A stretch of DNA of 64,000 nucleotides from NCBI RefSeq assembly GCF_016862915.1, contig NZ_BONW01000008.1:186001-250000 (forward strand), in the 5' to 3' direction. Positions 1 to 64,000 of this stretch are shown here, piece by piece. Source of the stretch: Plantactinospora endophytica (lineage in GTDB: Bacteria > Actinomycetota > Actinomycetes > Mycobacteriales > Micromonosporaceae). The notes below the pieces were generated by a model. It was not told where the DNA came from and made no database searches. It saw only the letters and a list, made by a program, of their open reading frames with translations. Made by a program: the position numbers and the translations under genes. Each line of letters starts with the position of its first letter. The first letter of the stretch is position 1.

Positions 1-1166
1 GTGAAGTTGTTTGTCGCCTGGGCCTGCCAGGTGGCCGCGAACCCGCCGCCCTCGTGCCTCGGCGGGCGCATGCCACCGATGTCGAAGTCGGGGCCGGCGA
101 TGTTCTCGGCGTAGAACTGCGGCCAGGCGGTGTACCGGTCGGTGATCATCGTCGCGCTGCCCGCGTTGAACCACTTCTTCGTCGGCGCGTTGTTGCTGAA
201 ACTGTCCGGATGCACCACGCCGTCCTTGACCAGCCGGGCGGTGTCCGAGAGCGCCTGCCGGAACTCCTCGCTCTCGTACGCGCTGACCAGCCGGCCGCCC
301 TCCATCTTCCACCGCCACGGGTTGCCGAGCATCTGGCGGACGAAGTCGAGCGGAGCCTGGGCCAGCGCCCAGCGGTTGGCCCGGGCGTCGGTGAGTTTCC
401 GGCAGACCGCCCGGAACTCGGCGAAGCTCTCCGGCTGGGGGTCGGCGCCGAGAGACTTGAACAGGTCGTCCCGGCGCATCATCAGGGTGCCGCCGATGCC
501 CCGGGGCACCGGCAGGCCGTAGATGCCGCCGTTGTAGCGGCAGTCCCGCCACGCGTCGGTGGGCAGGTTGGCCAGGAACGGGTACTCGTGCACCGCGTCG
601 CCGGACAGGTACGGGGAGAGGTCCTGGCACTTTGCGGCGAGCCAGGCCGGCAGGTTCGCCGTACCGGCGGGCAGGCCGTTGGGGGTGAACAGCGCCGGCA
701 CGATCACGTCCGGCAGGTCGTCCCCGGCGACCAGGGTGGCGAACTTGGCCGGCATGTCGGGATTGGGCACGATGGTCAGCCGCAGGTCGACGCCGAGCCG
801 CCGGTTCATCTCCTGCCAGAACGGGTTCTGCCCGACGGCGGGCGGCACCGGCGAGTTGGTGAGGACGAAGGCGGAGAGTTCGCCGCCGTCGCCGGGCGGG
901 CCATCGGTGGCCCGTACCGGCGGCTCCGGATATTTCAGGAACGCGTCCAGCAGCCCCTGCCGGTTGCCCCGCAGGTCCGGCCGGACCCCGGTGTACGGCA
1001 GGTAGTTCGGCAGCCTGGCCGAACCGCTGGCCCGGTTCTGGTCGCTGTTGCCGGTGGAGCCGCCGTCGCCGCAGCCGGCGAGCAGGCCCGGGGTGGCGAG
1101 AGCGGCGGCGGTGCCGAGCGCACCGGTAAGGAGTTGCCGCCGACCGATCGACGGAGAACTGGTCAT
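1..1166 (-). CDS. Extracellular sugar-binding lipoprotein of ABC transporter (LplA-like), 3' end outside window
   Basis: Solute-binding protein of a CUT1-type carbohydrate importer, anchored outside the membrane and delivering an oligosaccharide to the two permeases encoded just upstream. The first 388 residues are visible; the C-terminus lies beyond the left edge. It starts at ATG 1166 with a twin-arginine-like pair (RR at residues 9-10), a hydrophobic stretch and a lipobox LLAGC with the lipidated Cys near residue 32. The rest has the layout of family 1 binding proteins, including the 'LVAGDDLPDV' segment near residue 125. It lies 51 bp after the LplC-like permease on the same strand, so the operon reads permease-permease-binding protein. 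The substrate cannot be read from the sequence. Confidence 0.88.
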   Translation of the reverse strand, partial: MTSSPSIGRRQLLTGALGTAAALATPGLLAGCGDGGSTGNSDQNRASGSARLPNYLPYTGVRPDLRGNRQGLLDAFLKYPEPPVRATDGPPGDGGELSAFVLTNSPVPPAVGQNPFWQEMNRRLGVDLRLTIVPNPDMPAKFATLVAGDDLPDVIVPALFTPNGLPAGTANLPAWLAAKCQDLSPYLSGDAVHEYPFLANLPTDAWRDCRYNGGIYGLPVPRGIGGTLMMRRDDLFKSLGADPQPESFAEFRAVCRKLTDARANRWALAQAPLDFVRQMLGNPWRWKMEGGRLVSAYESEEFRQALSDTARLVKDGVVHPDSFSNNAPTKKWFNAGSATMITDRYTAWPQFYAENIAGPDFDIGGMRPPRHEGGGFAATWQAQATNNF

Positions 1167-1217
1167 CTCTGCTCCTTGGCGTGACGCCTGCGGGGGATCG
1201 GGGGAGGAGGAGCGGGT

Positions 1218-2114
1218 TCAGCCCTTGACCGCGCCGAGCAGTACGCCCTTCGTGAAGTGCCGTTGCACGAAGGGGTAGACGACGAGGACGGGGACGATGG
1301 AGAGCACCAGGATGGCCATCTGGATCGCCTCCTGGGGCGGCAGCGCCGTGCCGGCCGCACCGAGTTGGTCGACGCCGAGCTGCGTCTGGTTGACCACGTA
1401 CGTCCGCAGCACGAGCTGCAACGGCCACTTCGCGGTGTCGTTCAGGTAGAGCAGTGCGCTGAAGAACGCGTTCCAGTACGCCACCGCGTAGAACAGGCCG
1501 ATGACCGCGAGTACGGCCCGGCTCAGCGGCAGCACGATCCGGAACAGGATGGCGAGGTCACCGGCGCCGTCGATCCGGGCGCCGTCGATCACCTCCCGGG
1601 GCAGGTCCAGGAAGAACGCCCGCAGGACGATCACGTTGAACGCGTTGACCGCGACCGGCAGGATCAACGCCCAGTAGGAGTCGAGCAGCCCGAGACTCTT
1701 CACCACCAGGTAACTCGGAATGATCCCGGGGGTGAAGAGCAGGGCGAACAGCACCACCATCAGCAGCGGCCGGTGCGCCACCGAGCGGGGGCGGCTCAGC
1801 CCGTACGCCAGCAGGATGGTGGCGGCCATGCTCAACGCCGTACCGGCGGCGGTGACGAAGAGGCTGACCAGGGTCGCCCGGGTCACCACGCCACCGGAGA
1901 GGATCGCGGCGTACGCGGCGAAGCTGACCTGGTCGGGCCAGAGCACGAAGCCGCCGTCCCGGGTGAGCTGCTCCCGGGTGGCGAGGCTGGTGGAGACGAT
2001 GCCGGCGAACGGTACGATCACGGCGGCGCAGCAGAGCGCCAGCACCACACCCTTCAGCGCGCGTACCGGCTTCGACGCCACGGTGACGCCGCCGACGGTG
2101 ACCCGGTCGGTCAT
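1218..2114 (-). CDS. Carbohydrate ABC transporter permease, LplC/MalG type
   Basis: Inner-membrane permease subunit (298 aa) of a CUT1 sugar importer. About six hydrophobic segments are visible, starting near residue 20, and the cytoplasmic EAA loop that contacts the ATPase is at about 184-200 (EVIDGARIDGAG followed by IVLPLS). The C-terminus 'FTKGVLLGAVKG' is typical of the LplC/YtcP branch. Its start ATG overlaps the TGA of the upstream permease by 4 bp, which indicates translational coupling. No ATPase gene lies in this operon, as is usual in actinobacteria, where a shared MsiK-type ATPase often serves several CUT1 importers. Confidence 0.9.
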   Translation of the reverse strand: MTDRVTVGGVTVASKPVRALKGVVLALCCAAVIVPFAGIVSTSLATREQLTRDGGFVLWPDQVSFAAYAAILSGGVVTRATLVSLFVTAAGTALSMAATILLAYGLSRPRSVAHRPLLMVVLFALLFTPGIIPSYLVVKSLGLLDSYWALILPVAVNAFNVIVLRAFFLDLPREVIDGARIDGAGDLAILFRIVLPLSRAVLAVIGLFYAVAYWNAFFSALLYLNDTAKWPLQLVLRTYVVNQTQLGVDQLGAAGTALPPQEAIQMAILVLSIVPVLVVYPFVQRHFTKGVLLGAVKG

Positions 2115-3034
2115 CGCTGGTAGACCCCCTGCTCTCCGAAGCGGTGCGCGAGCCGGTTGGCGCCGAGCACGAGGAGCAGCCCGACCACGCCCTTGACCAG
2201 CCCGACGGCGGCACTGACTCCCCAGTCACCGGCGAGGATGCCGTTGTTGTAGACGTACGTGTCGAGCACTTCGCTGGCGTCCGCCCCGACCGCCGCCTGC
2301 TGGAGCACGATCTGCTCGAAGCCGACCGTCAGCGCGTCGCCGAGCCGCAGGATCAGCAGCAGCACGATCAGGCTGCGCAGCGCGGGCAGGGTGATGTGCC
2401 ACAGTTGCCGCCAGCGGGTGGCGCCGTCCACCGCGGACGCCTCGTAGAGCGTGCTGTCGATCCGGGACAGTGCGGCCAGGAAGAGGATCGTCGCCCAGCC
2501 GGCGTCCTTCCACAGCACCTGGCCGGTGACCAGTGCGAAGAAGGCGTCCGGGTTGTTGACGATGCTGACGGTGCCCAGGTCGTGGTCCCGGAGGAAGGTG
2601 TTGAGCAGGCCGCCGTCGCCGAGCAACTGCATGAAGATCGCCACCACGATCACCCAGGACAGGAAGTGCGGCAGGTAGAGGATGCTCTGCACGGCCCGCT
2701 TGAGGCGTTCGGACATCAGGCTGTCCAGCAGCAGCGCCAGGGCGATCGGTGCGGGAAAGACGATCAGCACCTGGAGCAGGGTGATGACCAGGGTGTTGGT
2801 CAGGGCGTTGAGGAACGCGGGATCTCCGCTGACGATGATCCGGAAGTTCGCCAACCCGGTCCACGGGCTGTCCAGGATTCCGACGTACGGCTGGTAGTCC
2901 TTGAACGCGATGACGTTGCCGAGCCACGGAAGATAGTGGAACGTCAGCAGGAGTCCGACCCCGGGCAGTGTGGCGAGCAGCAGAATCCGGTCCCGTCGTA
3001 CCCGGTCCCACCACGACAAGCCGGCCCACCTCAT
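2111..3034 (-). CDS. Carbohydrate ABC transporter permease, LplB/MalF type
   Basis: First permease of the same CUT1 importer (307 aa from the chosen start). It has several transmembrane segments, the family-typical opening 'FHYLPWLGNVIAFKDYQPY' near residue 35, and an EAA loop with YEASAVDGATRW. I chose ATG 3034, which lies about 11 bases downstream of GGCGGA and places the basic stretch directly before the first membrane helix. An in-frame GTG at 3082 would add 16 Arg-rich residues and is less likely. This is the promoter-proximal gene of the operon. No operator is obvious in the roughly 115 bp upstream. Confidence 0.88.
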   Translation of the reverse strand: MRWAGLSWWDRVRRDRILLLATLPGVGLLLTFHYLPWLGNVIAFKDYQPYVGILDSPWTGLANFRIIVSGDPAFLNALTNTLVITLLQVLIVFPAPIALALLLDSLMSERLKRAVQSILYLPHFLSWVIVVAIFMQLLGDGGLLNTFLRDHDLGTVSIVNNPDAFFALVTGQVLWKDAGWATILFLAALSRIDSTLYEASAVDGATRWRQLWHITLPALRSLIVLLLILRLGDALTVGFEQIVLQQAAVGADASEVLDTYVYNNGILAGDWGVSAAVGLVKGVVGLLLVLGANRLAHRFGEQGVYQR

Positions 3035-3151
3035 CTCATTCCGCCGGATGCGACGCGTGGACACGACGGATCGCGTGAACACGATGGATCGCGACAGTTC
3101 CGGAAGTCGGCTGTTACATCCGGGTAAACCTAGGGTCGCCCCTGATGACCG

Positions 3152-3691
3152 TCAAGACGTGGATCGATGCCGCCGGAATCCGATGCTGGCGAGCGCGGCC
3201 AGCCCCGCCCCACCGGCGTTCAGCAGTACGTCGTCGAGGCTGGTCACCCGGCCGATGCCGGCGGCGTACTGAAGGGTTTCGACGGTGGCCGAGGCGACGG
3301 CGGCGACCGCGACCACGGTACCCGCGCCGATCCGCCAGCGGACCGGTGCGAGTGCGCCGAACGCGGCGAAGACCAGCAGGTTGCCGCCGATCTGCACCAC
3401 GGCGGTGGTCGGTTCGCCGTGGAGTTGGTCGACCAGTTCCCGCAGCGGCACGAGGGAGAGCGCCCGACCATCCCCGCGCGGAGTCATGATCATCCACAGC
3501 CACGGCAGGGTGCCGAGCAGCATCCCCAGTTCGGCGACGGTGCACCGGCGGGCCCGACCGGCAGTCACCCCGGCGGCCCGGCGCCACCGCACCAGCAGTA
3601 CGCCCAGCAGCACCGTTGCCGGCACGGCGAGGAGCGTGGCGGTGAGCACGCCGCCCCAGTCCGTCCAGACCCGCTGCACGGCGGTGATCAT
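3152..3691 (-). CDS. VanZ-like integral membrane protein
   Basis: A 179-aa membrane protein of the VanZ-like family. It shows the family pattern: a first helix, a long basic cytoplasmic segment, then 'LVPLREL' and 'IGGNLLVFAAFGAL', and further helices ending 'TSLDDVLLNAGGAGLA', where the DD/N(A)G residues are the conserved C-terminal VanZ signature. VanZ proteins have been linked to low-level teicoplanin resistance, but most members have no assigned function. I chose ATG 3691, which follows a GGCGGCG stretch; the frame stays open far upstream but would then run through the divergent phospholipase gene. The two genes are 76 bp apart and probably share a promoter region. Confidence 0.75.
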   Translation of the reverse strand: MITAVQRVWTDWGGVLTATLLAVPATVLLGVLLVRWRRAAGVTAGRARRCTVAELGMLLGTLPWLWMIMTPRGDGRALSLVPLRELVDQLHGEPTTAVVQIGGNLLVFAAFGALAPVRWRIGAGTVVAVAAVASATVETLQYAAGIGRVTSLDDVLLNAGGAGLAALASIGFRRHRSTS

Positions 3692-3767
3692 CGCATTCGC
3701 CGCCGCGCGCCCGGTGGCCCCGGTTAGATTGACCTGGTCGACAAGATCGACAGGATCGGAGCGCATC

Positions 3768-4613
3768 GTGAACAGGGCACTCGTGCTCGCCGGTGGTGGG
3801 GTGGCGGGAATCGCCTGGGAGTTGGGCGTGCTGCTGGGGATCCGGGACAAGGCCCCGGAGCTGCGACCGGCGTTGGTCGCGGCCGACGTCGTCGTCGGCA
3901 CCTCGGCCGGCTCGGCCGTCGCGGCGCAGATCACCAGCGGTACCGACCTGGCGCACCTCTTCGACCGGCAGCTCGACCCGAACTCCAGCGAGCTGGAGGT
4001 CGATCTCGACCTCGAGGACCTGTGGAACCGGCTTGCCGCCACGGCGGCCGGGGCGACCTCGCCGCAGGAGGTCCGCCGGCGCATCGCGGCGTTCGCACTG
4101 GCGGCGCCGACGGTCGAGGAGGCGGTCCGGCGTACAGCGGTGGCCGGACGGCTGCCGTCCCGGGTCTGGCCGGACCGGAACCTGCTGGTGCCGGTGGTCG
4201 ACGCCGAGACCGGCGAGCTGGTGGTCTTCACCCCCGACTCCGGCGTGGACCTGGTCGACGCGGTCACCGCGAGCTGCGCCGTACCCGGGGTCTGGCCACC
4301 GGCCACCATCGGCGGCCGACGGTACGTCGACGGCGGGGTCCGGTCCGGCACGAACGCCGATCTCGCCCAGGGCAGCGACCGGGTACTCGTGATCACGCCG
4401 TCGCTGCCCGACGCGCCCGCACCGCTGGAGGGCCTCGCCGACGAGATCGAGCGGCTGCGCCCGGCCGAGGTGCTGGTCGTGTACGCCGACGACGCCTCCG
4501 TGGCCGCGTTCGGCGCCAATCCGCTCTCCCCGGCGACCCGGGGTCCCGCCGCGCAGGCCGGCCGGGCGGTCGGTCGGGCGCACGCCGCCGAGGTCGCCCG
4601 GTTCTGGGCCTGA
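3768..4613 (+). CDS. Patatin-like phospholipase family protein
   Basis: A 281-aa patatin-like serine hydrolase, predicted to cleave acyl ester bonds of lipids with a Ser-Asp dyad. The oxyanion glycine motif GGGVAG is at residues 9-14, the nucleophile elbow G-T-S-A-G has Ser46, and the catalytic Asp is in the D-G-G motif at 188-190. The start is GTG 3768, about 7 bases after CGGAG. The frame is open much further upstream, but that extension would overlap the divergent VanZ-like gene and lacks family similarity. No signal peptide is visible, so it should be cytoplasmic. Confidence 0.85.
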   Translation: MNRALVLAGGGVAGIAWELGVLLGIRDKAPELRPALVAADVVVGTSAGSAVAAQITSGTDLAHLFDRQLDPNSSELEVDLDLEDLWNRLAATAAGATSPQEVRRRIAAFALAAPTVEEAVRRTAVAGRLPSRVWPDRNLLVPVVDAETGELVVFTPDSGVDLVDAVTASCAVPGVWPPATIGGRRYVDGGVRSGTNADLAQGSDRVLVITPSLPDAPAPLEGLADEIERLRPAEVLVVYADDASVAAFGANPLSPATRGPAAQAGRAVGRAHAAEVARFWA

Positions 4614-5014
4614 TCGCGACGAAACGGTGCCGAAACCAGTCCCCGGTCACCGCCGCCGGGCCACCCACCTTCGCCGCCGTCCCGCAGGTCAGGCGGAAAC
4701 CCGGAAGTCCATGATCGCCTGGCTCGGCGGGTGATGCCGGCCTGCGGACTGCCACGGCTTGCGACGCTGACGCCCGGCGTCAGGGATACGTCAGTGCGCC
4801 GGAAGGCCGACCGGAGACAGTGACCGGGTCACGAACCAGTGCCAGCGGTCCGGATCTCGTCCCAGGTCTCGTCGTCGGACGACGCCGGACCGGGCGTCCG
4901 CCCAAAGAGATCCTCGGCCCGGCAGCCGAACCCGCCGATCACCGCCGGACCTGCCGGAATCCACCTCCACCGCCGTTGTCGGTGGGGTCGACGACGCGTA
5001 CGAGGAGGAGTCCC
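4614..5014. other. Intergenic region with two short palindromes
   Basis: This 401-bp stretch carries no convincing gene. Two dyads may be operators for the secretion-associated genes that follow: a perfect 8-bp inverted repeat around one base at 4767-4783 (CTGACGCC-C-GGCGTCAG) and GTGACC-G-GGTCAC at 4820-4832. The loop of one base in each makes them unlikely to be terminators. A GAGGAGGAG ribosome binding site at 5002-5010 serves the next gene. Confidence 0.4.
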
Positions 5015-5290
5015 ATGGCGCCCGCACCAGTGATCCCGCCGGTCGTGTACCTGGCCTGCGAGGAGGCGAGCAGTGAATCGTTCAGACCCGATCTGCACGC
5101 CACCGGTGACGAGCAGGTGGCCGTCCTCGTCTACACCGCCCTCGACCGCCTGATCGAGTGCTGCGGGCCGGAGCAGCCCTGGGTCGTCGTCAGCACCTCG
5201 GCGTTCGACGCCATCGAGGCGTACGCGCCGTTCGACGTCGTACTGGTCGACGCGGAGATCCCCGAGGTGCACCGCAGAAGGGCGGGATGA
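5015..5290 (+). CDS. Small hypothetical protein, possibly SAV_915-like
   Basis: A 91-aa protein of unknown function. It starts at ATG 5015 behind a strong GAGGAGGAG site. The sequence has a beta-strand-rich look (VVYLACEEA, VAVLVYTALDRL, WVVVSTSAF) and ends with DVVLVDAEIPEVH. That resembles the small SAV_915-type proteins found beside actinobacterial type VII secretion genes, but the match is from memory and weak. Its stop is 3 bp before the EspC-like gene, so the three genes here are probably one transcript. It may be a chaperone or partner for the secreted proteins. Confidence 0.5.
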   Translation: MAPAPVIPPVVYLACEEASSESFRPDLHATGDEQVAVLVYTALDRLIECCGPEQPWVVVSTSAFDAIEAYAPFDVVLVDAEIPEVHRRRAG

Positions 5291-5293
5291 GCA

Positions 5294-5566
5294 GTGGGGC
5301 ACGAGTTCCGGGTCGACCCGGACACGCTCGACGAGACGGCGACCGCACTGCGTAAGGCGGGTGACGAGTTGGCGGGCACCGCAGCCGCGCCGAGCGGTCT
5401 CGACGCCGGCGAGTTGACCGCCGCCTTCCAACGGCTCACCGACAAGCTCACCCGGGATGCCGGGCAGGTGTCCATCGGCCTTGTCGCGGCCGGCGAAACG
5501 GTTGCCAAGGCCCGCGCCGACTACCTCGCGCAGGACGAGAAGGCCCGACAGCGGTTCAAGAACTGA
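5294..5566 (+). CDS. EspC-like type VII secretion-associated protein
   Basis: A 90-aa helical protein resembling the ESX-1 secretion-associated EspC family. Its N-terminus GHEFRVDPDTLDETA begins a first amphipathic helix. A second helix pair runs through LTAAFQRLTDKL and ends in TVAKARADYLAQDE. The YxxxD/E-type secretion signal of type VII substrates may be the C-terminal YLAQDE (Y-x-x-x-D). The start is GTG 5294. EspC-like proteins are usually co-secreted with a larger partner, which here would be the WXG-type protein 30 bp downstream. Confidence 0.65.
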   Translation: MGHEFRVDPDTLDETATALRKAGDELAGTAAAPSGLDAGELTAAFQRLTDKLTRDAGQVSIGLVAAGETVAKARADYLAQDEKARQRFKN

Positions 5567-5596
5567 CCGCTCCGATTCCGCCACGAGGAGCAACTG

Positions 5597-6733
5597 ATGG
5601 CTCTCGACACGACGATCAAAGGCGACCCGGGCAGCGTGGACGCCCTGTCCCGGTGGTTCAAGGGCACCTTGTCGGCGGAGGTGGACGCCTCGGTCACCCA
5701 GGCCTACCGAGCCAGGTCCAACACCCAGACCGACTGGGAGGGACCGGCCGGGGAGCAGTTCCGCGACCGGATGACCACCGGTGGCAAGAAGGCCGACGAG
5801 GTGACCAAGGACGGTGAGACGGCGTTCTCCATCGGCGAGAAGTGGGTTGACGAATACGAAGTGCACAAACGTCGGATGGACGCGGTGCGGGACCGGGCGG
5901 AAGCCGCCGGACTGACCCTGACGGCCAAGGGAATCGTCGACCCGGGCGCCGGGCCGGGCGCTCCGGCGGAACTGCCGCCGCGCGCACCCCAGCCACAGGA
6001 ACAGGCGTACTCCGCCGCGTACGCGGCCCATCAGGAGCATCAGAAGAAGGTTGCCGCGTACCGGCGGGCCGAGCGGGACATCCAGGCGATCCGCAAGGAC
6101 TACAGCGTCAAGCAGCTCTATATCAAGAACCTCGTCGACGATCTCGCGAAGAAGTGGCCGTTCCACGCCGCCGTGTTCGCCGACGCGACCATCGTGGCCG
6201 GAGTCGCCGCACACCAGGCGAGGAAGTGGGCCGAGCGCGGCAGGTCGATCGGAGGCCAGACCCGGGCACACAACCGGACCAACCCGTATCCGGAGTCTCG
6301 CCGGGGAACGGGGGGTGACGCCGACCGGTTCGACCGAACCAACCGGTCGCTGGGCAGGCAGGGGGTCAAGGCGGCACGCTACCTCCGGCTCGCCTCGGCG
6401 GTCGGCGCGAAGGTCCCGCTGATCGGCACCCCGATCGCCATCGGCACCGTCGTCTACGACATCAAGGACGGCAAGTCACCCAGTCAGGCGATCGTTTCCG
6501 GGTTCCTGAGTACCGGCGCCGGTACGGCGGCGGCGATCGTCGTGGGCGCGGCCGCGGGTGGTGCCTGGGGCAGTGTGCCGGGTGCGGTTGCCGGCGGCGG
6601 CGCGGGGTTCGTGGTCGGCCTCTTCTCGGGTCCGGCCGTCGACGCGGCGTGGGAGAAGTGGATGCCGAAGGAGACCCAAGATGCGATGGACGGCAAGTTA
6701 CGAAAGCTCGGTGACGCCGTCTGGCCGGGCTGA
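5597..6733 (+). CDS. WXG-type secreted protein with glycine-rich membrane-active C-terminus (putative type VII effector)
   Basis: A 378-aa protein with an N-terminal WXG100-like helical hairpin (residues 1-100, W-E-G turn at 47-49). A Pro-rich linker at about 115-135 is followed by a charged coiled-coil-like region, a basic stretch (220-255), and a Gly/Ala-rich hydrophobic zone at about 285-355 (IVVGAAAGGAWG, VAGGGAGFVVGLFSGP) that looks like a glycine-zipper membrane segment. This build, a secretion hairpin plus a variable C-terminus, is that of type VII polymorphic effectors. No known toxin fold is recognised. The start is ATG 5597 after GAGGAG. No immunity gene follows; the next gene is convergent. 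Confidence 0.6.
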   Translation: MALDTTIKGDPGSVDALSRWFKGTLSAEVDASVTQAYRARSNTQTDWEGPAGEQFRDRMTTGGKKADEVTKDGETAFSIGEKWVDEYEVHKRRMDAVRDRAEAAGLTLTAKGIVDPGAGPGAPAELPPRAPQPQEQAYSAAYAAHQEHQKKVAAYRRAERDIQAIRKDYSVKQLYIKNLVDDLAKKWPFHAAVFADATIVAGVAAHQARKWAERGRSIGGQTRAHNRTNPYPESRRGTGGDADRFDRTNRSLGRQGVKAARYLRLASAVGAKVPLIGTPIAIGTVVYDIKDGKSPSQAIVSGFLSTGAGTAAAIVVGAAAGGAWGSVPGAVAGGGAGFVVGLFSGPAVDAAWEKWMPKETQDAMDGKLRKLGDAVWPG

Positions 6734-6798
6734 CGGCATCACGGGTTCGGTGCTGCCGGTCGAGCGGGGATTCCGTGACCTCGCCGAACGGGCGGGAG

Positions 6799-6833
6799 CC
6801 GGGCGCTGCTGACCTCAGTGTTGCAGCGCCCGG
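6799..6833. terminator. Stem-loop between convergent genes
   Basis: Perfect 11-bp inverted repeat: CCGGGCGCTGC at 6799-6809 and its complement at 6823-6833, with a 13-base loop. It lies between the secreted WXG-type protein gene and the convergent dehydrogenase and overlaps the last codons of the latter. There is no T-tract, as is common in high-GC actinobacteria, so function as a bidirectional terminator is inferred. Confidence 0.5.
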
Positions 6834-7684
6834 GCCAGTACGGTGACGTCGTCCTCGCCGAGCCCGTGCTCGACGGCCCGCTGCCACTGCGCGGCCAGAC
6901 TGTTCGCCACCGGGAACCGGTCGATGTCGACCTCGTACAGCGCCAGGTTGACGTCCTTGAGCCCGAGGGACAGCGGATACTGCGCCGCGTACTCGTCGCG
7001 GCCGATCCGCTCCAGCTTCTCCGCCGCCCAGTGCGAGACCAGCGGGCTGCCCTGCAACGCGCCGAGTACCGCCGTCCGGTCCAGGCCGAGGGAGTGACCG
7101 AGCGCCATCGCCTCGGCGATGCCCTCCGCCAGGAAGGCGAGCAGCATGTTGTTGACCAGTTTGAGCCGCGAACCGGTACCGGCCGGACCGCCCCAGACCG
7201 TCCGTTGCGCGAGCGCGTCGAAGACCGGGGCGATCCGGTCCCGGACCTGCTCCGGACCGGAGGCGAGGACGACCAGCCGGCGTTGCTCCGCCGGGCCCCG
7301 GCTGCCGGCCACCGGGGCGTCGAGCAGTACCACGTCCGGCCGCTGCTCGCGGACCAGCCCGGCGATCCGTTCGGTCTCGGAGACCCCGATCGTGCTCATC
7401 TGCGCCCAGATCGCGCCCTCGGCCATCGCGGCCAGCATGCCCTGGTCGATCGCGATGGACCGGACCGCGTCCGCGTTGGTGACCATCGTGATCACCACGT
7501 CGGCCCGGCGTACCGCGTCGGCCGGGCTGTCGGCGACCTCGGCGCCCCGCTCGGCGAGTTTCCGGGCCGGACCTGGCCGGCGGTTCCAGACGGCGGTCGG
7601 CAGGCCGGCGCGGACGAGGTTGGTCGCCATCGGCTGTCCCATGCCGCCCAGCCCGAGCATGGCGACCCGCGGTTTCTCCGCCAT
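6815..7684 (-). CDS. NAD(P)-dependent dehydrogenase, 3-hydroxyisobutyrate dehydrogenase family
   Basis: A 289-aa beta-hydroxyacid dehydrogenase. The Rossmann motif GLGGMG is at residues 11-16, followed by PMATNLVRAG. The substrate-binding signature lies near 'DAPVAGSRGPAE', where the family usually has DAPVSGG, and the catalytic Lys is in KLVNNMLLAF, about residue 174. It converts a short hydroxyacid, or in the imine-reductase-like branch a cyclic imine; which one cannot be told. The start ATG 7684 follows GAGGGGAAG. It appears monocistronic. Confidence 0.85.
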   Translation of the reverse strand: MAEKPRVAMLGLGGMGQPMATNLVRAGLPTAVWNRRPGPARKLAERGAEVADSPADAVRRADVVITMVTNADAVRSIAIDQGMLAAMAEGAIWAQMSTIGVSETERIAGLVREQRPDVVLLDAPVAGSRGPAEQRRLVVLASGPEQVRDRIAPVFDALAQRTVWGGPAGTGSRLKLVNNMLLAFLAEGIAEAMALGHSLGLDRTAVLGALQGSPLVSHWAAEKLERIGRDEYAAQYPLSLGLKDVNLALYEVDIDRFPVANSLAAQWQRAVEHGLGEDDVTVLARALQH

Positions 7685-7864
7685 CGGCGCTTCCCCTCGT
7701 CGGCGCTGCCCCCACTCGCAGCGTAGGTGAGTAGGTGGTGTCGCCGGCCGGAAATCCGACCCGGTCGCCTGGCCGGTGACCGGCTGCCTGCCCGGCAGGG
7801 CGCCGACCGACAGGCAGTCGTTGGGGGTGGTCCGCCAGGGATCGGCGCCCGGCTGGACGGCGGG

Positions 7865-8854
7865 TCAGCCGACCAGCACCGAGATCGCGGCGACCAGGTA
7901 GAGGCAGCCGCCGATGCTCACCGCGATTCCGGCGACCAGCGGAGTCCAGGCGCTCGCGGTGGCGGCCAACGGCCAGCGCCGGCCGGTCCCGGCCAGCAAC
8001 GCGAAGCCGCGGATGGTGATCACACCGACCCCGGTCAGGGTGCCGGCCATGCCGATGCCGAAGGCGAGCACCAGTACCAGCGCGTCCAGGGCCCGCCCGG
8101 TCAGCAGGCCGCTGACCAGCACCAGGAACGCGGACGGGGAGGGCAGCAGGCCGCCGGAGAGGGCCAGCACGGTCAGCCCGCGCCGGGACCACGGATCGGT
8201 CGGCGCCGGCGCCTCGTGCCGATGCCCGTGCGCGCCCTCGTGGTCGTGAACGGGCTCGTGGTCGTGGGCGCTCTCGTGGTCGTGGGTGTGGTGGTTCCGG
8301 TGGCGGTGCTCGGGGGTTCCGTCCGGCCCGGGGCCGTGTCCGGGCCCGACGCCGTGGTCGTGCCCACGGCCCTGCTCGACCGGTACGTGACGGTGGCCGT
8401 GACCATGGCCCTGTCCAACCAGCACGTGACTGTGGCTGTGGGCATGCCCGTGCCCGTGGCTGTGACTGTGGTCGTGACCGTGCTGGTGGGAGCCCCGGCC
8501 GCGCAGGTGCCGCCAGGTCAGGTGTCCGCCGACACCGATCACCAGCAGCCCCGCCGCCACCTGCATCCACGCCGTCACCGTCTTGGTGCCGAGACTCGCG
8601 GCGCCACTGAGCCCGACCCAGGCGAGCGCCAGCACCAGGACGGAGACGGTGTGCATCGCCGCCACGATCACACCGAGCCGGATCGCGTCCCGGTAACGTC
8701 CCCGGGTGCCGAGCAGGTACGCCGCCGTCACGCTCTTGCCGTGGCCGGGGGCGACCGCGTGCGCGGCCCCGACCCCGAGCGCCACCACCAGGGCGAGCCA
8801 GAAGACGCCCCGGCCGTCGAAGAGGGCGACCAGCCGGCTCTCGAAGCCGGTCAC
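7865..8854 (-). CDS. NicO/RcnA-type nickel-cobalt transporter with long His-rich loop
   Basis: A 329-aa membrane protein of the NicO (RcnA/UreH-like) family that moves Ni2+ or Co2+. The diagnostic motif HAVAPGHGK is at about residues 32-40 in the second helix. Helices 1-3 are followed by an unusually long cytoplasmic or periplasmic loop (about 122-220) with dozens of His residues in H-G-H-x-H patterns. A second three-helix block contains SGGLLPSPSAFLV, the second family signature. Its start overlaps the stop of the upstream secreted protein by 4 bp, so the two are coupled. Direction of transport is not evident. Confidence 0.85.
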   Translation of the reverse strand: MTGFESRLVALFDGRGVFWLALVVALGVGAAHAVAPGHGKSVTAAYLLGTRGRYRDAIRLGVIVAAMHTVSVLVLALAWVGLSGAASLGTKTVTAWMQVAAGLLVIGVGGHLTWRHLRGRGSHQHGHDHSHSHGHGHAHSHSHVLVGQGHGHGHRHVPVEQGRGHDHGVGPGHGPGPDGTPEHRHRNHHTHDHESAHDHEPVHDHEGAHGHRHEAPAPTDPWSRRGLTVLALSGGLLPSPSAFLVLVSGLLTGRALDALVLVLAFGIGMAGTLTGVGVITIRGFALLAGTGRRWPLAATASAWTPLVAGIAVSIGGCLYLVAAISVLVG

Positions 8855-9525
8855 GACCGGCCCCGGGTCCGGCGACGCAGCCGTACCGCGACCAGGGCGG
8901 CGACCGCGACGAGCAGTGCCGCGCCGGTCCCGACCAGGGTACGGACCGTACTGTCGGGCAGGCCGCCCGCGCCGGGCGCGAAGCGTATCCGATGGGTCTG
9001 CTCGGCGGCGGTGAACAGGGTCCGCTCCGGGGTGGCCGGGGTCTGGCTGGTGAGCATCGTCCGGTACGCCTCGTTGAGGTCGGTCAGCGCGCCGACGGTG
9101 ACGTCGAGGTCCACCACGTCGGCCGGGCAGTCGAAGCGGAGCCGGGCGCCCTCGCGGAGCAGCCGGTCCAGGGTGTCGAGCCGGCCCGGGCAGGTGGCGC
9201 CGTCCTGCCGCACCGTGATCCGGTCCAGCAGGTAGTCCTGCACCCTGGCCGACCGCTGGAGTTTCTGCTCCCCGGTGAGATCGGTCGCCACCGCGCCGAC
9301 GGCCGGGTCCTCGAAGGCGCCGAGGGACTGGCCGAGGGCCACCCAGTCGTCCTCGGCGGCGAGCCAGGCGATGTCGACCCGGGAGCCGTGCACGCTGATC
9401 CGCGCGGTGGACGGTGGGCCGAACGGGTGTGCGGCGGCCGGTGGCGCCGGAGTGGCGAGCGTGGCCAGCACGGCGAGACCGGCCAGGCCGAGCGCGGCGA
9501 CCGGCGACGGGATGCGGGCGATCAA
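8851..9525 (-). CDS. Secreted/membrane-anchored protein coupled to NicO transporter
   Basis: A 224-aa protein with a signal peptide (ARIPSPVAALGLAGLAVLA, cleavage near AAAHP), an extracellular domain of about 150 residues and one C-terminal membrane helix (GTGAALLVAVAALVAVRL) ending in an Arg-rich tail. The mature N-terminus HPFGPP could bind metal. I recognise no catalytic domain. It overlaps the NicO gene by 4 bp and probably helps metal handling at the cell surface. I chose TTG 9525, 9 bases after CAGGAG. An upstream GTG at 9570 falls inside a terminator hairpin and is less likely. Confidence 0.65.
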   Translation of the reverse strand: MIARIPSPVAALGLAGLAVLATLATPAPPAAAHPFGPPSTARISVHGSRVDIAWLAAEDDWVALGQSLGAFEDPAVGAVATDLTGEQKLQRSARVQDYLLDRITVRQDGATCPGRLDTLDRLLREGARLRFDCPADVVDLDVTVGALTDLNEAYRTMLTSQTPATPERTLFTAAEQTHRIRFAPGAGGLPDSTVRTLVGTGAALLVAVAALVAVRLRRRTRGRS

Positions 9526-9552
9526 GGGCGGGATCTCCTGACGTACGGAGCG

Positions 9553-9589
9553 GGCCCGGACCGCCGCCACGACGACGGCGGTCCGGGCC
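9553..9589 (-). terminator. Terminator hairpin after the phosphatase gene
   Basis: Perfect 14-bp inverted repeat: GGCCCGGACCGCCG at 9553-9566 and its complement at 9576-9589, with a 9-base loop. It lies 11 bp past the stop codon of the metallophosphatase on the minus strand. It separates that gene from the NicO pair and argues that the downstream gene starts at 9525 rather than at 9570. Confidence 0.7.
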
Positions 9590-9599
9590 GGCGGGGAAA

Positions 9600-11267
9600 C
9601 TACTTGGTCACCGTGATGACCGGCGAGGTGATCTGCTGGTTCTCGCTGTCCAGGTAGACCACGTGGGTGGTGTTCTTCTTCGCCGACGGCGGCAGCGCGA
9701 AGCTGTACTCGATCCGGCCCAGTTCGTCGGCCTTCCGGTAGCCGATGAAGACACCCTTCTTGCCCGCGCCGTCCTTGGAGTTGCGCAGGTAGACGGTGAC
9801 CTCCTCGCCCGGGTCGTAGCCGAAGGCGTCGACCTTCACCTTGCCCTTGGCCTCGACGATGGTCTTGTTGACCTTGACCTGCTCGCCGACGGTGTTCTCC
9901 GGGGTACGCAGCTCGTTGACGGTGCGCTCGCCGGCCGCGTTCTTCCGGATGACGACGCCGTCGTGGTGCTGGCCGTTGGCGTAGCGGGCCTCGTACCGGA
10001 TGCTGTCACCGGTGACGTCGATGAGCTGGTAGAGCTGCTTGTCCTCGGCCTTGCTCATGATGTCGGCGGCGTTGTCGGTCCAGACCGAGCCGTCGACGTC
10101 GTACATCTTGCCGCCGGAGACCGAGACCGCGTAGACGGTGCTGTCGTGCACGGTCACCGACTGGCGCGACGAGGTGACGCTGCCCCGGCCGTACGTGTGG
10201 TCGTGGCCCTGGAGCACCAGGTCGACGCCGTACTTCTCGAAGAGCGGGCCCCACTGCGCCCGGATCACCGGGTTGTCCCGGCCCTCGGCGGTCGAGTAGA
10301 CCGGGTGGTGGAAGGTGACCACGGTCCACTTGTTCGGGTTGTTCTTGAGCAGCCCCTCCAGCCACGCGGTCTGCGCGGCCATCACGTCCGGGATGCCCTG
10401 CACGTTGGTGTTCAGGCCGATGAACCGGACACCCTGGTAGTCGACCGTGTAGGCCGTCTTCGCCAGCTCCGCCGGCCAGCCCGCCGGCCCGTTGTCCGGG
10501 TACGGGAACTGCGGCGTCCAGAACTGCGACAGCGCGCTGCCGCTGTACTCGTGGTTACCGGGGATCGAGATGTTGTTGATCTGGCTGTCGATGAAGCCGC
10601 CGGCCTGGTACCACTGACCCCACTGCTCCTCGCTGTTCGCGGAGTCGATGAGGTCACCGGCGTTGACGATCACCTTGGCCTGCGGCCGGTCGGCGAACGC
10701 CTGCCGGAACACCCGGGGCAGCGCGGTGTCGAGGTAGTTCTGCGCGTCGCCGTAGTAGATGAACGAGAACGGCTGGGCGTCGGCGGTGGCCGTGGTGAAG
10801 TCGGTCCAGGCGCTCCAGTTGGTGCCGTCGCCGACCCGGTAGGTGTACCGGGTGCCCGGCTTGAGGCCGACGAACTCCACGGTGTGGTAGGTCGAGGCGT
10901 ACCCGAGGGAGGTGTTGACCGACTTGGTCGACGTCGCCTTGACCACCGAGACGGTGCCGGCGGCCGGTACCACCTGGCCGAGCGCGGCGGGCGCCTCCAG
11001 GATCTCGGCCTGCGCCCACTCCGGGGTGGCCTCGGCCCGCCAGGTCACCCGCTGCGAGCTGGCCGGCGTGGTGGTGGGGGTGAGGATGATGCGGTCGGGC
11101 ATCGGGGACGGCCGGTGGATCTCGGCCGCCGGGTACTTGCCGGGGGCGGCGTCGCCGAACGCCACCGGGCTGACTGCGAAACCGCCGACGAGCATGGCGG
11201 CGGCACCGATGGCGGTAAGCCTGGCCCGCCGGGAGCCCGGAATCCAGGGTCTCTTGACGTCACTCAC
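9600..11267 (-). CDS. Secreted purple-acid-phosphatase-like metallophosphoesterase with FN3 domain
   Basis: A 555-aa exported phosphoesterase. A basic N-terminus with RR and a hydrophobic segment (AIGAAAMLVGGFAVSPVA) is followed by a fibronectin-III-like domain (about 60-165). The catalytic domain carries the dinuclear metal motifs: YYGDAQNY (Asp about 174), NAGDLID (Asp about 205), GNHEY (about 237-241), FHHPVY and QGHDHTYGR. The last 130 residues form an extra C-terminal domain. I chose GTG 11267 because AAAGGTGAT lies about 7 bases upstream. Purple acid phosphatases release phosphate from organic monoesters, so phosphate control is likely but only a single PHO-box-like half site is seen upstream. 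Confidence 0.85.
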   Translation of the reverse strand: MSDVKRPWIPGSRRARLTAIGAAAMLVGGFAVSPVAFGDAAPGKYPAAEIHRPSPMPDRIILTPTTTPASSQRVTWRAEATPEWAQAEILEAPAALGQVVPAAGTVSVVKATSTKSVNTSLGYASTYHTVEFVGLKPGTRYTYRVGDGTNWSAWTDFTTATADAQPFSFIYYGDAQNYLDTALPRVFRQAFADRPQAKVIVNAGDLIDSANSEEQWGQWYQAGGFIDSQINNISIPGNHEYSGSALSQFWTPQFPYPDNGPAGWPAELAKTAYTVDYQGVRFIGLNTNVQGIPDVMAAQTAWLEGLLKNNPNKWTVVTFHHPVYSTAEGRDNPVIRAQWGPLFEKYGVDLVLQGHDHTYGRGSVTSSRQSVTVHDSTVYAVSVSGGKMYDVDGSVWTDNAADIMSKAEDKQLYQLIDVTGDSIRYEARYANGQHHDGVVIRKNAAGERTVNELRTPENTVGEQVKVNKTIVEAKGKVKVDAFGYDPGEEVTVYLRNSKDGAGKKGVFIGYRKADELGRIEYSFALPPSAKKNTTHVVYLDSENQQITSPVITVTK

Positions 11268-11574
11268 TACAGGGATCACCTTTCGGGTGAAAGTGGTTTC
11301 CGCCGCCGGCCCGCAGCCGGTGGCCAAGCGCATTCATCCAGAGGCGGGCGACCGGCGGTCGGCCGTCGACTGGCCGCCGGGTGAACGGGCCTGGCCAGGG
11401 GGTTAATTCATGATCAACATGTACCGTCCGGCCCCGGGCTTCACCCACGGGAGGCCGCCCGGCCATCCGCCGGGCACCGCCGGTTAAACCCGGCCCACCT
11501 ACCATTCCGGCGGCGCGCGAACGCCCCGCCGCGCGGCGACCCCGACCCGAGCCGATCCGACCGTACGGAGTGCG
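11268..11574. promoter_or_regulatory. Divergent promoter region of phosphatase and septum-formation-like gene
   Basis: A 307-bp gap without genes. An AT-rich patch at 11403-11424 (TTAATTCATGATCAACATG) stands out against the GC-rich background and may hold a -10 element. On the minus strand GTTCACCCGG at 11377-11386 resembles one half of a PHO box, but no second direct repeat of 11 bp is seen, so phosphate regulation is only suggested. Confidence 0.35.
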
Positions 11575-12054
11575 ATGAAACTGCCGTCCCGCCGCTGGGC
11601 GGTGGTCGCCACCGTCGGCACCCTGGCCGCGGTCGCCGCGATCGAGCCGACGGTCGGCCCGCCGCCCGCCAAGGGCGACGCGTTCATCACCGCGCAGACC
11701 GGCGGGATGCTGAACATCGAGGGCGGCGAGTGCTTCTCCGACCCGGTGTACTCCCGGGAGGCCGCCGAGGTGGTCGTCCGGTACGAGCCGTGCGAGTCCG
11801 GCGCCGACAACCAGTCGTACGGCTTCCTGCGGGCCGCCGACGGGGCGTGGGACCGCCCCGCGTTGGCCGACTTCGCCTGGCAGGGCTGCCGGGGCTACTT
11901 CGACCGGCGCTGGCCGGACCGCAACGGCGGCACCCTCGACTTCTATCCGATCCTGCCGACCGAGCAGACCTGGGCGGACGGCGACCGTACGGTGATGTGC
12001 GTCGTCTACCGGCCGCGCGGCCGGCTCACCGACTCGGTGCTACCGCTGCGCTGA
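11575..12054 (+). CDS. Secreted septum-formation-family-like protein
   Basis: A 159-aa exported protein. The N-terminus has Arg/Lys then a short hydrophobic segment (VVATVGTLAAVAAI). The body has Cys residues in GECFSD, YEPCESG, QGCRGYF and VMCVVY, likely two disulfides, in the order seen in the actinobacterial septum-formation domain, where a GDCF motif opens a small Cys-bonded fold. The exact role of that domain is not known. The start ATG 11575 follows CGGAG. It is divergent from the phosphatase and convergent with the SDR. Confidence 0.55.
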   Translation: MKLPSRRWAVVATVGTLAAVAAIEPTVGPPPAKGDAFITAQTGGMLNIEGGECFSDPVYSREAAEVVVRYEPCESGADNQSYGFLRAADGAWDRPALADFAWQGCRGYFDRRWPDRNGGTLDFYPILPTEQTWADGDRTVMCVVYRPRGRLTDSVLPLR

Positions 12055-12076
12055 GCGGTGGGGCGCCGGAGTGGGG

Positions 12077-12865
12077 TCAGGCGCGTAGGCCGCCGTCGAC
12101 CGGCAGGCAGACTCCGGTGACGAAGGAGGCGCGGTCGCTGAGCAGCCAGGCGGCGGCCTCGGCGATCTCGTCCGGCTCGGCGGCCCGGCGCAGCGGGGTG
12201 AGCGAGTTGAGCCGGTCGACGGCGGCGGGCTCGTCGTCGGCCCACTGCCGGATCACCCCGGTCATCGTGGCGCCCGGCGCGATGGCGTTCACCCGGATGC
12301 CCTCCGGCCCGTACTCCGCGGCGGCGGTCTCGGTGAGGCTGTTGACGGCCCGCTTCGTCGCCGCGTACGGGCCCAGCCCCGGTGCGCCGCGCAGACTGCC
12401 CACGCTGCTGACGTTCACGATCGCCCCGGAGCCGGCGGTCGCCCGGATGGCCCGGATCTCGGCGGTCATCGACAGGAACAGTCCCCGGTAGTTGACCGTG
12501 GTGACCAGGTCGAAGTTCTCCTCGTTGGCGTTCACCATCGGGGTGTGCGGGATGGAGACGCCGCCGTTGTTGAACGCCACGTCGAGCCGGTTGTGCAGCC
12601 GGACCACCGTCTCGACGGCGGACTGGATGCTGGCCCCGTCGGTCAGGTCGGCGACCACGTAGTCGGCGGTACCGCCCGCGTCGCGGATCTTTCCGGCCAC
12701 CTCGGCGAGTTCGGACTCGGTTCGGGCGGCCAGCACGACGGCGGCACCCTCGCGGGCGAAGAGCCGGGCCGCGGTCGCGCCGATGCCACGACCCGCGCCC
12801 ATGATGAACGCGACCTTGTCGCCGAGCAGGCCGGTTCCGTTGCCCGGGGCGTTCGTTCCGGTCAT
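12077..12865 (-). CDS. SDR-family oxidoreductase
   Basis: A 262-aa short-chain dehydrogenase/reductase. The nucleotide-binding motif GAGRGIG is near residues 18-24, ADLTD for cofactor choice near 70, NNGG near 94, the catalytic Ser near 143 (NVSSVGS) and the Tyr-x-x-x-Lys pair in YAATK near 157-161. The C-terminus VCLPVDGG is the usual family ending. Substrate unknown; Arg43 in AARTE, after the second strand, suggests NADP(H). The start ATG 12865 lies 112 bp downstream of the end of the debranching-like gene on the same strand. Confidence 0.88.
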   Translation of the reverse strand: MTGTNAPGNGTGLLGDKVAFIMGAGRGIGATAARLFAREGAAVVLAARTESELAEVAGKIRDAGGTADYVVADLTDGASIQSAVETVVRLHNRLDVAFNNGGVSIPHTPMVNANEENFDLVTTVNYRGLFLSMTAEIRAIRATAGSGAIVNVSSVGSLRGAPGLGPYAATKRAVNSLTETAAAEYGPEGIRVNAIAPGATMTGVIRQWADDEPAAVDRLNSLTPLRRAAEPDEIAEAAAWLLSDRASFVTGVCLPVDGGLRA

Positions 12866-12977
12866 CAGGTCACTCTCTCATCACTGAACGGTGATCCGCA
12901 GGTGCGCTCCGTATCTACCTGGCTCCGGGGTCCCGGTCCGAACGGGTCCGGGTATGCACGGCTCGGGCCGCGCCGGC

Positions 12978-15140
12978 TCACTCGGTCAGCCGTACGTGGC
13001 CCTGGCCGCCGGTAGCCTCCAGGTCCCAGCGCTTGCCGAAGGCGTGCAACCGGCTCAGCCGGATCCTGCCGAAGTCCGGCGGCAGGCACGGGTCGATCCG
13101 CACCCGGCCGTTCAGGGCGTCCAGCCCGAGCAGGCTGCGCACGAACAGCATCGGCGCCGCGCTGGCCCACGCCTGCGGCGTACAGGCGGTCGGGTACGGC
13201 ACCGGCTTGCGCCCGTACGAGCGGTCGTAGCCGGCGAACGCCTCGGGCAGCCGGTGCTCGGAGAAGTCGGCCGCCTCCAGCATCGCCACGATGATCCGGG
13301 TCGCCTCGTCCCGGAACCCGTACCGGGCCAGACCGTGCGCGATCAGCGAGTTGTCGTGCGGCCAGACCGTGCCGCTGTGGTAGCCGATCGGGTTGTAGCA
13401 CTGGTTGAGGGTGGAGGTGGTCCGGACGCCCCAGCCGGAGAACATGTGCGTGGAGAGGAGCTGCCCGGCGACCACCCCGGCCCGCTCCGGCGGCACGATG
13501 CCGCTCCAGAGCAGTTGCCCCATGTTGGAGGTCATCGAGTCGATCGGGCGCTTGTCGCCGTCGAGCCCGACCGCGTAGTAGCCGCCCCGCTCCTCCAGCC
13601 AGAAGTCCCGGTTGAAGCGTTCCCGCAGCGTCTGCGCCTCGGCGCGCAACCGCTCGGCCAGGGCGGGGTCGCCGAGCGGGCCGTCGGCCAGTTCGGCGAC
13701 CCGGAGCTTCGCGTCGTAGGTGTAGCCCTGGATCTCGCAGGTGGCGATCGGCAGCACCGGGATACTGCCGTCGGCGTTGGCGATGCCGTCGGCCGAGTCC
13801 CGCCAGCAGTGGTTGCCCAGTCCCTGCGGAGAGCGGGTGGCGTACTCGACGTACCCGTCCTGGTCCAGGTCGCCGTGGTGGTCGATCCAGCGCAGCGCGG
13901 CGTACACGTTGTCCCGGAACTCCCGGACGAACTCGTCGTCCAGCGTCCACCGCCAGTACTCGGAGAGCACGATCAGCCAGAGCTGGGTGGCGTCGGAGGT
14001 GCCGTAGTAGGGGTTGTGCGGCTTCTCGCCGGTCCGGGTCAGCTCGCCGCTGCGTACCTCGTGCAGGATCTTCCCCGGTTCCTCGTCCCGGAAGTCGTCC
14101 AGCTTGTCGCCTTGGTAGTTGGCCAGCGACCGGAGGGTGCCCCGGGCCAGCCGTGGCCCGAACGCGACCGTCTGGTACGCCGTGACCAGCGAGTCGCGGC
14201 CGAAGATGGTGAGGAACCAGGGCAGGCCGGCGGCGGGCAGCGCGATCGTCTCGTTCCCGAGCGTCTGCTCGATCCGCAGCGCCACCAGGTCCATCTTGGA
14301 CTTCTGTAGCACCCGGTTCAGCAGCTCGGAGTCGAACTCCTGGATCGGGCAGTTCTCCCGCCAGTCCTTGGTGGGATCCTCGCCGACCAGGTCGAAACCG
14401 TGACCGAACCGCCGGTGCAGCGAGGGCAGCTCGGACGGCCGGCGGGGCAGCGCCACGGTCAGCTCGGCCTGCCACTTCAGACCCGGTTCGAGGCGCAGGT
14501 CCCAGATCAGGTCGTTCTCCTCCACCCGGTCCGCCGGTGGCGAGACGTGGATGTCGGTGACCGCGACGAAGTCGGCGTTGCGGTAGGTGAAGCAGAGCCG
14601 GGAGCCGTCGGTCGAGTGGTCCCGGGTGATGTTCGCGGTGCGGTCCCGTACCCGCTGCTTGATCTCGAACAGGTCCGCGAAGTCGGTACCCACCCGCAGC
14701 CGGAGCTGCACCGACTGCACCGCGTTGGCGAAGCACTCCAGCTCGATCCGCTCCTGCATGGCGTCGCTGATGAACCGCTGTCGGCGGACCCCGACGCTGT
14801 TCGTGGGTACGTGCGGCAGGTCCGAGTTGGTGAGGAAGAAGGCCGCCGAGTCGTCGTCGATGAGCCCGGAGCTGAGGATCAGCAGTGGCGCCCCGCCGAG
14901 GGTCAGCTCCCACTGGCTGAGCAGTCGGGTGTCGTCGTGCACCAGGCCGCCGATCGTGCCGACCGGAACGTCTCCGGCGGCGTTGGTCACCATGAACGAC
15001 CGGCCCTCCACCACCGCCACCGAGTCCGGGCCCAGTTCGGGCGGCTGGGTGCGGACCACCGAACTCGGGATGTCGCCGCCGCCCGTCACCAGTCCCGGTG
15101 TCGGGTCGGCCGGCGTGGGACGCCGGACAACGTTTGTCAC
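12978..15140 (-). CDS. Glycogen-debranching-like amylo-alpha-1,6-glucosidase
   Basis: A 720-aa cytoplasmic enzyme. The N-terminal half (about 45-240) is a GDE_N-type beta domain (VVEGRSFMVTNAAGD, GLVHDDTRLLS). The C-terminal half is an (alpha/alpha)6 barrel related to amylo-alpha-1,6-glucosidases, with LPWFLTIFGRDSLVTA, NPYYGTSDATQLW, SNMGQLLWSG and TVWPHDNSLIA. Proteins of this build occur across actinobacteria in trehalose and glycogen metabolism, and some hydrolyse other alpha-linked glycans. The start is GTG 15140 behind GAGGGGGC. No sugar gene is adjacent, so substrate is by family only. Confidence 0.82.
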   Translation of the reverse strand: MTNVVRRPTPADPTPGLVTGGGDIPSSVVRTQPPELGPDSVAVVEGRSFMVTNAAGDVPVGTIGGLVHDDTRLLSQWELTLGGAPLLILSSGLIDDDSAAFFLTNSDLPHVPTNSVGVRRQRFISDAMQERIELECFANAVQSVQLRLRVGTDFADLFEIKQRVRDRTANITRDHSTDGSRLCFTYRNADFVAVTDIHVSPPADRVEENDLIWDLRLEPGLKWQAELTVALPRRPSELPSLHRRFGHGFDLVGEDPTKDWRENCPIQEFDSELLNRVLQKSKMDLVALRIEQTLGNETIALPAAGLPWFLTIFGRDSLVTAYQTVAFGPRLARGTLRSLANYQGDKLDDFRDEEPGKILHEVRSGELTRTGEKPHNPYYGTSDATQLWLIVLSEYWRWTLDDEFVREFRDNVYAALRWIDHHGDLDQDGYVEYATRSPQGLGNHCWRDSADGIANADGSIPVLPIATCEIQGYTYDAKLRVAELADGPLGDPALAERLRAEAQTLRERFNRDFWLEERGGYYAVGLDGDKRPIDSMTSNMGQLLWSGIVPPERAGVVAGQLLSTHMFSGWGVRTTSTLNQCYNPIGYHSGTVWPHDNSLIAHGLARYGFRDEATRIIVAMLEAADFSEHRLPEAFAGYDRSYGRKPVPYPTACTPQAWASAAPMLFVRSLLGLDALNGRVRIDPCLPPDFGRIRLSRLHAFGKRWDLEATGGQGHVRLTE

Positions 15141-15545
15141 GGCAGCCCCCTCACCGGACGCGAAGCGTGGCCATCCTGTCCTCCGCCAGCCTAATCAGCC
15201 CGGGGCCGGCGCCGGTGTGGAACGCGGGAACGGGTCCGGGACCGGCCGGACTGTCCGGTCCGGTACCGGACGGGGGACTTCGGCCCGGGGCGTACCGCCG
15301 GGCGGGCCCGTCGAGCGACTGCTCGTGGCGGACGCCGACCCGGGCGGGCGGCGGCCGCCGCTCTCGTCCGGCGTCGAGACCGTTCCGGCCGGCATGTCGA
15401 CCGCCTCTGGTGGCATGTCGACCCGTCCCGGCGGGCAGGACGGTGGTGGAGTCGAGAGCCGTCCCGGCGGGCAGGACGGTGATGGAGTCGAGAGCCGTCC
15501 CGGTGGACAGGACGGTGGTGGAGCCGAGAGACGAGGAGGCGGGAG
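15141..15545. promoter_or_regulatory. Divergent promoter region containing a 36-bp tandem repeat
   Basis: A 405-bp gap between the divergent debranching-like and PPC-domain genes. It holds the 36-bp array described separately, preceded by two copies of GGCATGTCGACC at about 15393 and 15411. Frames are open through it, but their peptides are pure repeat, so no gene is called. A strong AGGAGGCGGGAG ribosome binding site sits at 15534-15545. Confidence 0.4.
15424..15531. repeat. 36-bp tandem repeat, three copies
   Basis: Three units of 36 bp begin at 15424, 15460 and 15496 with CGTCCCGG and end with GGAGTCGAGAGC or a close variant. Units 1 and 2 differ at one base; unit 3 has a few changes. The period is a multiple of three, but no coding role is supported. 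Confidence 0.9.
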
Positions 15546-15989
15546 ATGCGGGACGTCGAACTGGCCGGCGAGGGCCGGCGGGTGGTGGTGATCGCGGTCG
15601 AGCAGGGCGAGGAGGCGGTCGCCGCCGTCAACGAGGTGGCCCGGCGGCGGCAGATCCACGCTGCGCAGGTCACCGCGGTGGGCGGATTCGCCGACGCCGA
15701 GGTCGGCTACTTCGACCGGCCGACCCGGGACTACCTGCGGATACCGGTGGCCGAGCAGGTCGAGGTGCTCTCCCTGGTCGGGGACATCGCCGAGGTGGAG
15801 GGCGAACCGGCGCTGCACGTACACGCGGTGCTCGGCCGCCGGGACGGCAGCACGGTCGGCGGGCACCTGCTGCGCGGCGAGGTGTGGCCCACCCTGGAGG
15901 TGGTGGTCACCGAGGTCGCGGCGGGGCTGGCCAAGCGGGTCGACCCGGAGACCGGGGTGGCGCTGCTGACCGGTACGGCGCAGGGCTGA
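15546..15989 (+). CDS. PPC/DUF296-domain DNA-binding-like protein
   Basis: A 147-aa single-domain protein of the PPC (DUF296) family, small trimeric proteins related to the C-terminal part of plant AT-hook factors. Landmarks are VVVIAVEQGEE, then QVTAVGGFADAEVGYFD, LVGDIA, and the His pair HVHAVLG followed by GGHLLRGEV, which form a putative metal or ligand pocket. It has no AT-hook. Function in bacteria is not established. It starts at ATG 15546 behind AGGAGGCGGGAG. Confidence 0.8.
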   Translation: MRDVELAGEGRRVVVIAVEQGEEAVAAVNEVARRRQIHAAQVTAVGGFADAEVGYFDRPTRDYLRIPVAEQVEVLSLVGDIAEVEGEPALHVHAVLGRRDGSTVGGHLLRGEVWPTLEVVVTEVAAGLAKRVDPETGVALLTGTAQG

Positions 15990-16122
15990 CGGTTCCGAAC
16001 GGATCCGAACTGTTCCGAACGCGCGTGAGCGAAACTATCTCTTGTAGACGATCAATACCATCGGTGTCATCCGACGGCTGCCGGCAACCGAACGCCGGCA
16101 CCGTCCTGACGAGAGGACACCG

Positions 16123-17202
16123 ATGCGAGATTCCGAGATCGACGCCGCGAGCATTCCGAGGCAGGGCGGTGCCGTCCTGTCCCGGCGGAACATGCTCCGG
16201 GCCGGAGCGGTCGCGGCCGGCGGCACGGTGCTGGTCGGTACCGCCGGCCAGACGGCACAGGCAGCACAGCGCAGGACGCTCACGCCGGTCAAGGCTCGGG
16301 CGCTGGTGCCCGGCGACCGGGTCCGGGTGGTGTCGCCCGGCAGCACCCCGAACCCGACCCTGATGGCCCGGGGCATCGAGATCCTGCGCGGCTGGGGCCT
16401 GGAGGTGGAGCTCGGCCAGCACGTCTACGCCCAGTACGGCTACCTCGCCGGCACCGACGCGCAGCGGCTGGCCGACGTGAACGACGCGCTGACCGACCCG
16501 GGTGTCCGGGCCGTCTTCGCCGCCCGAGGCGGGTACGGCACCCAGCGGATCGTGGACCGGATCGACGTCTCCGGCCTGCGCCGCGACCCGAAGGTGGTGG
16601 TCGGGTTCAGCGACATCACCAGCATCCACGGCCGGTTGTGGCGGGAGGCGGGTCTGCTCAGCTTCTACGGCCCGATGGTCAACTGGACCGAGAGCCGCAC
16701 CGGTCCGGAGTCGGCCGAGGCGCTGCGTCGGGCGGTGATGACCACCGCACCGGTCACCATCACCCGGGATCCGGCCGAGACCGCCGCCTCGGTCATGGTG
16801 CCGGGGCGGGCCACCGGCCGGCTGCTCGGTGGGTGCCTGACGCTGCTCTCCACCTCGCTCGGGGCGAAGGACTCCCCGGACCTCGACGACGCCATCCTGT
16901 TCTTCGAGGACGTGGACGAGGCGCCGTACAGCTACGACATGATGTTGACCGAGTTGCGTCGGGTCGGCGTGCTGGGTCGGGTCGCCGGGGTGGTGATCGG
17001 CCAGATCACCAACAGTGTCGGCGAGCCGGGCGAGTGGGACGCGGCGGCGGTACTGAAGGACCGCCTCTACGACCTCGGCGTGCCGGTGCTGGGCGGGCTC
17101 CGCCTCGGCCACGGCAACGGGCAGCTCACCATTCCGCTCGGCGGGCGGGCCACCATCGACGCCGCGGCCGGGACGTTGACCGTGGAGGCCGGAGTCCGCT
17201 AG
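16123..17202 (+). CDS. Exported LD-carboxypeptidase (S66 family, LdcA-like)
   Basis: A 359-aa peptidase that removes the terminal D-Ala from murein tetrapeptides in cell-wall recycling. A twin-arginine-type signal (LSRRNML at 19-25, then AGAVAAGG and a cleavage site near AQA) indicates export, whereas the E. coli enzyme is cytoplasmic. The family block AARGGYGTQR (133-142) is followed by the nucleophile Ser163 in GFSDITS, a Glu in LFFEDVDE (about 262) and His330 in GLRLGHG. These fit the Ser-Glu-His triad. The start ATG 16123 follows GAGAGGACA. Confidence 0.88.
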   Translation: MRDSEIDAASIPRQGGAVLSRRNMLRAGAVAAGGTVLVGTAGQTAQAAQRRTLTPVKARALVPGDRVRVVSPGSTPNPTLMARGIEILRGWGLEVELGQHVYAQYGYLAGTDAQRLADVNDALTDPGVRAVFAARGGYGTQRIVDRIDVSGLRRDPKVVVGFSDITSIHGRLWREAGLLSFYGPMVNWTESRTGPESAEALRRAVMTTAPVTITRDPAETAASVMVPGRATGRLLGGCLTLLSTSLGAKDSPDLDDAILFFEDVDEAPYSYDMMLTELRRVGVLGRVAGVVIGQITNSVGEPGEWDAAAVLKDRLYDLGVPVLGGLRLGHGNGQLTIPLGGRATIDAAAGTLTVEAGVR

Positions 17203-17213
17203 CCGGTCCGCGG

Positions 17214-17268
17214 CCGGCGGTGGTCGTTCTCGGGAAGCGCGGAGGTGCCCGAGGACGACCGCCGCCGG
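17214..17268. terminator. Strong bidirectional stem-loop between convergent genes
   Basis: 21-bp arms at 17214-17234 and 17248-17268 pair completely if two G-T positions are allowed, around a 13-base loop. It lies 11 bp past the LD-carboxypeptidase stop and 46 bp past the formyltransferase stop on the other strand, so it should serve both genes. Confidence 0.75.
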
Positions 17269-17314
17269 CGGTGCGGTGGGGCCGGGTCGGTCGTCGGCCA
17301 GAACCGGTCGTCGG

Positions 17315-18274
17315 CTAGAGCCGGCCGTCCGGATAGCGGGTCAGGTAGCCGCCCATGGTCCGGAAGTAGTCGGTGGCCGGGAGGTCCTGGTCGTCGTCGG
17401 TGCGTACCCGCGTGATGGCCAGGCCGTGCCGGTGCCCGCGCCGCGCGTCGGCGCCGGCCACGATCACCACGCCGTCGCCCTCCCGGTAGAAGATCCGGCC
17501 GGGCGTGCCACCGTAGCGGCCCTCGGAGACCCGGGCGGCGAGGATCCGCAGTCGCGCGCCGTCGTGGTGGGTGAAGGCGTTCGGGTACGGGTCGGACTGC
17601 GCCCGGACCAGTCGTTCGATCTCGTCGGCCGGCCAGTTCCAGTCGATCCGGATGTCCTCGGTCGATCGCTTGTGGAAGAAACTCGCCTTGCTGCGGTCCT
17701 GCGGGGTCCAGTCGGTGCGGCCGGAGGCGATCAGGGCCAGCCCGTCCACGGTGATCGGGCCGAAGAGTTCCAGCGTGCGGTGGAACAGGTCGGTGGCGGT
17801 GTCGGTCGGGCCGACCGGAACCGCCCGTTGCAGCACGATGTCGCCCGCGTCGAGGGTCTCGTCCATCAGGTGCGCGGTGACCCCGACCTCGCGCTCGTCG
17901 TTGAGCAGTGCCCAGATCAGCGGGCTGAACCCGGCGTACGCGGGCAGTAGCGAGTCGTGCACGTTCAGCGTCCCGTACGGCGGCAGGTCGAAGATCTCCG
18001 GCGGGATCCAGGTACGCCAGTTGGTCGCGACGATCACGTCGGGCGCGGCCTCCCGGAGCCGCTCCATCAACTCGGGATCGTCGGGACGCTTGCGCAGCAG
18101 CACCGGTACGTCGTGCTTCTCCGCCAGTTCGGCCACCGAGTCGTCCCAGATCTTCTCGTACGCGTGCTCGCTGCGCGGATGCGTGACGACCAGGGTCACC
18201 TCGTGTTCGGAGTCCAGCAGCGCCGCAAGGGTGCGGTGCCCCCAGGTCTGGTAGCCGAACATCACAACCCGCAT
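17315..18274 (-). CDS. N5-hydroxyornithine formyltransferase (CchA-like, methionyl-tRNA formyltransferase fold)
   Basis: A 319-aa enzyme predicted to transfer a formyl group from 10-formyltetrahydrofolate to N5-hydroxyornithine, making the hydroxamate of a siderophore. The Fmt catalytic set is intact: Asn104 and His106 in NVHDSLLP, then the LDAGDI block with Asp142. The C-terminal part is short and has the OB-like segment. It diverges from the ornithine monooxygenase, with an iron box between the two starts, the arrangement of cchA/cchB in coelichelin-type clusters. The start ATG 18274 follows GAGGAG. A tRNA formyltransferase role is unlikely given the partner and the iron box. Confidence 0.85.
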   Translation of the reverse strand: MRVVMFGYQTWGHRTLAALLDSEHEVTLVVTHPRSEHAYEKIWDDSVAELAEKHDVPVLLRKRPDDPELMERLREAAPDVIVATNWRTWIPPEIFDLPPYGTLNVHDSLLPAYAGFSPLIWALLNDEREVGVTAHLMDETLDAGDIVLQRAVPVGPTDTATDLFHRTLELFGPITVDGLALIASGRTDWTPQDRSKASFFHKRSTEDIRIDWNWPADEIERLVRAQSDPYPNAFTHHDGARLRILAARVSEGRYGGTPGRIFYREGDGVVIVAGADARRGHRHGLAITRVRTDDDQDLPATDYFRTMGGYLTRYPDGRL

Positions 18275-18375
18275 CGACGGTCTCCTCTTCAGTCGTCCAG
18301 GTGTCGGACCGGAACCGGTCGGGTTCTCGGTGTGATCGCACTGGTCAAGCGGTCCATATTGTCCTTGACCTTGGT

Positions 18376-18394
18376 GTAGGTTAGCCTAACCTAA
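18376..18394. promoter_or_regulatory. Iron box (IdeR/DmdR1-type operator)
   Basis: The 19-mer GTAGGTTAGCCTAACCTAA differs from the recalled consensus TTAGGTTAGGCTAACCTAA at the first base and at the central base only. It is a near-perfect palindrome. It lies between the divergent formyltransferase and monooxygenase genes and should repress both when iron is plentiful. Confidence 0.92.
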
Positions 18395-18499
18395 ATGCCA
18401 CGGATGGTCGACCGTCCGCGCGCCCCAGCCGCACCGGGTCCGTACGGATCCAGTCCTCCACCAAGCCGCCCGACCGGCCGGCAGACTGATGGGACAGGT

Positions 18500-19867
18500 A
18501 TGTCACGAAGCAATCGCAGCGACGATCCCCAGGTCCACGATCTCCTCGGCATCGGCTTCGGTCCGTCGAACCTCGCCCTGGCCATCGCCATCCGCGAGGC
18601 CGCCGCCCCCGGCCGGGTCGACAGCGCGGTCTTCCTGGAGCGGCAGCCCCGATTCGGCTGGCACCGGGGCATGCTGCTCGACGACGCCACCATGCAGGTG
18701 TCGTTCCTGAAGGACCTGGTGACGCTGCGCAACCCGGCCAGCGAGTTCAGCTTCCTCTGCTACCTCCAGAGTCGCGGGCGGTTGATCGACTTCATCAACC
18801 ACAAGAACCTGTTCCCGTCCCGGGTCGAGTTCCACGACTACCTGGAGTGGGCGGCGGCGCAGGTCGACGACCTGGTCCGGTACGGCCACGACGTGGTCGA
18901 CGTACGCCCGGTGTGGCGGGACGGCGAACTCGACCACTACGAGGTGCTGGCCCAGGCCGGGCCCTGCTCGGCCGCCCCGGTCAGCTACCGGGCCCGCAAC
19001 CTGGTGCTCGGCGTGGGGCTGCGGCCGTACCTGCCGGACGGCATCACCGCCGACACCCGGGTCTGGCACAGCCGGGACCTGCTGCCCAACCTGCGCGACC
19101 TGGTGCCGTCGGCGCCGACCCGGTTCGTCGTGGTCGGCGCCGGACAGAGCGCCGCCGAGGCCGTCGACCACCTGCACCGCGAGTTCCCCGCCGCCGAGGT
19201 CTGCGCGGTCTTCTCCCGGTACGGCTACAGCCCGGCCGACGACAGTTCCTTCGCCAACCGGATCTTCGACCCGGCGGCCGTGCAGGAATACTTCACGGCA
19301 CCGGCCGAGGTGAAGGACATGATGATCGCCTACCACGGCAACACCAACTACTCCGTGGTCGACCAGGACCTCATCGACGAGCTGTACCGCCGCGTCTACC
19401 AGGAGAAGGTACGCGGGGTCGAACGGCTCCGGATGCTCAACCTGTCCCGGCTGGTGGAGACCGTCCGTACCCCGGAGGGCGTGCGGATGGTGGTCGAGTC
19501 GCTGGTCAGCAACGAGAAGACGGTGCTCGACGCCGACGTGGTGGTCTTCGCCACCGGGTATCGGCCGGTCGACCCGTTCGAGCTGCTCGGCGAGGCGGCC
19601 GAGGGGTGCCTGCGGGACGACGCCGGTCGGGCGCTGGTCGACCGCGACTACCGACTGCGTACCCGACCGGAGGTGCGGGCCGGCATCTACCTCCAAGGCG
19701 GCACCGAACACACCCACGGCATCTCCTCCTCGCTGCTCTCCAACACCGCCGTCCGGGCCGCCGAGATCCTCGACTCGATCTGCGCCCGCTCCGCTGACAC
19801 CGTCGACGCCGCCGACCCGGCCGCCGACCGCCAGCCCGAGTACGCGGGAGCGCCCGGCACCGCCTAG
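18500..19867 (+). CDS. L-ornithine N5-monooxygenase (CchB/PvdA/SidA-like)
   Basis: A 455-aa FAD- and NADPH-dependent N-hydroxylating monooxygenase, the first step of hydroxamate siderophore synthesis. FAD motif GIGFGPSN at residues 17-24, then ALAIAIREA. NADPH-binding block VVGAGQSAAEAVDHL near 210-224, and the C-terminal FATGYRP. The length is standard for ornithine hydroxylases. I chose ATG 18500, preceded by GGGACAGG, because family similarity begins about 12 residues on. An in-frame ATG at 18395 abuts the iron box and would add 35 Pro-rich residues. Lysine as substrate is not excluded, but the hydroxyornithine-type code in the NRPS favours ornithine. Confidence 0.9.
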   Translation: MSRSNRSDDPQVHDLLGIGFGPSNLALAIAIREAAAPGRVDSAVFLERQPRFGWHRGMLLDDATMQVSFLKDLVTLRNPASEFSFLCYLQSRGRLIDFINHKNLFPSRVEFHDYLEWAAAQVDDLVRYGHDVVDVRPVWRDGELDHYEVLAQAGPCSAAPVSYRARNLVLGVGLRPYLPDGITADTRVWHSRDLLPNLRDLVPSAPTRFVVVGAGQSAAEAVDHLHREFPAAEVCAVFSRYGYSPADDSSFANRIFDPAAVQEYFTAPAEVKDMMIAYHGNTNYSVVDQDLIDELYRRVYQEKVRGVERLRMLNLSRLVETVRTPEGVRMVVESLVSNEKTVLDADVVVFATGYRPVDPFELLGEAAEGCLRDDAGRALVDRDYRLRTRPEVRAGIYLQGGTEHTHGISSSLLSNTAVRAAEILDSICARSADTVDAADPAADRQPEYAGAPGTA

Positions 19868-19961
19868 CGACCGACCGACGGATGCGGACGGTCGACCGAT
19901 GTTCGCCGCCAGGTAGCCGGGAACGGGGCGGCCATTCACCTGCCCCGGTCAACCTGCGCGG

Positions 19962-21500
19962 ATGCGGGACCGCCTCTCACCGGGCCGACTGCGCTGGCTG
20001 GGCCTGCTCGGCAGTGCGCTGATGGCCGCCAGCGCCCACCTCGCCGGCTCGGCCACCGACCGGGGGCCGGGCTGGCTGCTCGGGGTCGGGCTGTGGCTGG
20101 TCGGTGCCGGCGGGCTAGCCGCCGTCTGGTGGCGACTGCGGGACGTCGCCGCACCGGGTTGGCTGCTGTCCACCGGGGCACTCTGGGCGCTGCCGCTGCT
20201 GCTGGCGCCGCCGCTGGGCAGTTCGGACGTCTACGCGTACGCCTGCCAGGGGGAGATTGTCGGCGCCGGGCTCGACCCGTACGCCGTCGGGCCGGACGCG
20301 CTGCCCTGCCGGTGGCTGGAGTCGGTCGCACCGAGCTGGCGGGAGACACCCGCACCGTACGGGGCGCTCTGGCTGGTCGTCGAGCAGTTCGCGGCGGTTG
20401 TGTCGCTGGGCAGTCTGCCGCTCGCGGTGACGGTGCTGCGGCTGGTGGCGATCGCCGGCACGCTGCTGGCCACCGCCGCCGGTGCCCGGCTGGCCCGGCA
20501 CTGCGGCGGGAACCCGGCCCGGGTGGTCTGGCTCGGCGCGATCGGCCCGCTGCCGCTGGTACACGTCGTCTCCGGGGCGCACAACGACGCGCTGCTCGCC
20601 GGGCTGGTCGTCCTCGGGCTGCTGGCTGCGGTCGAGCTGCGTACCGTGCTCGGCCGGCTGGCCGTGGCCGGCGTCGCGTTCGGGGCCGCCGCCTCGGTCA
20701 AGGCCACCGCGCTGGTGGTCGTACCCTTCGCGCTCGCGGTCGTGCCCTGGGCGCGGACCGGCCGCCGCCGGATCGCTGCCGGCGCGGTGCTGGCCGGCGC
20801 GACCCTCGGCACCATCCTGCTGCTGGCCGGTGTCACCGGACACGGTTTCGGCTTCGTCCGGAGCTGGCCGGCGACCGCCGGCAACGTCCAGTGGTCGTCC
20901 ATCCCGACCGGCGTCGGCATGGCGGTCGGCTACGGGTTACGGGCGGTGGGCCGGCCCGAGGCGTTCGGCAGCGCGGTCGAGTTGGCCCGGCTGGCCGGGC
21001 TGGTGGCGCTCGGCGTCGTCCTGCTGGTCGCCTGGCGCCGGGCGCTGCGCGGCGGCACCGGCACCGCCGTCTCGGCCGCCGGGGTGGCGCTGCTCGCCAC
21101 CGCGCTGCTCGGCCCGGTCTTCTACGCCTGGTACGCCCTCGCCGGAGTCGCCGTGCTGGCCGCCACCGCACCCCGGGGCCGGCTGACCACCGTGCTCGAC
21201 GCCGGCTCCGCCGGGCTGGTCTTCCTCACCCTGCCGGACAGCCTCGGCCTGGTGACCAAGACCAAGGTCCCGGGTGCCCTGCTCGACGTGGCGCTGGTGG
21301 GTTGGCTGCTGACCCGCCGGGCGGGGCGCGGGCCGTTGGGGCAGACCGGCCGTCCACGGCTGCTCGTCGGCCGCTCGCTCGGGCTGGTCGGCCGGTCACG
21401 GCGGCTCGTCGGGCGTACGCGGGTGCTGCTCGGTCGGGCCGACGCGTGGCGACGGCGCCGCTACCGTGCCGTCGTCCGGCAGCGACGCTCCCCGGTGTAG
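19962..21500 (+). CDS. MptB-like polyprenol-phosphomannose-dependent alpha-1,6-mannosyltransferase
   Basis: A 512-aa polytopic GT-C glycosyltransferase, about ten or more hydrophobic helices. The loop GSSDVYAYACQGEI near residues 86-99 has the Asp of the family's catalytic loop, and GLDPYAVGPDAL follows, matching the MptB pattern. In mycobacteria and corynebacteria MptB elongates the alpha-1,6-mannan core of lipomannan. The C-terminal tail is Arg-rich and repeats RLLVGRS/RRLVGRT-like segments. The start ATG 19962 has no strong ribosome binding site. The next gene follows after 41 bp and may be co-transcribed. Confidence 0.75.
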   Translation: MRDRLSPGRLRWLGLLGSALMAASAHLAGSATDRGPGWLLGVGLWLVGAGGLAAVWWRLRDVAAPGWLLSTGALWALPLLLAPPLGSSDVYAYACQGEIVGAGLDPYAVGPDALPCRWLESVAPSWRETPAPYGALWLVVEQFAAVVSLGSLPLAVTVLRLVAIAGTLLATAAGARLARHCGGNPARVVWLGAIGPLPLVHVVSGAHNDALLAGLVVLGLLAAVELRTVLGRLAVAGVAFGAAASVKATALVVVPFALAVVPWARTGRRRIAAGAVLAGATLGTILLLAGVTGHGFGFVRSWPATAGNVQWSSIPTGVGMAVGYGLRAVGRPEAFGSAVELARLAGLVALGVVLLVAWRRALRGGTGTAVSAAGVALLATALLGPVFYAWYALAGVAVLAATAPRGRLTTVLDAGSAGLVFLTLPDSLGLVTKTKVPGALLDVALVGWLLTRRAGRGPLGQTGRPRLLVGRSLGLVGRSRRLVGRTRVLLGRADAWRRRRYRAVVRQRRSPV

Positions 21501-21541
21501 TCGGTCGCCTGCCGTTCACCTCGACCGGGCACCCTCGTCGG

Positions 21542-22225
21542 GTGATCGCCGACGCGACATCCGCGGCTGCTCCGCCCGCCGCACCGCCGAGCGTGGGCCG
21601 GCGCGGCTACCTCGCCGTCGAGTACGCGTTGCTGTTCTTCGGCGCGGTGCTCGGCTACGTACTGGTCGGCAGTCCGGGTAGTCCGATCCCGCCGTTGCTG
21701 CTGCTGGCCGGGCTCGCCACGATCTACCTGCGGCGACGCGTCGACTTCGACCGGCGAAGCTGGTGGGGGCGGGCGGCACTGCGCCGGGAGTGGCTACCGA
21801 TGCTCCGGCTGTGGGCGGTCGCCGCCGGGGTGGCGGTGGCGGCGCTGGCCGTACTCGCGCCGGATCGGCTCTTCGAACTGCCCCGACAGGCGCCGCTGCT
21901 CTGGGCCGCGATCGTGGTCTTCTACCCGCTCTTCTCCGTCTACCCCCAGGAAGTGATCTTCCGAGCCTTCCTGATGCACCGGTACGCCCCGGTCTTCGGC
22001 TCCGGTCACTGGCTGGTGGCGGCCAGCGCGCTGGCGTTCGGCTTCGTACACCTGATCTTCGGCAATCTGCTGTCGGTCGTGCTCACCCTGGCCGGCGGCT
22101 GGCTCTTCGCCCGCCGGTATCAGCGCCGCGGTTCACTGCTGGTCGCCTCCGTCGAACACGCCCTGTACGGGTTGCTGGTCTTCACCGTCGGGCTCGGCGA
22201 CTTCTTCTACCACGGCGCGGCGTAG
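21542..22225 (+). CDS. CPBP-family intramembrane metalloprotease
   Basis: A 227-aa membrane protein of the CPBP (Abi/CAAX protease) family. The core motif is QEVIFR at 136-141, where most members have EExxxR, so the first Glu is Gln here. The second motif FGFVHL has His170 and the third EHALYG lies near 212. About six helices are visible. Members process prenylated or other membrane substrates, or act in bacteriocin immunity; no target is evident. The GTG start at 21542 follows only a weak site. Substitution of the first Glu might lower activity. Confidence 0.7.
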   Translation: MIADATSAAAPPAAPPSVGRRGYLAVEYALLFFGAVLGYVLVGSPGSPIPPLLLLAGLATIYLRRRVDFDRRSWWGRAALRREWLPMLRLWAVAAGVAVAALAVLAPDRLFELPRQAPLLWAAIVVFYPLFSVYPQEVIFRAFLMHRYAPVFGSGHWLVAASALAFGFVHLIFGNLLSVVLTLAGGWLFARRYQRRGSLLVASVEHALYGLLVFTVGLGDFFYHGAA

Positions 22226-22264
22226 CCGCCTTCTGCCACCGCTCTGCCGCACTCGGCTTCTGCT

Positions 22265-22301
22265 CCGGCGCGGCGTGGGTCGTCCCGCCAGGCCGCGCCG
22301 G
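22265..22301. terminator. Stem-loop between convergent genes
   Basis: Perfect 10-bp inverted repeat CCGGCGCGGC at 22265-22274 and its complement at 22292-22301, with a 17-base loop. It ends directly at the stop codon of the CU044_2847-type gene and 76 bp past the CPBP stop. A bidirectional terminator role is inferred. Confidence 0.5.
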
Positions 22302-22733
22302 TCAGCCGGCGGCGGTGGGCGAACCCGTGTCCGCCGAGGTCTCCGGTGCGTGGTCCGGGTCCGCAGGCCGGTCCTCCGGGGTGCCCTGGTCCGGTTCGGT
22401 CGGGCCGGGAGTCGGTTCGGTGCGGCGGTTCCACTCGAAGATGACCTTCATGTGCGCCTCGCCGGTGGTCTCGGCGACCACGAAACCACCCTTCGCGGCG
22501 ACCTTGAGACCGAATTCGATTGCCACCCGGTCGGCCCCGCCAGCGTCGTGGGCCCGGGCGGCGGCACTCTGGGCCAGCCGGTGGAACCGGTCGAACGCCT
22601 CGCCGAAGGTCTCCGACAGCCGGGCGACCACCTCCCGGGGACGACCCGCCGGGGCGACTCCGGTGACCTGATGGGTCACCTCGACCAGCACCGTGCTGTC
22701 GTCGTCGACCGGGATCTCCACGTAGAAGGTCAT
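22302..22733 (-). CDS. CU044_2847-family (trypsin-co-occurring domain 1-like) protein
   Basis: A 143-aa protein. Its first 100 residues match the CU044_2847 pattern: a beta strand pair MTFYVEIPVDDDSTVLVEV, a helical segment, and a final FGLKVAAKGGFVVAETTGEAHMKVIFEW. The C-terminal 40 residues are Pro/Glu/Thr-rich and probably disordered. Such domains (Trypco1) are found next to trypsin-like proteases or NTPases in predicted conflict systems, but no protease lies alongside here. The start ATG 22733 follows GAGGA; an in-frame GTG 12 bases upstream is possible. Confidence 0.7.
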   Translation of the reverse strand: MTFYVEIPVDDDSTVLVEVTHQVTGVAPAGRPREVVARLSETFGEAFDRFHRLAQSAAARAHDAGGADRVAIEFGLKVAAKGGFVVAETTGEAHMKVIFEWNRRTEPTPGPTEPDQGTPEDRPADPDHAPETSADTGSPTAAG

Positions 22734-22941
22734 TGCCGTCCTCACCCGTCGACGAACTGCGGCCGGCCCAGTCTAGTGGCGCATCACCACCATTCCGGAC
22801 CGTCGGCGACGCCCCCGGTCAGACCTCGCCGACCCGGCCAACTTGTCCGACGTCGATACCCTCGGAGGTCCAGTTCAGAACGATCCAGTTCGGCAGCGGT
22901 CCAGTTCGACAGTGGTCAGTTCGCCAACGGGAGGCCGGTCG

Positions 22942-23277
22942 ATGCCCCACCTCACTCCGTCGGATATCCGCAACGTCGCCTTCCGGAAGCCTGCGTTCGG
23001 CCGGCGTGGATACGACGAGCAGGACGTCGACGAGTTCCTGGACGAGGTCGAGAGCACCATCTCCGCGCTGACGGAGGAGTTGACGGCGCTGCGTGGGCAA
23101 CCGGCATCGACCGCCACCGTCGCGCCGGTCGTGGCCCCGGCCGGAGTCGGGGTCGAGCCACAGGTCGCGATCCTCGCCCAGCTCGAAGAGATCAAGGCCC
23201 GGCTCACCCGGATCGAGGCTGCGGTCTCGGGCGGTGGCCCGAGGTCGCCGTTCGGCGACCCGATGTTCCGAAGTTGA
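22942..23277 (+). CDS. DivIVA-domain protein
   Basis: A 111-aa protein with an N-terminal DivIVA/Wag31-type membrane-curvature domain: LTPSDIRNVAFRKPAFGRRGYDEQDVDEFLDEVE, then a coiled coil to about residue 58. An Ala/Pro/Val linker leads to a second short coiled coil (AILAQLEEIKARLTRIEAAV). It is too short to be the main polar growth protein Wag31, so it is probably an accessory DivIVA-like factor. The start ATG 22942 follows GGGAGG. It is divergent from the CU044_2847-type gene, and the Mrr-like nuclease gene follows after 49 bp. Confidence 0.8.
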   Translation: MPHLTPSDIRNVAFRKPAFGRRGYDEQDVDEFLDEVESTISALTEELTALRGQPASTATVAPVVAPAGVGVEPQVAILAQLEEIKARLTRIEAAVSGGGPRSPFGDPMFRS

Positions 23278-23326
23278 CCCCGCGAGTGGTGCATCGGCAC
23301 TCGTCCAGCCCTCGCCAGGAGTCCTG

Positions 23327-24046
23327 ATGCCGCGAGTGCACTCGTACACCCGCCGGGACGGCACCCGGGTCAGGGGCCACTACCGCTCCCGTACGCGGCG
23401 CCCGCGCTCCCGCCGCTCGTACCCCCGCCGAGGTCGCGGCGGCAGGTCGACGCCGGACCGTTCGGGCTGGTGGTTCGCCGGAGTGGTCGGCGCGCTGGTG
23501 CTGGTCTGGCTGGTCGTCGACTTCGTGCAGCGACACCCGGTCTGGGCGGTCGTCATCGCGGTGAGCCTGGTCGTGGCCGGGGTCGGAGTGCTGACCCTGC
23601 TGGTCCGGGCGCGGCTGCGCGAGGAGACCGAGACGGCGGTACGCGCCCGGCACGTCGAGGCGACCGACACGATGACGGGGGCGGAGTTCGAGCACTGGGT
23701 CGCCGCCCTGCTGAAACGCTCGGGCTACTCCCGGGTGACGGTCTGCGGTGGTGCGGCCGACCGGGGCGCGGACATCACCGCCGTCGCGCAGGACGGTCGT
23801 CGGGTGGTCGTGCAGTGCAAGCGGCACAGCACGACGAACCGGGTGGGCAGTGCGGCGATCCAGCGCTTCGCCGGCACCTGCCGGAGCATCCACCGGGGCG
23901 AGATCTGCGTGATCGTCACCAACGGGTTCTTCGCGGCCGGTGACGGGCTGCGGCTGGCCCGTGAGCTGGGAATCGGCCTGGTGGACCGGTCGGCACTGGG
24001 GGAGTGGGCGTACACCGGTACGCCGCCCGCGTCGCTGGGGCAGTAA
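23327..24046 (+). CDS. Membrane-anchored Mrr-like restriction endonuclease
   Basis: A 239-aa protein. A very basic N-terminus (Arg-rich, residues 8-44) is followed by two membrane helices (about 48-65 and 72-92). The cytoplasmic nuclease domain of the Mrr/DUF2034 type begins at MTGAEFEHWVAALLKRSGY. The catalytic core is Asp149 in RGADIT and Q-x-K (163-165) in VVVQCKR, then AIQRFAGTC and ICVIVTNGFF. Membrane-tethered Mrr nucleases are common in actinobacteria and may cut modified or foreign DNA. The start ATG 23327 follows CAGGAG. Confidence 0.8.
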   Translation: MPRVHSYTRRDGTRVRGHYRSRTRRPRSRRSYPRRGRGGRSTPDRSGWWFAGVVGALVLVWLVVDFVQRHPVWAVVIAVSLVVAGVGVLTLLVRARLREETETAVRARHVEATDTMTGAEFEHWVAALLKRSGYSRVTVCGGAADRGADITAVAQDGRRVVVQCKRHSTTNRVGSAAIQRFAGTCRSIHRGEICVIVTNGFFAAGDGLRLARELGIGLVDRSALGEWAYTGTPPASLGQ

Positions 24047-24186
24047 AGGACGGAACTTCTGTGGACGAGGAGAACAGGGCGAGCAAGCTTGCCTGTTCAA
24101 GAGTCACCCTGCGCGGTCCGTCCGCATTTTGTGAACTTGATCGCCTGCGGCGCGGGGCAGGGTGGCCACGGTGGCATGATGCCCGG

Positions 24187-25032
24187 ATGACCGCTCCGAC
24201 CTTCGTTCTCGTCCACGGCGCCGCCAGCAACTCGTTCACCTGGGCACCGATGCAGCGGGAGTTGGCCCTACGGGGACACCGTTCGCTTGCCGTCGACCTG
24301 CCCGGGCACGGGTTCGGCGCGACGTTTCCGGTGGCGTACCAGGCGCCGCAGGATCTGGCCGGCCTGGCGACCGCGCCGAGCGCGATGGCCGGGGTCAGGC
24401 ACGCCGACAACGTGGCTCATGCCCTGGACGTGGTGAAGCGGGTACGCGAGCACGGGCCGGTGATCCTGGTCGGTCACAGCCGGGGTGGGCTCACCCTGAC
24501 CGGGGTCGGCAACGCCGCGCCGGAACTGGTGGACCGGTTGGTCTACATCTCGGCGTGGTGCTGTGTAGATGACACTCCGGCGGGATATCAGACCTCGGCG
24601 GAGAACGCTTCGAGCGCGTTGTCCGGCGTCGGTGGTCTGGTCGCCGCGAATCCGGCGGAACTCGGCGCGTTGCGTTTCAACTGGCGTACCGGCGACCGCG
24701 AACTCCTCGCCCGGCTCCGCGAGGCGATGCTGGCCGACGGCAGCGACGACGAGTTCCATGGCTATCTGAACACCCTGGAGCCCGACGAGAGTCTGGACGC
24801 CGGCGAGGAGCGGGTCGACGCCGAGACCTGGGGCCGCATTCCGCGCACGTACGTGCGGCTGACCGCCGACCGGTCGATTCCGGTCGCGCTCCAGGACCGG
24901 TTCATCGCCGAGGCTGACGCGCTGACCCCCGACAACCCGTTCGACGTGCGGTCGCTCGACGTCAGCCACGCCGGCGTACTGGTCCGCCCGGGCGAGGCGG
25001 CGGCCCTGCTCTCGTCACTGGTCCAGGAATGA
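24187..25032 (+). CDS. Alpha/beta hydrolase
   Basis: A 281-aa alpha/beta-fold hydrolase. It opens with FVLVHGAASNSFTW (oxyanion HG), has the nucleophile elbow GHSRG near residues 97-101, and a C-terminal His in DVSHAGVL near 263. The cap region is Ala/Glu-rich. It resembles the pyrethroid-esterase-like/salicylate-esterase branch, and the natural substrate is unknown. The 140 bp upstream holds no recognised operator. It ends 58 bp before the convergent TetR gene. Confidence 0.82.
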   Translation: MTAPTFVLVHGAASNSFTWAPMQRELALRGHRSLAVDLPGHGFGATFPVAYQAPQDLAGLATAPSAMAGVRHADNVAHALDVVKRVREHGPVILVGHSRGGLTLTGVGNAAPELVDRLVYISAWCCVDDTPAGYQTSAENASSALSGVGGLVAANPAELGALRFNWRTGDRELLARLREAMLADGSDDEFHGYLNTLEPDESLDAGEERVDAETWGRIPRTYVRLTADRSIPVALQDRFIAEADALTPDNPFDVRSLDVSHAGVLVRPGEAAALLSSLVQE

Positions 25033-25090
25033 TCGTGCTTACCACTGGATGCGAAGCACCCTGACCCACGTGATCGGCGGGCCGACCCGG

Positions 25091-25699
25091 TCACGCGCTC
25101 GTCGGCGGCGGATGGGGCAGCGGGTGGGCGCCCTCCGGGCGTAGTCCGTCGAAGATGATGGCTAGGTATCGCCGCCACAGGTCGGGCGGGGCGTCGGGTA
25201 CGTAACTCGCGACGTAGTTCGGTGCACACATCAGCAGGATGATGTCCGTCCCGGTGATGTCGGCCCGTACGGCGTCCTGTTCCCGGGCGCGGTCGACCAG
25301 CCGGTGCACGGTCCGGTACATCTCCTCGCGGACCCGGGCGACCTCCGCGTTCACCCCGCCGGCCTCGTGCAGGAACGACAGGTCGCGTTGCTGCCGTTGG
25401 TGCGCGGCGACGGTGAGGAACTCCAGCAGCGCCGTGCCGGCGTCGGCCGCTTCGAGCAGCCGCTGCCCGGCCGTGTTGAGTTCGTCGATCCGGTCGAGGA
25501 CGATCGCGGCGATCAGGTCGTCCTTGGTGGCGAAGTGCCGGAACACGGTGCCCTTGCCGACCCCGGCCCGTCGGGCGATGTCGGCGACCGAGGCGTCCAG
25601 ACCCCGCTCGGCGAACTCGTCCGCTGCCGCCGCCAACAGTGACCGTCGGTTGCGGGCGGCGTCGGCACGCAGCGGGCGGGTCGTGGTCACGGCACCCAC
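25091..25699 (-). CDS. TetR-family transcriptional regulator
   Basis: A 202-aa repressor. The N-terminal DNA-binding domain has the TetR signature: LAAAADEFAERGLDASVADIA then RRAGVGKGTVFRHFATKDDLI (about residues 20-65). The ligand-binding C-terminal half is typical of the SACE_7040/AcrR-like branch and contains LLMCAPNYVAS. It is divergent from an MDR-type oxidoreductase, with two identical palindromes between the genes, so it most likely represses itself and the oxidoreductase. The start is GTG 25699; GTG 25690 is an alternative. Confidence 0.88.
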   Translation of the reverse strand: MGAVTTTRPLRADAARNRRSLLAAAADEFAERGLDASVADIARRAGVGKGTVFRHFATKDDLIAAIVLDRIDELNTAGQRLLEAADAGTALLEFLTVAAHQRQQRDLSFLHEAGGVNAEVARVREEMYRTVHRLVDRAREQDAVRADITGTDIILLMCAPNYVASYVPDAPPDLWRRYLAIIFDGLRPEGAHPLPHPPPTSA

Positions 25700-25708
25700 C
25701 CTAACAAG

Positions 25709-25738
25709 TTGACCGCCCGGTCCGCTTATTGCTAGCTT
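25709..25738 (+). promoter_or_regulatory. Putative promoter of the oxidoreductase gene
   Basis: TTGACC at 25709-25714 and TAGCTT at 25733-25738 are separated by 18 bp, a good sigma-70-type promoter reading towards the oxidoreductase. The first TetR palindrome overlaps the -35 element and spacer, as expected for repression. Confidence 0.5.
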
Positions 25739-25771
25739 GGCCGCGAGAACATGACCGCCCGGTCCGTTTAT
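25710..25771. promoter_or_regulatory. Duplicated TetR operator
   Basis: A 20-bp direct repeat occurs at 25710-25729 and 25752-25771, differing at one base. Each copy contains the palindrome GACCG-CC-CGGTC (25711-25722 and 25753-25764). The centres are 42 bp apart, about four helical turns, so two repressor dimers would sit on the same face of the DNA. Confidence 0.75.
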
Positions 25772-25799
25772 CCGGCGGGTTCACTCGTGGAGGACACGC

Positions 25800-26768
25800 A
25801 TGAAGGCAGTTGTCGCGACCGGCTACGGACCACCCGAGGACTACACGGTGGCCGAATTGCCGGCTCCCCGGCCGGGGCCGGGGCAGATCCAGGTCCGGAT
25901 CGCCGCCGCCTCGATCAACCCGGCGGACGTCCGACTGCCCAGCGGCGACTTCCGGGACGCCGTACCGCTGGAGTTCCCGCACGTACCCGGAAACGACTTC
26001 GCCGGCACGGTCAGCGAGATCGGTGCCGGGGTGACCGACTACCAGGTCGGCGACAATATCTTCGGCATGGCGGTACCCCGGGCGCTGCGGGCGATGGCCG
26101 GTGCCGGCCGACCGTCCCTGAGCACCGGCTCGCTCGCCGAGTACGCGGTCTTCGAGGCCGACACCCCGTTCCTGGCGCACCGCCCCGCCGACCTCGACGT
26201 CGACGCGGCGGCCGCGCTGCCCACCGTCGGCCTGACCGCACGGGCCCTGCTGGCCACCGCCCAGGTGCAGCCCGGCGAAACCGTCCTGGTCGTCGGCGCC
26301 ACCGGCGGGGTCGGTACCGCCGTTCTCCCGCTGCTCGCCCGAGCGGGCGCGCGGGTGGTCGCCACCGCGACCGACGCCGACGCCGACCTGCTGCGCACGC
26401 TCGGCGCCGACGAGATCATCGGGTACGCCGAGTCCACCTACCCCGCCGACGTCGATGTCGCGGTCAACCTGACCCTGCCCAGCGACCAGCTCAGCGGAGT
26501 CGCCGGCACCGTACGCCCCGGCGGGCGCCTGCTCACCATCACCTACCCGGTGCCCCGTCAGGAGTGGCTCGGCCGCGACGACGTCGCCCTGCACTTCGTG
26601 CTGGACATGGAAGGCACCTTCGGCGGCATGCGCGAGGTCGGCGAGCTCGCGGCCCGGGGCGGGCTGACGGCCACCATCGGCCGCCGCTACATCCTGGACG
26701 AGGGCCCGCGAGCCTGCGTCGACTTCGTCCGCCGGCACACCACCGGCAAGCTCGTCGTCACGATGTGA
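25800..26768 (+). CDS. Zinc-independent MDR-family NADPH:quinone oxidoreductase-like protein
   Basis: A 322-aa medium-chain reductase without the zinc-binding Cys/His set. The N-terminal GroES-like domain (SINPADVRLPSGDF, VPGNDFAGTV) is followed by a Rossmann domain with VVGATGGVGTAVLPLL near residues 164-179. The C-terminus DFVRRHTTGKLVV is the standard QOR ending. It reduces quinones or enones with NADPH; the physiological substrate is open. Its control by the divergent TetR repressor suggests induction by a small electrophile or aromatic compound. Confidence 0.87.
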   Translation: MKAVVATGYGPPEDYTVAELPAPRPGPGQIQVRIAAASINPADVRLPSGDFRDAVPLEFPHVPGNDFAGTVSEIGAGVTDYQVGDNIFGMAVPRALRAMAGAGRPSLSTGSLAEYAVFEADTPFLAHRPADLDVDAAAALPTVGLTARALLATAQVQPGETVLVVGATGGVGTAVLPLLARAGARVVATATDADADLLRTLGADEIIGYAESTYPADVDVAVNLTLPSDQLSGVAGTVRPGGRLLTITYPVPRQEWLGRDDVALHFVLDMEGTFGGMREVGELAARGGLTATIGRRYILDEGPRACVDFVRRHTTGKLVVTM

Positions 26769-26776
26769 CAGCGCCG

Positions 26777-26805
26777 TCCGGCCGGATCAGCCATCCCTGG
26801 CCGGA
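26777..26805. terminator. Weak stem-loop between convergent genes
   Basis: A 7-bp perfect inverted repeat (TCCGGCC / GGCCGGA) with a 15-base loop lies just after the oxidoreductase stop and 58 bp past the LacI-type stop. It is short and may be chance in GC-rich DNA. Confidence 0.3.
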
Positions 26806-26863
26806 TGCCCACGCAGCGTCTCGGCCAGCGACTCCCGGCGTACGCTGATCCAGCTCGCTCCGG

Positions 26864-27979
26864 TCATCGTTCGCCCACCGCCTCGGCTCGACCGGCCGGT
26901 ACCGGACCGGTGCTGTCCCGGACCAGCAGCCGGGGTTGGAAGTGCACGTCGTGCCCGGCCGGCCCGCCGCCGAGCAGCGCCCACAACCGGTCCCAGGCCT
27001 GCCGGCCGAGTTCGTTGCGCGGGATCGAGGCGGTGGTCAGCGGCGGGGTGGTGTAGCGGGCGAACGGGATGTCGTCGAAGCCGGCCACCGACAGGTCCCT
27101 CGGCACTCCGATGCCCAGCTCGTGCAGTCCGCTCAGCGCACCGAACGCCACCATGTCATTGAACGCGACCACCGCAGTGGCGCCGCTGCGCAGGATCGCC
27201 TTCGCTGCCGCGTGCCCGTCGTCGAAGGTGGCGCCGCAGGCCAGTTCGGTGAGTACGCAGACCGGCTCGGCGGCGCAGTTGGCGCGCAGCGCGGCCTGGC
27301 GCTCCCGGTTCGAGGTGCTGGCCGCCGGCCCGGCGAGGTAGACGATCCGGCGGTGGCCGAGCGACCGCAGGTGCGCCACGATCGCGGCGATCCCGGCCGC
27401 GTAGTCGACCGAGAGCGACGGGACGCTGCTGCCCGGCAGGTCCCGGTTGAGCAGTACTAGCGGGGCGAGCCGGTCGCTGATGGCGCGCAGTTCGGCCTCC
27501 GGTACCCGGGGCGAGGCGAGGACGAGCCCGTCTGAGCGGCGCCGGGCCTCCACCGCCAGGATCGCCTCCTCGGCGACGTTCTCGTTGGACTCGGCGACCA
27601 GCAGCCGGTACCCCTGACCGGCGGCGGCGTGGCTGAGCCCGCGCAACACGTCCTGGAACATCGGGTTGGACAGGTCCGGCACGATCAGCGACACCGTGCT
27701 GGTACGCCCCAGCGCGAGGCTGCGCGCGACCAGGCTCGGTTCGTAGTTCAGCGCCTCGGCGGCGGCGCGTACCCGGGCGGCGAGTTCGGCGGCAACGGTC
27801 GGGCTGCCGTTCATCACCCGGGAGACGGTCGCCCGGGAGACTCCGGCGGCCTCGGCGACCCGGCCGATGGTGGCGGCGGGTTGCTCCGGCCGGCCGGATC
27901 TGCGACGACGGCCGGAACGCGGTCCGCCGGTCGGCTCGTCGGCCGGCTGGGCGGCGCGACGGTCTCCGGTCAGGCTCAT
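26864..27979 (-). CDS. LacI-family transcriptional regulator
   Basis: A 371-aa sugar-responsive regulator. An Arg/Gly/Pro-rich N-terminal tail of about 37 residues precedes the LacI helix-turn-helix (ATIGRVAEAAGVSRATVSRVMNG) and hinge helix (NYEPSLVARSLALG). The periplasmic-binding-protein-like effector domain follows (VSLIVPDLSNPMFQDVL to the C-terminus). It is divergent from the carbohydrate ABC operon at 28.3 kb, and three ACCGGT-centred sites lie in the gap, so it probably controls that operon. The start ATG 27979 follows GGGAG. Confidence 0.88.
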   Translation of the reverse strand: MSLTGDRRAAQPADEPTGGPRSGRRRRSGRPEQPAATIGRVAEAAGVSRATVSRVMNGSPTVAAELAARVRAAAEALNYEPSLVARSLALGRTSTVSLIVPDLSNPMFQDVLRGLSHAAAGQGYRLLVAESNENVAEEAILAVEARRRSDGLVLASPRVPEAELRAISDRLAPLVLLNRDLPGSSVPSLSVDYAAGIAAIVAHLRSLGHRRIVYLAGPAASTSNRERQAALRANCAAEPVCVLTELACGATFDDGHAAAKAILRSGATAVVAFNDMVAFGALSGLHELGIGVPRDLSVAGFDDIPFARYTTPPLTTASIPRNELGRQAWDRLWALLGGGPAGHDVHFQPRLLVRDSTGPVPAGRAEAVGER

Positions 27980-28319
27980 CTCGAATCTCCCAAGTGTGGC
28001 CGCCGCACCGACCGTCCAGCGTGGACAGCGCGGTGTGGTCGTCCGTCGACGCCCTGGTGGCCACCTCGTGGGCACCGAAGATACCGGTTACCCGATCTTG
28101 GAAGCAACCGGTTTCCTCGATCTTCGTCGCCGACCTGCGCCAGCACGTTTCCACAGCTAGTTAGCCGGCGTTCGATGCGTTGACAGTTGATGTTGGCTTT
28201 GTTAGAAACTGGTTACTCAGCCCGGATGTGGGCCCAGCGGGCATGGCGGGCATTGACGGGCGTGACGGGCACGCAGCGAGGCTCCACCCGCGACGTATCT
28301 CCCCCCGAAGGGTGCTCCG
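27980..28319. promoter_or_regulatory. Divergent control region with three LacI-type operator candidates
   Basis: This 340-bp gap holds no gene. Three related dyads centred on CCGGT/CTGGT are visible: ATACCGGTTAC at 28081-28091, GCAACCGGTTTC at 28104-28115 and GAAACTGGTTAC at 28205-28216. They resemble LacI/GalR-type operators. The first two are 24 bp apart. The region around 28180-28216 is AT-richer and may hold the promoter of the sugar operon. Confidence 0.55.
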
Positions 28320-29234
28320 ATGAGCGATCGCACGGGCAGCCGTACCATCCGGTCCGGGTTGCGCCGCCGGGAAAGCCGGGTGGCGTACGGCTTCCTGGCG
28401 CCGTGGATCGTCGGGATGGTCGTCTTCACCATCGGACCGATCCTGGCCTCGCTCTACCTCTCCTTCACCGACTACACCCTGCTGAGCCCACCCGAGTGGC
28501 GAGGGCTGGAGAACTACCAGCGGATGCTGGCGGACTCCCGGCTGCACAAGTCGCTGCTGGTCACCTTCCAGTACGTCTTCGTCTCCGTACCGGTGCAGCT
28601 CGCCCTGGCCCTCGGCCTGGCCATGCTGCTCAACCGGGGTGTACGCGGGCTGCCCATCTACCGCTCGGTCTACTACCTGCCGTCGCTGCTGGCCGGCAGC
28701 GTCTCCATCGCGATCCTCTGGCGGCAGATCTTCGGCAGCGAGGGGCTGGTCAACCAGTTGCTGGCCAAGGTCGGCGTCGAGGGCGTGAGTTGGGTGTCGC
28801 ACCCGGACTTCGCGCTCGGCACGCTGGTCGTGCTGAACGCCTGGACGTTCGGCGCCCCGATGGTCATCTTCCTCGCCGGCCTGCGCCAGATCCCGAGCAT
28901 GTACTACGAGGCGGCCTCGGTCGACGGCGCCGGAGCGGTGTCCCAGTTCTTCCGGATCACCATCCCGCTGCTCACCCCGATCATCTTCTTCAACCTGATC
29001 CTCCAGATGATCGGCGCCTTCCAGAGCTTCACCCAGGCGTTCGTGGTCAGCGGCGGCTCGGGTGGTCCGGCCGACTCCACCCTGCTCTACACGCTCTACC
29101 TCTACGAGCGCGGCTTCGGCTCGTTCGAGATGGGCTACGCGTCCGCGCTGGCCTGGACGCTGCTGGTCATCATCGCCGTGCTGACCGGCGTCAACTTCCT
29201 CTTCGCCAAGCGATGGGTGTTCTACGGTGACTGA
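28320..29234 (+). CDS. Carbohydrate ABC transporter permease, MalF type
   Basis: A 304-aa CUT1 permease with six helices; the first follows an Arg-rich N-terminus (AYGFLAPWIVGMVVFTIGPI). The EAA loop YYEASVDGAG-like motif (YYEAASVDGAGAVSQFF, then ITIPLL) lies near 198-220. It is the first gene of a four-gene operon (permease, permease, binding protein, glycoside-hydrolase-like enzyme) and is divergent from the LacI regulator. No ATPase gene is present, as in the other two importers here. Confidence 0.9.
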   Translation: MSDRTGSRTIRSGLRRRESRVAYGFLAPWIVGMVVFTIGPILASLYLSFTDYTLLSPPEWRGLENYQRMLADSRLHKSLLVTFQYVFVSVPVQLALALGLAMLLNRGVRGLPIYRSVYYLPSLLAGSVSIAILWRQIFGSEGLVNQLLAKVGVEGVSWVSHPDFALGTLVVLNAWTFGAPMVIFLAGLRQIPSMYYEAASVDGAGAVSQFFRITIPLLTPIIFFNLILQMIGAFQSFTQAFVVSGGSGGPADSTLLYTLYLYERGFGSFEMGYASALAWTLLVIIAVLTGVNFLFAKRWVFYGD

Positions 29235-29254
29235 CCTGCGACCGGTGTTCCGCC

Positions 29255-30130
29255 GTGACTGACCTGACGACCAGCGCCCCGGCGCGCCCGGCGACCCGGG
29301 CCGACCCGCCGGCCCGGCGGATCACCAAACACACCCTGCTGATCGTCTTCGGCGTGGTGATGATCTATCCGCTGCTCTGGATGGTCTCCAGTTCGGTGAA
29401 GCCGACCGAGGTCATCTTCCGGGACCCGTCGATCTGGCCCAGCCAGTTCGACCTGGGCAACTACACCGCCGGCTGGACCGCGCTGGAGCACCCGTTCCAG
29501 CACTACCTGTGGAACTCGGCGGTGATCGCGATCGCGTCGATCGTCGGCAACCTGCTCTCCTGCTCGCTGGCGGCGTACGCCTTCGCGCGGCTGGAGTTCC
29601 GGGGTCGGCGGATCCTGTTCGCCGCGATGCTCGCCACGATGATGCTGCCGATCCACGTGCTGATCGTTCCGCAGTACGTGCTCTTCTCGCAGCTCGACTG
29701 GATCAACACCAGCCTGCCGCTGATCGTGCCGAAGTTCCTCGCCACGGACGCGTTCTTCATCTTCCTGATGGTCCAGTTCATCCGGTCCCTACCGCGCGAA
29801 CTGGACGAGGCCGCCCGGATGGACGGCTGCGGACACGTACGCATCTACTGGCGGATCATCATGCCGCTGTCGGTGCCGGCGCTGGCCACCTCGGCGCTGT
29901 TCACCTTCATCTGGACCTGGAACGACTTCTTCAGCCAGCTCATCTTCCTGACCAACCCCGACCTCTACACCGTTCCGGTCGCGCTGCGGTCCTTCATGGA
30001 CGGTCAGGGCGAGACCGCCTGGGGCCAGCTCTTCGCCATGTCCATCGTCGGACTCGCACCGATCTTCGGGTTCTTCCTCGCCGGGCAGCGCTATCTGACG
30101 CAGGGGCTGGCGACGACCGGCCTCAAGTGA
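29255..30130 (+). CDS. Carbohydrate ABC transporter permease, MalG type
   Basis: A 291-aa CUT1 permease, partner of the preceding gene from which it is separated by 20 bp. Six helices are visible; the EAA loop LDEAARMDGCGHVRIYW then IIMPLS lies near 185-207. It ends with FLAGQRYLTQGLATTGLK, the usual MalG tail. The start is GTG 29255. After its stop lies a 21-bp triple repeat before the binding-protein gene. Confidence 0.9.
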   Translation: MTDLTTSAPARPATRADPPARRITKHTLLIVFGVVMIYPLLWMVSSSVKPTEVIFRDPSIWPSQFDLGNYTAGWTALEHPFQHYLWNSAVIAIASIVGNLLSCSLAAYAFARLEFRGRRILFAAMLATMMLPIHVLIVPQYVLFSQLDWINTSLPLIVPKFLATDAFFIFLMVQFIRSLPRELDEAARMDGCGHVRIYWRIIMPLSVPALATSALFTFIWTWNDFFSQLIFLTNPDLYTVPVALRSFMDGQGETAWGQLFAMSIVGLAPIFGFFLAGQRYLTQGLATTGLK

Positions 30131-30132
30131 AC

Positions 30133-30194
30133 CGTTCCAACCCGCTCCACCCCCGTTCCAACCCGCTCCACCCCCGTTCCAACCCGCTCCGACC
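30133..30194. repeat. 21-bp tandem repeat, about three copies, between operon genes
   Basis: Units CGTTCCAACCCGCTCCACCCC begin at 30133, 30154 and 30175; the third is slightly diverged at its end. The array lies between the second permease stop and the binding-protein start. It is strongly C-rich on the + strand and could reduce read-through or mRNA structure, but this is speculation. Confidence 0.9.
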
Positions 30195-30285
30195 CGCCGA
30201 CGCCGACGTCGACCCGCCCCCGACGCCTCCGCCGGCAACCGAAGCACCTGTCGCGCCACACCCACCGTTCCGCGAAGGAGTTCCG

Positions 30286-31578
30286 ATGAGAGTCAGATCC
30301 ATCCGGACCCGCCTGACCACCGTCGCCGTCTCCGCCACCCTGCTGCTCTCGGTCGCCGCCTGCGGCGACTCCGGCGGTGACGGCGGGCCCGTAGAGTTGC
30401 GTTTCTCCTGGTGGGGGAATAACGACCGGGCCCAGGCCACCCAGAAGGTCATCGACGCCTTCCAGGCGCAGCACCCCGACATCAAGGTCAGCGGCTCGTC
30501 GGCCGACTTCAACGCGTACTTCGACAAGCTCGCCACCGAGGTCGCGGCCGGCGACGCGCCGGACGTCATCACCCTCGGCGGCGCCTACCCCCGGGAGTAC
30601 GGCGACCGGGGCGCGCTGCTCGACCTGGCCCGGGTCAGGAACGAACTGAAGACCGACAAAATCGACGCCGCCGCGCTCGGCAACGGCAACTTCGAGAACA
30701 AGCAGTACGGCGTGCCGACCGGCGTGAACACCTTCGCGCTGGTGGTCAACCCGGCGGTGTTCGCCAAGGCCGGCGTGCCGCTGCCCGACGACAGCACGTG
30801 GACCTGGGACGACTTCGCCCGGATCGCCCGGGACATCTCCGCGAAGTCGCCGAAGGGCACCTACGGGGTGGCCGACCCGAGCAGCGCCGACATGTTCGAC
30901 CTGTACTCCCGGCAGCGCGGCGAGGGCCTCTACACGCCCGACGGCAAGGTCGCGATCAGCCGGAACACCATCACCGAGTGGTGGACGATGACCGTCGGGC
31001 TGCGGAACTCCGGCGCCACCCCGCCGGCCTCGGTCACCACCGAACTGGAGGGCCAGCCGGCCCCGGAGCAGACGCTGATGGGCCGGGGCCTGGCCGGGAT
31101 GCAGTTCGACTGGAGCAACCAGCTCGGCGCGCTGCGCAAGGCGTCCGGGCAGCCCCTCGAACTGCTGCGGGCACCGGGGGAGAGCGGTCAGAAGCCCGGG
31201 ATGTGGTTGCAGGCGTCCCAGATCTACACCATCAACGCCCGGACGGAGCATCCCAAGGAGGCGGCGACGTTCGTCGACTTCCTGGTCAACAGCCCGGAGG
31301 CCGGCAAGATCATCCTGACCGACCGGGGCATCCCGGCGAACTCCGAGGTGCTGACGTCGGTGGTACCGGCGCTCAACCCGGACCAGTCCGCCCAGGCCAC
31401 GTTCATCGAGAAGGTCACCCCGCAGGTCGGGCCGCCGCTGGTGATCGGGCCGACCGGCTCCACCGACACCCGGCTGATCCTGCAACGGCTCAACGCCGAG
31501 GTGCTGTTCGACCGGAAGTCCCCGGCCGACGCCGCCGACGAGTTCGTCAAGCAGGTCGAGGCGGCGATCGGCAAGTGA
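30286..31578 (+). CDS. Carbohydrate-binding lipoprotein of ABC transporter
   Basis: A 430-aa family 1 solute-binding protein. Signal peptide with basic start and lipobox SVAAC (Cys26). The mature protein opens with VELRFSWWGNN, typical of CUT1 binding proteins, and has VIDAFQAQHPDIKV and VAAGDAPDVITLGG. Trp and Tyr residues across the body suggest a stacked sugar ligand. The start ATG 30286 follows GAAGGAG. It is the third gene of the LacI-linked operon and overlaps the start of the fourth. Confidence 0.9.
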   Translation: MRVRSIRTRLTTVAVSATLLLSVAACGDSGGDGGPVELRFSWWGNNDRAQATQKVIDAFQAQHPDIKVSGSSADFNAYFDKLATEVAAGDAPDVITLGGAYPREYGDRGALLDLARVRNELKTDKIDAAALGNGNFENKQYGVPTGVNTFALVVNPAVFAKAGVPLPDDSTWTWDDFARIARDISAKSPKGTYGVADPSSADMFDLYSRQRGEGLYTPDGKVAISRNTITEWWTMTVGLRNSGATPPASVTTELEGQPAPEQTLMGRGLAGMQFDWSNQLGALRKASGQPLELLRAPGESGQKPGMWLQASQIYTINARTEHPKEAATFVDFLVNSPEAGKIILTDRGIPANSEVLTSVVPALNPDQSAQATFIEKVTPQVGPPLVIGPTGSTDTRLILQRLNAEVLFDRKSPADAADEFVKQVEAAIGK

Positions 31579-33773
31579 CCTCCGACCGGAGCGGGGACGA
31601 CGGCCGAACTCCGGCACCGCACGCGGCCCGGTCGGCACCGCACGCGGCCCGGGGCGGGCCGGGGATCGACCGGCGGGCCCTGGTCGACCGGCACGCGGTC
31701 GAGGTGACCGGCATCCTGCCGGAGTCCCCGCTCTCGGTCGGCAACGGCGAGTTCTGCCACACCGTCGACGTCACCGGGTTGCAGACCTTCCCGGAGCACT
31801 ACCCGGTGCCCGATGCCGGCGGCACCGGCCCGGTCGGCACGCTGCTCGGCACCCAGGCGCAGTGGGCCTGGCACAGCGTGCCGGGCGGGCAACCGTTCGA
31901 CCTGGCGCAGACCCGCCGGGCCTATCCGACGCCGCGCGGCCCGATCGAGTACGTCGACATGCGCGGCAACCTCTCCGGCACGTCCGAGGCGCCGGAGTCG
32001 CCGGCCGAGTCCTGGCTGCGCAACAATCCGCACCGGCTCGACCTGGGCCGGATCGGGCTGGTCTGGTCGGCCCGCTCCACCGGCTCCGGGATCACCCCCC
32101 GGTCACCCGAGCCCGCCGAGCTGACCGACCCGCACCAGCGACTCGACCTGTGGACCGGCACGATCAGCAGCCAATTCCGGCTCGGCGGTACCCCGGTCGC
32201 CGTCGACACCGTCTGCCATCCGGACCGCGACGTGCTCGCCGTACGCGTCGAGTCGGCGCTGCTCGCCGAGGGCCTGGCGATCCGGCTCGCCTTCCCGTAC
32301 GGGTCGGAGGCGTGGAGCAACGCCGCCGACTGGTCCCGCCCGCAGGCACACTCGTCGACGCTCCGCCCCACGCCGGACGGGGCGCTGCTGCGGCGGGTAC
32401 TCGACGACACGGCGTACACGGTCGGGATCGGACTTCCGGACGGCGCCCGGATCCTGCACGTCGGCCGGCACGAGTTCCTGGTCGGCGCCGGGCTGGGCGC
32501 CGTCGAGCTGGTCGTCGCGTTCGCGCCCGGTGCCGGCTCGGCGGCCGGCACCGCGCTGCCGACCTTCGCCGAGGTGGCCGCCGCGTCCGCCCGGCACTGG
32601 CCGGCGTTCTGGACCGACGGCGGCGCGGTCGAGCTGGCCGAGAGCCGGGACGACCGGGCGGACGAACTGGAACGGCGGGTGGTGCTCTCGCAGTACCTGA
32701 CCGCGGTGCACTGCGCCGGCTCGCTGCCGCCGCAGGAGACCGGCCTGATCGGCAACAGTTGGCGTGGCCGGTTCCACCTGGAGATGCACTGGTGGCACGG
32801 CGCGCACTTCCCGCTCTGGGGCCGTCCCCACCTGCTGGAACGCAGCCTCGGCTGGTACGCCGGCATCCTGCCCCGGGCCCGGGAGACCGCGCGCCGGCAG
32901 GGCTGTGCCGGTGCCCGCTGGCCGAAGCAGGTCGGCCCGGACGGTCGGGAGAGTCCCAGCCCGATCGGCCCGTTCCTGCTCTGGCAGCAGCCGCACCCGA
33001 TCTTCCTCGCCGAGCTGGTCCGCCGGACCACCGACCCGGACGCCGCACTGCGGCGCTACGCGGACGTCGTCCTCGAATCGGCCGCGTTCATGGCCGATTA
33101 CCCCGTCCGGGGCGAACACGGCTACCAACTCGGCCCACCGCTGGTGCCGGCCCAGGAGTCGTACGCCGACCTCCGGGAGACCCTCACCAACCCGACCTTC
33201 GAGCTGGCGTACTGGTCGTGGGGGCTGCGGATCGCACAGGACTGGCGTACCCGGCTCGGCCTGGCCCCGGAGCCGTCCTGGGAGAAGGTCGCCACGAACC
33301 TGGTCCGGCCACACGTCCGGGACGGGGTGTACGCCGCCGTCGACGTACCGCCGTACACGCTGCGCGACGACCATCCGTCGATGCTGTACGCGCTCGGCCT
33401 CGTCCCGCCCACCGACCTGGTCGACCCGGAGGTCATGCGGGCCACCCTGCACCACGTGCTCGCCGACTGGGACTGGCCGTCGACCTGGGGTTGGGACTAT
33501 CCGGCGATCGCGATGACCGCGACCCGGCTCGGCGAGCCGCAGACCGCCGTCGACGCGCTGCTGCGGCCGGTGCCGAAGAACGGCTACCTGCCGAACGGGC
33601 ACAACCGGCAGACCGCCGCGCTGCCGGTCTACCTGCCCGGCAACGGCGGGCTGCTGGCCGCCGTCGCGCTGATGGCCCGGGGCGCGGACGCGGACCACGG
33701 CCGCCCGACACCGGGCTTTCCTGACGACGGAAGCTGGACCGTCCGACACGAGGGACTGCACCCGATGCCCTGA
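31575..33773 (+). CDS. Six-hairpin glycoside hydrolase/phosphorylase-like protein (GH65-like)
   Basis: A 732-aa cytoplasmic protein with an N-terminal beta-sandwich-like part (about 30-340) and an (alpha/alpha)6 barrel (about 360-710). The barrel has FHLEMHWWHGAHFPLWGR and TWGWDYPAIAMTA, patterns I associate with GH65-like proteins, but I could not identify the catalytic acid with certainty. It starts at GTG 31575, whose GTGA overlaps the stop of the binding-protein gene, so it is coupled to uptake. It probably degrades the imported oligosaccharide. The first 30 residues contain a short HAARSAPHAARG repeat. No secretion signal is seen. Confidence 0.65.
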   Translation: MTSDRSGDDGRTPAPHAARSAPHAARGGPGIDRRALVDRHAVEVTGILPESPLSVGNGEFCHTVDVTGLQTFPEHYPVPDAGGTGPVGTLLGTQAQWAWHSVPGGQPFDLAQTRRAYPTPRGPIEYVDMRGNLSGTSEAPESPAESWLRNNPHRLDLGRIGLVWSARSTGSGITPRSPEPAELTDPHQRLDLWTGTISSQFRLGGTPVAVDTVCHPDRDVLAVRVESALLAEGLAIRLAFPYGSEAWSNAADWSRPQAHSSTLRPTPDGALLRRVLDDTAYTVGIGLPDGARILHVGRHEFLVGAGLGAVELVVAFAPGAGSAAGTALPTFAEVAAASARHWPAFWTDGGAVELAESRDDRADELERRVVLSQYLTAVHCAGSLPPQETGLIGNSWRGRFHLEMHWWHGAHFPLWGRPHLLERSLGWYAGILPRARETARRQGCAGARWPKQVGPDGRESPSPIGPFLLWQQPHPIFLAELVRRTTDPDAALRRYADVVLESAAFMADYPVRGEHGYQLGPPLVPAQESYADLRETLTNPTFELAYWSWGLRIAQDWRTRLGLAPEPSWEKVATNLVRPHVRDGVYAAVDVPPYTLRDDHPSMLYALGLVPPTDLVDPEVMRATLHHVLADWDWPSTWGWDYPAIAMTATRLGEPQTAVDALLRPVPKNGYLPNGHNRQTAALPVYLPGNGGLLAAVALMARGADADHGRPTPGFPDDGSWTVRHEGLHPMP

Positions 33774-33800
33774 CCGGATCGGCAGCCGCTCCGAGGTCGG

Positions 33801-33895
33801 CGTGCCGACGACCCGGCGTGCCGACGACCCGGCGTGCCGACGACCCGGCGTGCCGACGACCCGGCGTGCCGGCGGGTGGACGTGCCGGCGACCGG

Positions 33896-33896
<1 letters not shown>
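33801..33896. repeat. 16-bp tandem repeat, four perfect and two degenerate copies
   Basis: Units CGTGCCGACGACCCGG start at 33801, 33817, 33833 and 33849, followed by two diverged copies at 33865 and 33881. The array fills the gap between the convergent GH65-like and FecE-type genes and reaches the stop codon of the latter. A 16-bp period without spacers rules out CRISPR. Confidence 0.92.
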
Positions 33897-34777
<881 letters not shown>

Positions 34778-34778
34778 C

Positions 34779-35846
34779 TCAACCTCCAGAACCGGCACGG
34801 TTGGCTCGGACGAGTAGCCAGAGCAGGAACGCGGCGCCGAGCGCCCCGGTGACCACACCCACCGGGAGGTCGACGTCCGGGATGAGCCAGCGGGCCACCA
34901 GGTCGCTGGCCGAGACCATCAGCGCCCCGGTCAGCGCGGACGCCAGCATCGGCGGCGCGGAGAGCCCGACCAGCCGCTGGGCGACCTGCGGTGCCGCCAG
35001 GGCCACGAACAGCACCGGGCCGGTGGCGGCGGTGGCGAACGCGACAAGTGCCACACCGACCACCACCAGGCAGAGCCGGGCCAGTTGCACCGGAGTACCG
35101 AGCCCACGGGCCACCTCGTCGCCGAGGTGCAGGGTACGGGTCCAGCGCCCGAGCAGCATCCCGGCGGGCAGCAGCACCAGTACGGCGGCGGAGAGCGGTC
35201 CGACCGTCTCCCAGCCGCGCCCGTTGAGGTTGCCGACCAACCAGCCGAGCGCCGCCTGTGCCTCGGTCAACTGGGCCCGGGTCAGCAGGTAGTCGGTGGC
35301 GCTGGCGCACATCCAGGAGACCGCGATGCCGACCAGCACGATCCGGTACCCGGTGGCACCGCCCCGCCAGGCCAGCAGGTAGATCAGTGCGGCGGTGGCC
35401 AACCCGCCGGCCAGGCCCAGCGCCGGCAGGCTCAGTCCGGCGCCGCTGGCGAGCACGATGCCGGCGACCACGGCGGTGGTGGCCCCGGCGTTGATGCCGA
35501 TCATGTCGGGACTGGCCAGCGGGTTGCGGGTGACGGTCTGGAAGATCGCCCCGGAGACCGCGAACGCGGCACCGGCGAGTACGGCGGTCAGCGCCCGGGG
35601 CAGTCGCAGTTCCCGGACGATGAAGACCTGGCCCGGGTCGCCGGAACCCCAGAGCGCGGGCACCACCCGCAGTGGACTGACCGGGTAGTCGCCGGTCGCG
35701 ATTCCGACGCAGAAGACCACGAAGGTCAGCGCGGCGAGCCCGAGACAGCAGAGCAGCACCCGGCCGCGAAGTACGCCGGAGACCGGCGGCCGGCCGAGCC
35801 GGAACGCGGTACGTCCGCCGGAGCGGCGCAGTTCGAGCAGGGTCAC
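34779..35846 (-). CDS. FecCD-family ferric-siderophore permease (second subunit)
   Basis: A 355-aa integral membrane protein, about ten helices. FecCD landmarks: RELRLPRALTAVLAGAAFAVSGAIFQ, NPLASPDMIGINAGA near 140-155, RTLHLGDEVARGLGTPV near 245-260, and APQVAQRLVG, where the family has VPH. It follows the other permease by 5 bp. The pair forms the channel of a type II (BtuCD-like) importer for the hydroxamate siderophore. The GTG start at 35846 is accepted since no nearer alternative fits. Confidence 0.92.
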   Translation of the reverse strand: MTLLELRRSGGRTAFRLGRPPVSGVLRGRVLLCCLGLAALTFVVFCVGIATGDYPVSPLRVVPALWGSGDPGQVFIVRELRLPRALTAVLAGAAFAVSGAIFQTVTRNPLASPDMIGINAGATTAVVAGIVLASGAGLSLPALGLAGGLATAALIYLLAWRGGATGYRIVLVGIAVSWMCASATDYLLTRAQLTEAQAALGWLVGNLNGRGWETVGPLSAAVLVLLPAGMLLGRWTRTLHLGDEVARGLGTPVQLARLCLVVVGVALVAFATAATGPVLFVALAAPQVAQRLVGLSAPPMLASALTGALMVSASDLVARWLIPDVDLPVGVVTGALGAAFLLWLLVRANRAGSGG

Positions 35847-35851
35847 CGGGC

Positions 35852-36922
35852 TCAGAGCTCCGCGAGCCGGCGGCGCCGGACCAGCATGATGAAGAACGGA
35901 CCGCCGATGAACGCGGCGATGATGCCGACGCCGACCTCGCTCGGCCGGGCGACGACCCGACCGACGATGTCGGCCAGTAGCAGCAGGCTCGGCGCGAGCA
36001 CCATGGTGAACGGCAGCAGCCAGCGGTGGTTGGGGCCGGTGATCAGCCGGGCCAGGTGCGGCACCACCAGGCCGACGAAGACGACCGGGCCGGCCACCGC
36101 GACCGCCGACCCGGCGAGCAGCGTCACCGCCAGGGTGCCCTGGAGGCGTACCAGTCCGACCCGGCGGCCCAGCGCGGTCGCCACGTCGTCGCCGAGGGCG
36201 AGACTGTTCAGCGCCGGTGCGGCGGCCAGCGCCAGTACGGTGCCGACGGCCAGGAACGGCAGAAGTTGGCCGATGGTGCCGAAGTCCGGGCCGGACAGCG
36301 AACCGGCCGCCCAGAACCGGTAGCGGTTCAACGCGTCCGGGTCGCGCAGCACGATGGCGCTGGTCAGCGAGTTGAGCAGGAAGGTGATCGCCACTCCGGC
36401 CAGCGCCACCTTGACCGGGGTGGAGCCGCCCCGGCCGAGCCCGCCGAGCAGGTAGACGACGACGCTGGCGAGCAGCGCGCCGACGAAGGCGAACCAGATG
36501 TAGCCGTAGAGGGTGGCGATGCCGAACCAGGCGATCGCGACGACGATGCCGAGTGCGGCACCGGCGCTCACCCCGAGCAGCCCCGGGTCGGCGAGCGGGT
36601 TGCGGGTCAGCCCCTGCATCAGGGCGCCGGAGAGTCCGAGCGCGATGCCGACCAGCAGGCCGAGCACGGTACGCGGCAGGCGTACGCCCCAGACGATGGC
36701 TTCGACCTGCGGGTCGGCGGCCCGGGCTGCGGCCCGGTCCAGCAGGGTCTGCACCACCTGGTCGAGCGGGATCTGCCGGCTGCCCACCGCGACGGAGAGC
36801 AGGGACAGGACGATCAGGACGGTCGTGGCGACCAGGAAGAGCCCGACCGGACGGGTGGGTCGGTGGCCCGTCGCCCGGGTTGGCCCGGTCGGGCTCACCG
36901 GTGCTGCCTGGTCTGTTGTCAC
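35852..36922 (-). CDS. FecCD-family ferric-siderophore permease (first subunit)
   Basis: A 356-aa membrane protein, about ten helices after a Pro/Thr-rich N-terminus of about 27 residues. FecCD landmarks: WGVRLPRTVLGLLVGIALGLSGALMQGLTRNPLADPGLLGVSAGA and LGDDVATALGRRVG, then VGLVVPHLARLITG (the VPH block). It is the first gene of the uptake operon. The start GTG 36922 follows GAGGAGCGC. The iron box 68 bp upstream implies repression by an IdeR/DmdR1-type regulator. Confidence 0.92.
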   Translation of the reverse strand: MTTDQAAPVSPTGPTRATGHRPTRPVGLFLVATTVLIVLSLLSVAVGSRQIPLDQVVQTLLDRAAARAADPQVEAIVWGVRLPRTVLGLLVGIALGLSGALMQGLTRNPLADPGLLGVSAGAALGIVVAIAWFGIATLYGYIWFAFVGALLASVVVYLLGGLGRGGSTPVKVALAGVAITFLLNSLTSAIVLRDPDALNRYRFWAAGSLSGPDFGTIGQLLPFLAVGTVLALAAAPALNSLALGDDVATALGRRVGLVRLQGTLAVTLLAGSAVAVAGPVVFVGLVVPHLARLITGPNHRWLLPFTMVLAPSLLLLADIVGRVVARPSEVGVGIIAAFIGGPFFIMLVRRRRLAEL

Positions 36923-36989
36923 GCGCTCCTCGTGTTTCCTTCGTCGCTGGGCGTCTCTTCTGCCGACGTACGTGCAGGGTTTTCGCTTC

Positions 36990-37008
36990 TTAGGGTAGGT
37001 ATACCTTA
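36990..37008. promoter_or_regulatory. Iron box upstream of FecCD operon
   Basis: TTAGGGTAGGTATACCTTA matches 14 of 19 bases of the recalled IdeR/DmdR1 consensus. It is palindromic around GGTATACC and sits 68 bp before the start of the first permease on the minus strand. Confidence 0.8.
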
Positions 37009-37056
37009 GTTCAAGGCTTCGATGGTTGGGAGGTCTGTTCCGCGAAGCGGTTGAGG

Positions 37057-37075
37057 TTAGGTAAGGATTACCTTA
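37057..37075. promoter_or_regulatory. Iron box upstream of siderophore-binding lipoprotein and NRPS
   Basis: TTAGGTAAGGATTACCTTA matches 15 of 19 bases of the recalled IdeR/DmdR1 consensus. It lies 170 bp before the lipoprotein start on the + strand and probably controls the lipoprotein-NRPS-MbtH transcript. Confidence 0.82.
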
Positions 37076-37244
37076 CTATTCCCGCATCGGAACCGGACGC
37101 CGGTTGCCGTGCCGACGCCCGGCGAAACCGTCGCCCGGCGTCACGCGACCGCATTCCGCCCCGGCGTGCCGCGCCGGGGCCTGCCGAGACCGATTCCCTC
37201 CGCCCGCCACCTGACGGGACGACCGAGAAGCCGAAGAGGAGCCG

Positions 37245-38270
37245 ATGTCCACGACACCTGCCCGCCCGATCCGCGCCGGGCGACTCGCCCGACTCACGGC
37301 GGCCCTCGCCGTCCTCGCCCTCGGCCTCGCCGGCTGCGGTGGCGGCGACGACGGCGCCGACCCGGCACCGTCCGCGAGCAGCGGCGGCAGCTTTCCGGTG
37401 ACGGTCGAGCACAAGTACGGCAGCACCGAGATCACCAAGGCGCCGACCCGGGTCGTCACGCTCGGCCTCAGCGACCAGGACCCGGTGCTCGCCCTCGGTG
37501 TCGTACCGGTCGGCGCGATCGACTGGTTCCTGGAGCGGCCGTACGGCAAGTGGCCGTGGGCGCAGCCGCTGTGGGGCAGCACCCCGCCGGAGATCGTCGG
37601 TGAGCGGGACGACTACAACCTCGAAAAGATCGCCGCACTGCGTCCGGATCTGATCATCGGGCTCTACTCCGGGATGACGCAGGAGCAGTACCAGAAGCTC
37701 TCCCAGCTCGCCCCGACCGTCGCCCAGCCGAAGGGCTACGCCGACTACGCCGCACCCTGGCAGGAGATGACCCGATCGGCCGGCCGCGCGCTGGGCAAGC
37801 CGGAGCAGGCCGACAAGCTGATCGCCGACGTCGACGCCCGGTTCGCCAAGGCCCGGCAGGAACACCCCGGCTTCGCCGGCAGGACCGTCGCGGTCGTCGA
37901 CCCGTACGAGGCCGGCAAGTACGCGGTCTTCGCGCCGAGCGACCCGAAGGTGGTCTTCATGACCCAGCTCGGCTTCACGGTGCCGCAGACCATCGTGCAG
38001 GCGGCCGGCAAGGAGTACGCCGCCGAGATCGGCTCCGAGCGGCTCGACCTGGTCGACGTCGACAAGCTGCTCTTCCTCACCTCCGACGCCAGCGCCGAGC
38101 CCCGGGTGAAGGCGGACAAGGTCTACGCCACCCTCGAGGTGGCCAAGCAGAACCGGGCGGTCTTCCTGCCGTACGAGAACCCGCCGCTGGGCGGTGCGCT
38201 CTCGTTCAGCACCGTGCTGAGCGTCCCGTACGCGCTGGACCAGATCCTGCCGCTGCTCGGCGACGGCTGA
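37245..38270 (+). CDS. Iron-siderophore-binding lipoprotein (FecB/CchF type)
   Basis: A 341-aa substrate-binding protein that captures the ferric siderophore at the outer face of the membrane. Lipobox LAGC with Cys31 after a hydrophobic signal. The two lobes have the class III binding-protein marks: [21 protein letters not shown] near 65-85 and the helix backbone between lobes. [15 protein letters not shown] is the typical lobe-1 end. It is divergent from the permease operon and 70 bp upstream of the NRPS, so uptake and synthesis are co-regulated. The start ATG 37245 follows GAAGAGGAG. Confidence 0.92.
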
Positions 38271-38340
38271 CCCGCCGGCAGCGCCCCGGCACCCGCAACC
38301 CACAACGTTTCCACCCGCTGGCGAGAGGCGGTACTTCGTC

Positions 38341-41300
38341 GTGCCCACAAGTGACCTGAACCGTGCCGGCCACGGGCCGACCACGGACCGGCACCGGATC
38401 CTCGTCGAGTGGAACGAAACGGTCCGTCCCGCACCCCCGGCGACCTGGCCGGACCTCTTCGCGGCGCAGGTCCGCCGTGCGCCGGGGGCGGTGGCGGTGG
38501 TCTGCGAGGACGTCGAGCTGACGTACGCGCAACTCGACGCCCGGGCGAACCGGCTGGCTCACGCGCTGCTGGCCCGGGGAGTCGGGCCGGAGCGGGTGGT
38601 GGCGCTCTGCCTGCCCCGCTCGGTGGACATGATCGTGGCCGAGGTGGCGGTGCTCAAGGCCGGCGGCGCCTACCTGCCGGTGGACCAGGACTACCCGGCC
38701 GAGCGGACCGGCTTCATGCTGGCCGACGCCCGGCCGGTCTGCCTGGTCAGCACGACCGCGCTGGCCAGCGAACTGCCGGCGACCCCGGGCCTGCCCCGGC
38801 TGCTCCTCGACGAGCTGCTAGCCGACGAGCCGCTTGCCGACGCGCAGCCTCCGACCGACGACCGGGCCGGGACGCGCCAGGCCGGAACCGATCAGGCCGA
38901 AATCGATCGGCCGGGTGGACGGCTGCCCGACACCGATCCGACCGACGACGACCGGGGTGCGCCGCTGACCCCGGACAGTGCCGCGTACGTCATCTACACC
39001 TCCGGCTCGACCGGCCGGCCCAAGGGCGTCGTCGTGTCGCACGCCGGGGTGGCCAAGCTGGTCGCCACCCAGCGGGCCCGGCTCGGCGTCGGGCCGCAGA
39101 GCCGGGTACTCCAGTTCGCCTCGCCCAGCTTCGACGTGGCGTTCTGGGACCTCTGCCTCGGGCTGCTCTCCGGCGGCCGGCTGGTGGTGGTACCGGCCGA
39201 GCGCCGGGTGCCCGGCCCCGCGCTGACCGAGTACGCCCACCGGCACGGCGTGACCTTCATGATCCTGCCGCCGGCCCTGCTCGCCGCGATGCCCCGGGAA
39301 CTCACCCTGCCGGCCGGGGCGACCCTGCTGGCCGGTACCGAACGGGTCTCCCCGGAACTGGTCGCCCGGTGGGCCCGGGACCGGCCGATGTTCAACGCGT
39401 ACGGGCCGACCGAGGCGACCGTCAACTCGACGCTGGGGGAGTGCGACCCGCAGACCCCGCCCGGTGGCGTGGTGCCGATCGGCCGCCCCGACCCGGGCAC
39501 CCGGTGCTACGTGCTGGACGACGCCCTCCAGCCGGTACCGGTCGGCGCCACCGGTGAGCTGTACCTCGGCGGCACCGGGCTGGCCCGGGGCTATCTGGGA
39601 CAACCGGGGCTGACCGCGCAGCGGTTCGTCGCCGACCCGTATGGGCCGGCCGGTGGGCGGCTCTACCGCACCGGTGACCTGGTGCGCTGGCTGCCGGACG
39701 GGCGGCTGGAGTTCCTCGGCCGCGCCGACGACCAGGTGAAGATCCGTGGCTACCGGATCGAGCCGGGCGAGATCGAGTCGGTACTGGCCCAGCATCCGGC
39801 GGTCGGCCAGGTCGCCGTACTGGCCCGGCCGGGGCGGGACGGTCAACAGCGACTCGCCGCGTACGTCGTACCGGCGCTGGACCGGCCGGCGGACCGGGAT
39901 GCCGGAGTGGAGTCGGCCCGGGTGGACGACTGGCAGCGGCTGCACGAACTGCTCTACACCGCCGGGCGTACCGAGCGGTTCGGGGAGAACTTCACCGGCT
40001 GGAACAGCAGCTACGACGGGCTGCCGATCCCGCTGGCCGAGATGCGCGAGTGGCGGGACCGGACGGTCGAACGGATCCTCGCACTGCGCCCGCGCCGGGT
40101 GCTGGAACTCGGGGTCGGCAGCGGCCTGCTGCTGGCGAAGGTGGCGCCGGAGGTGGAGTCGTACTGGGGTACCGACCTCTCCCCGGCCGCGATCGAGGCG
40201 CTGCGCGACGAGGTGGCGGCGGTGCCGGCGCTGGCCGGCCGGGTCGAGCTGCGCGCCCAGCCGGCCGACGTGACCGACGGACTGCCGACCGGCTTCTTCG
40301 ACACCATCGTGCTGAACTCGGTACTCCAGTACTTCCCGAGCGTCGACTACCTGGCCGACGTGCTGCGCCGGGCGGTCGCGCTGCTGGCGCCGGGCGGCAG
40401 CGTCTTCGTCGGCGACGTGCGCAACCTGCGGCTGCACCGCACGCTGCGCGGGGCGATCGAGGCCGGCCGCCGCCGGCCGGACGCCGACGGCCGGCCGGCC
40501 GCGCTGGCCGCCGTCGAGCAGGCGCTGAGCTGGGAGGGCGAGCTGCTGCTCGACCCCGAGTTCTTCCCGGCGCTGGCCCGGGAGGTGCCGGCGATCGCCC
40601 GGGTCGACGTCGAGGTGAAGCGCGGCCGGGCACACAACGAACTCACCCGCTACCGGTACGACGTCGTGCTGCGCACCGCCGCCACCGATCCGTCCACCGT
40701 GGACGAAGCGGTCGAGCGGCCCTGGCACGACGAGCCGGCCGGGCTCACCGGACTGGCCGACCGGCTCGACTCGGCGCGGCCGGCCGTGCTGCGGGTCACC
40801 GGAGTACCGAACGCCCGGCTGGACGCCGACCTCACCGCCTACCGCAACCTCTCCGGCGCCCCCGCGCCCACCGCCGAGAACGGAGCTGCCGGGGCGCCGG
40901 GTGTCGACCCGGAAGCCGTCTACGAACTGGCCGGACGGCACGGCTACCGGGTCGCCGTCACCTGGTCCGGTACCGCTGACGACGGCCGTCTCGACCTGCT
41001 CTTCTCCCACCCGGACGCGGCACCGGCCACACCCGCGTACCGGCCGGAGCCGGTGTCCGGGTCGCTCGACCGGTACGCCAACCGTCCGGCCCCGTTCCGG
41101 GACGTCACCGCACTGCTGGCCGAGCTGCGTACGCACGCAAGGAGCTGGCTGCCCGACCACATGGTGCCGGCCGCCTTCGTGCCGCTGCACGAGCTGCCGG
41201 TGCTGCCCAGCGGAAAGCTGGACCGCTCCGCGCTGCCGGCACCGGACTTCGCGGCGCTGACCACCGGGGCCCGGCCCCGGGACGCCCGCGAGGAGGTGCT

Positions 41301-44300
41301 CTGCGCCCTCTACGCCGAGGTCCTCGGGCTGCCCGAGGTCGGCGTGGAGGACGACTTCTTCGCCCTGGGCGGGGACAGCATCGTCTCGATCCAGCTCGTG
41401 ATCCGGGCCCGGCAGGCCGGACTGGTGATCACCCCGCGCCAGGTCTTCCAGCGCCGTACCGTCGCCGAGCTGGCGCCGGTGGCCGAGTCGCTGTCCCGGG
41501 CCGTCGAGGACGACCCGCAGGCCGGGGTCGGCGAGTTCCCGCTCACCCCGATCATGCGCTGGCTGGACGGATGCGGTGGCCGGCTCGACGCGTTCGCGCA
41601 GTGGCTGGCGGTCCGGGTACCCGCCGAGGCGACCGCCGAGCGGCTGGCCGGCGTGCTCCAGGCGGCGGTGGACCGGCACGACGTACTCCGGTCCCGGCTG
41701 GTCCGAGCCACCCCGGGACAGCCGGGCCGGCTGGTGGTGCCGGCGCCCGGCACCGTGCCGGCAGCCGACCTGCTGCACCGGGTCGACGTCGCCGGGCTGA
41801 CCGACGAGGCGCTGCGGGACCGCATCACCGCTGCCGCCGACGAGGCGGGCGCCCGGCTGGCCCCGGAGGCCGGCGCCATGCTCCAGGCGGTCTGGCTCGA
41901 CGCCGGCCGGGACCGGACCGGCCGGCTGGTCGTGGTGGTGCACCACGTGGTGGTCGACGGCGTCTCCTGGCGGATCCTGCTGCCCGACCTGGCGGCGGCC
42001 TGGCCGGACGTGGCCGCCGGCCGGACGCCCCGGCTGGAACCGGTCGGCACCCCGCTGCGCCGCTGGGCCGAACTGGCGATCGCCGACGCCGATTCGGCGG
42101 ACCGGACCGCCGAGCTACCACTGTGGACGGAGCTGCTGCGCGGCGACGACCCACCGCTGGCCGACCGCCCGCTCGACCCGGTCGGCGACCTCGACTCCGT
42201 CCACCGGCTCACCCTGCGGCTGCCCGCCGACCGGACCGCGCCGCTGCTCACCAGCATTCCGGCGGCGTTCTCCGCCGGGGTCAACGACGTGCTGCTCACC
42301 GCGTTCGCGCTGGCGCTGGCCGACTGGCGCCGACGCCGGGGGACCAGTGTGCCCGGCCCCGCGCTGGTCGCGCTGGAGGGGCACGGCCGGGAGGAACAGC
42401 TCGCCGACGGCGTCGACCTGTCCCGCACGCTCGGCTGGTTCACCAGCATCTTCCCGGTACGCCTCGACCCCGGCCCGATCGACCTGGCCGACGCGCTGGC
42501 CGGTGGCGAGGACGCTGGCCGGGCCCTGAAGCGGATCAAGGAAGGGCTGCGCGCCATCCCCGACCACGGACTCGGGTACGGCCTGCTGCGGCACCTCAAC
42601 CCGGAGACCGCCGCCGTACTCGCCGGACTGCCCCAGCCGCAGATCAGCTTCAACTATCTCGGCCGCTTCGGGGTGGAGTCGTCACCGGACGGCTGCTGGA
42701 CGCCGCTGCCCGGACTCGGCCTGCTCGCCGGTGGCTTCGACGCGGCGATGCCGGTGGCGCCCTACACGCTGGAGGTGAACGCCTTCACCGAGGACCGGCC
42801 GGACGGCCCCGGGCTCGGCGTGACCTGGGCCTGGCCGGCGGCGCTGCTCGACGAGGCGGACGTGGCGGAGCTGGCCGACGGCTGGTTCGCCGCACTCGAC
42901 GCACTGGTCCGGCACGCCGCCCGGCCCGGAGCCGGTGGGCCGAGCCCGTCCGACTTCCCGCTGCTGCCGGTGCGCCAGGACGACGTGGACGAGCTGGCCG
43001 CCACCGTACCGGCGGTCGCCGACCTGCTGCCGCTGACCCCGTTGCAGGAGGGGCTCTACTTCCACGCGGTCGCCGCCGGGGCGGACCGGGACCCGTACCG
43101 GGTGCAGCAGGTGATCGAGCTGCGCGGGCCGTTGGACGCCGCCGCGCTGCGCCGGGCCGGCCAGGACGTGCTGGACCGGCACGCCCCGCTGCGGGCCGCC
43201 TTCCCGCAGCTCGCCGACGGGCGGCCGGTGCAGCTCGTCGCGGACCGGATCACGCTGCCGTGGCGCGAGGTCGACCTGACCGGGTACCCCGAACCGGAGC
43301 GGGAGGCCGAGTTCGAGGCGCTGGCCGAGGCGGAACGGAGAGCCCCGTTCGACCTGGCCCGGCCACCGCTGCTGCGCTGCGTACTGGTCCGACGGGACGC
43401 GCAGCGGCACGATCTGCTGCTCACCCACCACCACATCGTCACCGACGGCTGGTCCGCCGGGGTGACCCTGCGGGACCTGCTCGCCCGGTACGCCCCCGGA
43501 GGCGAGCCGGTCCGGCTGCCGGCGGTCACCCCGTACCGGCGGTATCTCGACTGGCTGGCCGGCCGCGACCGGTCGGCGGCCGACGCCGCCTGGCGGACCG
43601 CGCTGTCCGGAGTGGACGGTCCGACCCGGCTCGCCGCCGAGGCCGAGGACGGTTTCGACGGGATGTTCCATGCCGAGCGGACCGTGGTGCCGCTGGCCCC
43701 CGAGGTGGCGGCCGGGCTCGCCGGTCGGGCCAGGGCCGCCGGGCTGACCGTGGGGAGCGTGCTGCACGCCGCCTGGGCGGTGCTGCTGGGCCGCCGCCTC
43801 GGCCGCCGTGACGTCGTCTTCGGCAGTACGGTCTCCGGCCGGCCGGCCGAACTGGACGGCGTCGAGGCGATGGTCGGGCTGTTCATCAACACCCTGCCGG
43901 TCCGGCTGCGCTGGAGCCCGGCCGAGCCGCTGGTCGAGCTGGCCGGCCGGCTCCAGCGGGAACAGGCCGAACTGCTCGACGCCCAGCACCTCGGACTGCC
44001 GGCGATCCAGCGGCTGGCCGGCGTCGGCGAGCTGTTCGACAGCCTCGTGGTGGTGGAGAACTATCCCGTCGACGCTGCGCCCGGCGGCCGGGCCGGCGGC
44101 CTAGAAGTAGCCGGCGTCGAGTTCCGGGAGGCGACCCACTATCCGGTGACCCTGCTGGTGGCGCCGGCCGACGACCTGCTGGAACTCACCATCGAATACG
44201 ACCCGGACCGGGTCGACGCGGCGACGGTACGCCAGCTTCGTACCGGGCTGGCCGAGGTGCTCGGCACGTTCGTCGCCGAGCCGGACCGTCCGGTCGGCCG

Positions 44301-47300
44301 GATCGACCTGCTGCCGGCCGCCGAACGTGGACCGGGACTGGCCCGGCTAACCGGTCCGGTCGGCCCGGTGCCGGCGGAGACCCTGGACGGGCTGGTCGCC
44401 GCGCAGGCGGCGCGGACGCCGGACGCGGTCGCGCTGTTCGACGGGGAGCGGCAGCTCTGCTATTCGGAGCTGGACCGTCGGGCCGGCGCGCTGGCCCGGC
44501 GACTGGCGGCCCGGGGCGTCCGACCCGGCGACGTCGTCGCGGTCGCGGTACCCCGCTCCGCCGAGCTGGTGGTGGCGATGCTCGGCGTCATGAAGACCGG
44601 TGCGGCGTACGTGCCGCTGGACGTTTCGCATCCCCGGGACCGGCTCTCCGGGGTGCTCGCCGACTCCGGCGCCCGAGCCGTCGTCGCCACCGTGGAGGTG
44701 CTGCCCCGGGTGCCCCGACCGGACGGCGTGGCCCACCTGCTGCTCTCCCCGGCGGCGGAGCCGGACGCCGAGTCGGCGACTCTCGCTGTCCCGTCCGGGG
44801 TTGCCGCCGACCCCGACCGGCCCGCGTACCTGATCTACACCTCCGGATCGACCGGCCGCCCCAAGGGAGTGCTGGTCGGCCACCGAGCCGTCGTCAGCCA
44901 GTTGGCCTGGTCACAGCGGCGGTTCGGGATCGGCACCGAGGACCGGATGCTGCAACTCGCCCCGGCCAGTTTCGACACCTCGGTCTGGGAGATCTTCTGG
45001 CCGCTGTCGGCCGGTGCCGCCGTGGTGCTGCCCGGCGAGGACGAGGCCGGCGACCCGGCCCGGCTCGCCGAACTGGTCCGCCGGCACCGGGTCACCGCGG
45101 TGACCTTCGTACCGTCGCTGGTGGAGGCGTTCCTGCTCGCCGACGAGGTGACCGCCGACCCCGGCTGGGCGGCAACCCTGCGCTGGGTCTCCTGCGGCGG
45201 CGAGGCGCTCTCCCCGGACCTGGCCCGACGCTGGTACGCCCGCACCGGCACCGCGCTGGACAACTTCTACGGACCGACCGAGACGGCGGTGCAGGTCACC
45301 TGGTGGGCCAACGACGGCACTGCGGACCGGACCGTGCCGATCGGCCGTCCGGTGGCAAACACCCGGCTGTACGTGCTCGACGACTGCCTCCGGCCGGTGC
45401 CGCCCGGCGTACCCGGCGAGCTGTACGTCGCCGGCACCCAGCTCGGGTACGGCTACCACGCCCGGTTCGGGCTGACCGCCGAGCGCTTCGTCGCCGACCC
45501 GTACGGGCTGGCGGGGGAGCGGATGTACCGCACCGGTGACCTGGTGCGATGGCGTACGGACGGGGTACTCGAATACGTCGGCCGGAGCGACGCCCAGGTC
45601 AAGATCCGGGGGCACCGGATCGACCTGGGCGAGGTCGAGGCTGCACTCCGGAGCGCGCCCGGGGTGGCGCGGGCGGTCGCCGCCGTCCGGGTCGACGGAC
45701 GGGGCCGGAGCCACCTGGTCGGTTACCTGGTGCCGGTCGCCGGTACCCGGCTCGACGTCGAGGCGGTCCGGGCCGCACTCCGGGCCGGGTTGCCCGGGTC
45801 GATGGTGCCGGGCCGGTTCGTGGTGCTCGACGCGCTCCCGCTGACCCCCAGCGGCAAGCTCGACCGGGCCGCCCTGCCGGCGCCTGCCGTCGGCGCGGAG
45901 CCGGCCGCCGCCCCGCCCGCCCCGGGCGCCGGGCCAACCGGTCCGGTCACCCGTTCCGTCGTCGGTCCGGTCGCCGGTTCCGTCGCTGGTTCGGTTGCTG
46001 GTCCGGTCGCCGGTTCCGTTGTTGGTCCGGTCGCCAGTTCGTCCATCGCGGACGGTGTGGAGCCGGCCGGCGGGGGCGGTGCGGCCGAACGGCTGCTCCG
46101 GGAGATCTTCGCCGAGGTGCTCGGCCTGCCCGGGGCCGGTGCCGACGAGGACTTCTTCGCCCTCGGCGGCGACAGCATCCTCTCCATCGCGGTGTCCAGC
46201 CGGGCCCGCCGGCACGGACTGGCGCTCGCCCCGCGCGACGTCTTCCGGCACCGGACCCCACGGGCACTGGCCGAGGCCGCCGGTGGCGACGCGGCGCTCT
46301 CCCCGGCCAGCGCTCCGACGGCCAGCGCGCACGCCCCGACGGCCACCGCCGCACTGACGGCGGGCTCCGCGCCAACCAGTGCCCGGAGCCTGGTCGGCTC
46401 CCCGGCCAGCCCGGTGGTGGCGTCGCCGTCGCCGTCGCCGTCGGAGACGGACCCGGACGAGCTGGGCGACGTGCCGCTGCTGCCGACGGTGCACTGGCTG
46501 CGGGACACCGGACTGCCGATCGACCGGTTCACCCTGAGCACGCTGCTGGTCGTACCGGCGGAGCTGGACCTCGGGTCGCTGACGGCCGTACTCCAGGCGG
46601 TGCTGGACCGGCACGCCGGCCTGCGGCTCCGGCTGCGGCGGATCGCCTCGGTGCTCTGGACGCTCGACGCGGCTCCGGCCGGTGCCGTACCCGCCATCGA
46701 CCTGGTACGCCGCGTCGACGTGACCGGGCTGGACGACACCGGCCTGCGTACCGTGCTGGCCGTCGAGGCGGCCGCCGCGACCGACCGGCTGGCCCCGGAC
46801 GAGGGGACCATGCTCCAGGCGGTCTGGTTCGACTCCGGCGACCGACCCGGTCGGCTGCTGCTCGCCGCCCACCACCTGGTGGTCGACGGCGTGTCCTGGC
46901 GGATCCTGCTGGAGGACCTGGCCGCCGCCTGGGCCTCGGTACGGGCCGGAGAGCCGATCCTGCTCGCCCCGGTCGGCACCTCGCTGCGCCGGTACGCGCG
47001 GGTGCTTGGCGAGCATGCGCACCGCCCCGAGCGGCTGGCCGAACTCCCGCACTGGGCGGAGACCCTCGCCCCGGGAGCGGAGCTGCTGCCGGCGCTGGGC
47101 AGGCCACCGGCCGGGCCCGCCCGCCAGTACGTCGTACGCCTCGAACCGGCGCAGACGCTGCCGCTGCTCACCGCCGTACCGGCAGCGGTCGGTGGCGAGG
47201 TCACCGGAGTGCTGCTCGCGGCGCTCCGGCTCGCGGTCAGCCGGTGGCAGGACCGGCACGGCCGGAACGCCGCTGCCGACCTGCTCGTCGACCTCGAACG

Positions 47301-50300
47301 GCACGGTCGGGAGGAACTCGAACCCGGCCTCGACCTGTCCCGTACGGTCGGCTGGTTCACCAGCGTCCAGCCGGTACGCCTACCCGCCGGCACCGACCCG
47401 GCCGACGTGCTGCGTACGGTCGGCGAGCGGATCCGGGCCGTACCAGACGGCGGCCTCGGCCACGGGCTGCTCCGGTACCTGAACGCCCAGGCGGCACCGA
47501 TCCTGGCCGGGCTCTCCTCGGCCCAGGTGCTGTTCCACTACTACGGCAGGTTCCCCGGCGGCACCGGAGAGAGCTGGACCCCCGCCGCCGAGTCCGACGC
47601 CGTCACGGCCGTCAACGCCGGGCTCGGCCTGTCCCACCTGCTCCAGATCGACGCGGTCGCCACCGAGACCTCGGCCGGGCCGGTGCTGACCGCGACCTGG
47701 ACCTGGCCGGACGGCACGCTCGACGAGCCGGACGTAACCGAGCTGGCCGCCGAGTGGCTCGACGCACTCCGCACACTCGCCGCCGCCGTCACCGCCGAGC
47801 CGGTGACCGACGCTGCCGTCGATGCCGGCCGGGACGGTGGGACCGTTCGGCACGCGCCCAGGATCGCGGCCGGGATGTCGCTGAGCCGGGACGAGATCGA
47901 CCGGATCGAGCGGACCAGCCCGCTGCCGGTGGCGGAGATCTGGCCGCTCTCCCCGTTGCAGGAGGGCCTGTACTTCCACGCCAGCTACGACACCTCGGCG
48001 CTGGACGTCTACACCGCACAGGACGCCTTCGACCTCGGGTACCGGCTGGACCTGGACCGGCTGCGCCGGGCCGGGGCCGCACTACTGGCCCGCAACCCCG
48101 GCATGCGGGCCGGGTTCACCAGCGTCGGGCTGTCCCAGCCGGTGCAGTTCGTCGGGGTGGCCCCCGAACTGCCGGTGACCGAGGTGGACCTGACCGACCT
48201 CGACCCGGAGTCTCAGCAGGTCAGGGTGGCCGAGTTGATGGCCGAGGACCGGGCGACCCGGTTCGACCTGACCCGACCGCCGCTGTGCCGACTGCTGCTG
48301 CTCCGGCTCGGGGACGACCGGGACCGGCTGGTGGTCAGCCACCACCTGGTGCTCTGGGACGGCTGGTCCGAGGAACTCTTCGTCGAGCAGCTCTTCACGC
48401 TCTACGAGCGCGACGGTGACGACCGGGACCTGCCGCCCGCCGGGTCGTACCGCGACCATCTCGAATGGTTGGCCGGGCAGGACACCGAACAGGCCGGTCG
48501 GGCCTGGCGGGACGCCCTCGCCGGGCTCGCCGAGCCGACCCTGGTCGCCCCGGAGGCGACCCTGGCCCCGGTCGTCCCGCACCGGGTCCGGACCGAACTT
48601 CCGACGGTACTCGGTGACCGGCTGCGCGACCTGGCCCGACGGCAGAGGCTGACCCTGAACACCGTGCTCACCGCCGCCTGGGGACTCGTCCTCGGTGGAC
48701 ACCTCGGCCGGACCGATGTGGTCTTCGGGATGACCGTCGCCGGTCGGCACGGCGACATCCCGCACGTCGAGAACATCATCGGACTGTTCCTGAACACCGT
48801 TCCGGTACGCGTCGACGCCGCGCCCGCCGAACCGGTGCTCGGCCTGCTCCGCCGGCTACGCGACCGGCGGATCGACCTGATGCCGCACGACCACCTCGGG
48901 CTCGGCGCGGTACAGCGGGCCACCGGGCACGCCCGGCTCTTCGACACGCTCTACGTGTTGCAGAACTTCGTCGACGAGGGGGAGTCGGCCCGGCTCCGGG
49001 ACCAGCACGGGATCGCCGCCGTCGACGGGGTGGACGCCACCCACTATCCGCTGACCCTGGTGGTCACCCCGGCCGAGCGGATCCGGGTGGCCCTGGACCA
49101 CCGGCCGGACGTCGTACCCGGGGCGGTGGCCCGGAGCCTGCTCGACCGGTTCGTCGCACTGCTGTCCCGGCTGGTCGCCGAGCCGGAGATCGCGGTCGGC
49201 CGGCTCGACCTGCTGACCGGGGCGGAACGGGCCGAACTCGGGGTGGAGTGGAGCGCCACCCGACACCCGGTCGGCACCGAGTCCGTCGCGGACCTGCTGG
49301 CCGAGCAGGCCGCCCGGACCCCGGACGAGGTGGCGTTGGTGTTCGCCGGCCGGACCCTGACGTACGCCGAGTTCGACGCCCGGATCAACCGGCTGGCCCG
49401 GCTACTGGTCGACCGGGGCGCCGGCCCGGAGCGGGTGGTCGCACTGGCGCTGCCCCGCTCGATCGAGATGGTGGTCGCGCTCTTCGCGGTGCTGCGCACC
49501 GGTGCCGCGTACCTGCCGTTGGAGCTGGACCATCCCGCCGAGCGGCTGGCCTTCGTACTCGCCGACACCGCGCCGATGTGCCTGCTGACGGTGGCGGCGG
49601 TGCGGGGCGGGTTGCCGGAGACCGACACGCCGACCGTGCTGCTCGACGATCAGTTGGTCGCCGCCGAGCTGGCCGGACTGTCGGGCGGGGCGCTTCCCGA
49701 CGCCGAGTTGCCGGCCGGGTTCGCCCGGACCGATCCGCACCGGTTGGAGTACCCGGCGTACCTGATCTACACCTCCGGCTCCACCGGGCGGCCGAAGGGC
49801 GTGGTGACGCCGTACCGGGGGTTGACGAACATGCAGCTCAACCACCGGGAGGCGATCTTCGACCCGACGGTGGCGGCGGCCGGCGGGCGGCGGCTGCGGA
49901 TCGCGCACACCGTCTCGTTCGCCTTCGACATGTCCTGGGAGGAGCTGCTCTGGCTGGTCGAGGGGCACGAGGTGCACGTCTGCGACGAGGAACTGCGCCG
50001 GGACGCGCAGGCACTCGTCGCCTACTGTGACCGGCACCGGATCGACGTCGTCAACGTCACCCCGAGCTACGCCCACCACCTGATCGAGGAGGGCCTGCTC
50101 GACCAGGACGAGGCTGCCGGGGAGAGCGGCGGGCGGCACCGGCCGGTGCTGGTGCTGCTCGGCGGCGAGGCGGTCTCCGAGGCGGTCTGGAGCCGGTTGC
50201 GGGACACCGAGGGTACGGCCGGCTACAACCTGTACGGGCCGACCGAGTACACCATCAACACCCTTGGCGGTGGCACGCTGGACAGCGACACCCCGACCGT

Positions 50301-53300
50301 CGGGCGGGCGATCTGGAACACCCGCGCGTACGTGCTCGACGCCCACCTCCGGCTCGCCCCGCCCGGCGCCCCCGGCGAGTTGTACATCGGCGGCATCGGC
50401 CTGGCTCGCGGCTACCACCGACGGCTCGGGCTGACGGCGGAGCGGTTCGTCGCCGACCCGTACGGTGCGCCGGGGGAGCGGATGTACCGCACCGGTGACC
50501 TGGTCCGGCGCCGCCCGGACGGGAACCTGGACTTCCTCGGGCGCACCGACGACCAGGTGAAGATCCGGGGCTACCGGATCGAGTTGGGCGAGGTGGAGGC
50601 GGCACTCGCCGAACACCCGCTGGTGGCGCACGCCGCCGTGGTCGTGGACTCCTCGACCGATCCCGGGGTACGCCGGCTGGCCGGCTACGTCGTACGCGGT
50701 ACACAGTGGACGGAGCCGGACGACGACGTGCTCACGGCGATCCGGGCCGACCTGAAGCGGCGGCTGCCGGACTACATGGTGCCGGCCGCGCTGGTACCGC
50801 TGGACCGGCTGCCGCTGACCGTGAACGGCAAGCTCGACGTGGCGGCACTGCCGGCCCCGACGGTACGGACCGGCGCGGCCTCCCGCCCGCCGGCCTCGAC
50901 CGCCGAGAAGACGCTCTGCACCCTCTTCGCCGAGCTGCTCGGCGTGCCGGAGATCGGCGTCGAGGACAACTTCTTCGATCTCGGCGGCCACTCCCTGCTG
51001 GCGATCCGGCTGGTCAGCCGGGCCCGGGTGGCGCTCGGCGCCGAGTTGTCGATCCGGGACCTGTTCGAGGCGCCGACCGTCGCCGAGCTGGCCGCCCGGA
51101 TCGGCGGTGCGGACCAGGACGGTACGGCCGGTGACGGCGGCGGCCGGATCGCGCTGGTCCGGGCCGAGCGCCCCGCCGAACTGCCGCTCTCCTCCGCCCA
51201 GCAACGGCTCTGGATGATCCAGCAGCTCGCTCCGGAGTCGGCGGCGTACAACTTCCCGATCGCGGTACGACTGCGCGGTGCGCTGGACGTCGCCGCACTG
51301 ACCAGCGCGCTGGCCGACCTGACCGGCCGGCACGAGACGCTGCGGACGCTGATCGGCGAGCGGGACGGGCGGCCGTACCAGCGGGTGCTGGCGGTGGCCG
51401 ACGCCCGACCGGTACTGGGGACCGTCGTCGCCGCGCCGGCCGAGGTGGCCGGGATCGTCCGGGAGGCGGTCGACCGCCCGTTCGACCTGACCACCGAACC
51501 ACCGCTACGAGCCACCCTCGTCGCTGTCGACGGGGCACCAGGTGCGGTCGAGGAGCACGTCCTGGTGCTGGTACTGCACCACATCGCCACCGACGAATGG
51601 TCGGACCGGCCGTTCCTGCGCGACCTCGGCGCGGCGTACGCGGCCCGGCGGGCGGGACGGGCGCCGGACTGGACACCCCTGCCGGTGCAGTACGCCGACT
51701 ACACCCTCTGGCAGCGCCGACTGCTCGGCGAGCCGACGGATCCGGGCAGCCTCGCCGCCCGGCAACTCGACTACTGGCGGCAGGCGCTCGACGGCGTACC
51801 CGAGGAACTGGTGCTGCCCACCGACCGGCCCCGCTCGGGGCGACCGGACCCGGCCGGGGCGGAACTGACCGTCGAGTTGCCGGCCGAGGTCGGCGCCGGG
51901 CTGCGCCGGCTCGCCCGGGAGACCGGGACCAGTCTCTTCATGGTGGCCCACGCGCTGGTCGCGGCGCTGCTGCACCGGCTCGGTGCCGGTACCGACATCC
52001 CGCTCGGCGCACCGATCGCCGGGCGGGGCGACGCGGCCCTCGACGACCTGGTCGGATTCTTCGTCAACACCCTGGTACTCCGGACGGACCTGCGGGGCGA
52101 TCCGGACTTCACCGAGCTGCTGGCCCGGGTCCGGCGGACCGACCTGGCCGCCTTCTCCGCCCAGGAGGTGCCGTTCGAGGCGGTGGTCGAGGCGGTCAAC
52201 CCGGCCCGCTCGGTCTCCCGCAACCCGTTGTTCCAGGTGATGGTGGTGCACCGCAACCGGACCGCCGAGTGGAGCGGACTCGCCGGGCTCACCGTCACCG
52301 ACGAGCCGGTCGAGACGCCGGCCGCGAAGTTCGACCTGGTCTTCGACTTCGCCGAGGCGCCCGAGCCCGCCCTGCCCGCCGAGACTGCCCAGCCCGCCCT
52401 GCCCGCTCAGCCCGCCGAGGCTGCTCAGCTCGCCCAGGCCCGCGAGACAGTTCAGCCCGCCGAGACCGGGGAAACCGGCGAGACCGGCGAAGGGTCCGAC
52501 GGCGGCGGCGGGGGCGGCGGCGACGCGTTGAGCTGTCTGCTGAAGTACCGGACCGACCTGTTCGACCGGGAGACGGTCGCGCTGCTCGGCGAGCGACTGC
52601 TCCGGCTGGCCCGGGCGGTCGTCGCCGACCCCGGGCTGCCGCTGAGCCGGGTCGACGTCTTCGTCGGCGACGAGCGGGACCGGGTACTACGCGAGTTCAA
52701 CGCCACCGGACGCCAGGTGCCGGAGGAGACCCTGCCGGCGCTGTTCGCCCGGCGCGTGGCGGAGACCCCGGAGGCGGTCGCGGTGGTCGACCGGCAACGG
52801 ACCCTGTCGTACGCCCAGTTGGACGACGAGGCGGCTCGGATGGCGCGACTGCTCGCCGGTCACGGTGTCGGCCCGGAGACGGTGGTCGGGGTGGCGGTGC
52901 CGCGCTCGGCGGAGACCGTCGCCGTGGTGCTCGGGGCGCTGCGGCTCGGTGCCGCGTTCCTGCCGCTCGACTTCGGCCACCCGGCCGACCGGCTGGCCTT
53001 CATGGTCGACGACTCCGGCGCCCGCATCGTGGTGACGACCCCGGAGGCGGCCGGGCGGCTGCCCGAGCTGCCCGGCGTGTCCCGGCTGCTGGTCGAGCCG
53101 GTGCGGGCGGAACCCGTACCGGCGGAGGTTGATCCCGGCCCGGTGGCGCCGGCCGGGCTGGACCACGCGGCGTACGTCATCTACACCTCGGGCAGCACCG
53201 GACGGCCCAAGGGGGTCGTGGTGTCGCACGAGGGGATCGCCAGCCTGGTCGCGACCGCCGTCGACCGGATGGGGGTGGACAGCACCTCCCGGGTACTCCA

Positions 53301-56040
53301 GTTCGCCTCCACCGGCTTCGACGTCTTCGTCTTCGAGCTGGCCATGGCACTGTGTGCCGGTGGCCGGCTGGTGGTGGCCCCGGACGAGGCCCGCGCTCCC
53401 GGCCGGCCCCTGGTGGACCTGCTGGAGCGGGAACGGGTCAGCCACGCGATCCTGCCGCCGTCGCTGGTGTCGGCGCTGCCGCCGGACTGTCAACTGCCGG
53501 CCGGGCTGGTCGTACTGGTCGGCACCGAGACGGTGCCACCGGACCTGATCGGGCGGTGGGCACAGCGGCTGCGGCTCTTCGCCGCGTACGGGCTGACCGA
53601 GGCGACGGTGAACTCGACGCTCTGGCGGGCCGAACCCGACTGGTCCGGTCCGGTGCCGATCGGACTGCCCGACCCGAACACCCGGGCGTACGTGCTGGAC
53701 GAGCGGCTCCGCCCCGTGCCACCAGGAGTGGTCGGCGAGCTGTACGTCGGGGGGCGCGGGCTGGCCCGTGGCTACCTGGGCCGCCCCGGGCTGACGGCGG
53801 AGCGCTTCGTCGCCGACCCGTACGCGCCGGCCGGGGCGAGGATGTACCGCACCGGTGACCGGGCCAGGTGGCGGGCCGACGGCATCCTGGACTTCCTCGG
53901 CCGGGTCGACGACCAGGTGAAGATCCGGGGCTTCCGGATCGAGCTGGGCGAGGTCGAAGCGGTGCTGGCCCGCCACCCGGCCGTACGCCAGGCGGCGGTG
54001 GTGGTGCACCGCAACGCCGACCTGACCCGACTCGCCGGGTACGTCGTACCGGCCGACGGCCCGGTCGACCCCGCCGAGGTACGCGCACACGCGGCGGAGC
54101 TGCTGCCCGACTACATGGTGCCGGCCGCCGTGCTGGTGCTGGCCGGGCCGTTGCCGCTGACCGCCAACGGCAAGCTGGACCGGCGTGCCCTGCCGGCGCC
54201 GGACTGGGCGGCGCTGACCGGCGACGAGGCACCGGTGACTCCGGCACAGCGCACCCTCGCCGGTCTCGTCGCCGAGGTGCTCCGGCTGCCGACGGTGGGT
54301 ATCTCGGACGACTTCTTCGCCCTCGGTGGACACTCGATGGCGGCGATGCGGCTGCTCGGCCGGATCCGGGCGGCGCTCGGCGTCGACCTCGCGGTCCGGG
54401 ACATCTTCGAGGCGCCGACGGTTGCCGGACTGGCGGACCGGCTCGCCGGGGCGGTGGCGGACCGTCCGGCACTGCTCCGGACGGACGAGGCGACCAACCC
54501 GATCGCGGCTCCGGCGCAACAGATCTGGTGGCACCTGCACGGTGGCGCGGTCGAGCGGAGTGCGGCCGGTCGGACCGGTTGGGACCTGGCCCTGGCAGTC
54601 CGCGCGGCCACCGGATCAGGCAACACCGCAGGCGCCGTACCAGGCAACACTGCGGCCACCGGATCGGGTAACACCGCGGGCGCCGGACCAGGTAACACCG
54701 CGGACAGCGGATCGGGCAACGCCGCGGACGCCGGACCGGGCAACATTGCGGACAGCGGATGGGGCGGGGTGCGGACGCTGGACGTACCGGCGCTGACGGC
54801 GGCGCTGGACGACCTGGTGGACCGGCACGAGCCGCTGCGTACCGCACTGGCGGTCGGCGGTGCCGGCGAGCCGGTACCGGTAACGGTCCGGCCCACGCTG
54901 GAGGTGCTGCCGGAGGACGGCCGGCCCGTCGACGAGCGGATCGCCGAGCTGGTCGGCGGGGGTGTCGACCCGACCCGGGAACCGCCGCTGCGGGCCAGGC
55001 TGCTGACCGGACCGGACGGCGATCGGGTACTGCTGCTGACCGTGCACTATCTCGGCGTGGACGAGTGGTCGGTGGTGCCACTGGCTCGGGACCTCGACGT
55101 CGCCTACGCGGCCCGGCTGGCCGGCCGGGCACCGGACTGGTCGCCGCTGCCGGTCGGCTATCCGGACTACGCCCGCTGGGCGGTTACCCTGCTCGGCGAT
55201 CCGGCCGATCCCGACAGCCGGTACGCGCGACAGCTCGACTGGTGGCGGGGAGCGCTGTCCGGCGTACCGGATCGGCTGGCGCTGCCGACCGACCGGGCGC
55301 GACCGGCGGGGCTGACCGGCCGCGGTGGCCGGGTCGAGTTCGTCCTGGATCCGGACTCGCATCGGGCCGTCGACGAGCTGGCCCGGCAGACCGGGACCAG
55401 CATGTTCATGGTCTTCCAGGCGGCCCTCGCGGTGCTGCTGCACCGGGTCGGCGCCGGTCCGGACGTGCCGATCGGCACCCTGGTGGCCGGGCGGACCGAG
55501 GCGGCCCTGGCCGACCTGGTCGGCTGCTTCGTCAACCCGCTGGTACTGCGCACCGACACCGGCGGCGATCCGACCTTCACCGAGTTGCTCGGCCGGATCC
55601 GGGAGGCGGACCTGAGCGCCTTCGACCGCCAGGACGTCCCCTTCGACACGGTACGCCGAGTGCTGCCGGGCGACCGTGCGCTGCCGCAGGTGATGCTGGT
55701 GCACCACGAGGAGGCCCGGCTGGCCGGCCCGGACGGGTCGGCGGCGCTCCGGGTCGAGCCGGTGCCGACCGGTACGACCCGGGCGGAGCTGACGGTCAGC
55801 TTCTACGAGCCGCTCGGCGACGGCCCGGTGCACGGCGAACTGGAGTACGCGGTCGAACTCTTCGAGCCGGCCACCGCGCGCCGGCTCACCGACGACCTGC
55901 TCGGACTGCTCGCCTCGGCGGTCGCCCACCCGGGTCTGCGACTCTCGGCACTCGGCCCCGACCGCGCCGATCCCGCGCCGTCCCTGCCCACCCAGTCGGA
56001 CGGCACGTCCGCCGACCATCCGGAAAGGACCAGCTCATGA
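38341..56040 (+). CDS. Four-module siderophore nonribosomal peptide synthetase with embedded methyltransferase and terminal C domain
   Basis: A 5,899-aa NRPS with order A-MT-PCP-E / C-A-PCP-E / C-A-PCP / C-A-PCP / C. Carrier serines: 1013 and 2612 (GGDSI), 4218 (GGHSL), 5332 (GGHSM). It has no loading C domain and no thioesterase. The two E domains predict a D-D-L-L tetrapeptide. Together with the iron boxes, monooxygenase, formyltransferase and uptake genes this indicates a hydroxamate siderophore of the erythrochelin/foroxymithine plan, where a terminal C domain is thought to close a diketopiperazine. Linkers carry low-complexity repeats (about 2536-2570, 4675-4730, 5425-5472). The start is GTG 38341, about 8 bases after GAGAGGCGG. 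The stop overlaps the ATG of mbtH. Product identity is inference. Confidence 0.95.
38440..42930 (+). other. NRPS module 1: A interrupted by methyltransferase, PCP, E (starter)
   Basis: A domain from about residue 35, with [11 protein letters not shown] near 219, SFDVAFWD near 263, AYGPTE near 354 and VKIRGYRIE near 467. Between this A8 region and the A10 motif PSGKLDR (about 957) lies an insert of about 260 residues (515-778) with the SAM-binding motif VLELGVGSG (587-595) and LNSVLQYF, i.e. a class I methyltransferase. PCP Ser1013. E domain about 1066-1520 with HHVVVDG (1201-1207) and NYLGRF. Specificity code read by alignment to GrsA: D-V-W-I-L-A-A-V-N-(K), close to module 4. Prediction: formyl-hydroxyornithine, N-methylated, epimerised to D. 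Confidence 0.8.
43000..47850 (+). other. NRPS module 2: C-A-PCP-E, unassigned substrate
   Basis: C domain from [13 protein letters not shown] (about 1565) with intact active site HHIVTDG (1697-1703), of the type that accepts a D-configured donor. A domain about 2016-2510 with SFDTSVWE near 2211 and NFYGPTE near 2308. Code read: D-T-W-T-S-G-F-V-Q-(K), which I do not recognise; it is not the usual Ser (DVWHxSLxDK) or Thr code. A Val/Ala/Gly/Ser repeat linker precedes PCP Ser2612. E domain about 2711-3150 with HHLVVDG (2844-2850). Confidence 0.75.
45961..46035 (+). repeat. In-frame 12-bp-type repeat in NRPS linker
   Basis: The A2-PCP2 linker encodes repeating V-x-G-(P/S) tetrapeptides, for example [14 protein letters not shown], from GGTCCGGTCGCC-like units. 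It lengthens the linker without breaking the frame. Confidence 0.75.
47930..51120 (+). other. NRPS module 3: C-A-PCP, predicted L-N5-hydroxyornithine
   Basis: C domain from [14 protein letters not shown] (about 3199). Its active site reads HHLVLWDG (3334-3341), one residue longer between HH and DG than the canonical HHxxxDG. A domain about 3647-4165 with FDMSWEE near 3862 and NLYGPTEYT near 3965. The code D-M-E-N-L-G-L-I-N-(K) is identical to the one I recall for the N5-hydroxyornithine module of coelichelin synthetase. PCP Ser4218. No E domain, so the residue stays L. Confidence 0.82.
51170..54470 (+). other. NRPS module 4: C-A-PCP, predicted L-formyl-hydroxyornithine
   Basis: C domain from [13 protein letters not shown] (about 4280), of the type joining two L residues, active site HHIATDE (4413-4419) with Glu in place of the final Gly. 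A low-complexity Pro/Ala/Gln/Glu and Gly stretch (about 4675-4730) sits near its end. A domain about 4797-5285 with GFDVFVFE near 4992 and AYGLTE, a variant of the usual YGPTE. Code read: D-V-F-I-V-V-A-V-N-(K), similar to module 1, and flanking sequences ([17 protein letters not shown]) agree too. PCP Ser5332. Confidence 0.78.
54480..55960 (+). other. NRPS terminal condensation-like domain with degenerate active site
   Basis: After PCP4 a C-type fold begins with [12 protein letters not shown] (about 5385) and runs to about 5870 without an A domain or thioesterase. The active-site motif reads H-Y-L-G-V-D-E (5569-5575): the second, catalytic His is Tyr and the final Gly is Glu. Later motifs are recognisable ([20 protein letters not shown]). 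A 48-residue repeat insertion sits at about 5425-5472. By analogy with erythrochelin synthetase it may release the chain as a diketopiperazine. Confidence 0.75.
54613..54756 (+). repeat. 24-bp in-frame tandem repeat, six copies, inside terminal C domain
   Basis: Six 24-bp units encode G-(S/P)-G-N-x-A-x-x octapeptides (first unit GSGNTAGA, last GPGNIADS), with S and P alternating between units. The array ends at 54756, just before GWGG. It lies near the start of the terminal condensation-like domain and keeps the frame. Confidence 0.93.
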
Positions 56041-56279
56041 CCACCAATCCGTTCGAGGACCCGGACGGGCGCTACCTGGTACTCGTCAACGACGAGGGGC
56101 AGCACTCGCTCTGGCCCTCCTTCGTCGAGGTACCGGCCGGCTGGGCGGTGGCGTTCGGCGCGGACGGCCCGCAGTCCCGGGCGGACTGCCTCGCCTACGT
56201 GGAGACGAACTGGACCGACCTGCGCCCGCGCAGCCTGCGGGAGCGGATGGCCGGCACGACCGACCACCCCGAGAACTGA
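56037..56279 (+). CDS. mbtH: MbtH-like protein
   Basis: An 80-aa MbtH-family protein, the small partner that binds and activates NRPS adenylation domains. The family signature is complete: [15 protein letters not shown], then [15 protein letters not shown], a Cys-Leu-x-Tyr-x-Glu-x-x-Trp-Thr-Asp block and RPRSLRERM. Its ATG overlaps the NRPS stop (ATGA), so the two are made in step. It is probably required by some or all of the four A domains. Confidence 0.95.
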
Positions 56280-56347
56280 TCCGCCCCGCGCCGGCTCCGA
56301 CCGGTGCCGCACCCACGGCCGGCAGCCGGTCGAGTAGTCACCACGCG

Positions 56348-56379
56348 CCGGCCGGGGACACCGTGCTGTCCCCGGCCGG
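56348..56379. terminator. Strong bidirectional terminator hairpin
   Basis: Perfect 13-bp inverted repeat CCGGCCGGGGACA at 56348-56360 and its complement at 56367-56379, with a 6-base loop. It lies 68 bp past the mbtH stop and 6 bp past the stop of the convergent arabinofuranosidase gene. Confidence 0.85.
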
Positions 56380-56385
56380 ACCGAA

Positions 56386-57894
56386 TCAACGGTTGGTGGT
56401 CAGGCGGAGCATGTTCCAGGACAGCGGTGGCAGCACCGCCCCGATCCGCCCGTCCTCGACCCGGAGGTCGCCGACCCGGCTCGGGGCGACCCGCTCGGGC
56501 GCCTCCGCGCTGTTCGTCGCCTCCGGGTCCGGGTCGGTCAGCACGACGTGCTCCCCGGCGACGAGATCGCGGCAGGCTCGCAGGTCGACGTCGAGGGCGA
56601 GGGATTCCCGCTGGTCCCGGTTGACCGCGAACAGGGTGACCGCGCCCGTCTCGTCGTCGCGTACGGCGGTGGCGGTGACCGTGGGCACCTCGCCGTACCG
56701 GGCGGTGTCGTGCAGCGGGCCGGTCGGCTCGACCCGGAGCACGGTGCCGCGACCGTACCGGGAGGTCAGCGCGAACGGGTGGTACGTCGGCTGCACCCAG
56801 GCCGGCCCGCCCGGCTCGCTGCGGATCGGCGCGATCACGTTGACGAGCTGTGCCAGACAGGCGATCTTGACCCGGTCGGCGTGCCGGAGCAGCGAGATCA
56901 GCAGGTCGCCGACCACCACCGCGTCGACGACCGAGTAGGTGTCTTCGATCAGTCGGGGCGCCTCCGCCCAGTCGAGGTTCTCCTCACCGACGAACCGGCT
57001 CTGGTACCAGACGTTCCACTCGTCGAAGGAGAGGTTGATCCGCTTCTTGTGCTTGCCGACCGCCCGGACGTGGTCGCAGGTGGCCACCACCGACTCGACG
57101 AACTGGTCCATGTCGACGGCGCTGGCCAGGAAGCTGTCCCGGTCGCCGTCGTGCTCCTGGTAGTAGCTGTGCACCGAGATGTAGTCGACCAGGTCGTACG
57201 TCTCCTCCAGTACCGTCGCCTCCCAGGTGCCGAAGGTCGGCATCCCGCTGCCCGAACTGCCGCAGGCGACGAGTTCGATGGACGGGTCGACCCGGCGCAT
57301 CGCCTGGGCGGTCTGGGCAGCCAACCGGCCGTACTCCCGGGCCGTCGTGAACCCGGTCTGCCACGGCCCGTCCATCTCGTTGCCGAGGCACCACAGCTTG
57401 ATGTCGTACGGCTCGGGGCTGCCGTGCTTGCGCCGCAGGTCGGACCAGTACGTCCCGGACGGGTGGTTGGTGTATTCCAGCAGGCTCCGGGCGGCGTCCA
57501 CGCCCCGGGTGCCGAGGTTGACCGCCATCATCGGTTCGCTGCCGACCCGACGGCTCCACTGGACGAACTCGTCGACGCCGATCTCGTTCGTCTCGATCGA
57601 GCGCCAGGCCAGGTCGAGCCGGCGAGGTCGCGCCTCGCGCGGCCCGACGCCGTCCTCCCAGTTGTAGCCGGAGACGAAGTTGCCGCCGGGATAACGCAGC
57701 ACGGGTACGCCGAGCCGCCGGACCAGGTCCGCCACGTCCCGGCGGAAGCCGTGCTCGTCGGCGGCCGGATGTCCCGGCTCGTAGATCCCGGTGTAGACGC
57801 AGCGCCCGAGGTGCTCCACGAACGAGCCGTAGAGTCTCGGGTCGACCTCACCGACCCGGAATGCGGGATCGACGGTCAACGCGGCCTGGTGCAC
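56386..57894 (-). CDS. Alpha-N-arabinofuranosidase, GH51 family
   Basis: A 502-aa intracellular glycoside hydrolase that releases terminal alpha-L-arabinofuranose from imported arabino-oligosaccharides by a retaining mechanism. GH51 marks: GSFVEHLGRCVYTGIYEP near 23-40, VLRYPGGNFVSGYNWEDGVGP, the acid/base Glu173 in CLGNEMDG and the nucleophile Glu292 in SFDEWNVW. The length is the family norm and no signal peptide is present. It is the last gene of an uptake operon (binding protein, two permeases, hydrolase). The start is GTG 57894 after GGAGG. Confidence 0.93.
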   Translation of the reverse strand: MHQAALTVDPAFRVGEVDPRLYGSFVEHLGRCVYTGIYEPGHPAADEHGFRRDVADLVRRLGVPVLRYPGGNFVSGYNWEDGVGPREARPRRLDLAWRSIETNEIGVDEFVQWSRRVGSEPMMAVNLGTRGVDAARSLLEYTNHPSGTYWSDLRRKHGSPEPYDIKLWCLGNEMDGPWQTGFTTAREYGRLAAQTAQAMRRVDPSIELVACGSSGSGMPTFGTWEATVLEETYDLVDYISVHSYYQEHDGDRDSFLASAVDMDQFVESVVATCDHVRAVGKHKKRINLSFDEWNVWYQSRFVGEENLDWAEAPRLIEDTYSVVDAVVVGDLLISLLRHADRVKIACLAQLVNVIAPIRSEPGGPAWVQPTYHPFALTSRYGRGTVLRVEPTGPLHDTARYGEVPTVTATAVRDDETGAVTLFAVNRDQRESLALDVDLRACRDLVAGEHVVLTDPDPEATNSAEAPERVAPSRVGDLRVEDGRIGAVLPPLSWNMLRLTTNR

Positions 57895-57927
57895 GAAACC
57901 TCCAACTGTTGATCTTCGGTGCTCTGG

Positions 57928-58848
57928 TCAGCCTTTCAGCCCGGTACCGGCGATGCCCTCGACGATCCGGCGCTGGAAGAGCAGGAATACCAGGATCAGT
58001 GGCAGCGCTCCGAGGATCGCCGAGGCCATGGTGTCGGCGTACCGGATGCCGTAGGTGCCCTGGATGGCGGCGAGGCCGACCGGGATGGTCATCAGATCCG
58101 GGTCGGTGACGGCGAGCAGCGGCCAGAGCAGGTTGTTCCAGCTCCAGACGAAGCTGAAGATCGCCACGGCGGAGACCGCCGGCCGGGACAGTGGCATGAC
58201 GACCCTGCGGTACGTCCGGAAGAAGCCGGCACCGTCGATCCGGGCGGCCTCGTCGAGATCGCGGGGGATACCGTCGAAGAACTGCTTGAAGACGAAGACC
58301 GCGATGGCGGTGGGAATCTGCGGCAGTAGTACCGCCCACCAGGTGTTGAGCAGGTGCACGCTGCCGAGTTCCCGGAACTGCGGCACGATCAGCACCTGGT
58401 TGGGGATCATGAGGCCGGCCAGGACGAGCCAGAAGACCAGTCGGCGGTACCGGAACCGCAGCCGGGACAGCGCGTACGCCGCCATGCTCGCGGTGAGGAC
58501 GGTGCCGAGCGTGGCCAGCGTCGAGGTGACGAAGCTGGCGACGTACCAGTTGAGGATGTCGCTGTCGGCCAGCACGGTCCGGTACGCCTGTAGCGTCGGG
58601 TTCTCGATCAGCCAGGTCGGGTCGGTGGTCTCCGCGTTCGGCTTCAGGGAGGTGTCCAGCGCCCAGGCCAGCGGCACCAGCCAGAGCAGCGCGAGGGCGA
58701 GCAGGACTCCGACGCAACAGTGGTTGAACAGCCTCATCCGCCGGTCCACCGAACTTGCCAGCGCGCCGGCCTCGCTCCGGCGGCGGTCCCGGTCGGTGTC
58801 GCCGTCACCGTCGCGATAACGGTCGTGGGTCGATCCGCGCAGGGCCAT
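57928..58848 (-). CDS. Arabino-oligosaccharide ABC permease, MalG type
   Basis: A 306-aa CUT1 permease. An Asp/Arg-rich N-terminus of about 35 residues precedes six helices (VGVLLALALLWLVPLAWA first). EAA loop LDEAARIDGAGFFRTY then VVMPLS near 195-216; the C-terminus EGIAGTGLKG is the MalG tail. It starts 3 bp after the stop of the MalF-type gene and ends 33 bp before the GH51 gene. The substrate is inferred from the GH51 enzyme. Confidence 0.9.
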   Translation of the reverse strand: MALRGSTHDRYRDGDGDTDRDRRRSEAGALASSVDRRMRLFNHCCVGVLLALALLWLVPLAWALDTSLKPNAETTDPTWLIENPTLQAYRTVLADSDILNWYVASFVTSTLATLGTVLTASMAAYALSRLRFRYRRLVFWLVLAGLMIPNQVLIVPQFRELGSVHLLNTWWAVLLPQIPTAIAVFVFKQFFDGIPRDLDEAARIDGAGFFRTYRRVVMPLSRPAVSAVAIFSFVWSWNNLLWPLLAVTDPDLMTIPVGLAAIQGTYGIRYADTMASAILGALPLILVFLLFQRRIVEGIAGTGLKG

Positions 58849-58851
58849 CCC

Positions 58852-59799
58852 TCACACCTCCGATTCCGGGCGGCGGGTCAGCACCAGCCACACCGCGGAC
58901 GCCGCGAGCACCAGCAGGAAGAACAGCGTGGACGCGGCGGCGGCGTACCCGGTGCGGTAGTCGGTAAAGCCGACGTCGAAGACGTACTGGAGTGCCGAGC
59001 GGGTGCTGAAGTTCGGGCCGCCGCTGGTCATGATGTACATCTGGTCGAAGACCTTCAGCGAGGCGATGACCTGGAGCACCACCACCAGGGTCGTGGTACG
59101 GGTCAGCAGCGGCAGGGTGATCCGGCGGATCTGCTGCCACGGACCGGCGCCGTCGATCGCGGACGCCTCGTAGAGGTCCCGGGGTACGTCCTGGAGGCCG
59201 GCGAGATAGAGCACGAAGTTGAAGCCGAGGGTCCACCAGACCGTTGTGACCGCCAGCGAGACCATCGCCCAAGCCGGGTCCCCGAGCCAGTTCGGCGCGG
59301 TGCCGCCGAGCGTGTCGACCGTCCGGCTGAGCAGGCCGAGTTCCGGTGTGTAGATCCACATCCAGATCAGTGCCACCACGGCCGAGGGCAGCACGTACGG
59401 CAGGAAGAAGGCCAGCCGGAAGAACCAGCGGCCCCGACGGACCCGCTCGGCGAGCAGCGCGAAGACCAGTGCCAGCACCACCAGCGGCGGAGTGGTCAGG
59501 ATGGTGAACCAGACGGTGTGCCAGATCGCCCACCAGAAGTCGGAACTGCCCAGCGCCTCGGCGTAGTTGTCCAGCCCGGCGAACTCGCCCAGCCCGGGGC
59601 GGACCATGCTGGTGTGGAAGAAGCTCATCACCAGCCCGTACAGCGCGGGTCCGATGATGAAGAGCAGGTAGAGCGCGAGGAACGGGGTCAGGAAGAGCAG
59701 CGCGGGCCGACCCTGCCGGGTCCGGTGGTCGGCGCCGCCGGGCGGTGCCGACCCGGGTCCGGTACGGGTCCGGTCGGCGGCCGGGATGGTGGTGGCCAC
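58852..59799 (-). CDS. Arabino-oligosaccharide ABC permease, MalF type
   Basis: A 315-aa CUT1 permease with six helices after a polar N-terminus of about 30 residues. Landmarks: LLFLTPFLALYLLFIIGPALYG, FFRLAFFLPYVLPSAVVALIW and the EAA loop DLYEASAIDGAGPWQQI then ITLPLL. The start GTG 59799 follows GAGGAGG. It lies 25 bp after the binding-protein stop. Confidence 0.9.
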   Translation of the reverse strand: MATTIPAADRTRTGPGSAPPGGADHRTRQGRPALLFLTPFLALYLLFIIGPALYGLVMSFFHTSMVRPGLGEFAGLDNYAEALGSSDFWWAIWHTVWFTILTTPPLVVLALVFALLAERVRRGRWFFRLAFFLPYVLPSAVVALIWMWIYTPELGLLSRTVDTLGGTAPNWLGDPAWAMVSLAVTTVWWTLGFNFVLYLAGLQDVPRDLYEASAIDGAGPWQQIRRITLPLLTRTTTLVVVLQVIASLKVFDQMYIMTSGGPNFSTRSALQYVFDVGFTDYRTGYAAAASTLFFLLVLAASAVWLVLTRRPESEV

Positions 59800-59824
59800 G
59801 GCAAACCTCCTCGTTGAGGTGCGG

Positions 59825-61183
59825 TCACACCGGCGACGGGGTCCGGGCGAGTACGGACAACTGCGACCGGATCTGCGCGATCGCGGCCCGGGCGGTGAGC
59901 TGTCCGCCCTCCACGGCTCCGACGGCGGAGCCGATGACGTTCTCGAAGTTGGAGCCGGAACCGGAGTACCAGCCGGGCGGGTCGTAGACCGCGGTGTCGG
60001 CGGCGGCGGCGTAGCTCGACTGTGGACTGAGCCGGCGGTACGCCTCGCTCTCCGCGAACGGCAGCCAGGTCGGGACGTGCCCGCCCTCCGCCCAGGTGAG
60101 GCTCTGGTCGAGTACCGACCGGACGAAGTGCAGCGCCCGGTCCAGGCGGGCCTGGTCGAGGTCGGGGCGGGCCGGCAGGATCAGGGTGTGCGAGTCCGCC
60201 TGCACGGCGTGCGGCCCGCCGAAGATGTTCGGGACGAGCGTCATCCCGAACGGCATCTTGGCGGTCTGGAAGGTGCTGATCTCCCATTCGCCGTTGAGGT
60301 GGAAGCCGGCCTGCCCGGTGGCGAACATCGCGATCGCACCCGGATAGTCGGCGCCGCTCGGGATCAGCCCCTGTTCGACGGTGAGCGCGCGGAGGTAGTC
60401 GAGCACCCGGGCGGCCTTGGCGTCGTCGAGCACGATCCGGGTGCCGTTGTCGGCCAGGATCTCGCCTTCGAGTTGCGAGTAGAGGGTCTGGAAGAACCGC
60501 CACGGCGAGGCCGGGTCGGCGTTGATGCCGTGGGTGGCCCCGTACCGCCCGGTCACCCGTTTGGCCCTGGCGAGCGCGTCGACGAACGCCGCCTCGCCGG
60601 TGATCGGCTTGAGTTGGCCGTTCGGGTCGAGCAGTCCGGCCTGCTGGCAGATGTCGGTGTTGTAGAACAGGACGAACGGGTGGGTGTCCAGCGGGATCGC
60701 GTACGTCCGGCCGTCGACCAGCCCGGCCTGCCAGGCCCGCTGGTTGAAGTTCTCCGCCGCCATGCCGTGCCGGGCCAGGTCCTCCGGGCGCAGTTCCTGG
60801 AGCAGTCCCGCGTCGACCAGGGTCTTCATCCGGGTGAGGTGCGAGACCGCCACGTCCGGCGGTTCCTCGCCGACGGTGGCCAGCGAGAGCTTGGTGTAGT
60901 ACGGGTCGCCCCAGGCCAGCGTGATGGCCTTGAGCGGGGTGCCCGGGTTCGCCTTGCGGAAGGCGTCCTGGATCTGCTGCATCCGGACGCCGTCGCCGCC
61001 GCCGAAGAGGTTCCAGTACTCGACGGCGTCCGGCGCCGACTCGGTCTTCAGCAGCCCGGCGCCGAGGGGGGTGGCGCAGCCGGTGAGCGTGGCGGCGCCA
61101 GCGCCGGCGAGCGCACCGAGGAGTACGCCCCGGCGGCTCAGTGCCGGTCCCGGGGGCCGGGAGGCGGGTGGTGGACCGTTCAT
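59825..61183 (-). CDS. Arabino-oligosaccharide-binding lipoprotein of ABC transporter
   Basis: A 452-aa family 1 solute-binding protein with a twin-arginine-type lipoprotein signal: LSRRGVL (RR at 17-18), Ala/Gly-rich stretch, lipobox LTGC with Cys36. The mature protein opens AVEYWNLFGGGDG and has many aromatic residues (WGDPYYTK, NGEWEIST, PPGWYSGSG) suited to sugar stacking. It is the first gene of the GH51 operon. A LacI-type dyad lies 30 bp upstream of its start. The ligand is inferred from the GH51 enzyme. Confidence 0.9.
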   Translation of the reverse strand: MNGPPPASRPPGPALSRRGVLLGALAGAGAATLTGCATPLGAGLLKTESAPDAVEYWNLFGGGDGVRMQQIQDAFRKANPGTPLKAITLAWGDPYYTKLSLATVGEEPPDVAVSHLTRMKTLVDAGLLQELRPEDLARHGMAAENFNQRAWQAGLVDGRTYAIPLDTHPFVLFYNTDICQQAGLLDPNGQLKPITGEAAFVDALARAKRVTGRYGATHGINADPASPWRFFQTLYSQLEGEILADNGTRIVLDDAKAARVLDYLRALTVEQGLIPSGADYPGAIAMFATGQAGFHLNGEWEISTFQTAKMPFGMTLVPNIFGGPHAVQADSHTLILPARPDLDQARLDRALHFVRSVLDQSLTWAEGGHVPTWLPFAESEAYRRLSPQSSYAAAADTAVYDPPGWYSGSGSNFENVIGSAVGAVEGGQLTARAAIAQIRSQLSVLARTPSPV

Positions 61184-61503
61184 GGTTCCCCTCCTAAGAC
61201 CGGAGTAGTGGATGAACCGTTTCAGGCACCATTCCCGGGGCTCCGGCAGCAGGACGCCAGTCGCGGCGCTGGTGGTCGCTACCGGAGCAGCCCGATGTTA
61301 GCGATCACACTGGTGCAGATTGTGGCGGGTCATCCCGGGGCCGTCAATCGGTAGCCACTGCTTTCCTTCACCGACAGGCACACCGGCACCGGCCGGTGTA
61401 TCGTCGGCCCGTATCGTCCGGTCGATCGCCACGACCAGCCGATTCTTATCGTTTCAACCAGTACGCTGGCGTCTCGGCCGTACCCGGCGTGCGGGTCGCA
61501 TCC
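61184..61503. promoter_or_regulatory. Upstream region of the arabinofuranosidase operon
   Basis: A 320-bp gap without genes, bordered by the 3' end of the exporter gene. It contains TGAACCGTTTCA at 61213-61224, a dyad with one mismatched pair that resembles the LacI-type sites at 28.1 kb. No iron box or other element is seen in the remainder. Confidence 0.45.
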
Positions 61504-63573
61504 TCAGTGCTCGGCGGCCGGCGTCGGCGGCTCCGGCTGCCACTGCCCCGGAACCGGACCCTGCCGGTGCGCCTCCCGGCTGCTGACCTGCCGGTGCGTC
61601 TCCCCGGTGCCGTCCTGCTGCTGCGTCTCTCGGGTGCCGTCCTGCGTCTCCCGAGGGCCGTCCTGCGTCTCCCGGGTGCCGTCGTGCGTTTCCCGGGTGC
61701 CGGTCCAGGCCGCCCAGAGCGCCGCGTACCGGCCACCGGCCGCGACGAGTTCGTCGTGCGTTCCGGTCTCCGCCACCCGTCCCGCGTCCAGCAGGATGAT
61801 CCGGTCCGCGGCGGCGGCCTGGGTCAGCCGGTGCGCCACCACCAGCCCGGTACGCCCGTCCAGCGCCCGTGCCGCCGCCGTCTCCAGTTGCCGGGCACCG
61901 GCACTGCCCGCCTCCGCGGTCGCCTCGTCCAGGATCGCCACCGGCGGCGCGGCCAGCACCAGCCGGGCCAGCGCGAGCTGCTGGGCCTGCGCCGCCGTCA
62001 GCCGGTGCCCGCCGTCGCCGACGACCGTGGCCAGCCCGTCGGGCAGCGCGCGTACCCAGCCCAGTGCGCCGACCGTGTCGAGCGCGGCGGTCAGTTCCTC
62101 GTCGGTGGCGTCCGGCCCGGCCAGCCGCAGGTCCTCGGCGAGCGGACCGGCGAATACGTGCACCTCCTGGCTGACCAGGGCCACCGTCCGTCCGGCCACC
62201 GCCGCGCCGAGGTCCTCGATCGGTACACCGCCGAGCCGGATGCTGCCGCCGCCGGACCGGTGGATCCCGGCGATCAGCTTCGCCAGCGTGGTCTTGCCGG
62301 CACCACTCGCACCGACCAGGGCGACCCGCTCGTTCGGCGCCACGCTGAACGTGACGTCGTGCAGTACGTCGTGCCCCGGCACGTACGCGTGCCGCAGTTC
62401 CTTCGCCTCCACGGTCCCGTCGACCGGCACCGGCCGCTGCTCCGGCCGACGGGGCGCCGGCAGCCGGGTCACGCCGACCAGCCGGACCAGGCTGGCGGCG
62501 GCCGACTGCGCGTCGTCGACCAGGCTCAGTGCCGCGTTGAGCGGGCCGAAGAGGTTGTGGAAGTACAGCGCGGCGGCGGACGCCGTACCGACCGAGACGG
62601 CGTCGGCGCGCACCAGCAGGAATCCGGTCACCAGTACGGCGGTCAGGCCGATGAACTCGGCGAGGTTCAGCCGGCCGAAGAACCGGGTCATCAGGCGAAT
62701 CCCGCGCAGGGTCAGCTCGACCGCCGCGACCGAACTGCCGGAGACCCGGGCCAGGTGCGGTTCGGTGAGCCGGAACGCGCGTACCGTCCGAGCACCGCCG
62801 ACGGTGTCCAGCAACTGCTGCTGCATGGCGCCGTGTGCCACCCGCTGGCTGGCGTAGAGCGGCTGGGCGCGGCGGGCGTACCAGCGGGCGGTGTGCAGTT
62901 GCACCGGCACCGCGAGCAGCGCGGCGAGCAGGAACCGCCAGTCGAGTACGGCGAGCCCGACCAGGGTCAGCCCGATGGTCAGGCCGGACCGGGCGAGCTG
63001 CGGCAACGCGCTCCGGACCGCCTCGGCGACCACCGTGACGTCGCCGGTGACCCGTGCGGTCAGGTCGCCCGACCCGGCCCGCTCGACCTGCTCCAGCGGC
63101 AGGTCGAGTACCCGGTCGATGAACCGCTCCCGCAGGTCGGCCAGCATCCCTTCGCCGAGCCGGGCGACCTGGGACAGCCCGAGTGCCAGCGTGATTCCCT
63201 GTAGCACCGCGACCAGACCGAGCAGCAACGTCGGGGTGGTGATCGCGCCCGGCGGACGCCCGTCGACCACGAGGTCCACGATGTGCCCGAGCAGCGGTGC
63301 GGTGAGCAGTCCGATCGCGGTGGAGCCGACGAGCAGGCCGAAGGCCCGGCCGGCCAGGAAGCGGCGCGGGCGCAGCAACTCGGCCAGGGTGGCCCGGACC
63401 TGCCGACCGGTCGCCGTCGGCAGCAGTTCCCGAGCCGACGGACCAGTCCCGGAAAACTTCTCGGTCCCGGAAGTCTGCTCGGTGCCGGAAGTCTGCTCGG
63501 TCCCGGAGGGCTGGTCGGTCCCGGAGGGCTGGTCGGTCCCGGAGGGCTGGTCGGTCCCGGAGGGCTGGCTCAT
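61504..63573 (-). CDS. ABC exporter half-transporter (second subunit of heterodimer) with repeat tails
   Basis: A 689-aa fused membrane and ATPase subunit. The N-terminal 50 residues are hexapeptide repeats; the six-helix exporter domain spans about 70-360. In the nucleotide domain Walker A GASGAGKT and Walker B VAILDEA with H-loop VVAHRLT are intact, but the signature motif reads LTAAQ instead of LSGGQ. The C-terminus has heptapeptide repeats (TRETQDG). The partner upstream has the complementary defects, so the two form one active and one degenerate ATP site. The start ATG 63573 follows GGGAGGAG. Substrate unknown; siderophore export is possible, but the GH51 operon lies between. Confidence 0.87.
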   Translation of the reverse strand: MSQPSGTDQPSGTDQPSGTDQPSGTEQTSGTEQTSGTEKFSGTGPSARELLPTATGRQVRATLAELLRPRRFLAGRAFGLLVGSTAIGLLTAPLLGHIVDLVVDGRPPGAITTPTLLLGLVAVLQGITLALGLSQVARLGEGMLADLRERFIDRVLDLPLEQVERAGSGDLTARVTGDVTVVAEAVRSALPQLARSGLTIGLTLVGLAVLDWRFLLAALLAVPVQLHTARWYARRAQPLYASQRVAHGAMQQQLLDTVGGARTVRAFRLTEPHLARVSGSSVAAVELTLRGIRLMTRFFGRLNLAEFIGLTAVLVTGFLLVRADAVSVGTASAAALYFHNLFGPLNAALSLVDDAQSAAASLVRLVGVTRLPAPRRPEQRPVPVDGTVEAKELRHAYVPGHDVLHDVTFSVAPNERVALVGASGAGKTTLAKLIAGIHRSGGGSIRLGGVPIEDLGAAVAGRTVALVSQEVHVFAGPLAEDLRLAGPDATDEELTAALDTVGALGWVRALPDGLATVVGDGGHRLTAAQAQQLALARLVLAAPPVAILDEATAEAGSAGARQLETAAARALDGRTGLVVAHRLTQAAAADRIILLDAGRVAETGTHDELVAAGGRYAALWAAWTGTRETHDGTRETQDGPRETQDGTRETQQQDGTGETHRQVSSREAHRQGPVPGQWQPEPPTPAAEH
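61605..61705 (-). repeat. 21-bp repeat encoding C-terminal heptapeptides of the exporter
   Basis: About four units of a 21-bp sequence encode (T/P)RET(H/Q)DG heptapeptides after the ATPase domain. The boundaries are approximate because the outer copies are diverged. Confidence 0.75.
63455..63570 (-). repeat. 18-bp repeat encoding N-terminal hexapeptides of the exporter
   Basis: About six copies of an 18-bp unit encode (P/T)SGT(D/E)Q hexapeptides directly after the start codon. The four copies nearest the start are almost identical at DNA level, which indicates recent slippage. Confidence 0.85.
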
Positions 63574-63664
63574 CGGAGAACTCCTCCCGTCACCCGCTTG
63601 CGTGTCGCGGACCGCCACCCGACGGGGTGTCGTCGTCTCCGGGCCGTCCGCCCGGCGAGCACGC

Positions 63665-64000
63665 TCACCGCAGCACCGACGCCCGGTAGCCGGCGTCCTG
63701 CCGGACCAGGTCGGAATGGCTGCCCTCGGCCCGGACCGCGCCGTCGTCGAGCAGTACCACCCGGTCGGTGACCGCGAGCAGTGCCGGGCTGGCGGTCACC
63801 AGCAGCGTGGTCTGGCCCTGCCGGAGTTCCCGGAGCCCGGTCGCGATCCGGGCCTCGGTGGCCGCGTCGACGGCGGTGGTCGGGTCGTGCAGGACCAGTA
63901 CCGCCGGCTCGGCGGCCAGGGCCCGGGCCAGCGCCACCCGTTGGCGCTGCCCGCCGGAGAGCGACCGTCCGCGTTCGGTGAGCGGCGTGTCGATGCCCTG
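63665..64000 (-). CDS. ABC exporter half-transporter (first subunit), C-terminal part only
   Basis: Only the last 111 codons are visible; the 5' part lies beyond the right edge. The signature LSGGQRQRVALARAL is canonical, but Walker B reads VLVLHDPT, with His for the metal-binding Asp and Asp for the catalytic Glu, and the H-loop position in LLVTASPALL lacks His. This subunit therefore supplies a good signature to the partner's intact Walker sites and a degenerate site of its own, as in heterodimeric exporters of the TmrAB/TM287-288 type. The stop is 91 bp before the partner's start. Confidence 0.85.
   Translation of the reverse strand, partial: QGIDTPLTERGRSLSGGQRQRVALARALAAEPAVLVLHDPTTAVDAATEARIATGLRELRQGQTTLLVTASPALLAVTDRVVLLDDGAVRAEGSHSDLVRQDAGYRASVLR

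Follow-up and report, generated by a model that had tools for sequence, protein, structure and literature searches.

Several described hydroxamate siderophores bear on the locus considered here, which comes from a soil actinomycete. Foroxymithine is a formylated tris-hydroxamate tetrapeptide with a diketopiperazine, an alpha-N-acetyl group and serine at position 2; erythrochelin is acetylated. Domains that methylate backbone nitrogens are inserted between motifs A8 and A9 of adenylation (A) domains. Phytohabitans, from which a related synthetase has been described, belongs to the Micromonosporaceae. According to the part of the report available to us, albisporachelin from Amycolatopsis albispora has an N-terminal N-methylated N5-formyl-N5-hydroxyornithine (fhOrn) together with fhOrn and N5-hydroxyornithine (hOrn) residues; it is all-L, contains serine, a second N-methyl group and a terminal cyclic N-methyl-hOrn, and has the formula C22H39O10N7, and no cluster had been identified for it at publication (PMC6024995). 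The Phytohabitans synthetase nrps-3 is predicted, in the available portion of that paper, to take a methylated acyl-hydroxyornithine as its first residue (PMC7692728). In the excerpt available of a 2018 study, two Plantactinospora strains have clusters that antiSMASH 3.0 labelled 'erythrochelin' (PMC5968735).

The window, by which we mean the whole 64,000-nucleotide stretch of Plantactinospora endophytica DNA analysed, encodes a tetramodular nonribosomal peptide synthetase (NRPS) that, in our best reading, would follow the foroxymithine/erythrochelin plan with an N-methyl replacing the N-acyl group. The gene is an uninterrupted open reading frame (38341..56040, +) of 5,899 amino acids with zero internal stops. 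By Pfam it contains AMP-binding, Condensation, PP-binding and methyltransferase (MT) domains, and a local domain parse gives the order A-MT-PCP-E / C-A-PCP-E / C-A-PCP / C-A-PCP / C, exactly as the preliminary description had it. To judge from the parse, a multi-domain match this long is not chance. GKLD occurs in all four A domains, GGDS or GGHS in all four PCPs, HHxxxDG in both epimerisation (E) domains, and the SAM motif VLELGVGSG in the MT. The E domains stand in module 1 (41524..42975, +; HHVVVDG, EGHGR, NYLGR) and module 2 (46459..47850, +; HHLVVDG), with none in modules 3 and 4, which bears out the D-D-L-L pattern proposed earlier. An MbtH-like protein (56037..56279, +; PF03621, Pfam E 1.5e-26) follows; the interval of the preliminary description closed at 56279, the end of this gene.

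A search of 354 genomes of the family with the A1-MT region gave 100 matches at E 1e-30 or better, and 38 synthetase proteins from 35 genomes or contigs were parsed, plus a fragment in G332. The full window order occurs in 14 parsed synthetases (the window's included, so 13 further ones, all in the same family); G019 follows it until its contig ends, and in G332 just the beginning is visible. The predicted siderophore family would be common to Plantactinospora and related genera, and its structure and masses, the latter computed for eight choices of the second residue (X), are testable. The predicted neutral mass is 442.218 plus that of the amino acid X, which gives 517.250 for Gly, 531.265 for Ala, 547.260 for Ser, 561.276 for Thr (the formula of albisporachelin), 574.271 for Asn and 588.287 for Gln. 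Genome G554 serves as reference. It is presumably Saccharopolyspora erythraea NRRL 2338, and its NRPS is presumably the erythrochelin synthetase EtcD. That synthetase reads starter C-A[DVWALGAVNK]-PCP-E / C-A[DVWHFSLVDK]-PCP-E / C-A[DMENLGLINK]-PCP / C-A[DVFALGAVNK]-PCP / C with the terminal motif HYLGIDE, a module plan that we take to be that of erythrochelin.

Specificity codes were read against GrsA (chain 1AMU), the final K of each string being assumed. The codes of module 1 (DVWILGAVNK; 38443..39963, +) and module 4 (DVFILGAVNK; 52729..54216, +) are near-identical, and codes and tree together predict fhOrn in both. Module 3 (49282..50874, +) has the hOrn code DMENLGLINK, whose beginning reads DMWN or DMEN depending on the aligner's gap placement. 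An hOrn code in module 3 and related codes in modules 1 and 4 had both been put forward before, and both stand. Module 2 (44380..45900, +) reads DTWTSGFVQK for its substrate X. Across the window-type synthetases modules 3 and 4 show one code each; module 1 reads DVWILGAVNK in five Plantactinospora and DVFILGAVNK in the remaining ten of 15. Six code strings had zero occurrences in the literature text searched. In the wider set of 31 synthetases the module 2 A domains carry eight codes, five of them ending VQK or IQK; module 4 shows three codes in 27 synthetases, and module 3 is fixed by how the set of 31 was chosen. Variation at the non-chelating position 2, set against these two modules, would fit diversified uptake specificity.

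The MT of module 1 (39913..40740, +; Methyltransf_12) lies between A8 and A9, the arrangement of an N-methylating interrupted A domain. Query residues 1-497 are colinear with 5WMM (E 3.3e-98), which we take to be such a domain. A tree of 59 A domains, drawn with its root at the midpoint, places the window A1 in a 25-row A-MT clade (100/100) that also holds Streptomyces, Amycolatopsis and stand-alone A-MT-PCP-E proteins. EtcD-type A1 domains group with A4 domains on the opposite side of the tree. Among the E domains, the window E1 clusters with those of the stand-alone A-MT-PCP-E proteins (100/100). The window E2 is placed, though weakly (93/62 and 95/62), beside its module 2 counterparts in G554 and G480 but apart from those in G660 and G572. 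The window A4 lies within the A4 clade (100/99), and the 22 terminal C domains, those of the window and G554 included, form a group apart from three internal C domains (100/100). Module 1 seems to differ in history from the rest of the NRPS, suggestive of a loading-module swap, because A1 and E1 lie outside the clades of the erythrochelin-type loading module, whereas A4 and the terminal C sit in those of that type. It would be a natural example of a loading-module exchange altering a peptide's N-cap. An MT also occurs within A1 domains of the EtcD side, in L044 and G622; therefore either the MT was acquired repeatedly, or there was further exchange that the trees conceal. At two other loci, L152 in G075 and L153 in G030, a stand-alone A-MT-PCP-E protein is encoded next to NRPSs in which DGEDLGLVDK modules recur; these possibly make another N-methyl-fhOrn siderophore.

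Two tailoring genes lie divergently, roughly 18.5-20 kb upstream of the NRPS: a putative hydroxyornithine formyltransferase (FMT; 17315..18274, −; Formyl_trans_N/C) and an L-ornithine N5-monooxygenase (OMO; 18395..19867, +; PF13434, 362.9 bits), the only one of the genome's five matches to cover the whole ornithine/lysine N-monooxygenase model. Their distance and the unrelated genes between count against our preferred explanation. Next to the NRPS are a ferric-siderophore ABC importer ATPase (33896..34858, −; ABC_tran; the top-scoring NCBIfam models, iron-enterobactin/FecE, stay under their cut-offs), two FecCD permeases (34779..35846 and 35852..36922, both −; PF01032, 272 and 317 bits) and a siderophore substrate-binding protein (SBP; 37245..38270, +; PF01497). 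A probable siderophore exporter of two ABC halves (61504..63618 and, from its start to the window's end, 63668..64000, both −; ABC_membrane, ABC_tran) lies on the other side, the first half being kept near the NRPS in relatives; the second gene (L236) runs past the window to about 65.4 kb, or window-equivalent 63668-65428 read stop to stop. Sugar-utilisation genes separate FMT/OMO from the importer and MbtH from the exporter. Sugar-uptake and arabinofuranosidase genes, LacI and TetR regulators, a GT87 gene and an Mrr-like endonuclease occupy 19962-33800 and 56386-61183. This intervening set varies in Plantactinospora, with no sugar permease match in G337 and G332 and none for arabinofuranosidase in G334; stretches examined from other genera gave no match to LacI, sugar permeases, GT87, Mrr or arabinofuranosidase.

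The preliminary description had relied on a formyltransferase. It does travel with the synthetase in relatives, but it lies outside the interval first described. In 16/16 window-type genomes (two NRPSs being cut by contig ends) FMT and NRPS are no more than about 24 kb apart, and the same holds for OMO in 15 of the 16, the exception being G051, where OMO is not adjacent. Among 24 genomes searched, OMO was found at E 1e-60 in 23 and a close FMT (72-100% identical) in 23. G336, the only one among the six other Plantactinospora to lack the A1-MT region, has a best FMT match only 31% identical, and OMO was not found in it at E 1e-60. Outside Plantactinospora, G013 has a compact order of FMT, OMO, ATPase, two FecCD genes, SBP, NRPS, MbtH and ABC exporter. 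That the FMT is unrelated, being about 20 kb off, was considered and rejected given the linkage in relatives and an iron box at its promoter.

Iron boxes were scored with a 19-bp IdeR/DmdR-like consensus. The FMT/OMO divergent gap holds a box at 18376..18394 with one mismatch to this consensus (0.00 expected in shuffles), a weaker one is at 37057..37075 in the FecCD/SBP divergent gap (five matches at two sites, 0.07 expected), and a third, with two mismatches, lies just outside the window at the far end of the second exporter gene (window-equivalent 65424). The FMT/OMO box is kept in the three Plantactinospora relatives for which a scan covered this gap (G335, G333, G337); the same gap in other relatives has only weak matches with 4-5 mismatches. 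The FecCD/SBP box (<=4 mismatches) is present in 4/4 Plantactinospora and 5/5 other window-type relatives scanned. In G554 no iron box was found at OMO, SBP or NRPS, which counts against the preferred explanation; its single box, with three mismatches, is about 4 kb beyond MbtH. Relatives and iron boxes together tie the FMT/OMO pair, the importer and the ABC exporter pair to the NRPS, so that the predicted cluster is one that extends from 17.3 to about 65 kb and would be iron-repressed.

Two C domains depart from HHxxxDG. That of module 3 (47932..49245, +) reads H-L-xxx-DG, with the second His replaced, and is predicted from motif and survey to acylate the delta-N-OH of hOrn. Among C domains feeding a chain-extending hydroxyornithine module (DMENLGLINK), the second His is missing in 54/54 distinct sequences; C domains of modules with the cyclic-hOrn code keep it in 22/22. 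These counts are of distinct sequences, with L042 and G333, the same genome, counted once; 24 of 30 loci had a readable C-A pair, three of those lacking a readable code. The motif may instead stand in a shifted register, HHxxxxDG. Against this, the best PDB sequence alignment of the domain is ungapped (a weaker one, to an E domain, has a gap), and an upstream motif lies equally far away, at 25 residues in 23/31 hOrn and 24/81 other C domains (4 and 51 being missed by a crude regular expression, the rest having other spacings). We propose that the second His may be dispensable in a delta-N-acylating C domain because an alpha-effect nucleophile can react without a general base or a His to position it. 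If confirmed, the loss would make the linkage readable from sequence in genome mining, and it would test the weight of the C-domain His in catalysis. The final C domain (54487..55971, +) is present as first described, its motif being HYLGVDE (HYxxxDE) rather than HHxxxDG; motif and tree predict diketopiperazine formation and release. A dead domain was considered here and rejected, as the EtcD-like synthetase has HY too. Somewhat short of an even chance, in our estimate, is a joint reading in which hydroxamate-building C domains form a distinct class without the second His, the residue at that place predicts delta-N versus alpha-N linkage, and the window NRPS is the outcome of a natural exchange in which an N-methylating loading module replaced an N-acylating one, residue 2 being re-specified as well.

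The product is probably a tris-hydroxamate tetrapeptide, N-methyl-D-fhOrn - D-X - cyclo(L-hOrn - L-fhOrn), made by an iron-repressed siderophore cluster. OMO would make N5-hydroxyornithine, part of which the formyltransferase would turn into fhOrn. Module 1 would load fhOrn, its embedded MT methylating the alpha-nitrogen and its E domain inverting the residue, and module 2 would add and then invert X. The C domain of module 3 would acylate L-hOrn with X at its delta-N-hydroxyl nitrogen, giving a hydroxamate and leaving the alpha-amine free. After module 4 has added L-fhOrn, the free alpha-amine of hOrn would attack the fhOrn thioester in the terminal C domain and release a diketopiperazine, hexadentate for Fe(III). 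We infer the substrate identities, the choice of formyl over acetyl, the regiochemistry, iron repression and diketopiperazine release. The preliminary interpretation is supported in the parts that sequence can test, namely architecture, D-D-L-L pattern, the codes of modules 3 and of 1 and 4, a travelling FMT and an MT placed as in 5WMM.

Parts of this prediction could be otherwise. The module 2 A domain resembles serine-type domains overall, its closest A domains outside the window-type group being mostly of that type (best 61% identical); X might be serine or another small residue, with the pocket change due to drift and the product on the foroxymithine plan, N-methyl taking the place of N-acetyl (C21H37N7O10, 547.260). 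We hold this to be unlikely, as the A2 code differs from the serine code DVWHFSLVDK at six of nine positions read, and the pocket is kept in 15/15 window-type synthetases read, with DTWTSGFVQK in 13/15 and DVWTSGFVQK, one position off, in 2/15. Read by its code, X is not serine; naming it from the code was rejected, given serine-type neighbours with a different pocket. The same residues might also be released in another way, as a linear peptide by hydrolysis or with a terminal cyclic hydroxyornithine. A terminal C motif without the second His would suit this, and albisporachelin, of similar composition, ends in a cyclic residue, in the accessible part of its description (PMC6024995). We find it quite unlikely: HYxxxDE also occurs in the EtcD-like synthetase, with Tyr at the second-His place in 12/21 terminal C domains, no TE domain was found in the NRPS by Pfam search, and the module 4 code is fhOrn-type, whose formylated delta-N cannot close a lactam.

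Very unlikely is an N-methyl erythrochelin, that is, the same peptide plan with acetyl hydroxyornithines and an FMT serving another product. It draws on the similar codes of EtcD-like G554, whose product we take to be the acetylated erythrochelin. Against it stand the FMT linked in every window-type cluster and so distant a match in NRPS-less G336, the iron box at the FMT promoter, and position 278 of A1 and A4, which is Ile and not Ala. Clusters with FMT linked have Ile at this position, whereas the two EtcD-like synthetases that lack a linked FMT have Ala. Seven order-mates with Ile-278 in A4 (G480, G660, G562, G572, G645, G563, G622) have FMT within 3 kb; in G554 (Ala-278) the siderophore-type FMT is about 385 kb from the synthetase, and in its congener G940 (Ala-278) FMT was not found at E 1e-80. 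We read Ile-278 as marking the smaller formyl group, from a single contrast in which Ala comes from one genus. G030 and G075 have Ile-278 A domains, yet their FMT is elsewhere in the genome, against a formyl rule. An MT that is inactive or methylates another atom, leaving the amine of residue 1 free, seems most improbable with an intact SAM motif, the A8/A9 position, and an MT in 15/15 window-type synthetases read.

The preliminary description saw no known exact match for the formylated, N-methylated product we prefer. Neither architecture nor product was found described in the open literature searched, a scope outside which the original erythrochelin, foroxymithine and scabichelin papers lie, and the combination of a first residue methylated rather than acetylated with formyl groups was apparently built by the exchange of one module. 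N-terminal N-methyl-fhOrn itself is already known from albisporachelin, as the available part of its report has it (PMC6024995), and 'erythrochelin' clusters had been named in Plantactinospora (available excerpt of PMC5968735). Two other synthetases, in G622 and L201, read A-MT / C-A(Ser) / C-A(hOrn)-MT / C-A(fhOrn) / terminal C with no E domains; their predicted residue set is that of all-L albisporachelin as given in the accessible text (PMC6024995). If this type is the albisporachelin cluster, a diketopiperazine isomer of the same formula is worth considering.

The window NRPS resembles EtcD in its four modules on one protein (the first domain excepted), D-D-L-L pattern, DMENLGLINK third module with matching acyl-hOrn codes in 1 and 4, and terminal C of the same clade with HYLGxDE; OMO, SBP, MbtH and exporter lie near the synthetase in both. 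It differs in having an embedded MT in A1 where EtcD has an N-acylating starter C domain, Ile-278 rather than Ala-278 in A1 and A4, DTWTSGFVQK in place of the serine code in A2, and an FMT in the cluster, which the EtcD locus lacks. With foroxymithine, compared on chemistry and not on sequence, the predicted product shares the formylated tris-hydroxamate tetrapeptide with diketopiperazine; foroxymithine has alpha-N-acetyl and serine at position 2 where N-methyl and X are predicted here. A DMENLGLINK module with an H-L-xxx-DG C domain is found in two synthetases about the size of the coelichelin synthetase CchH, which has three modules. Phytohabitans nrps-3, also from the Micromonosporaceae, and the scabichelin-albachelin type share an A-MT first module with a related A domain (the A-MT clade of the tree). 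As far as the available descriptions go, they have, unlike the window, two MT domains, no E domain in module 1, no terminal C domain and a further module with the cyclic-hOrn code DA[WQ]EGGLVDK, which is absent from the window and present in G031, G313, G338 and L052. Albisporachelin, in the part of its report available, resembles the predicted product in its N-methyl-fhOrn N-terminus and its fhOrn and hOrn residues; it is unlike it in being all-L, with serine, a second N-methyl group and a terminal cyclic N-methyl-hOrn (PMC6024995).
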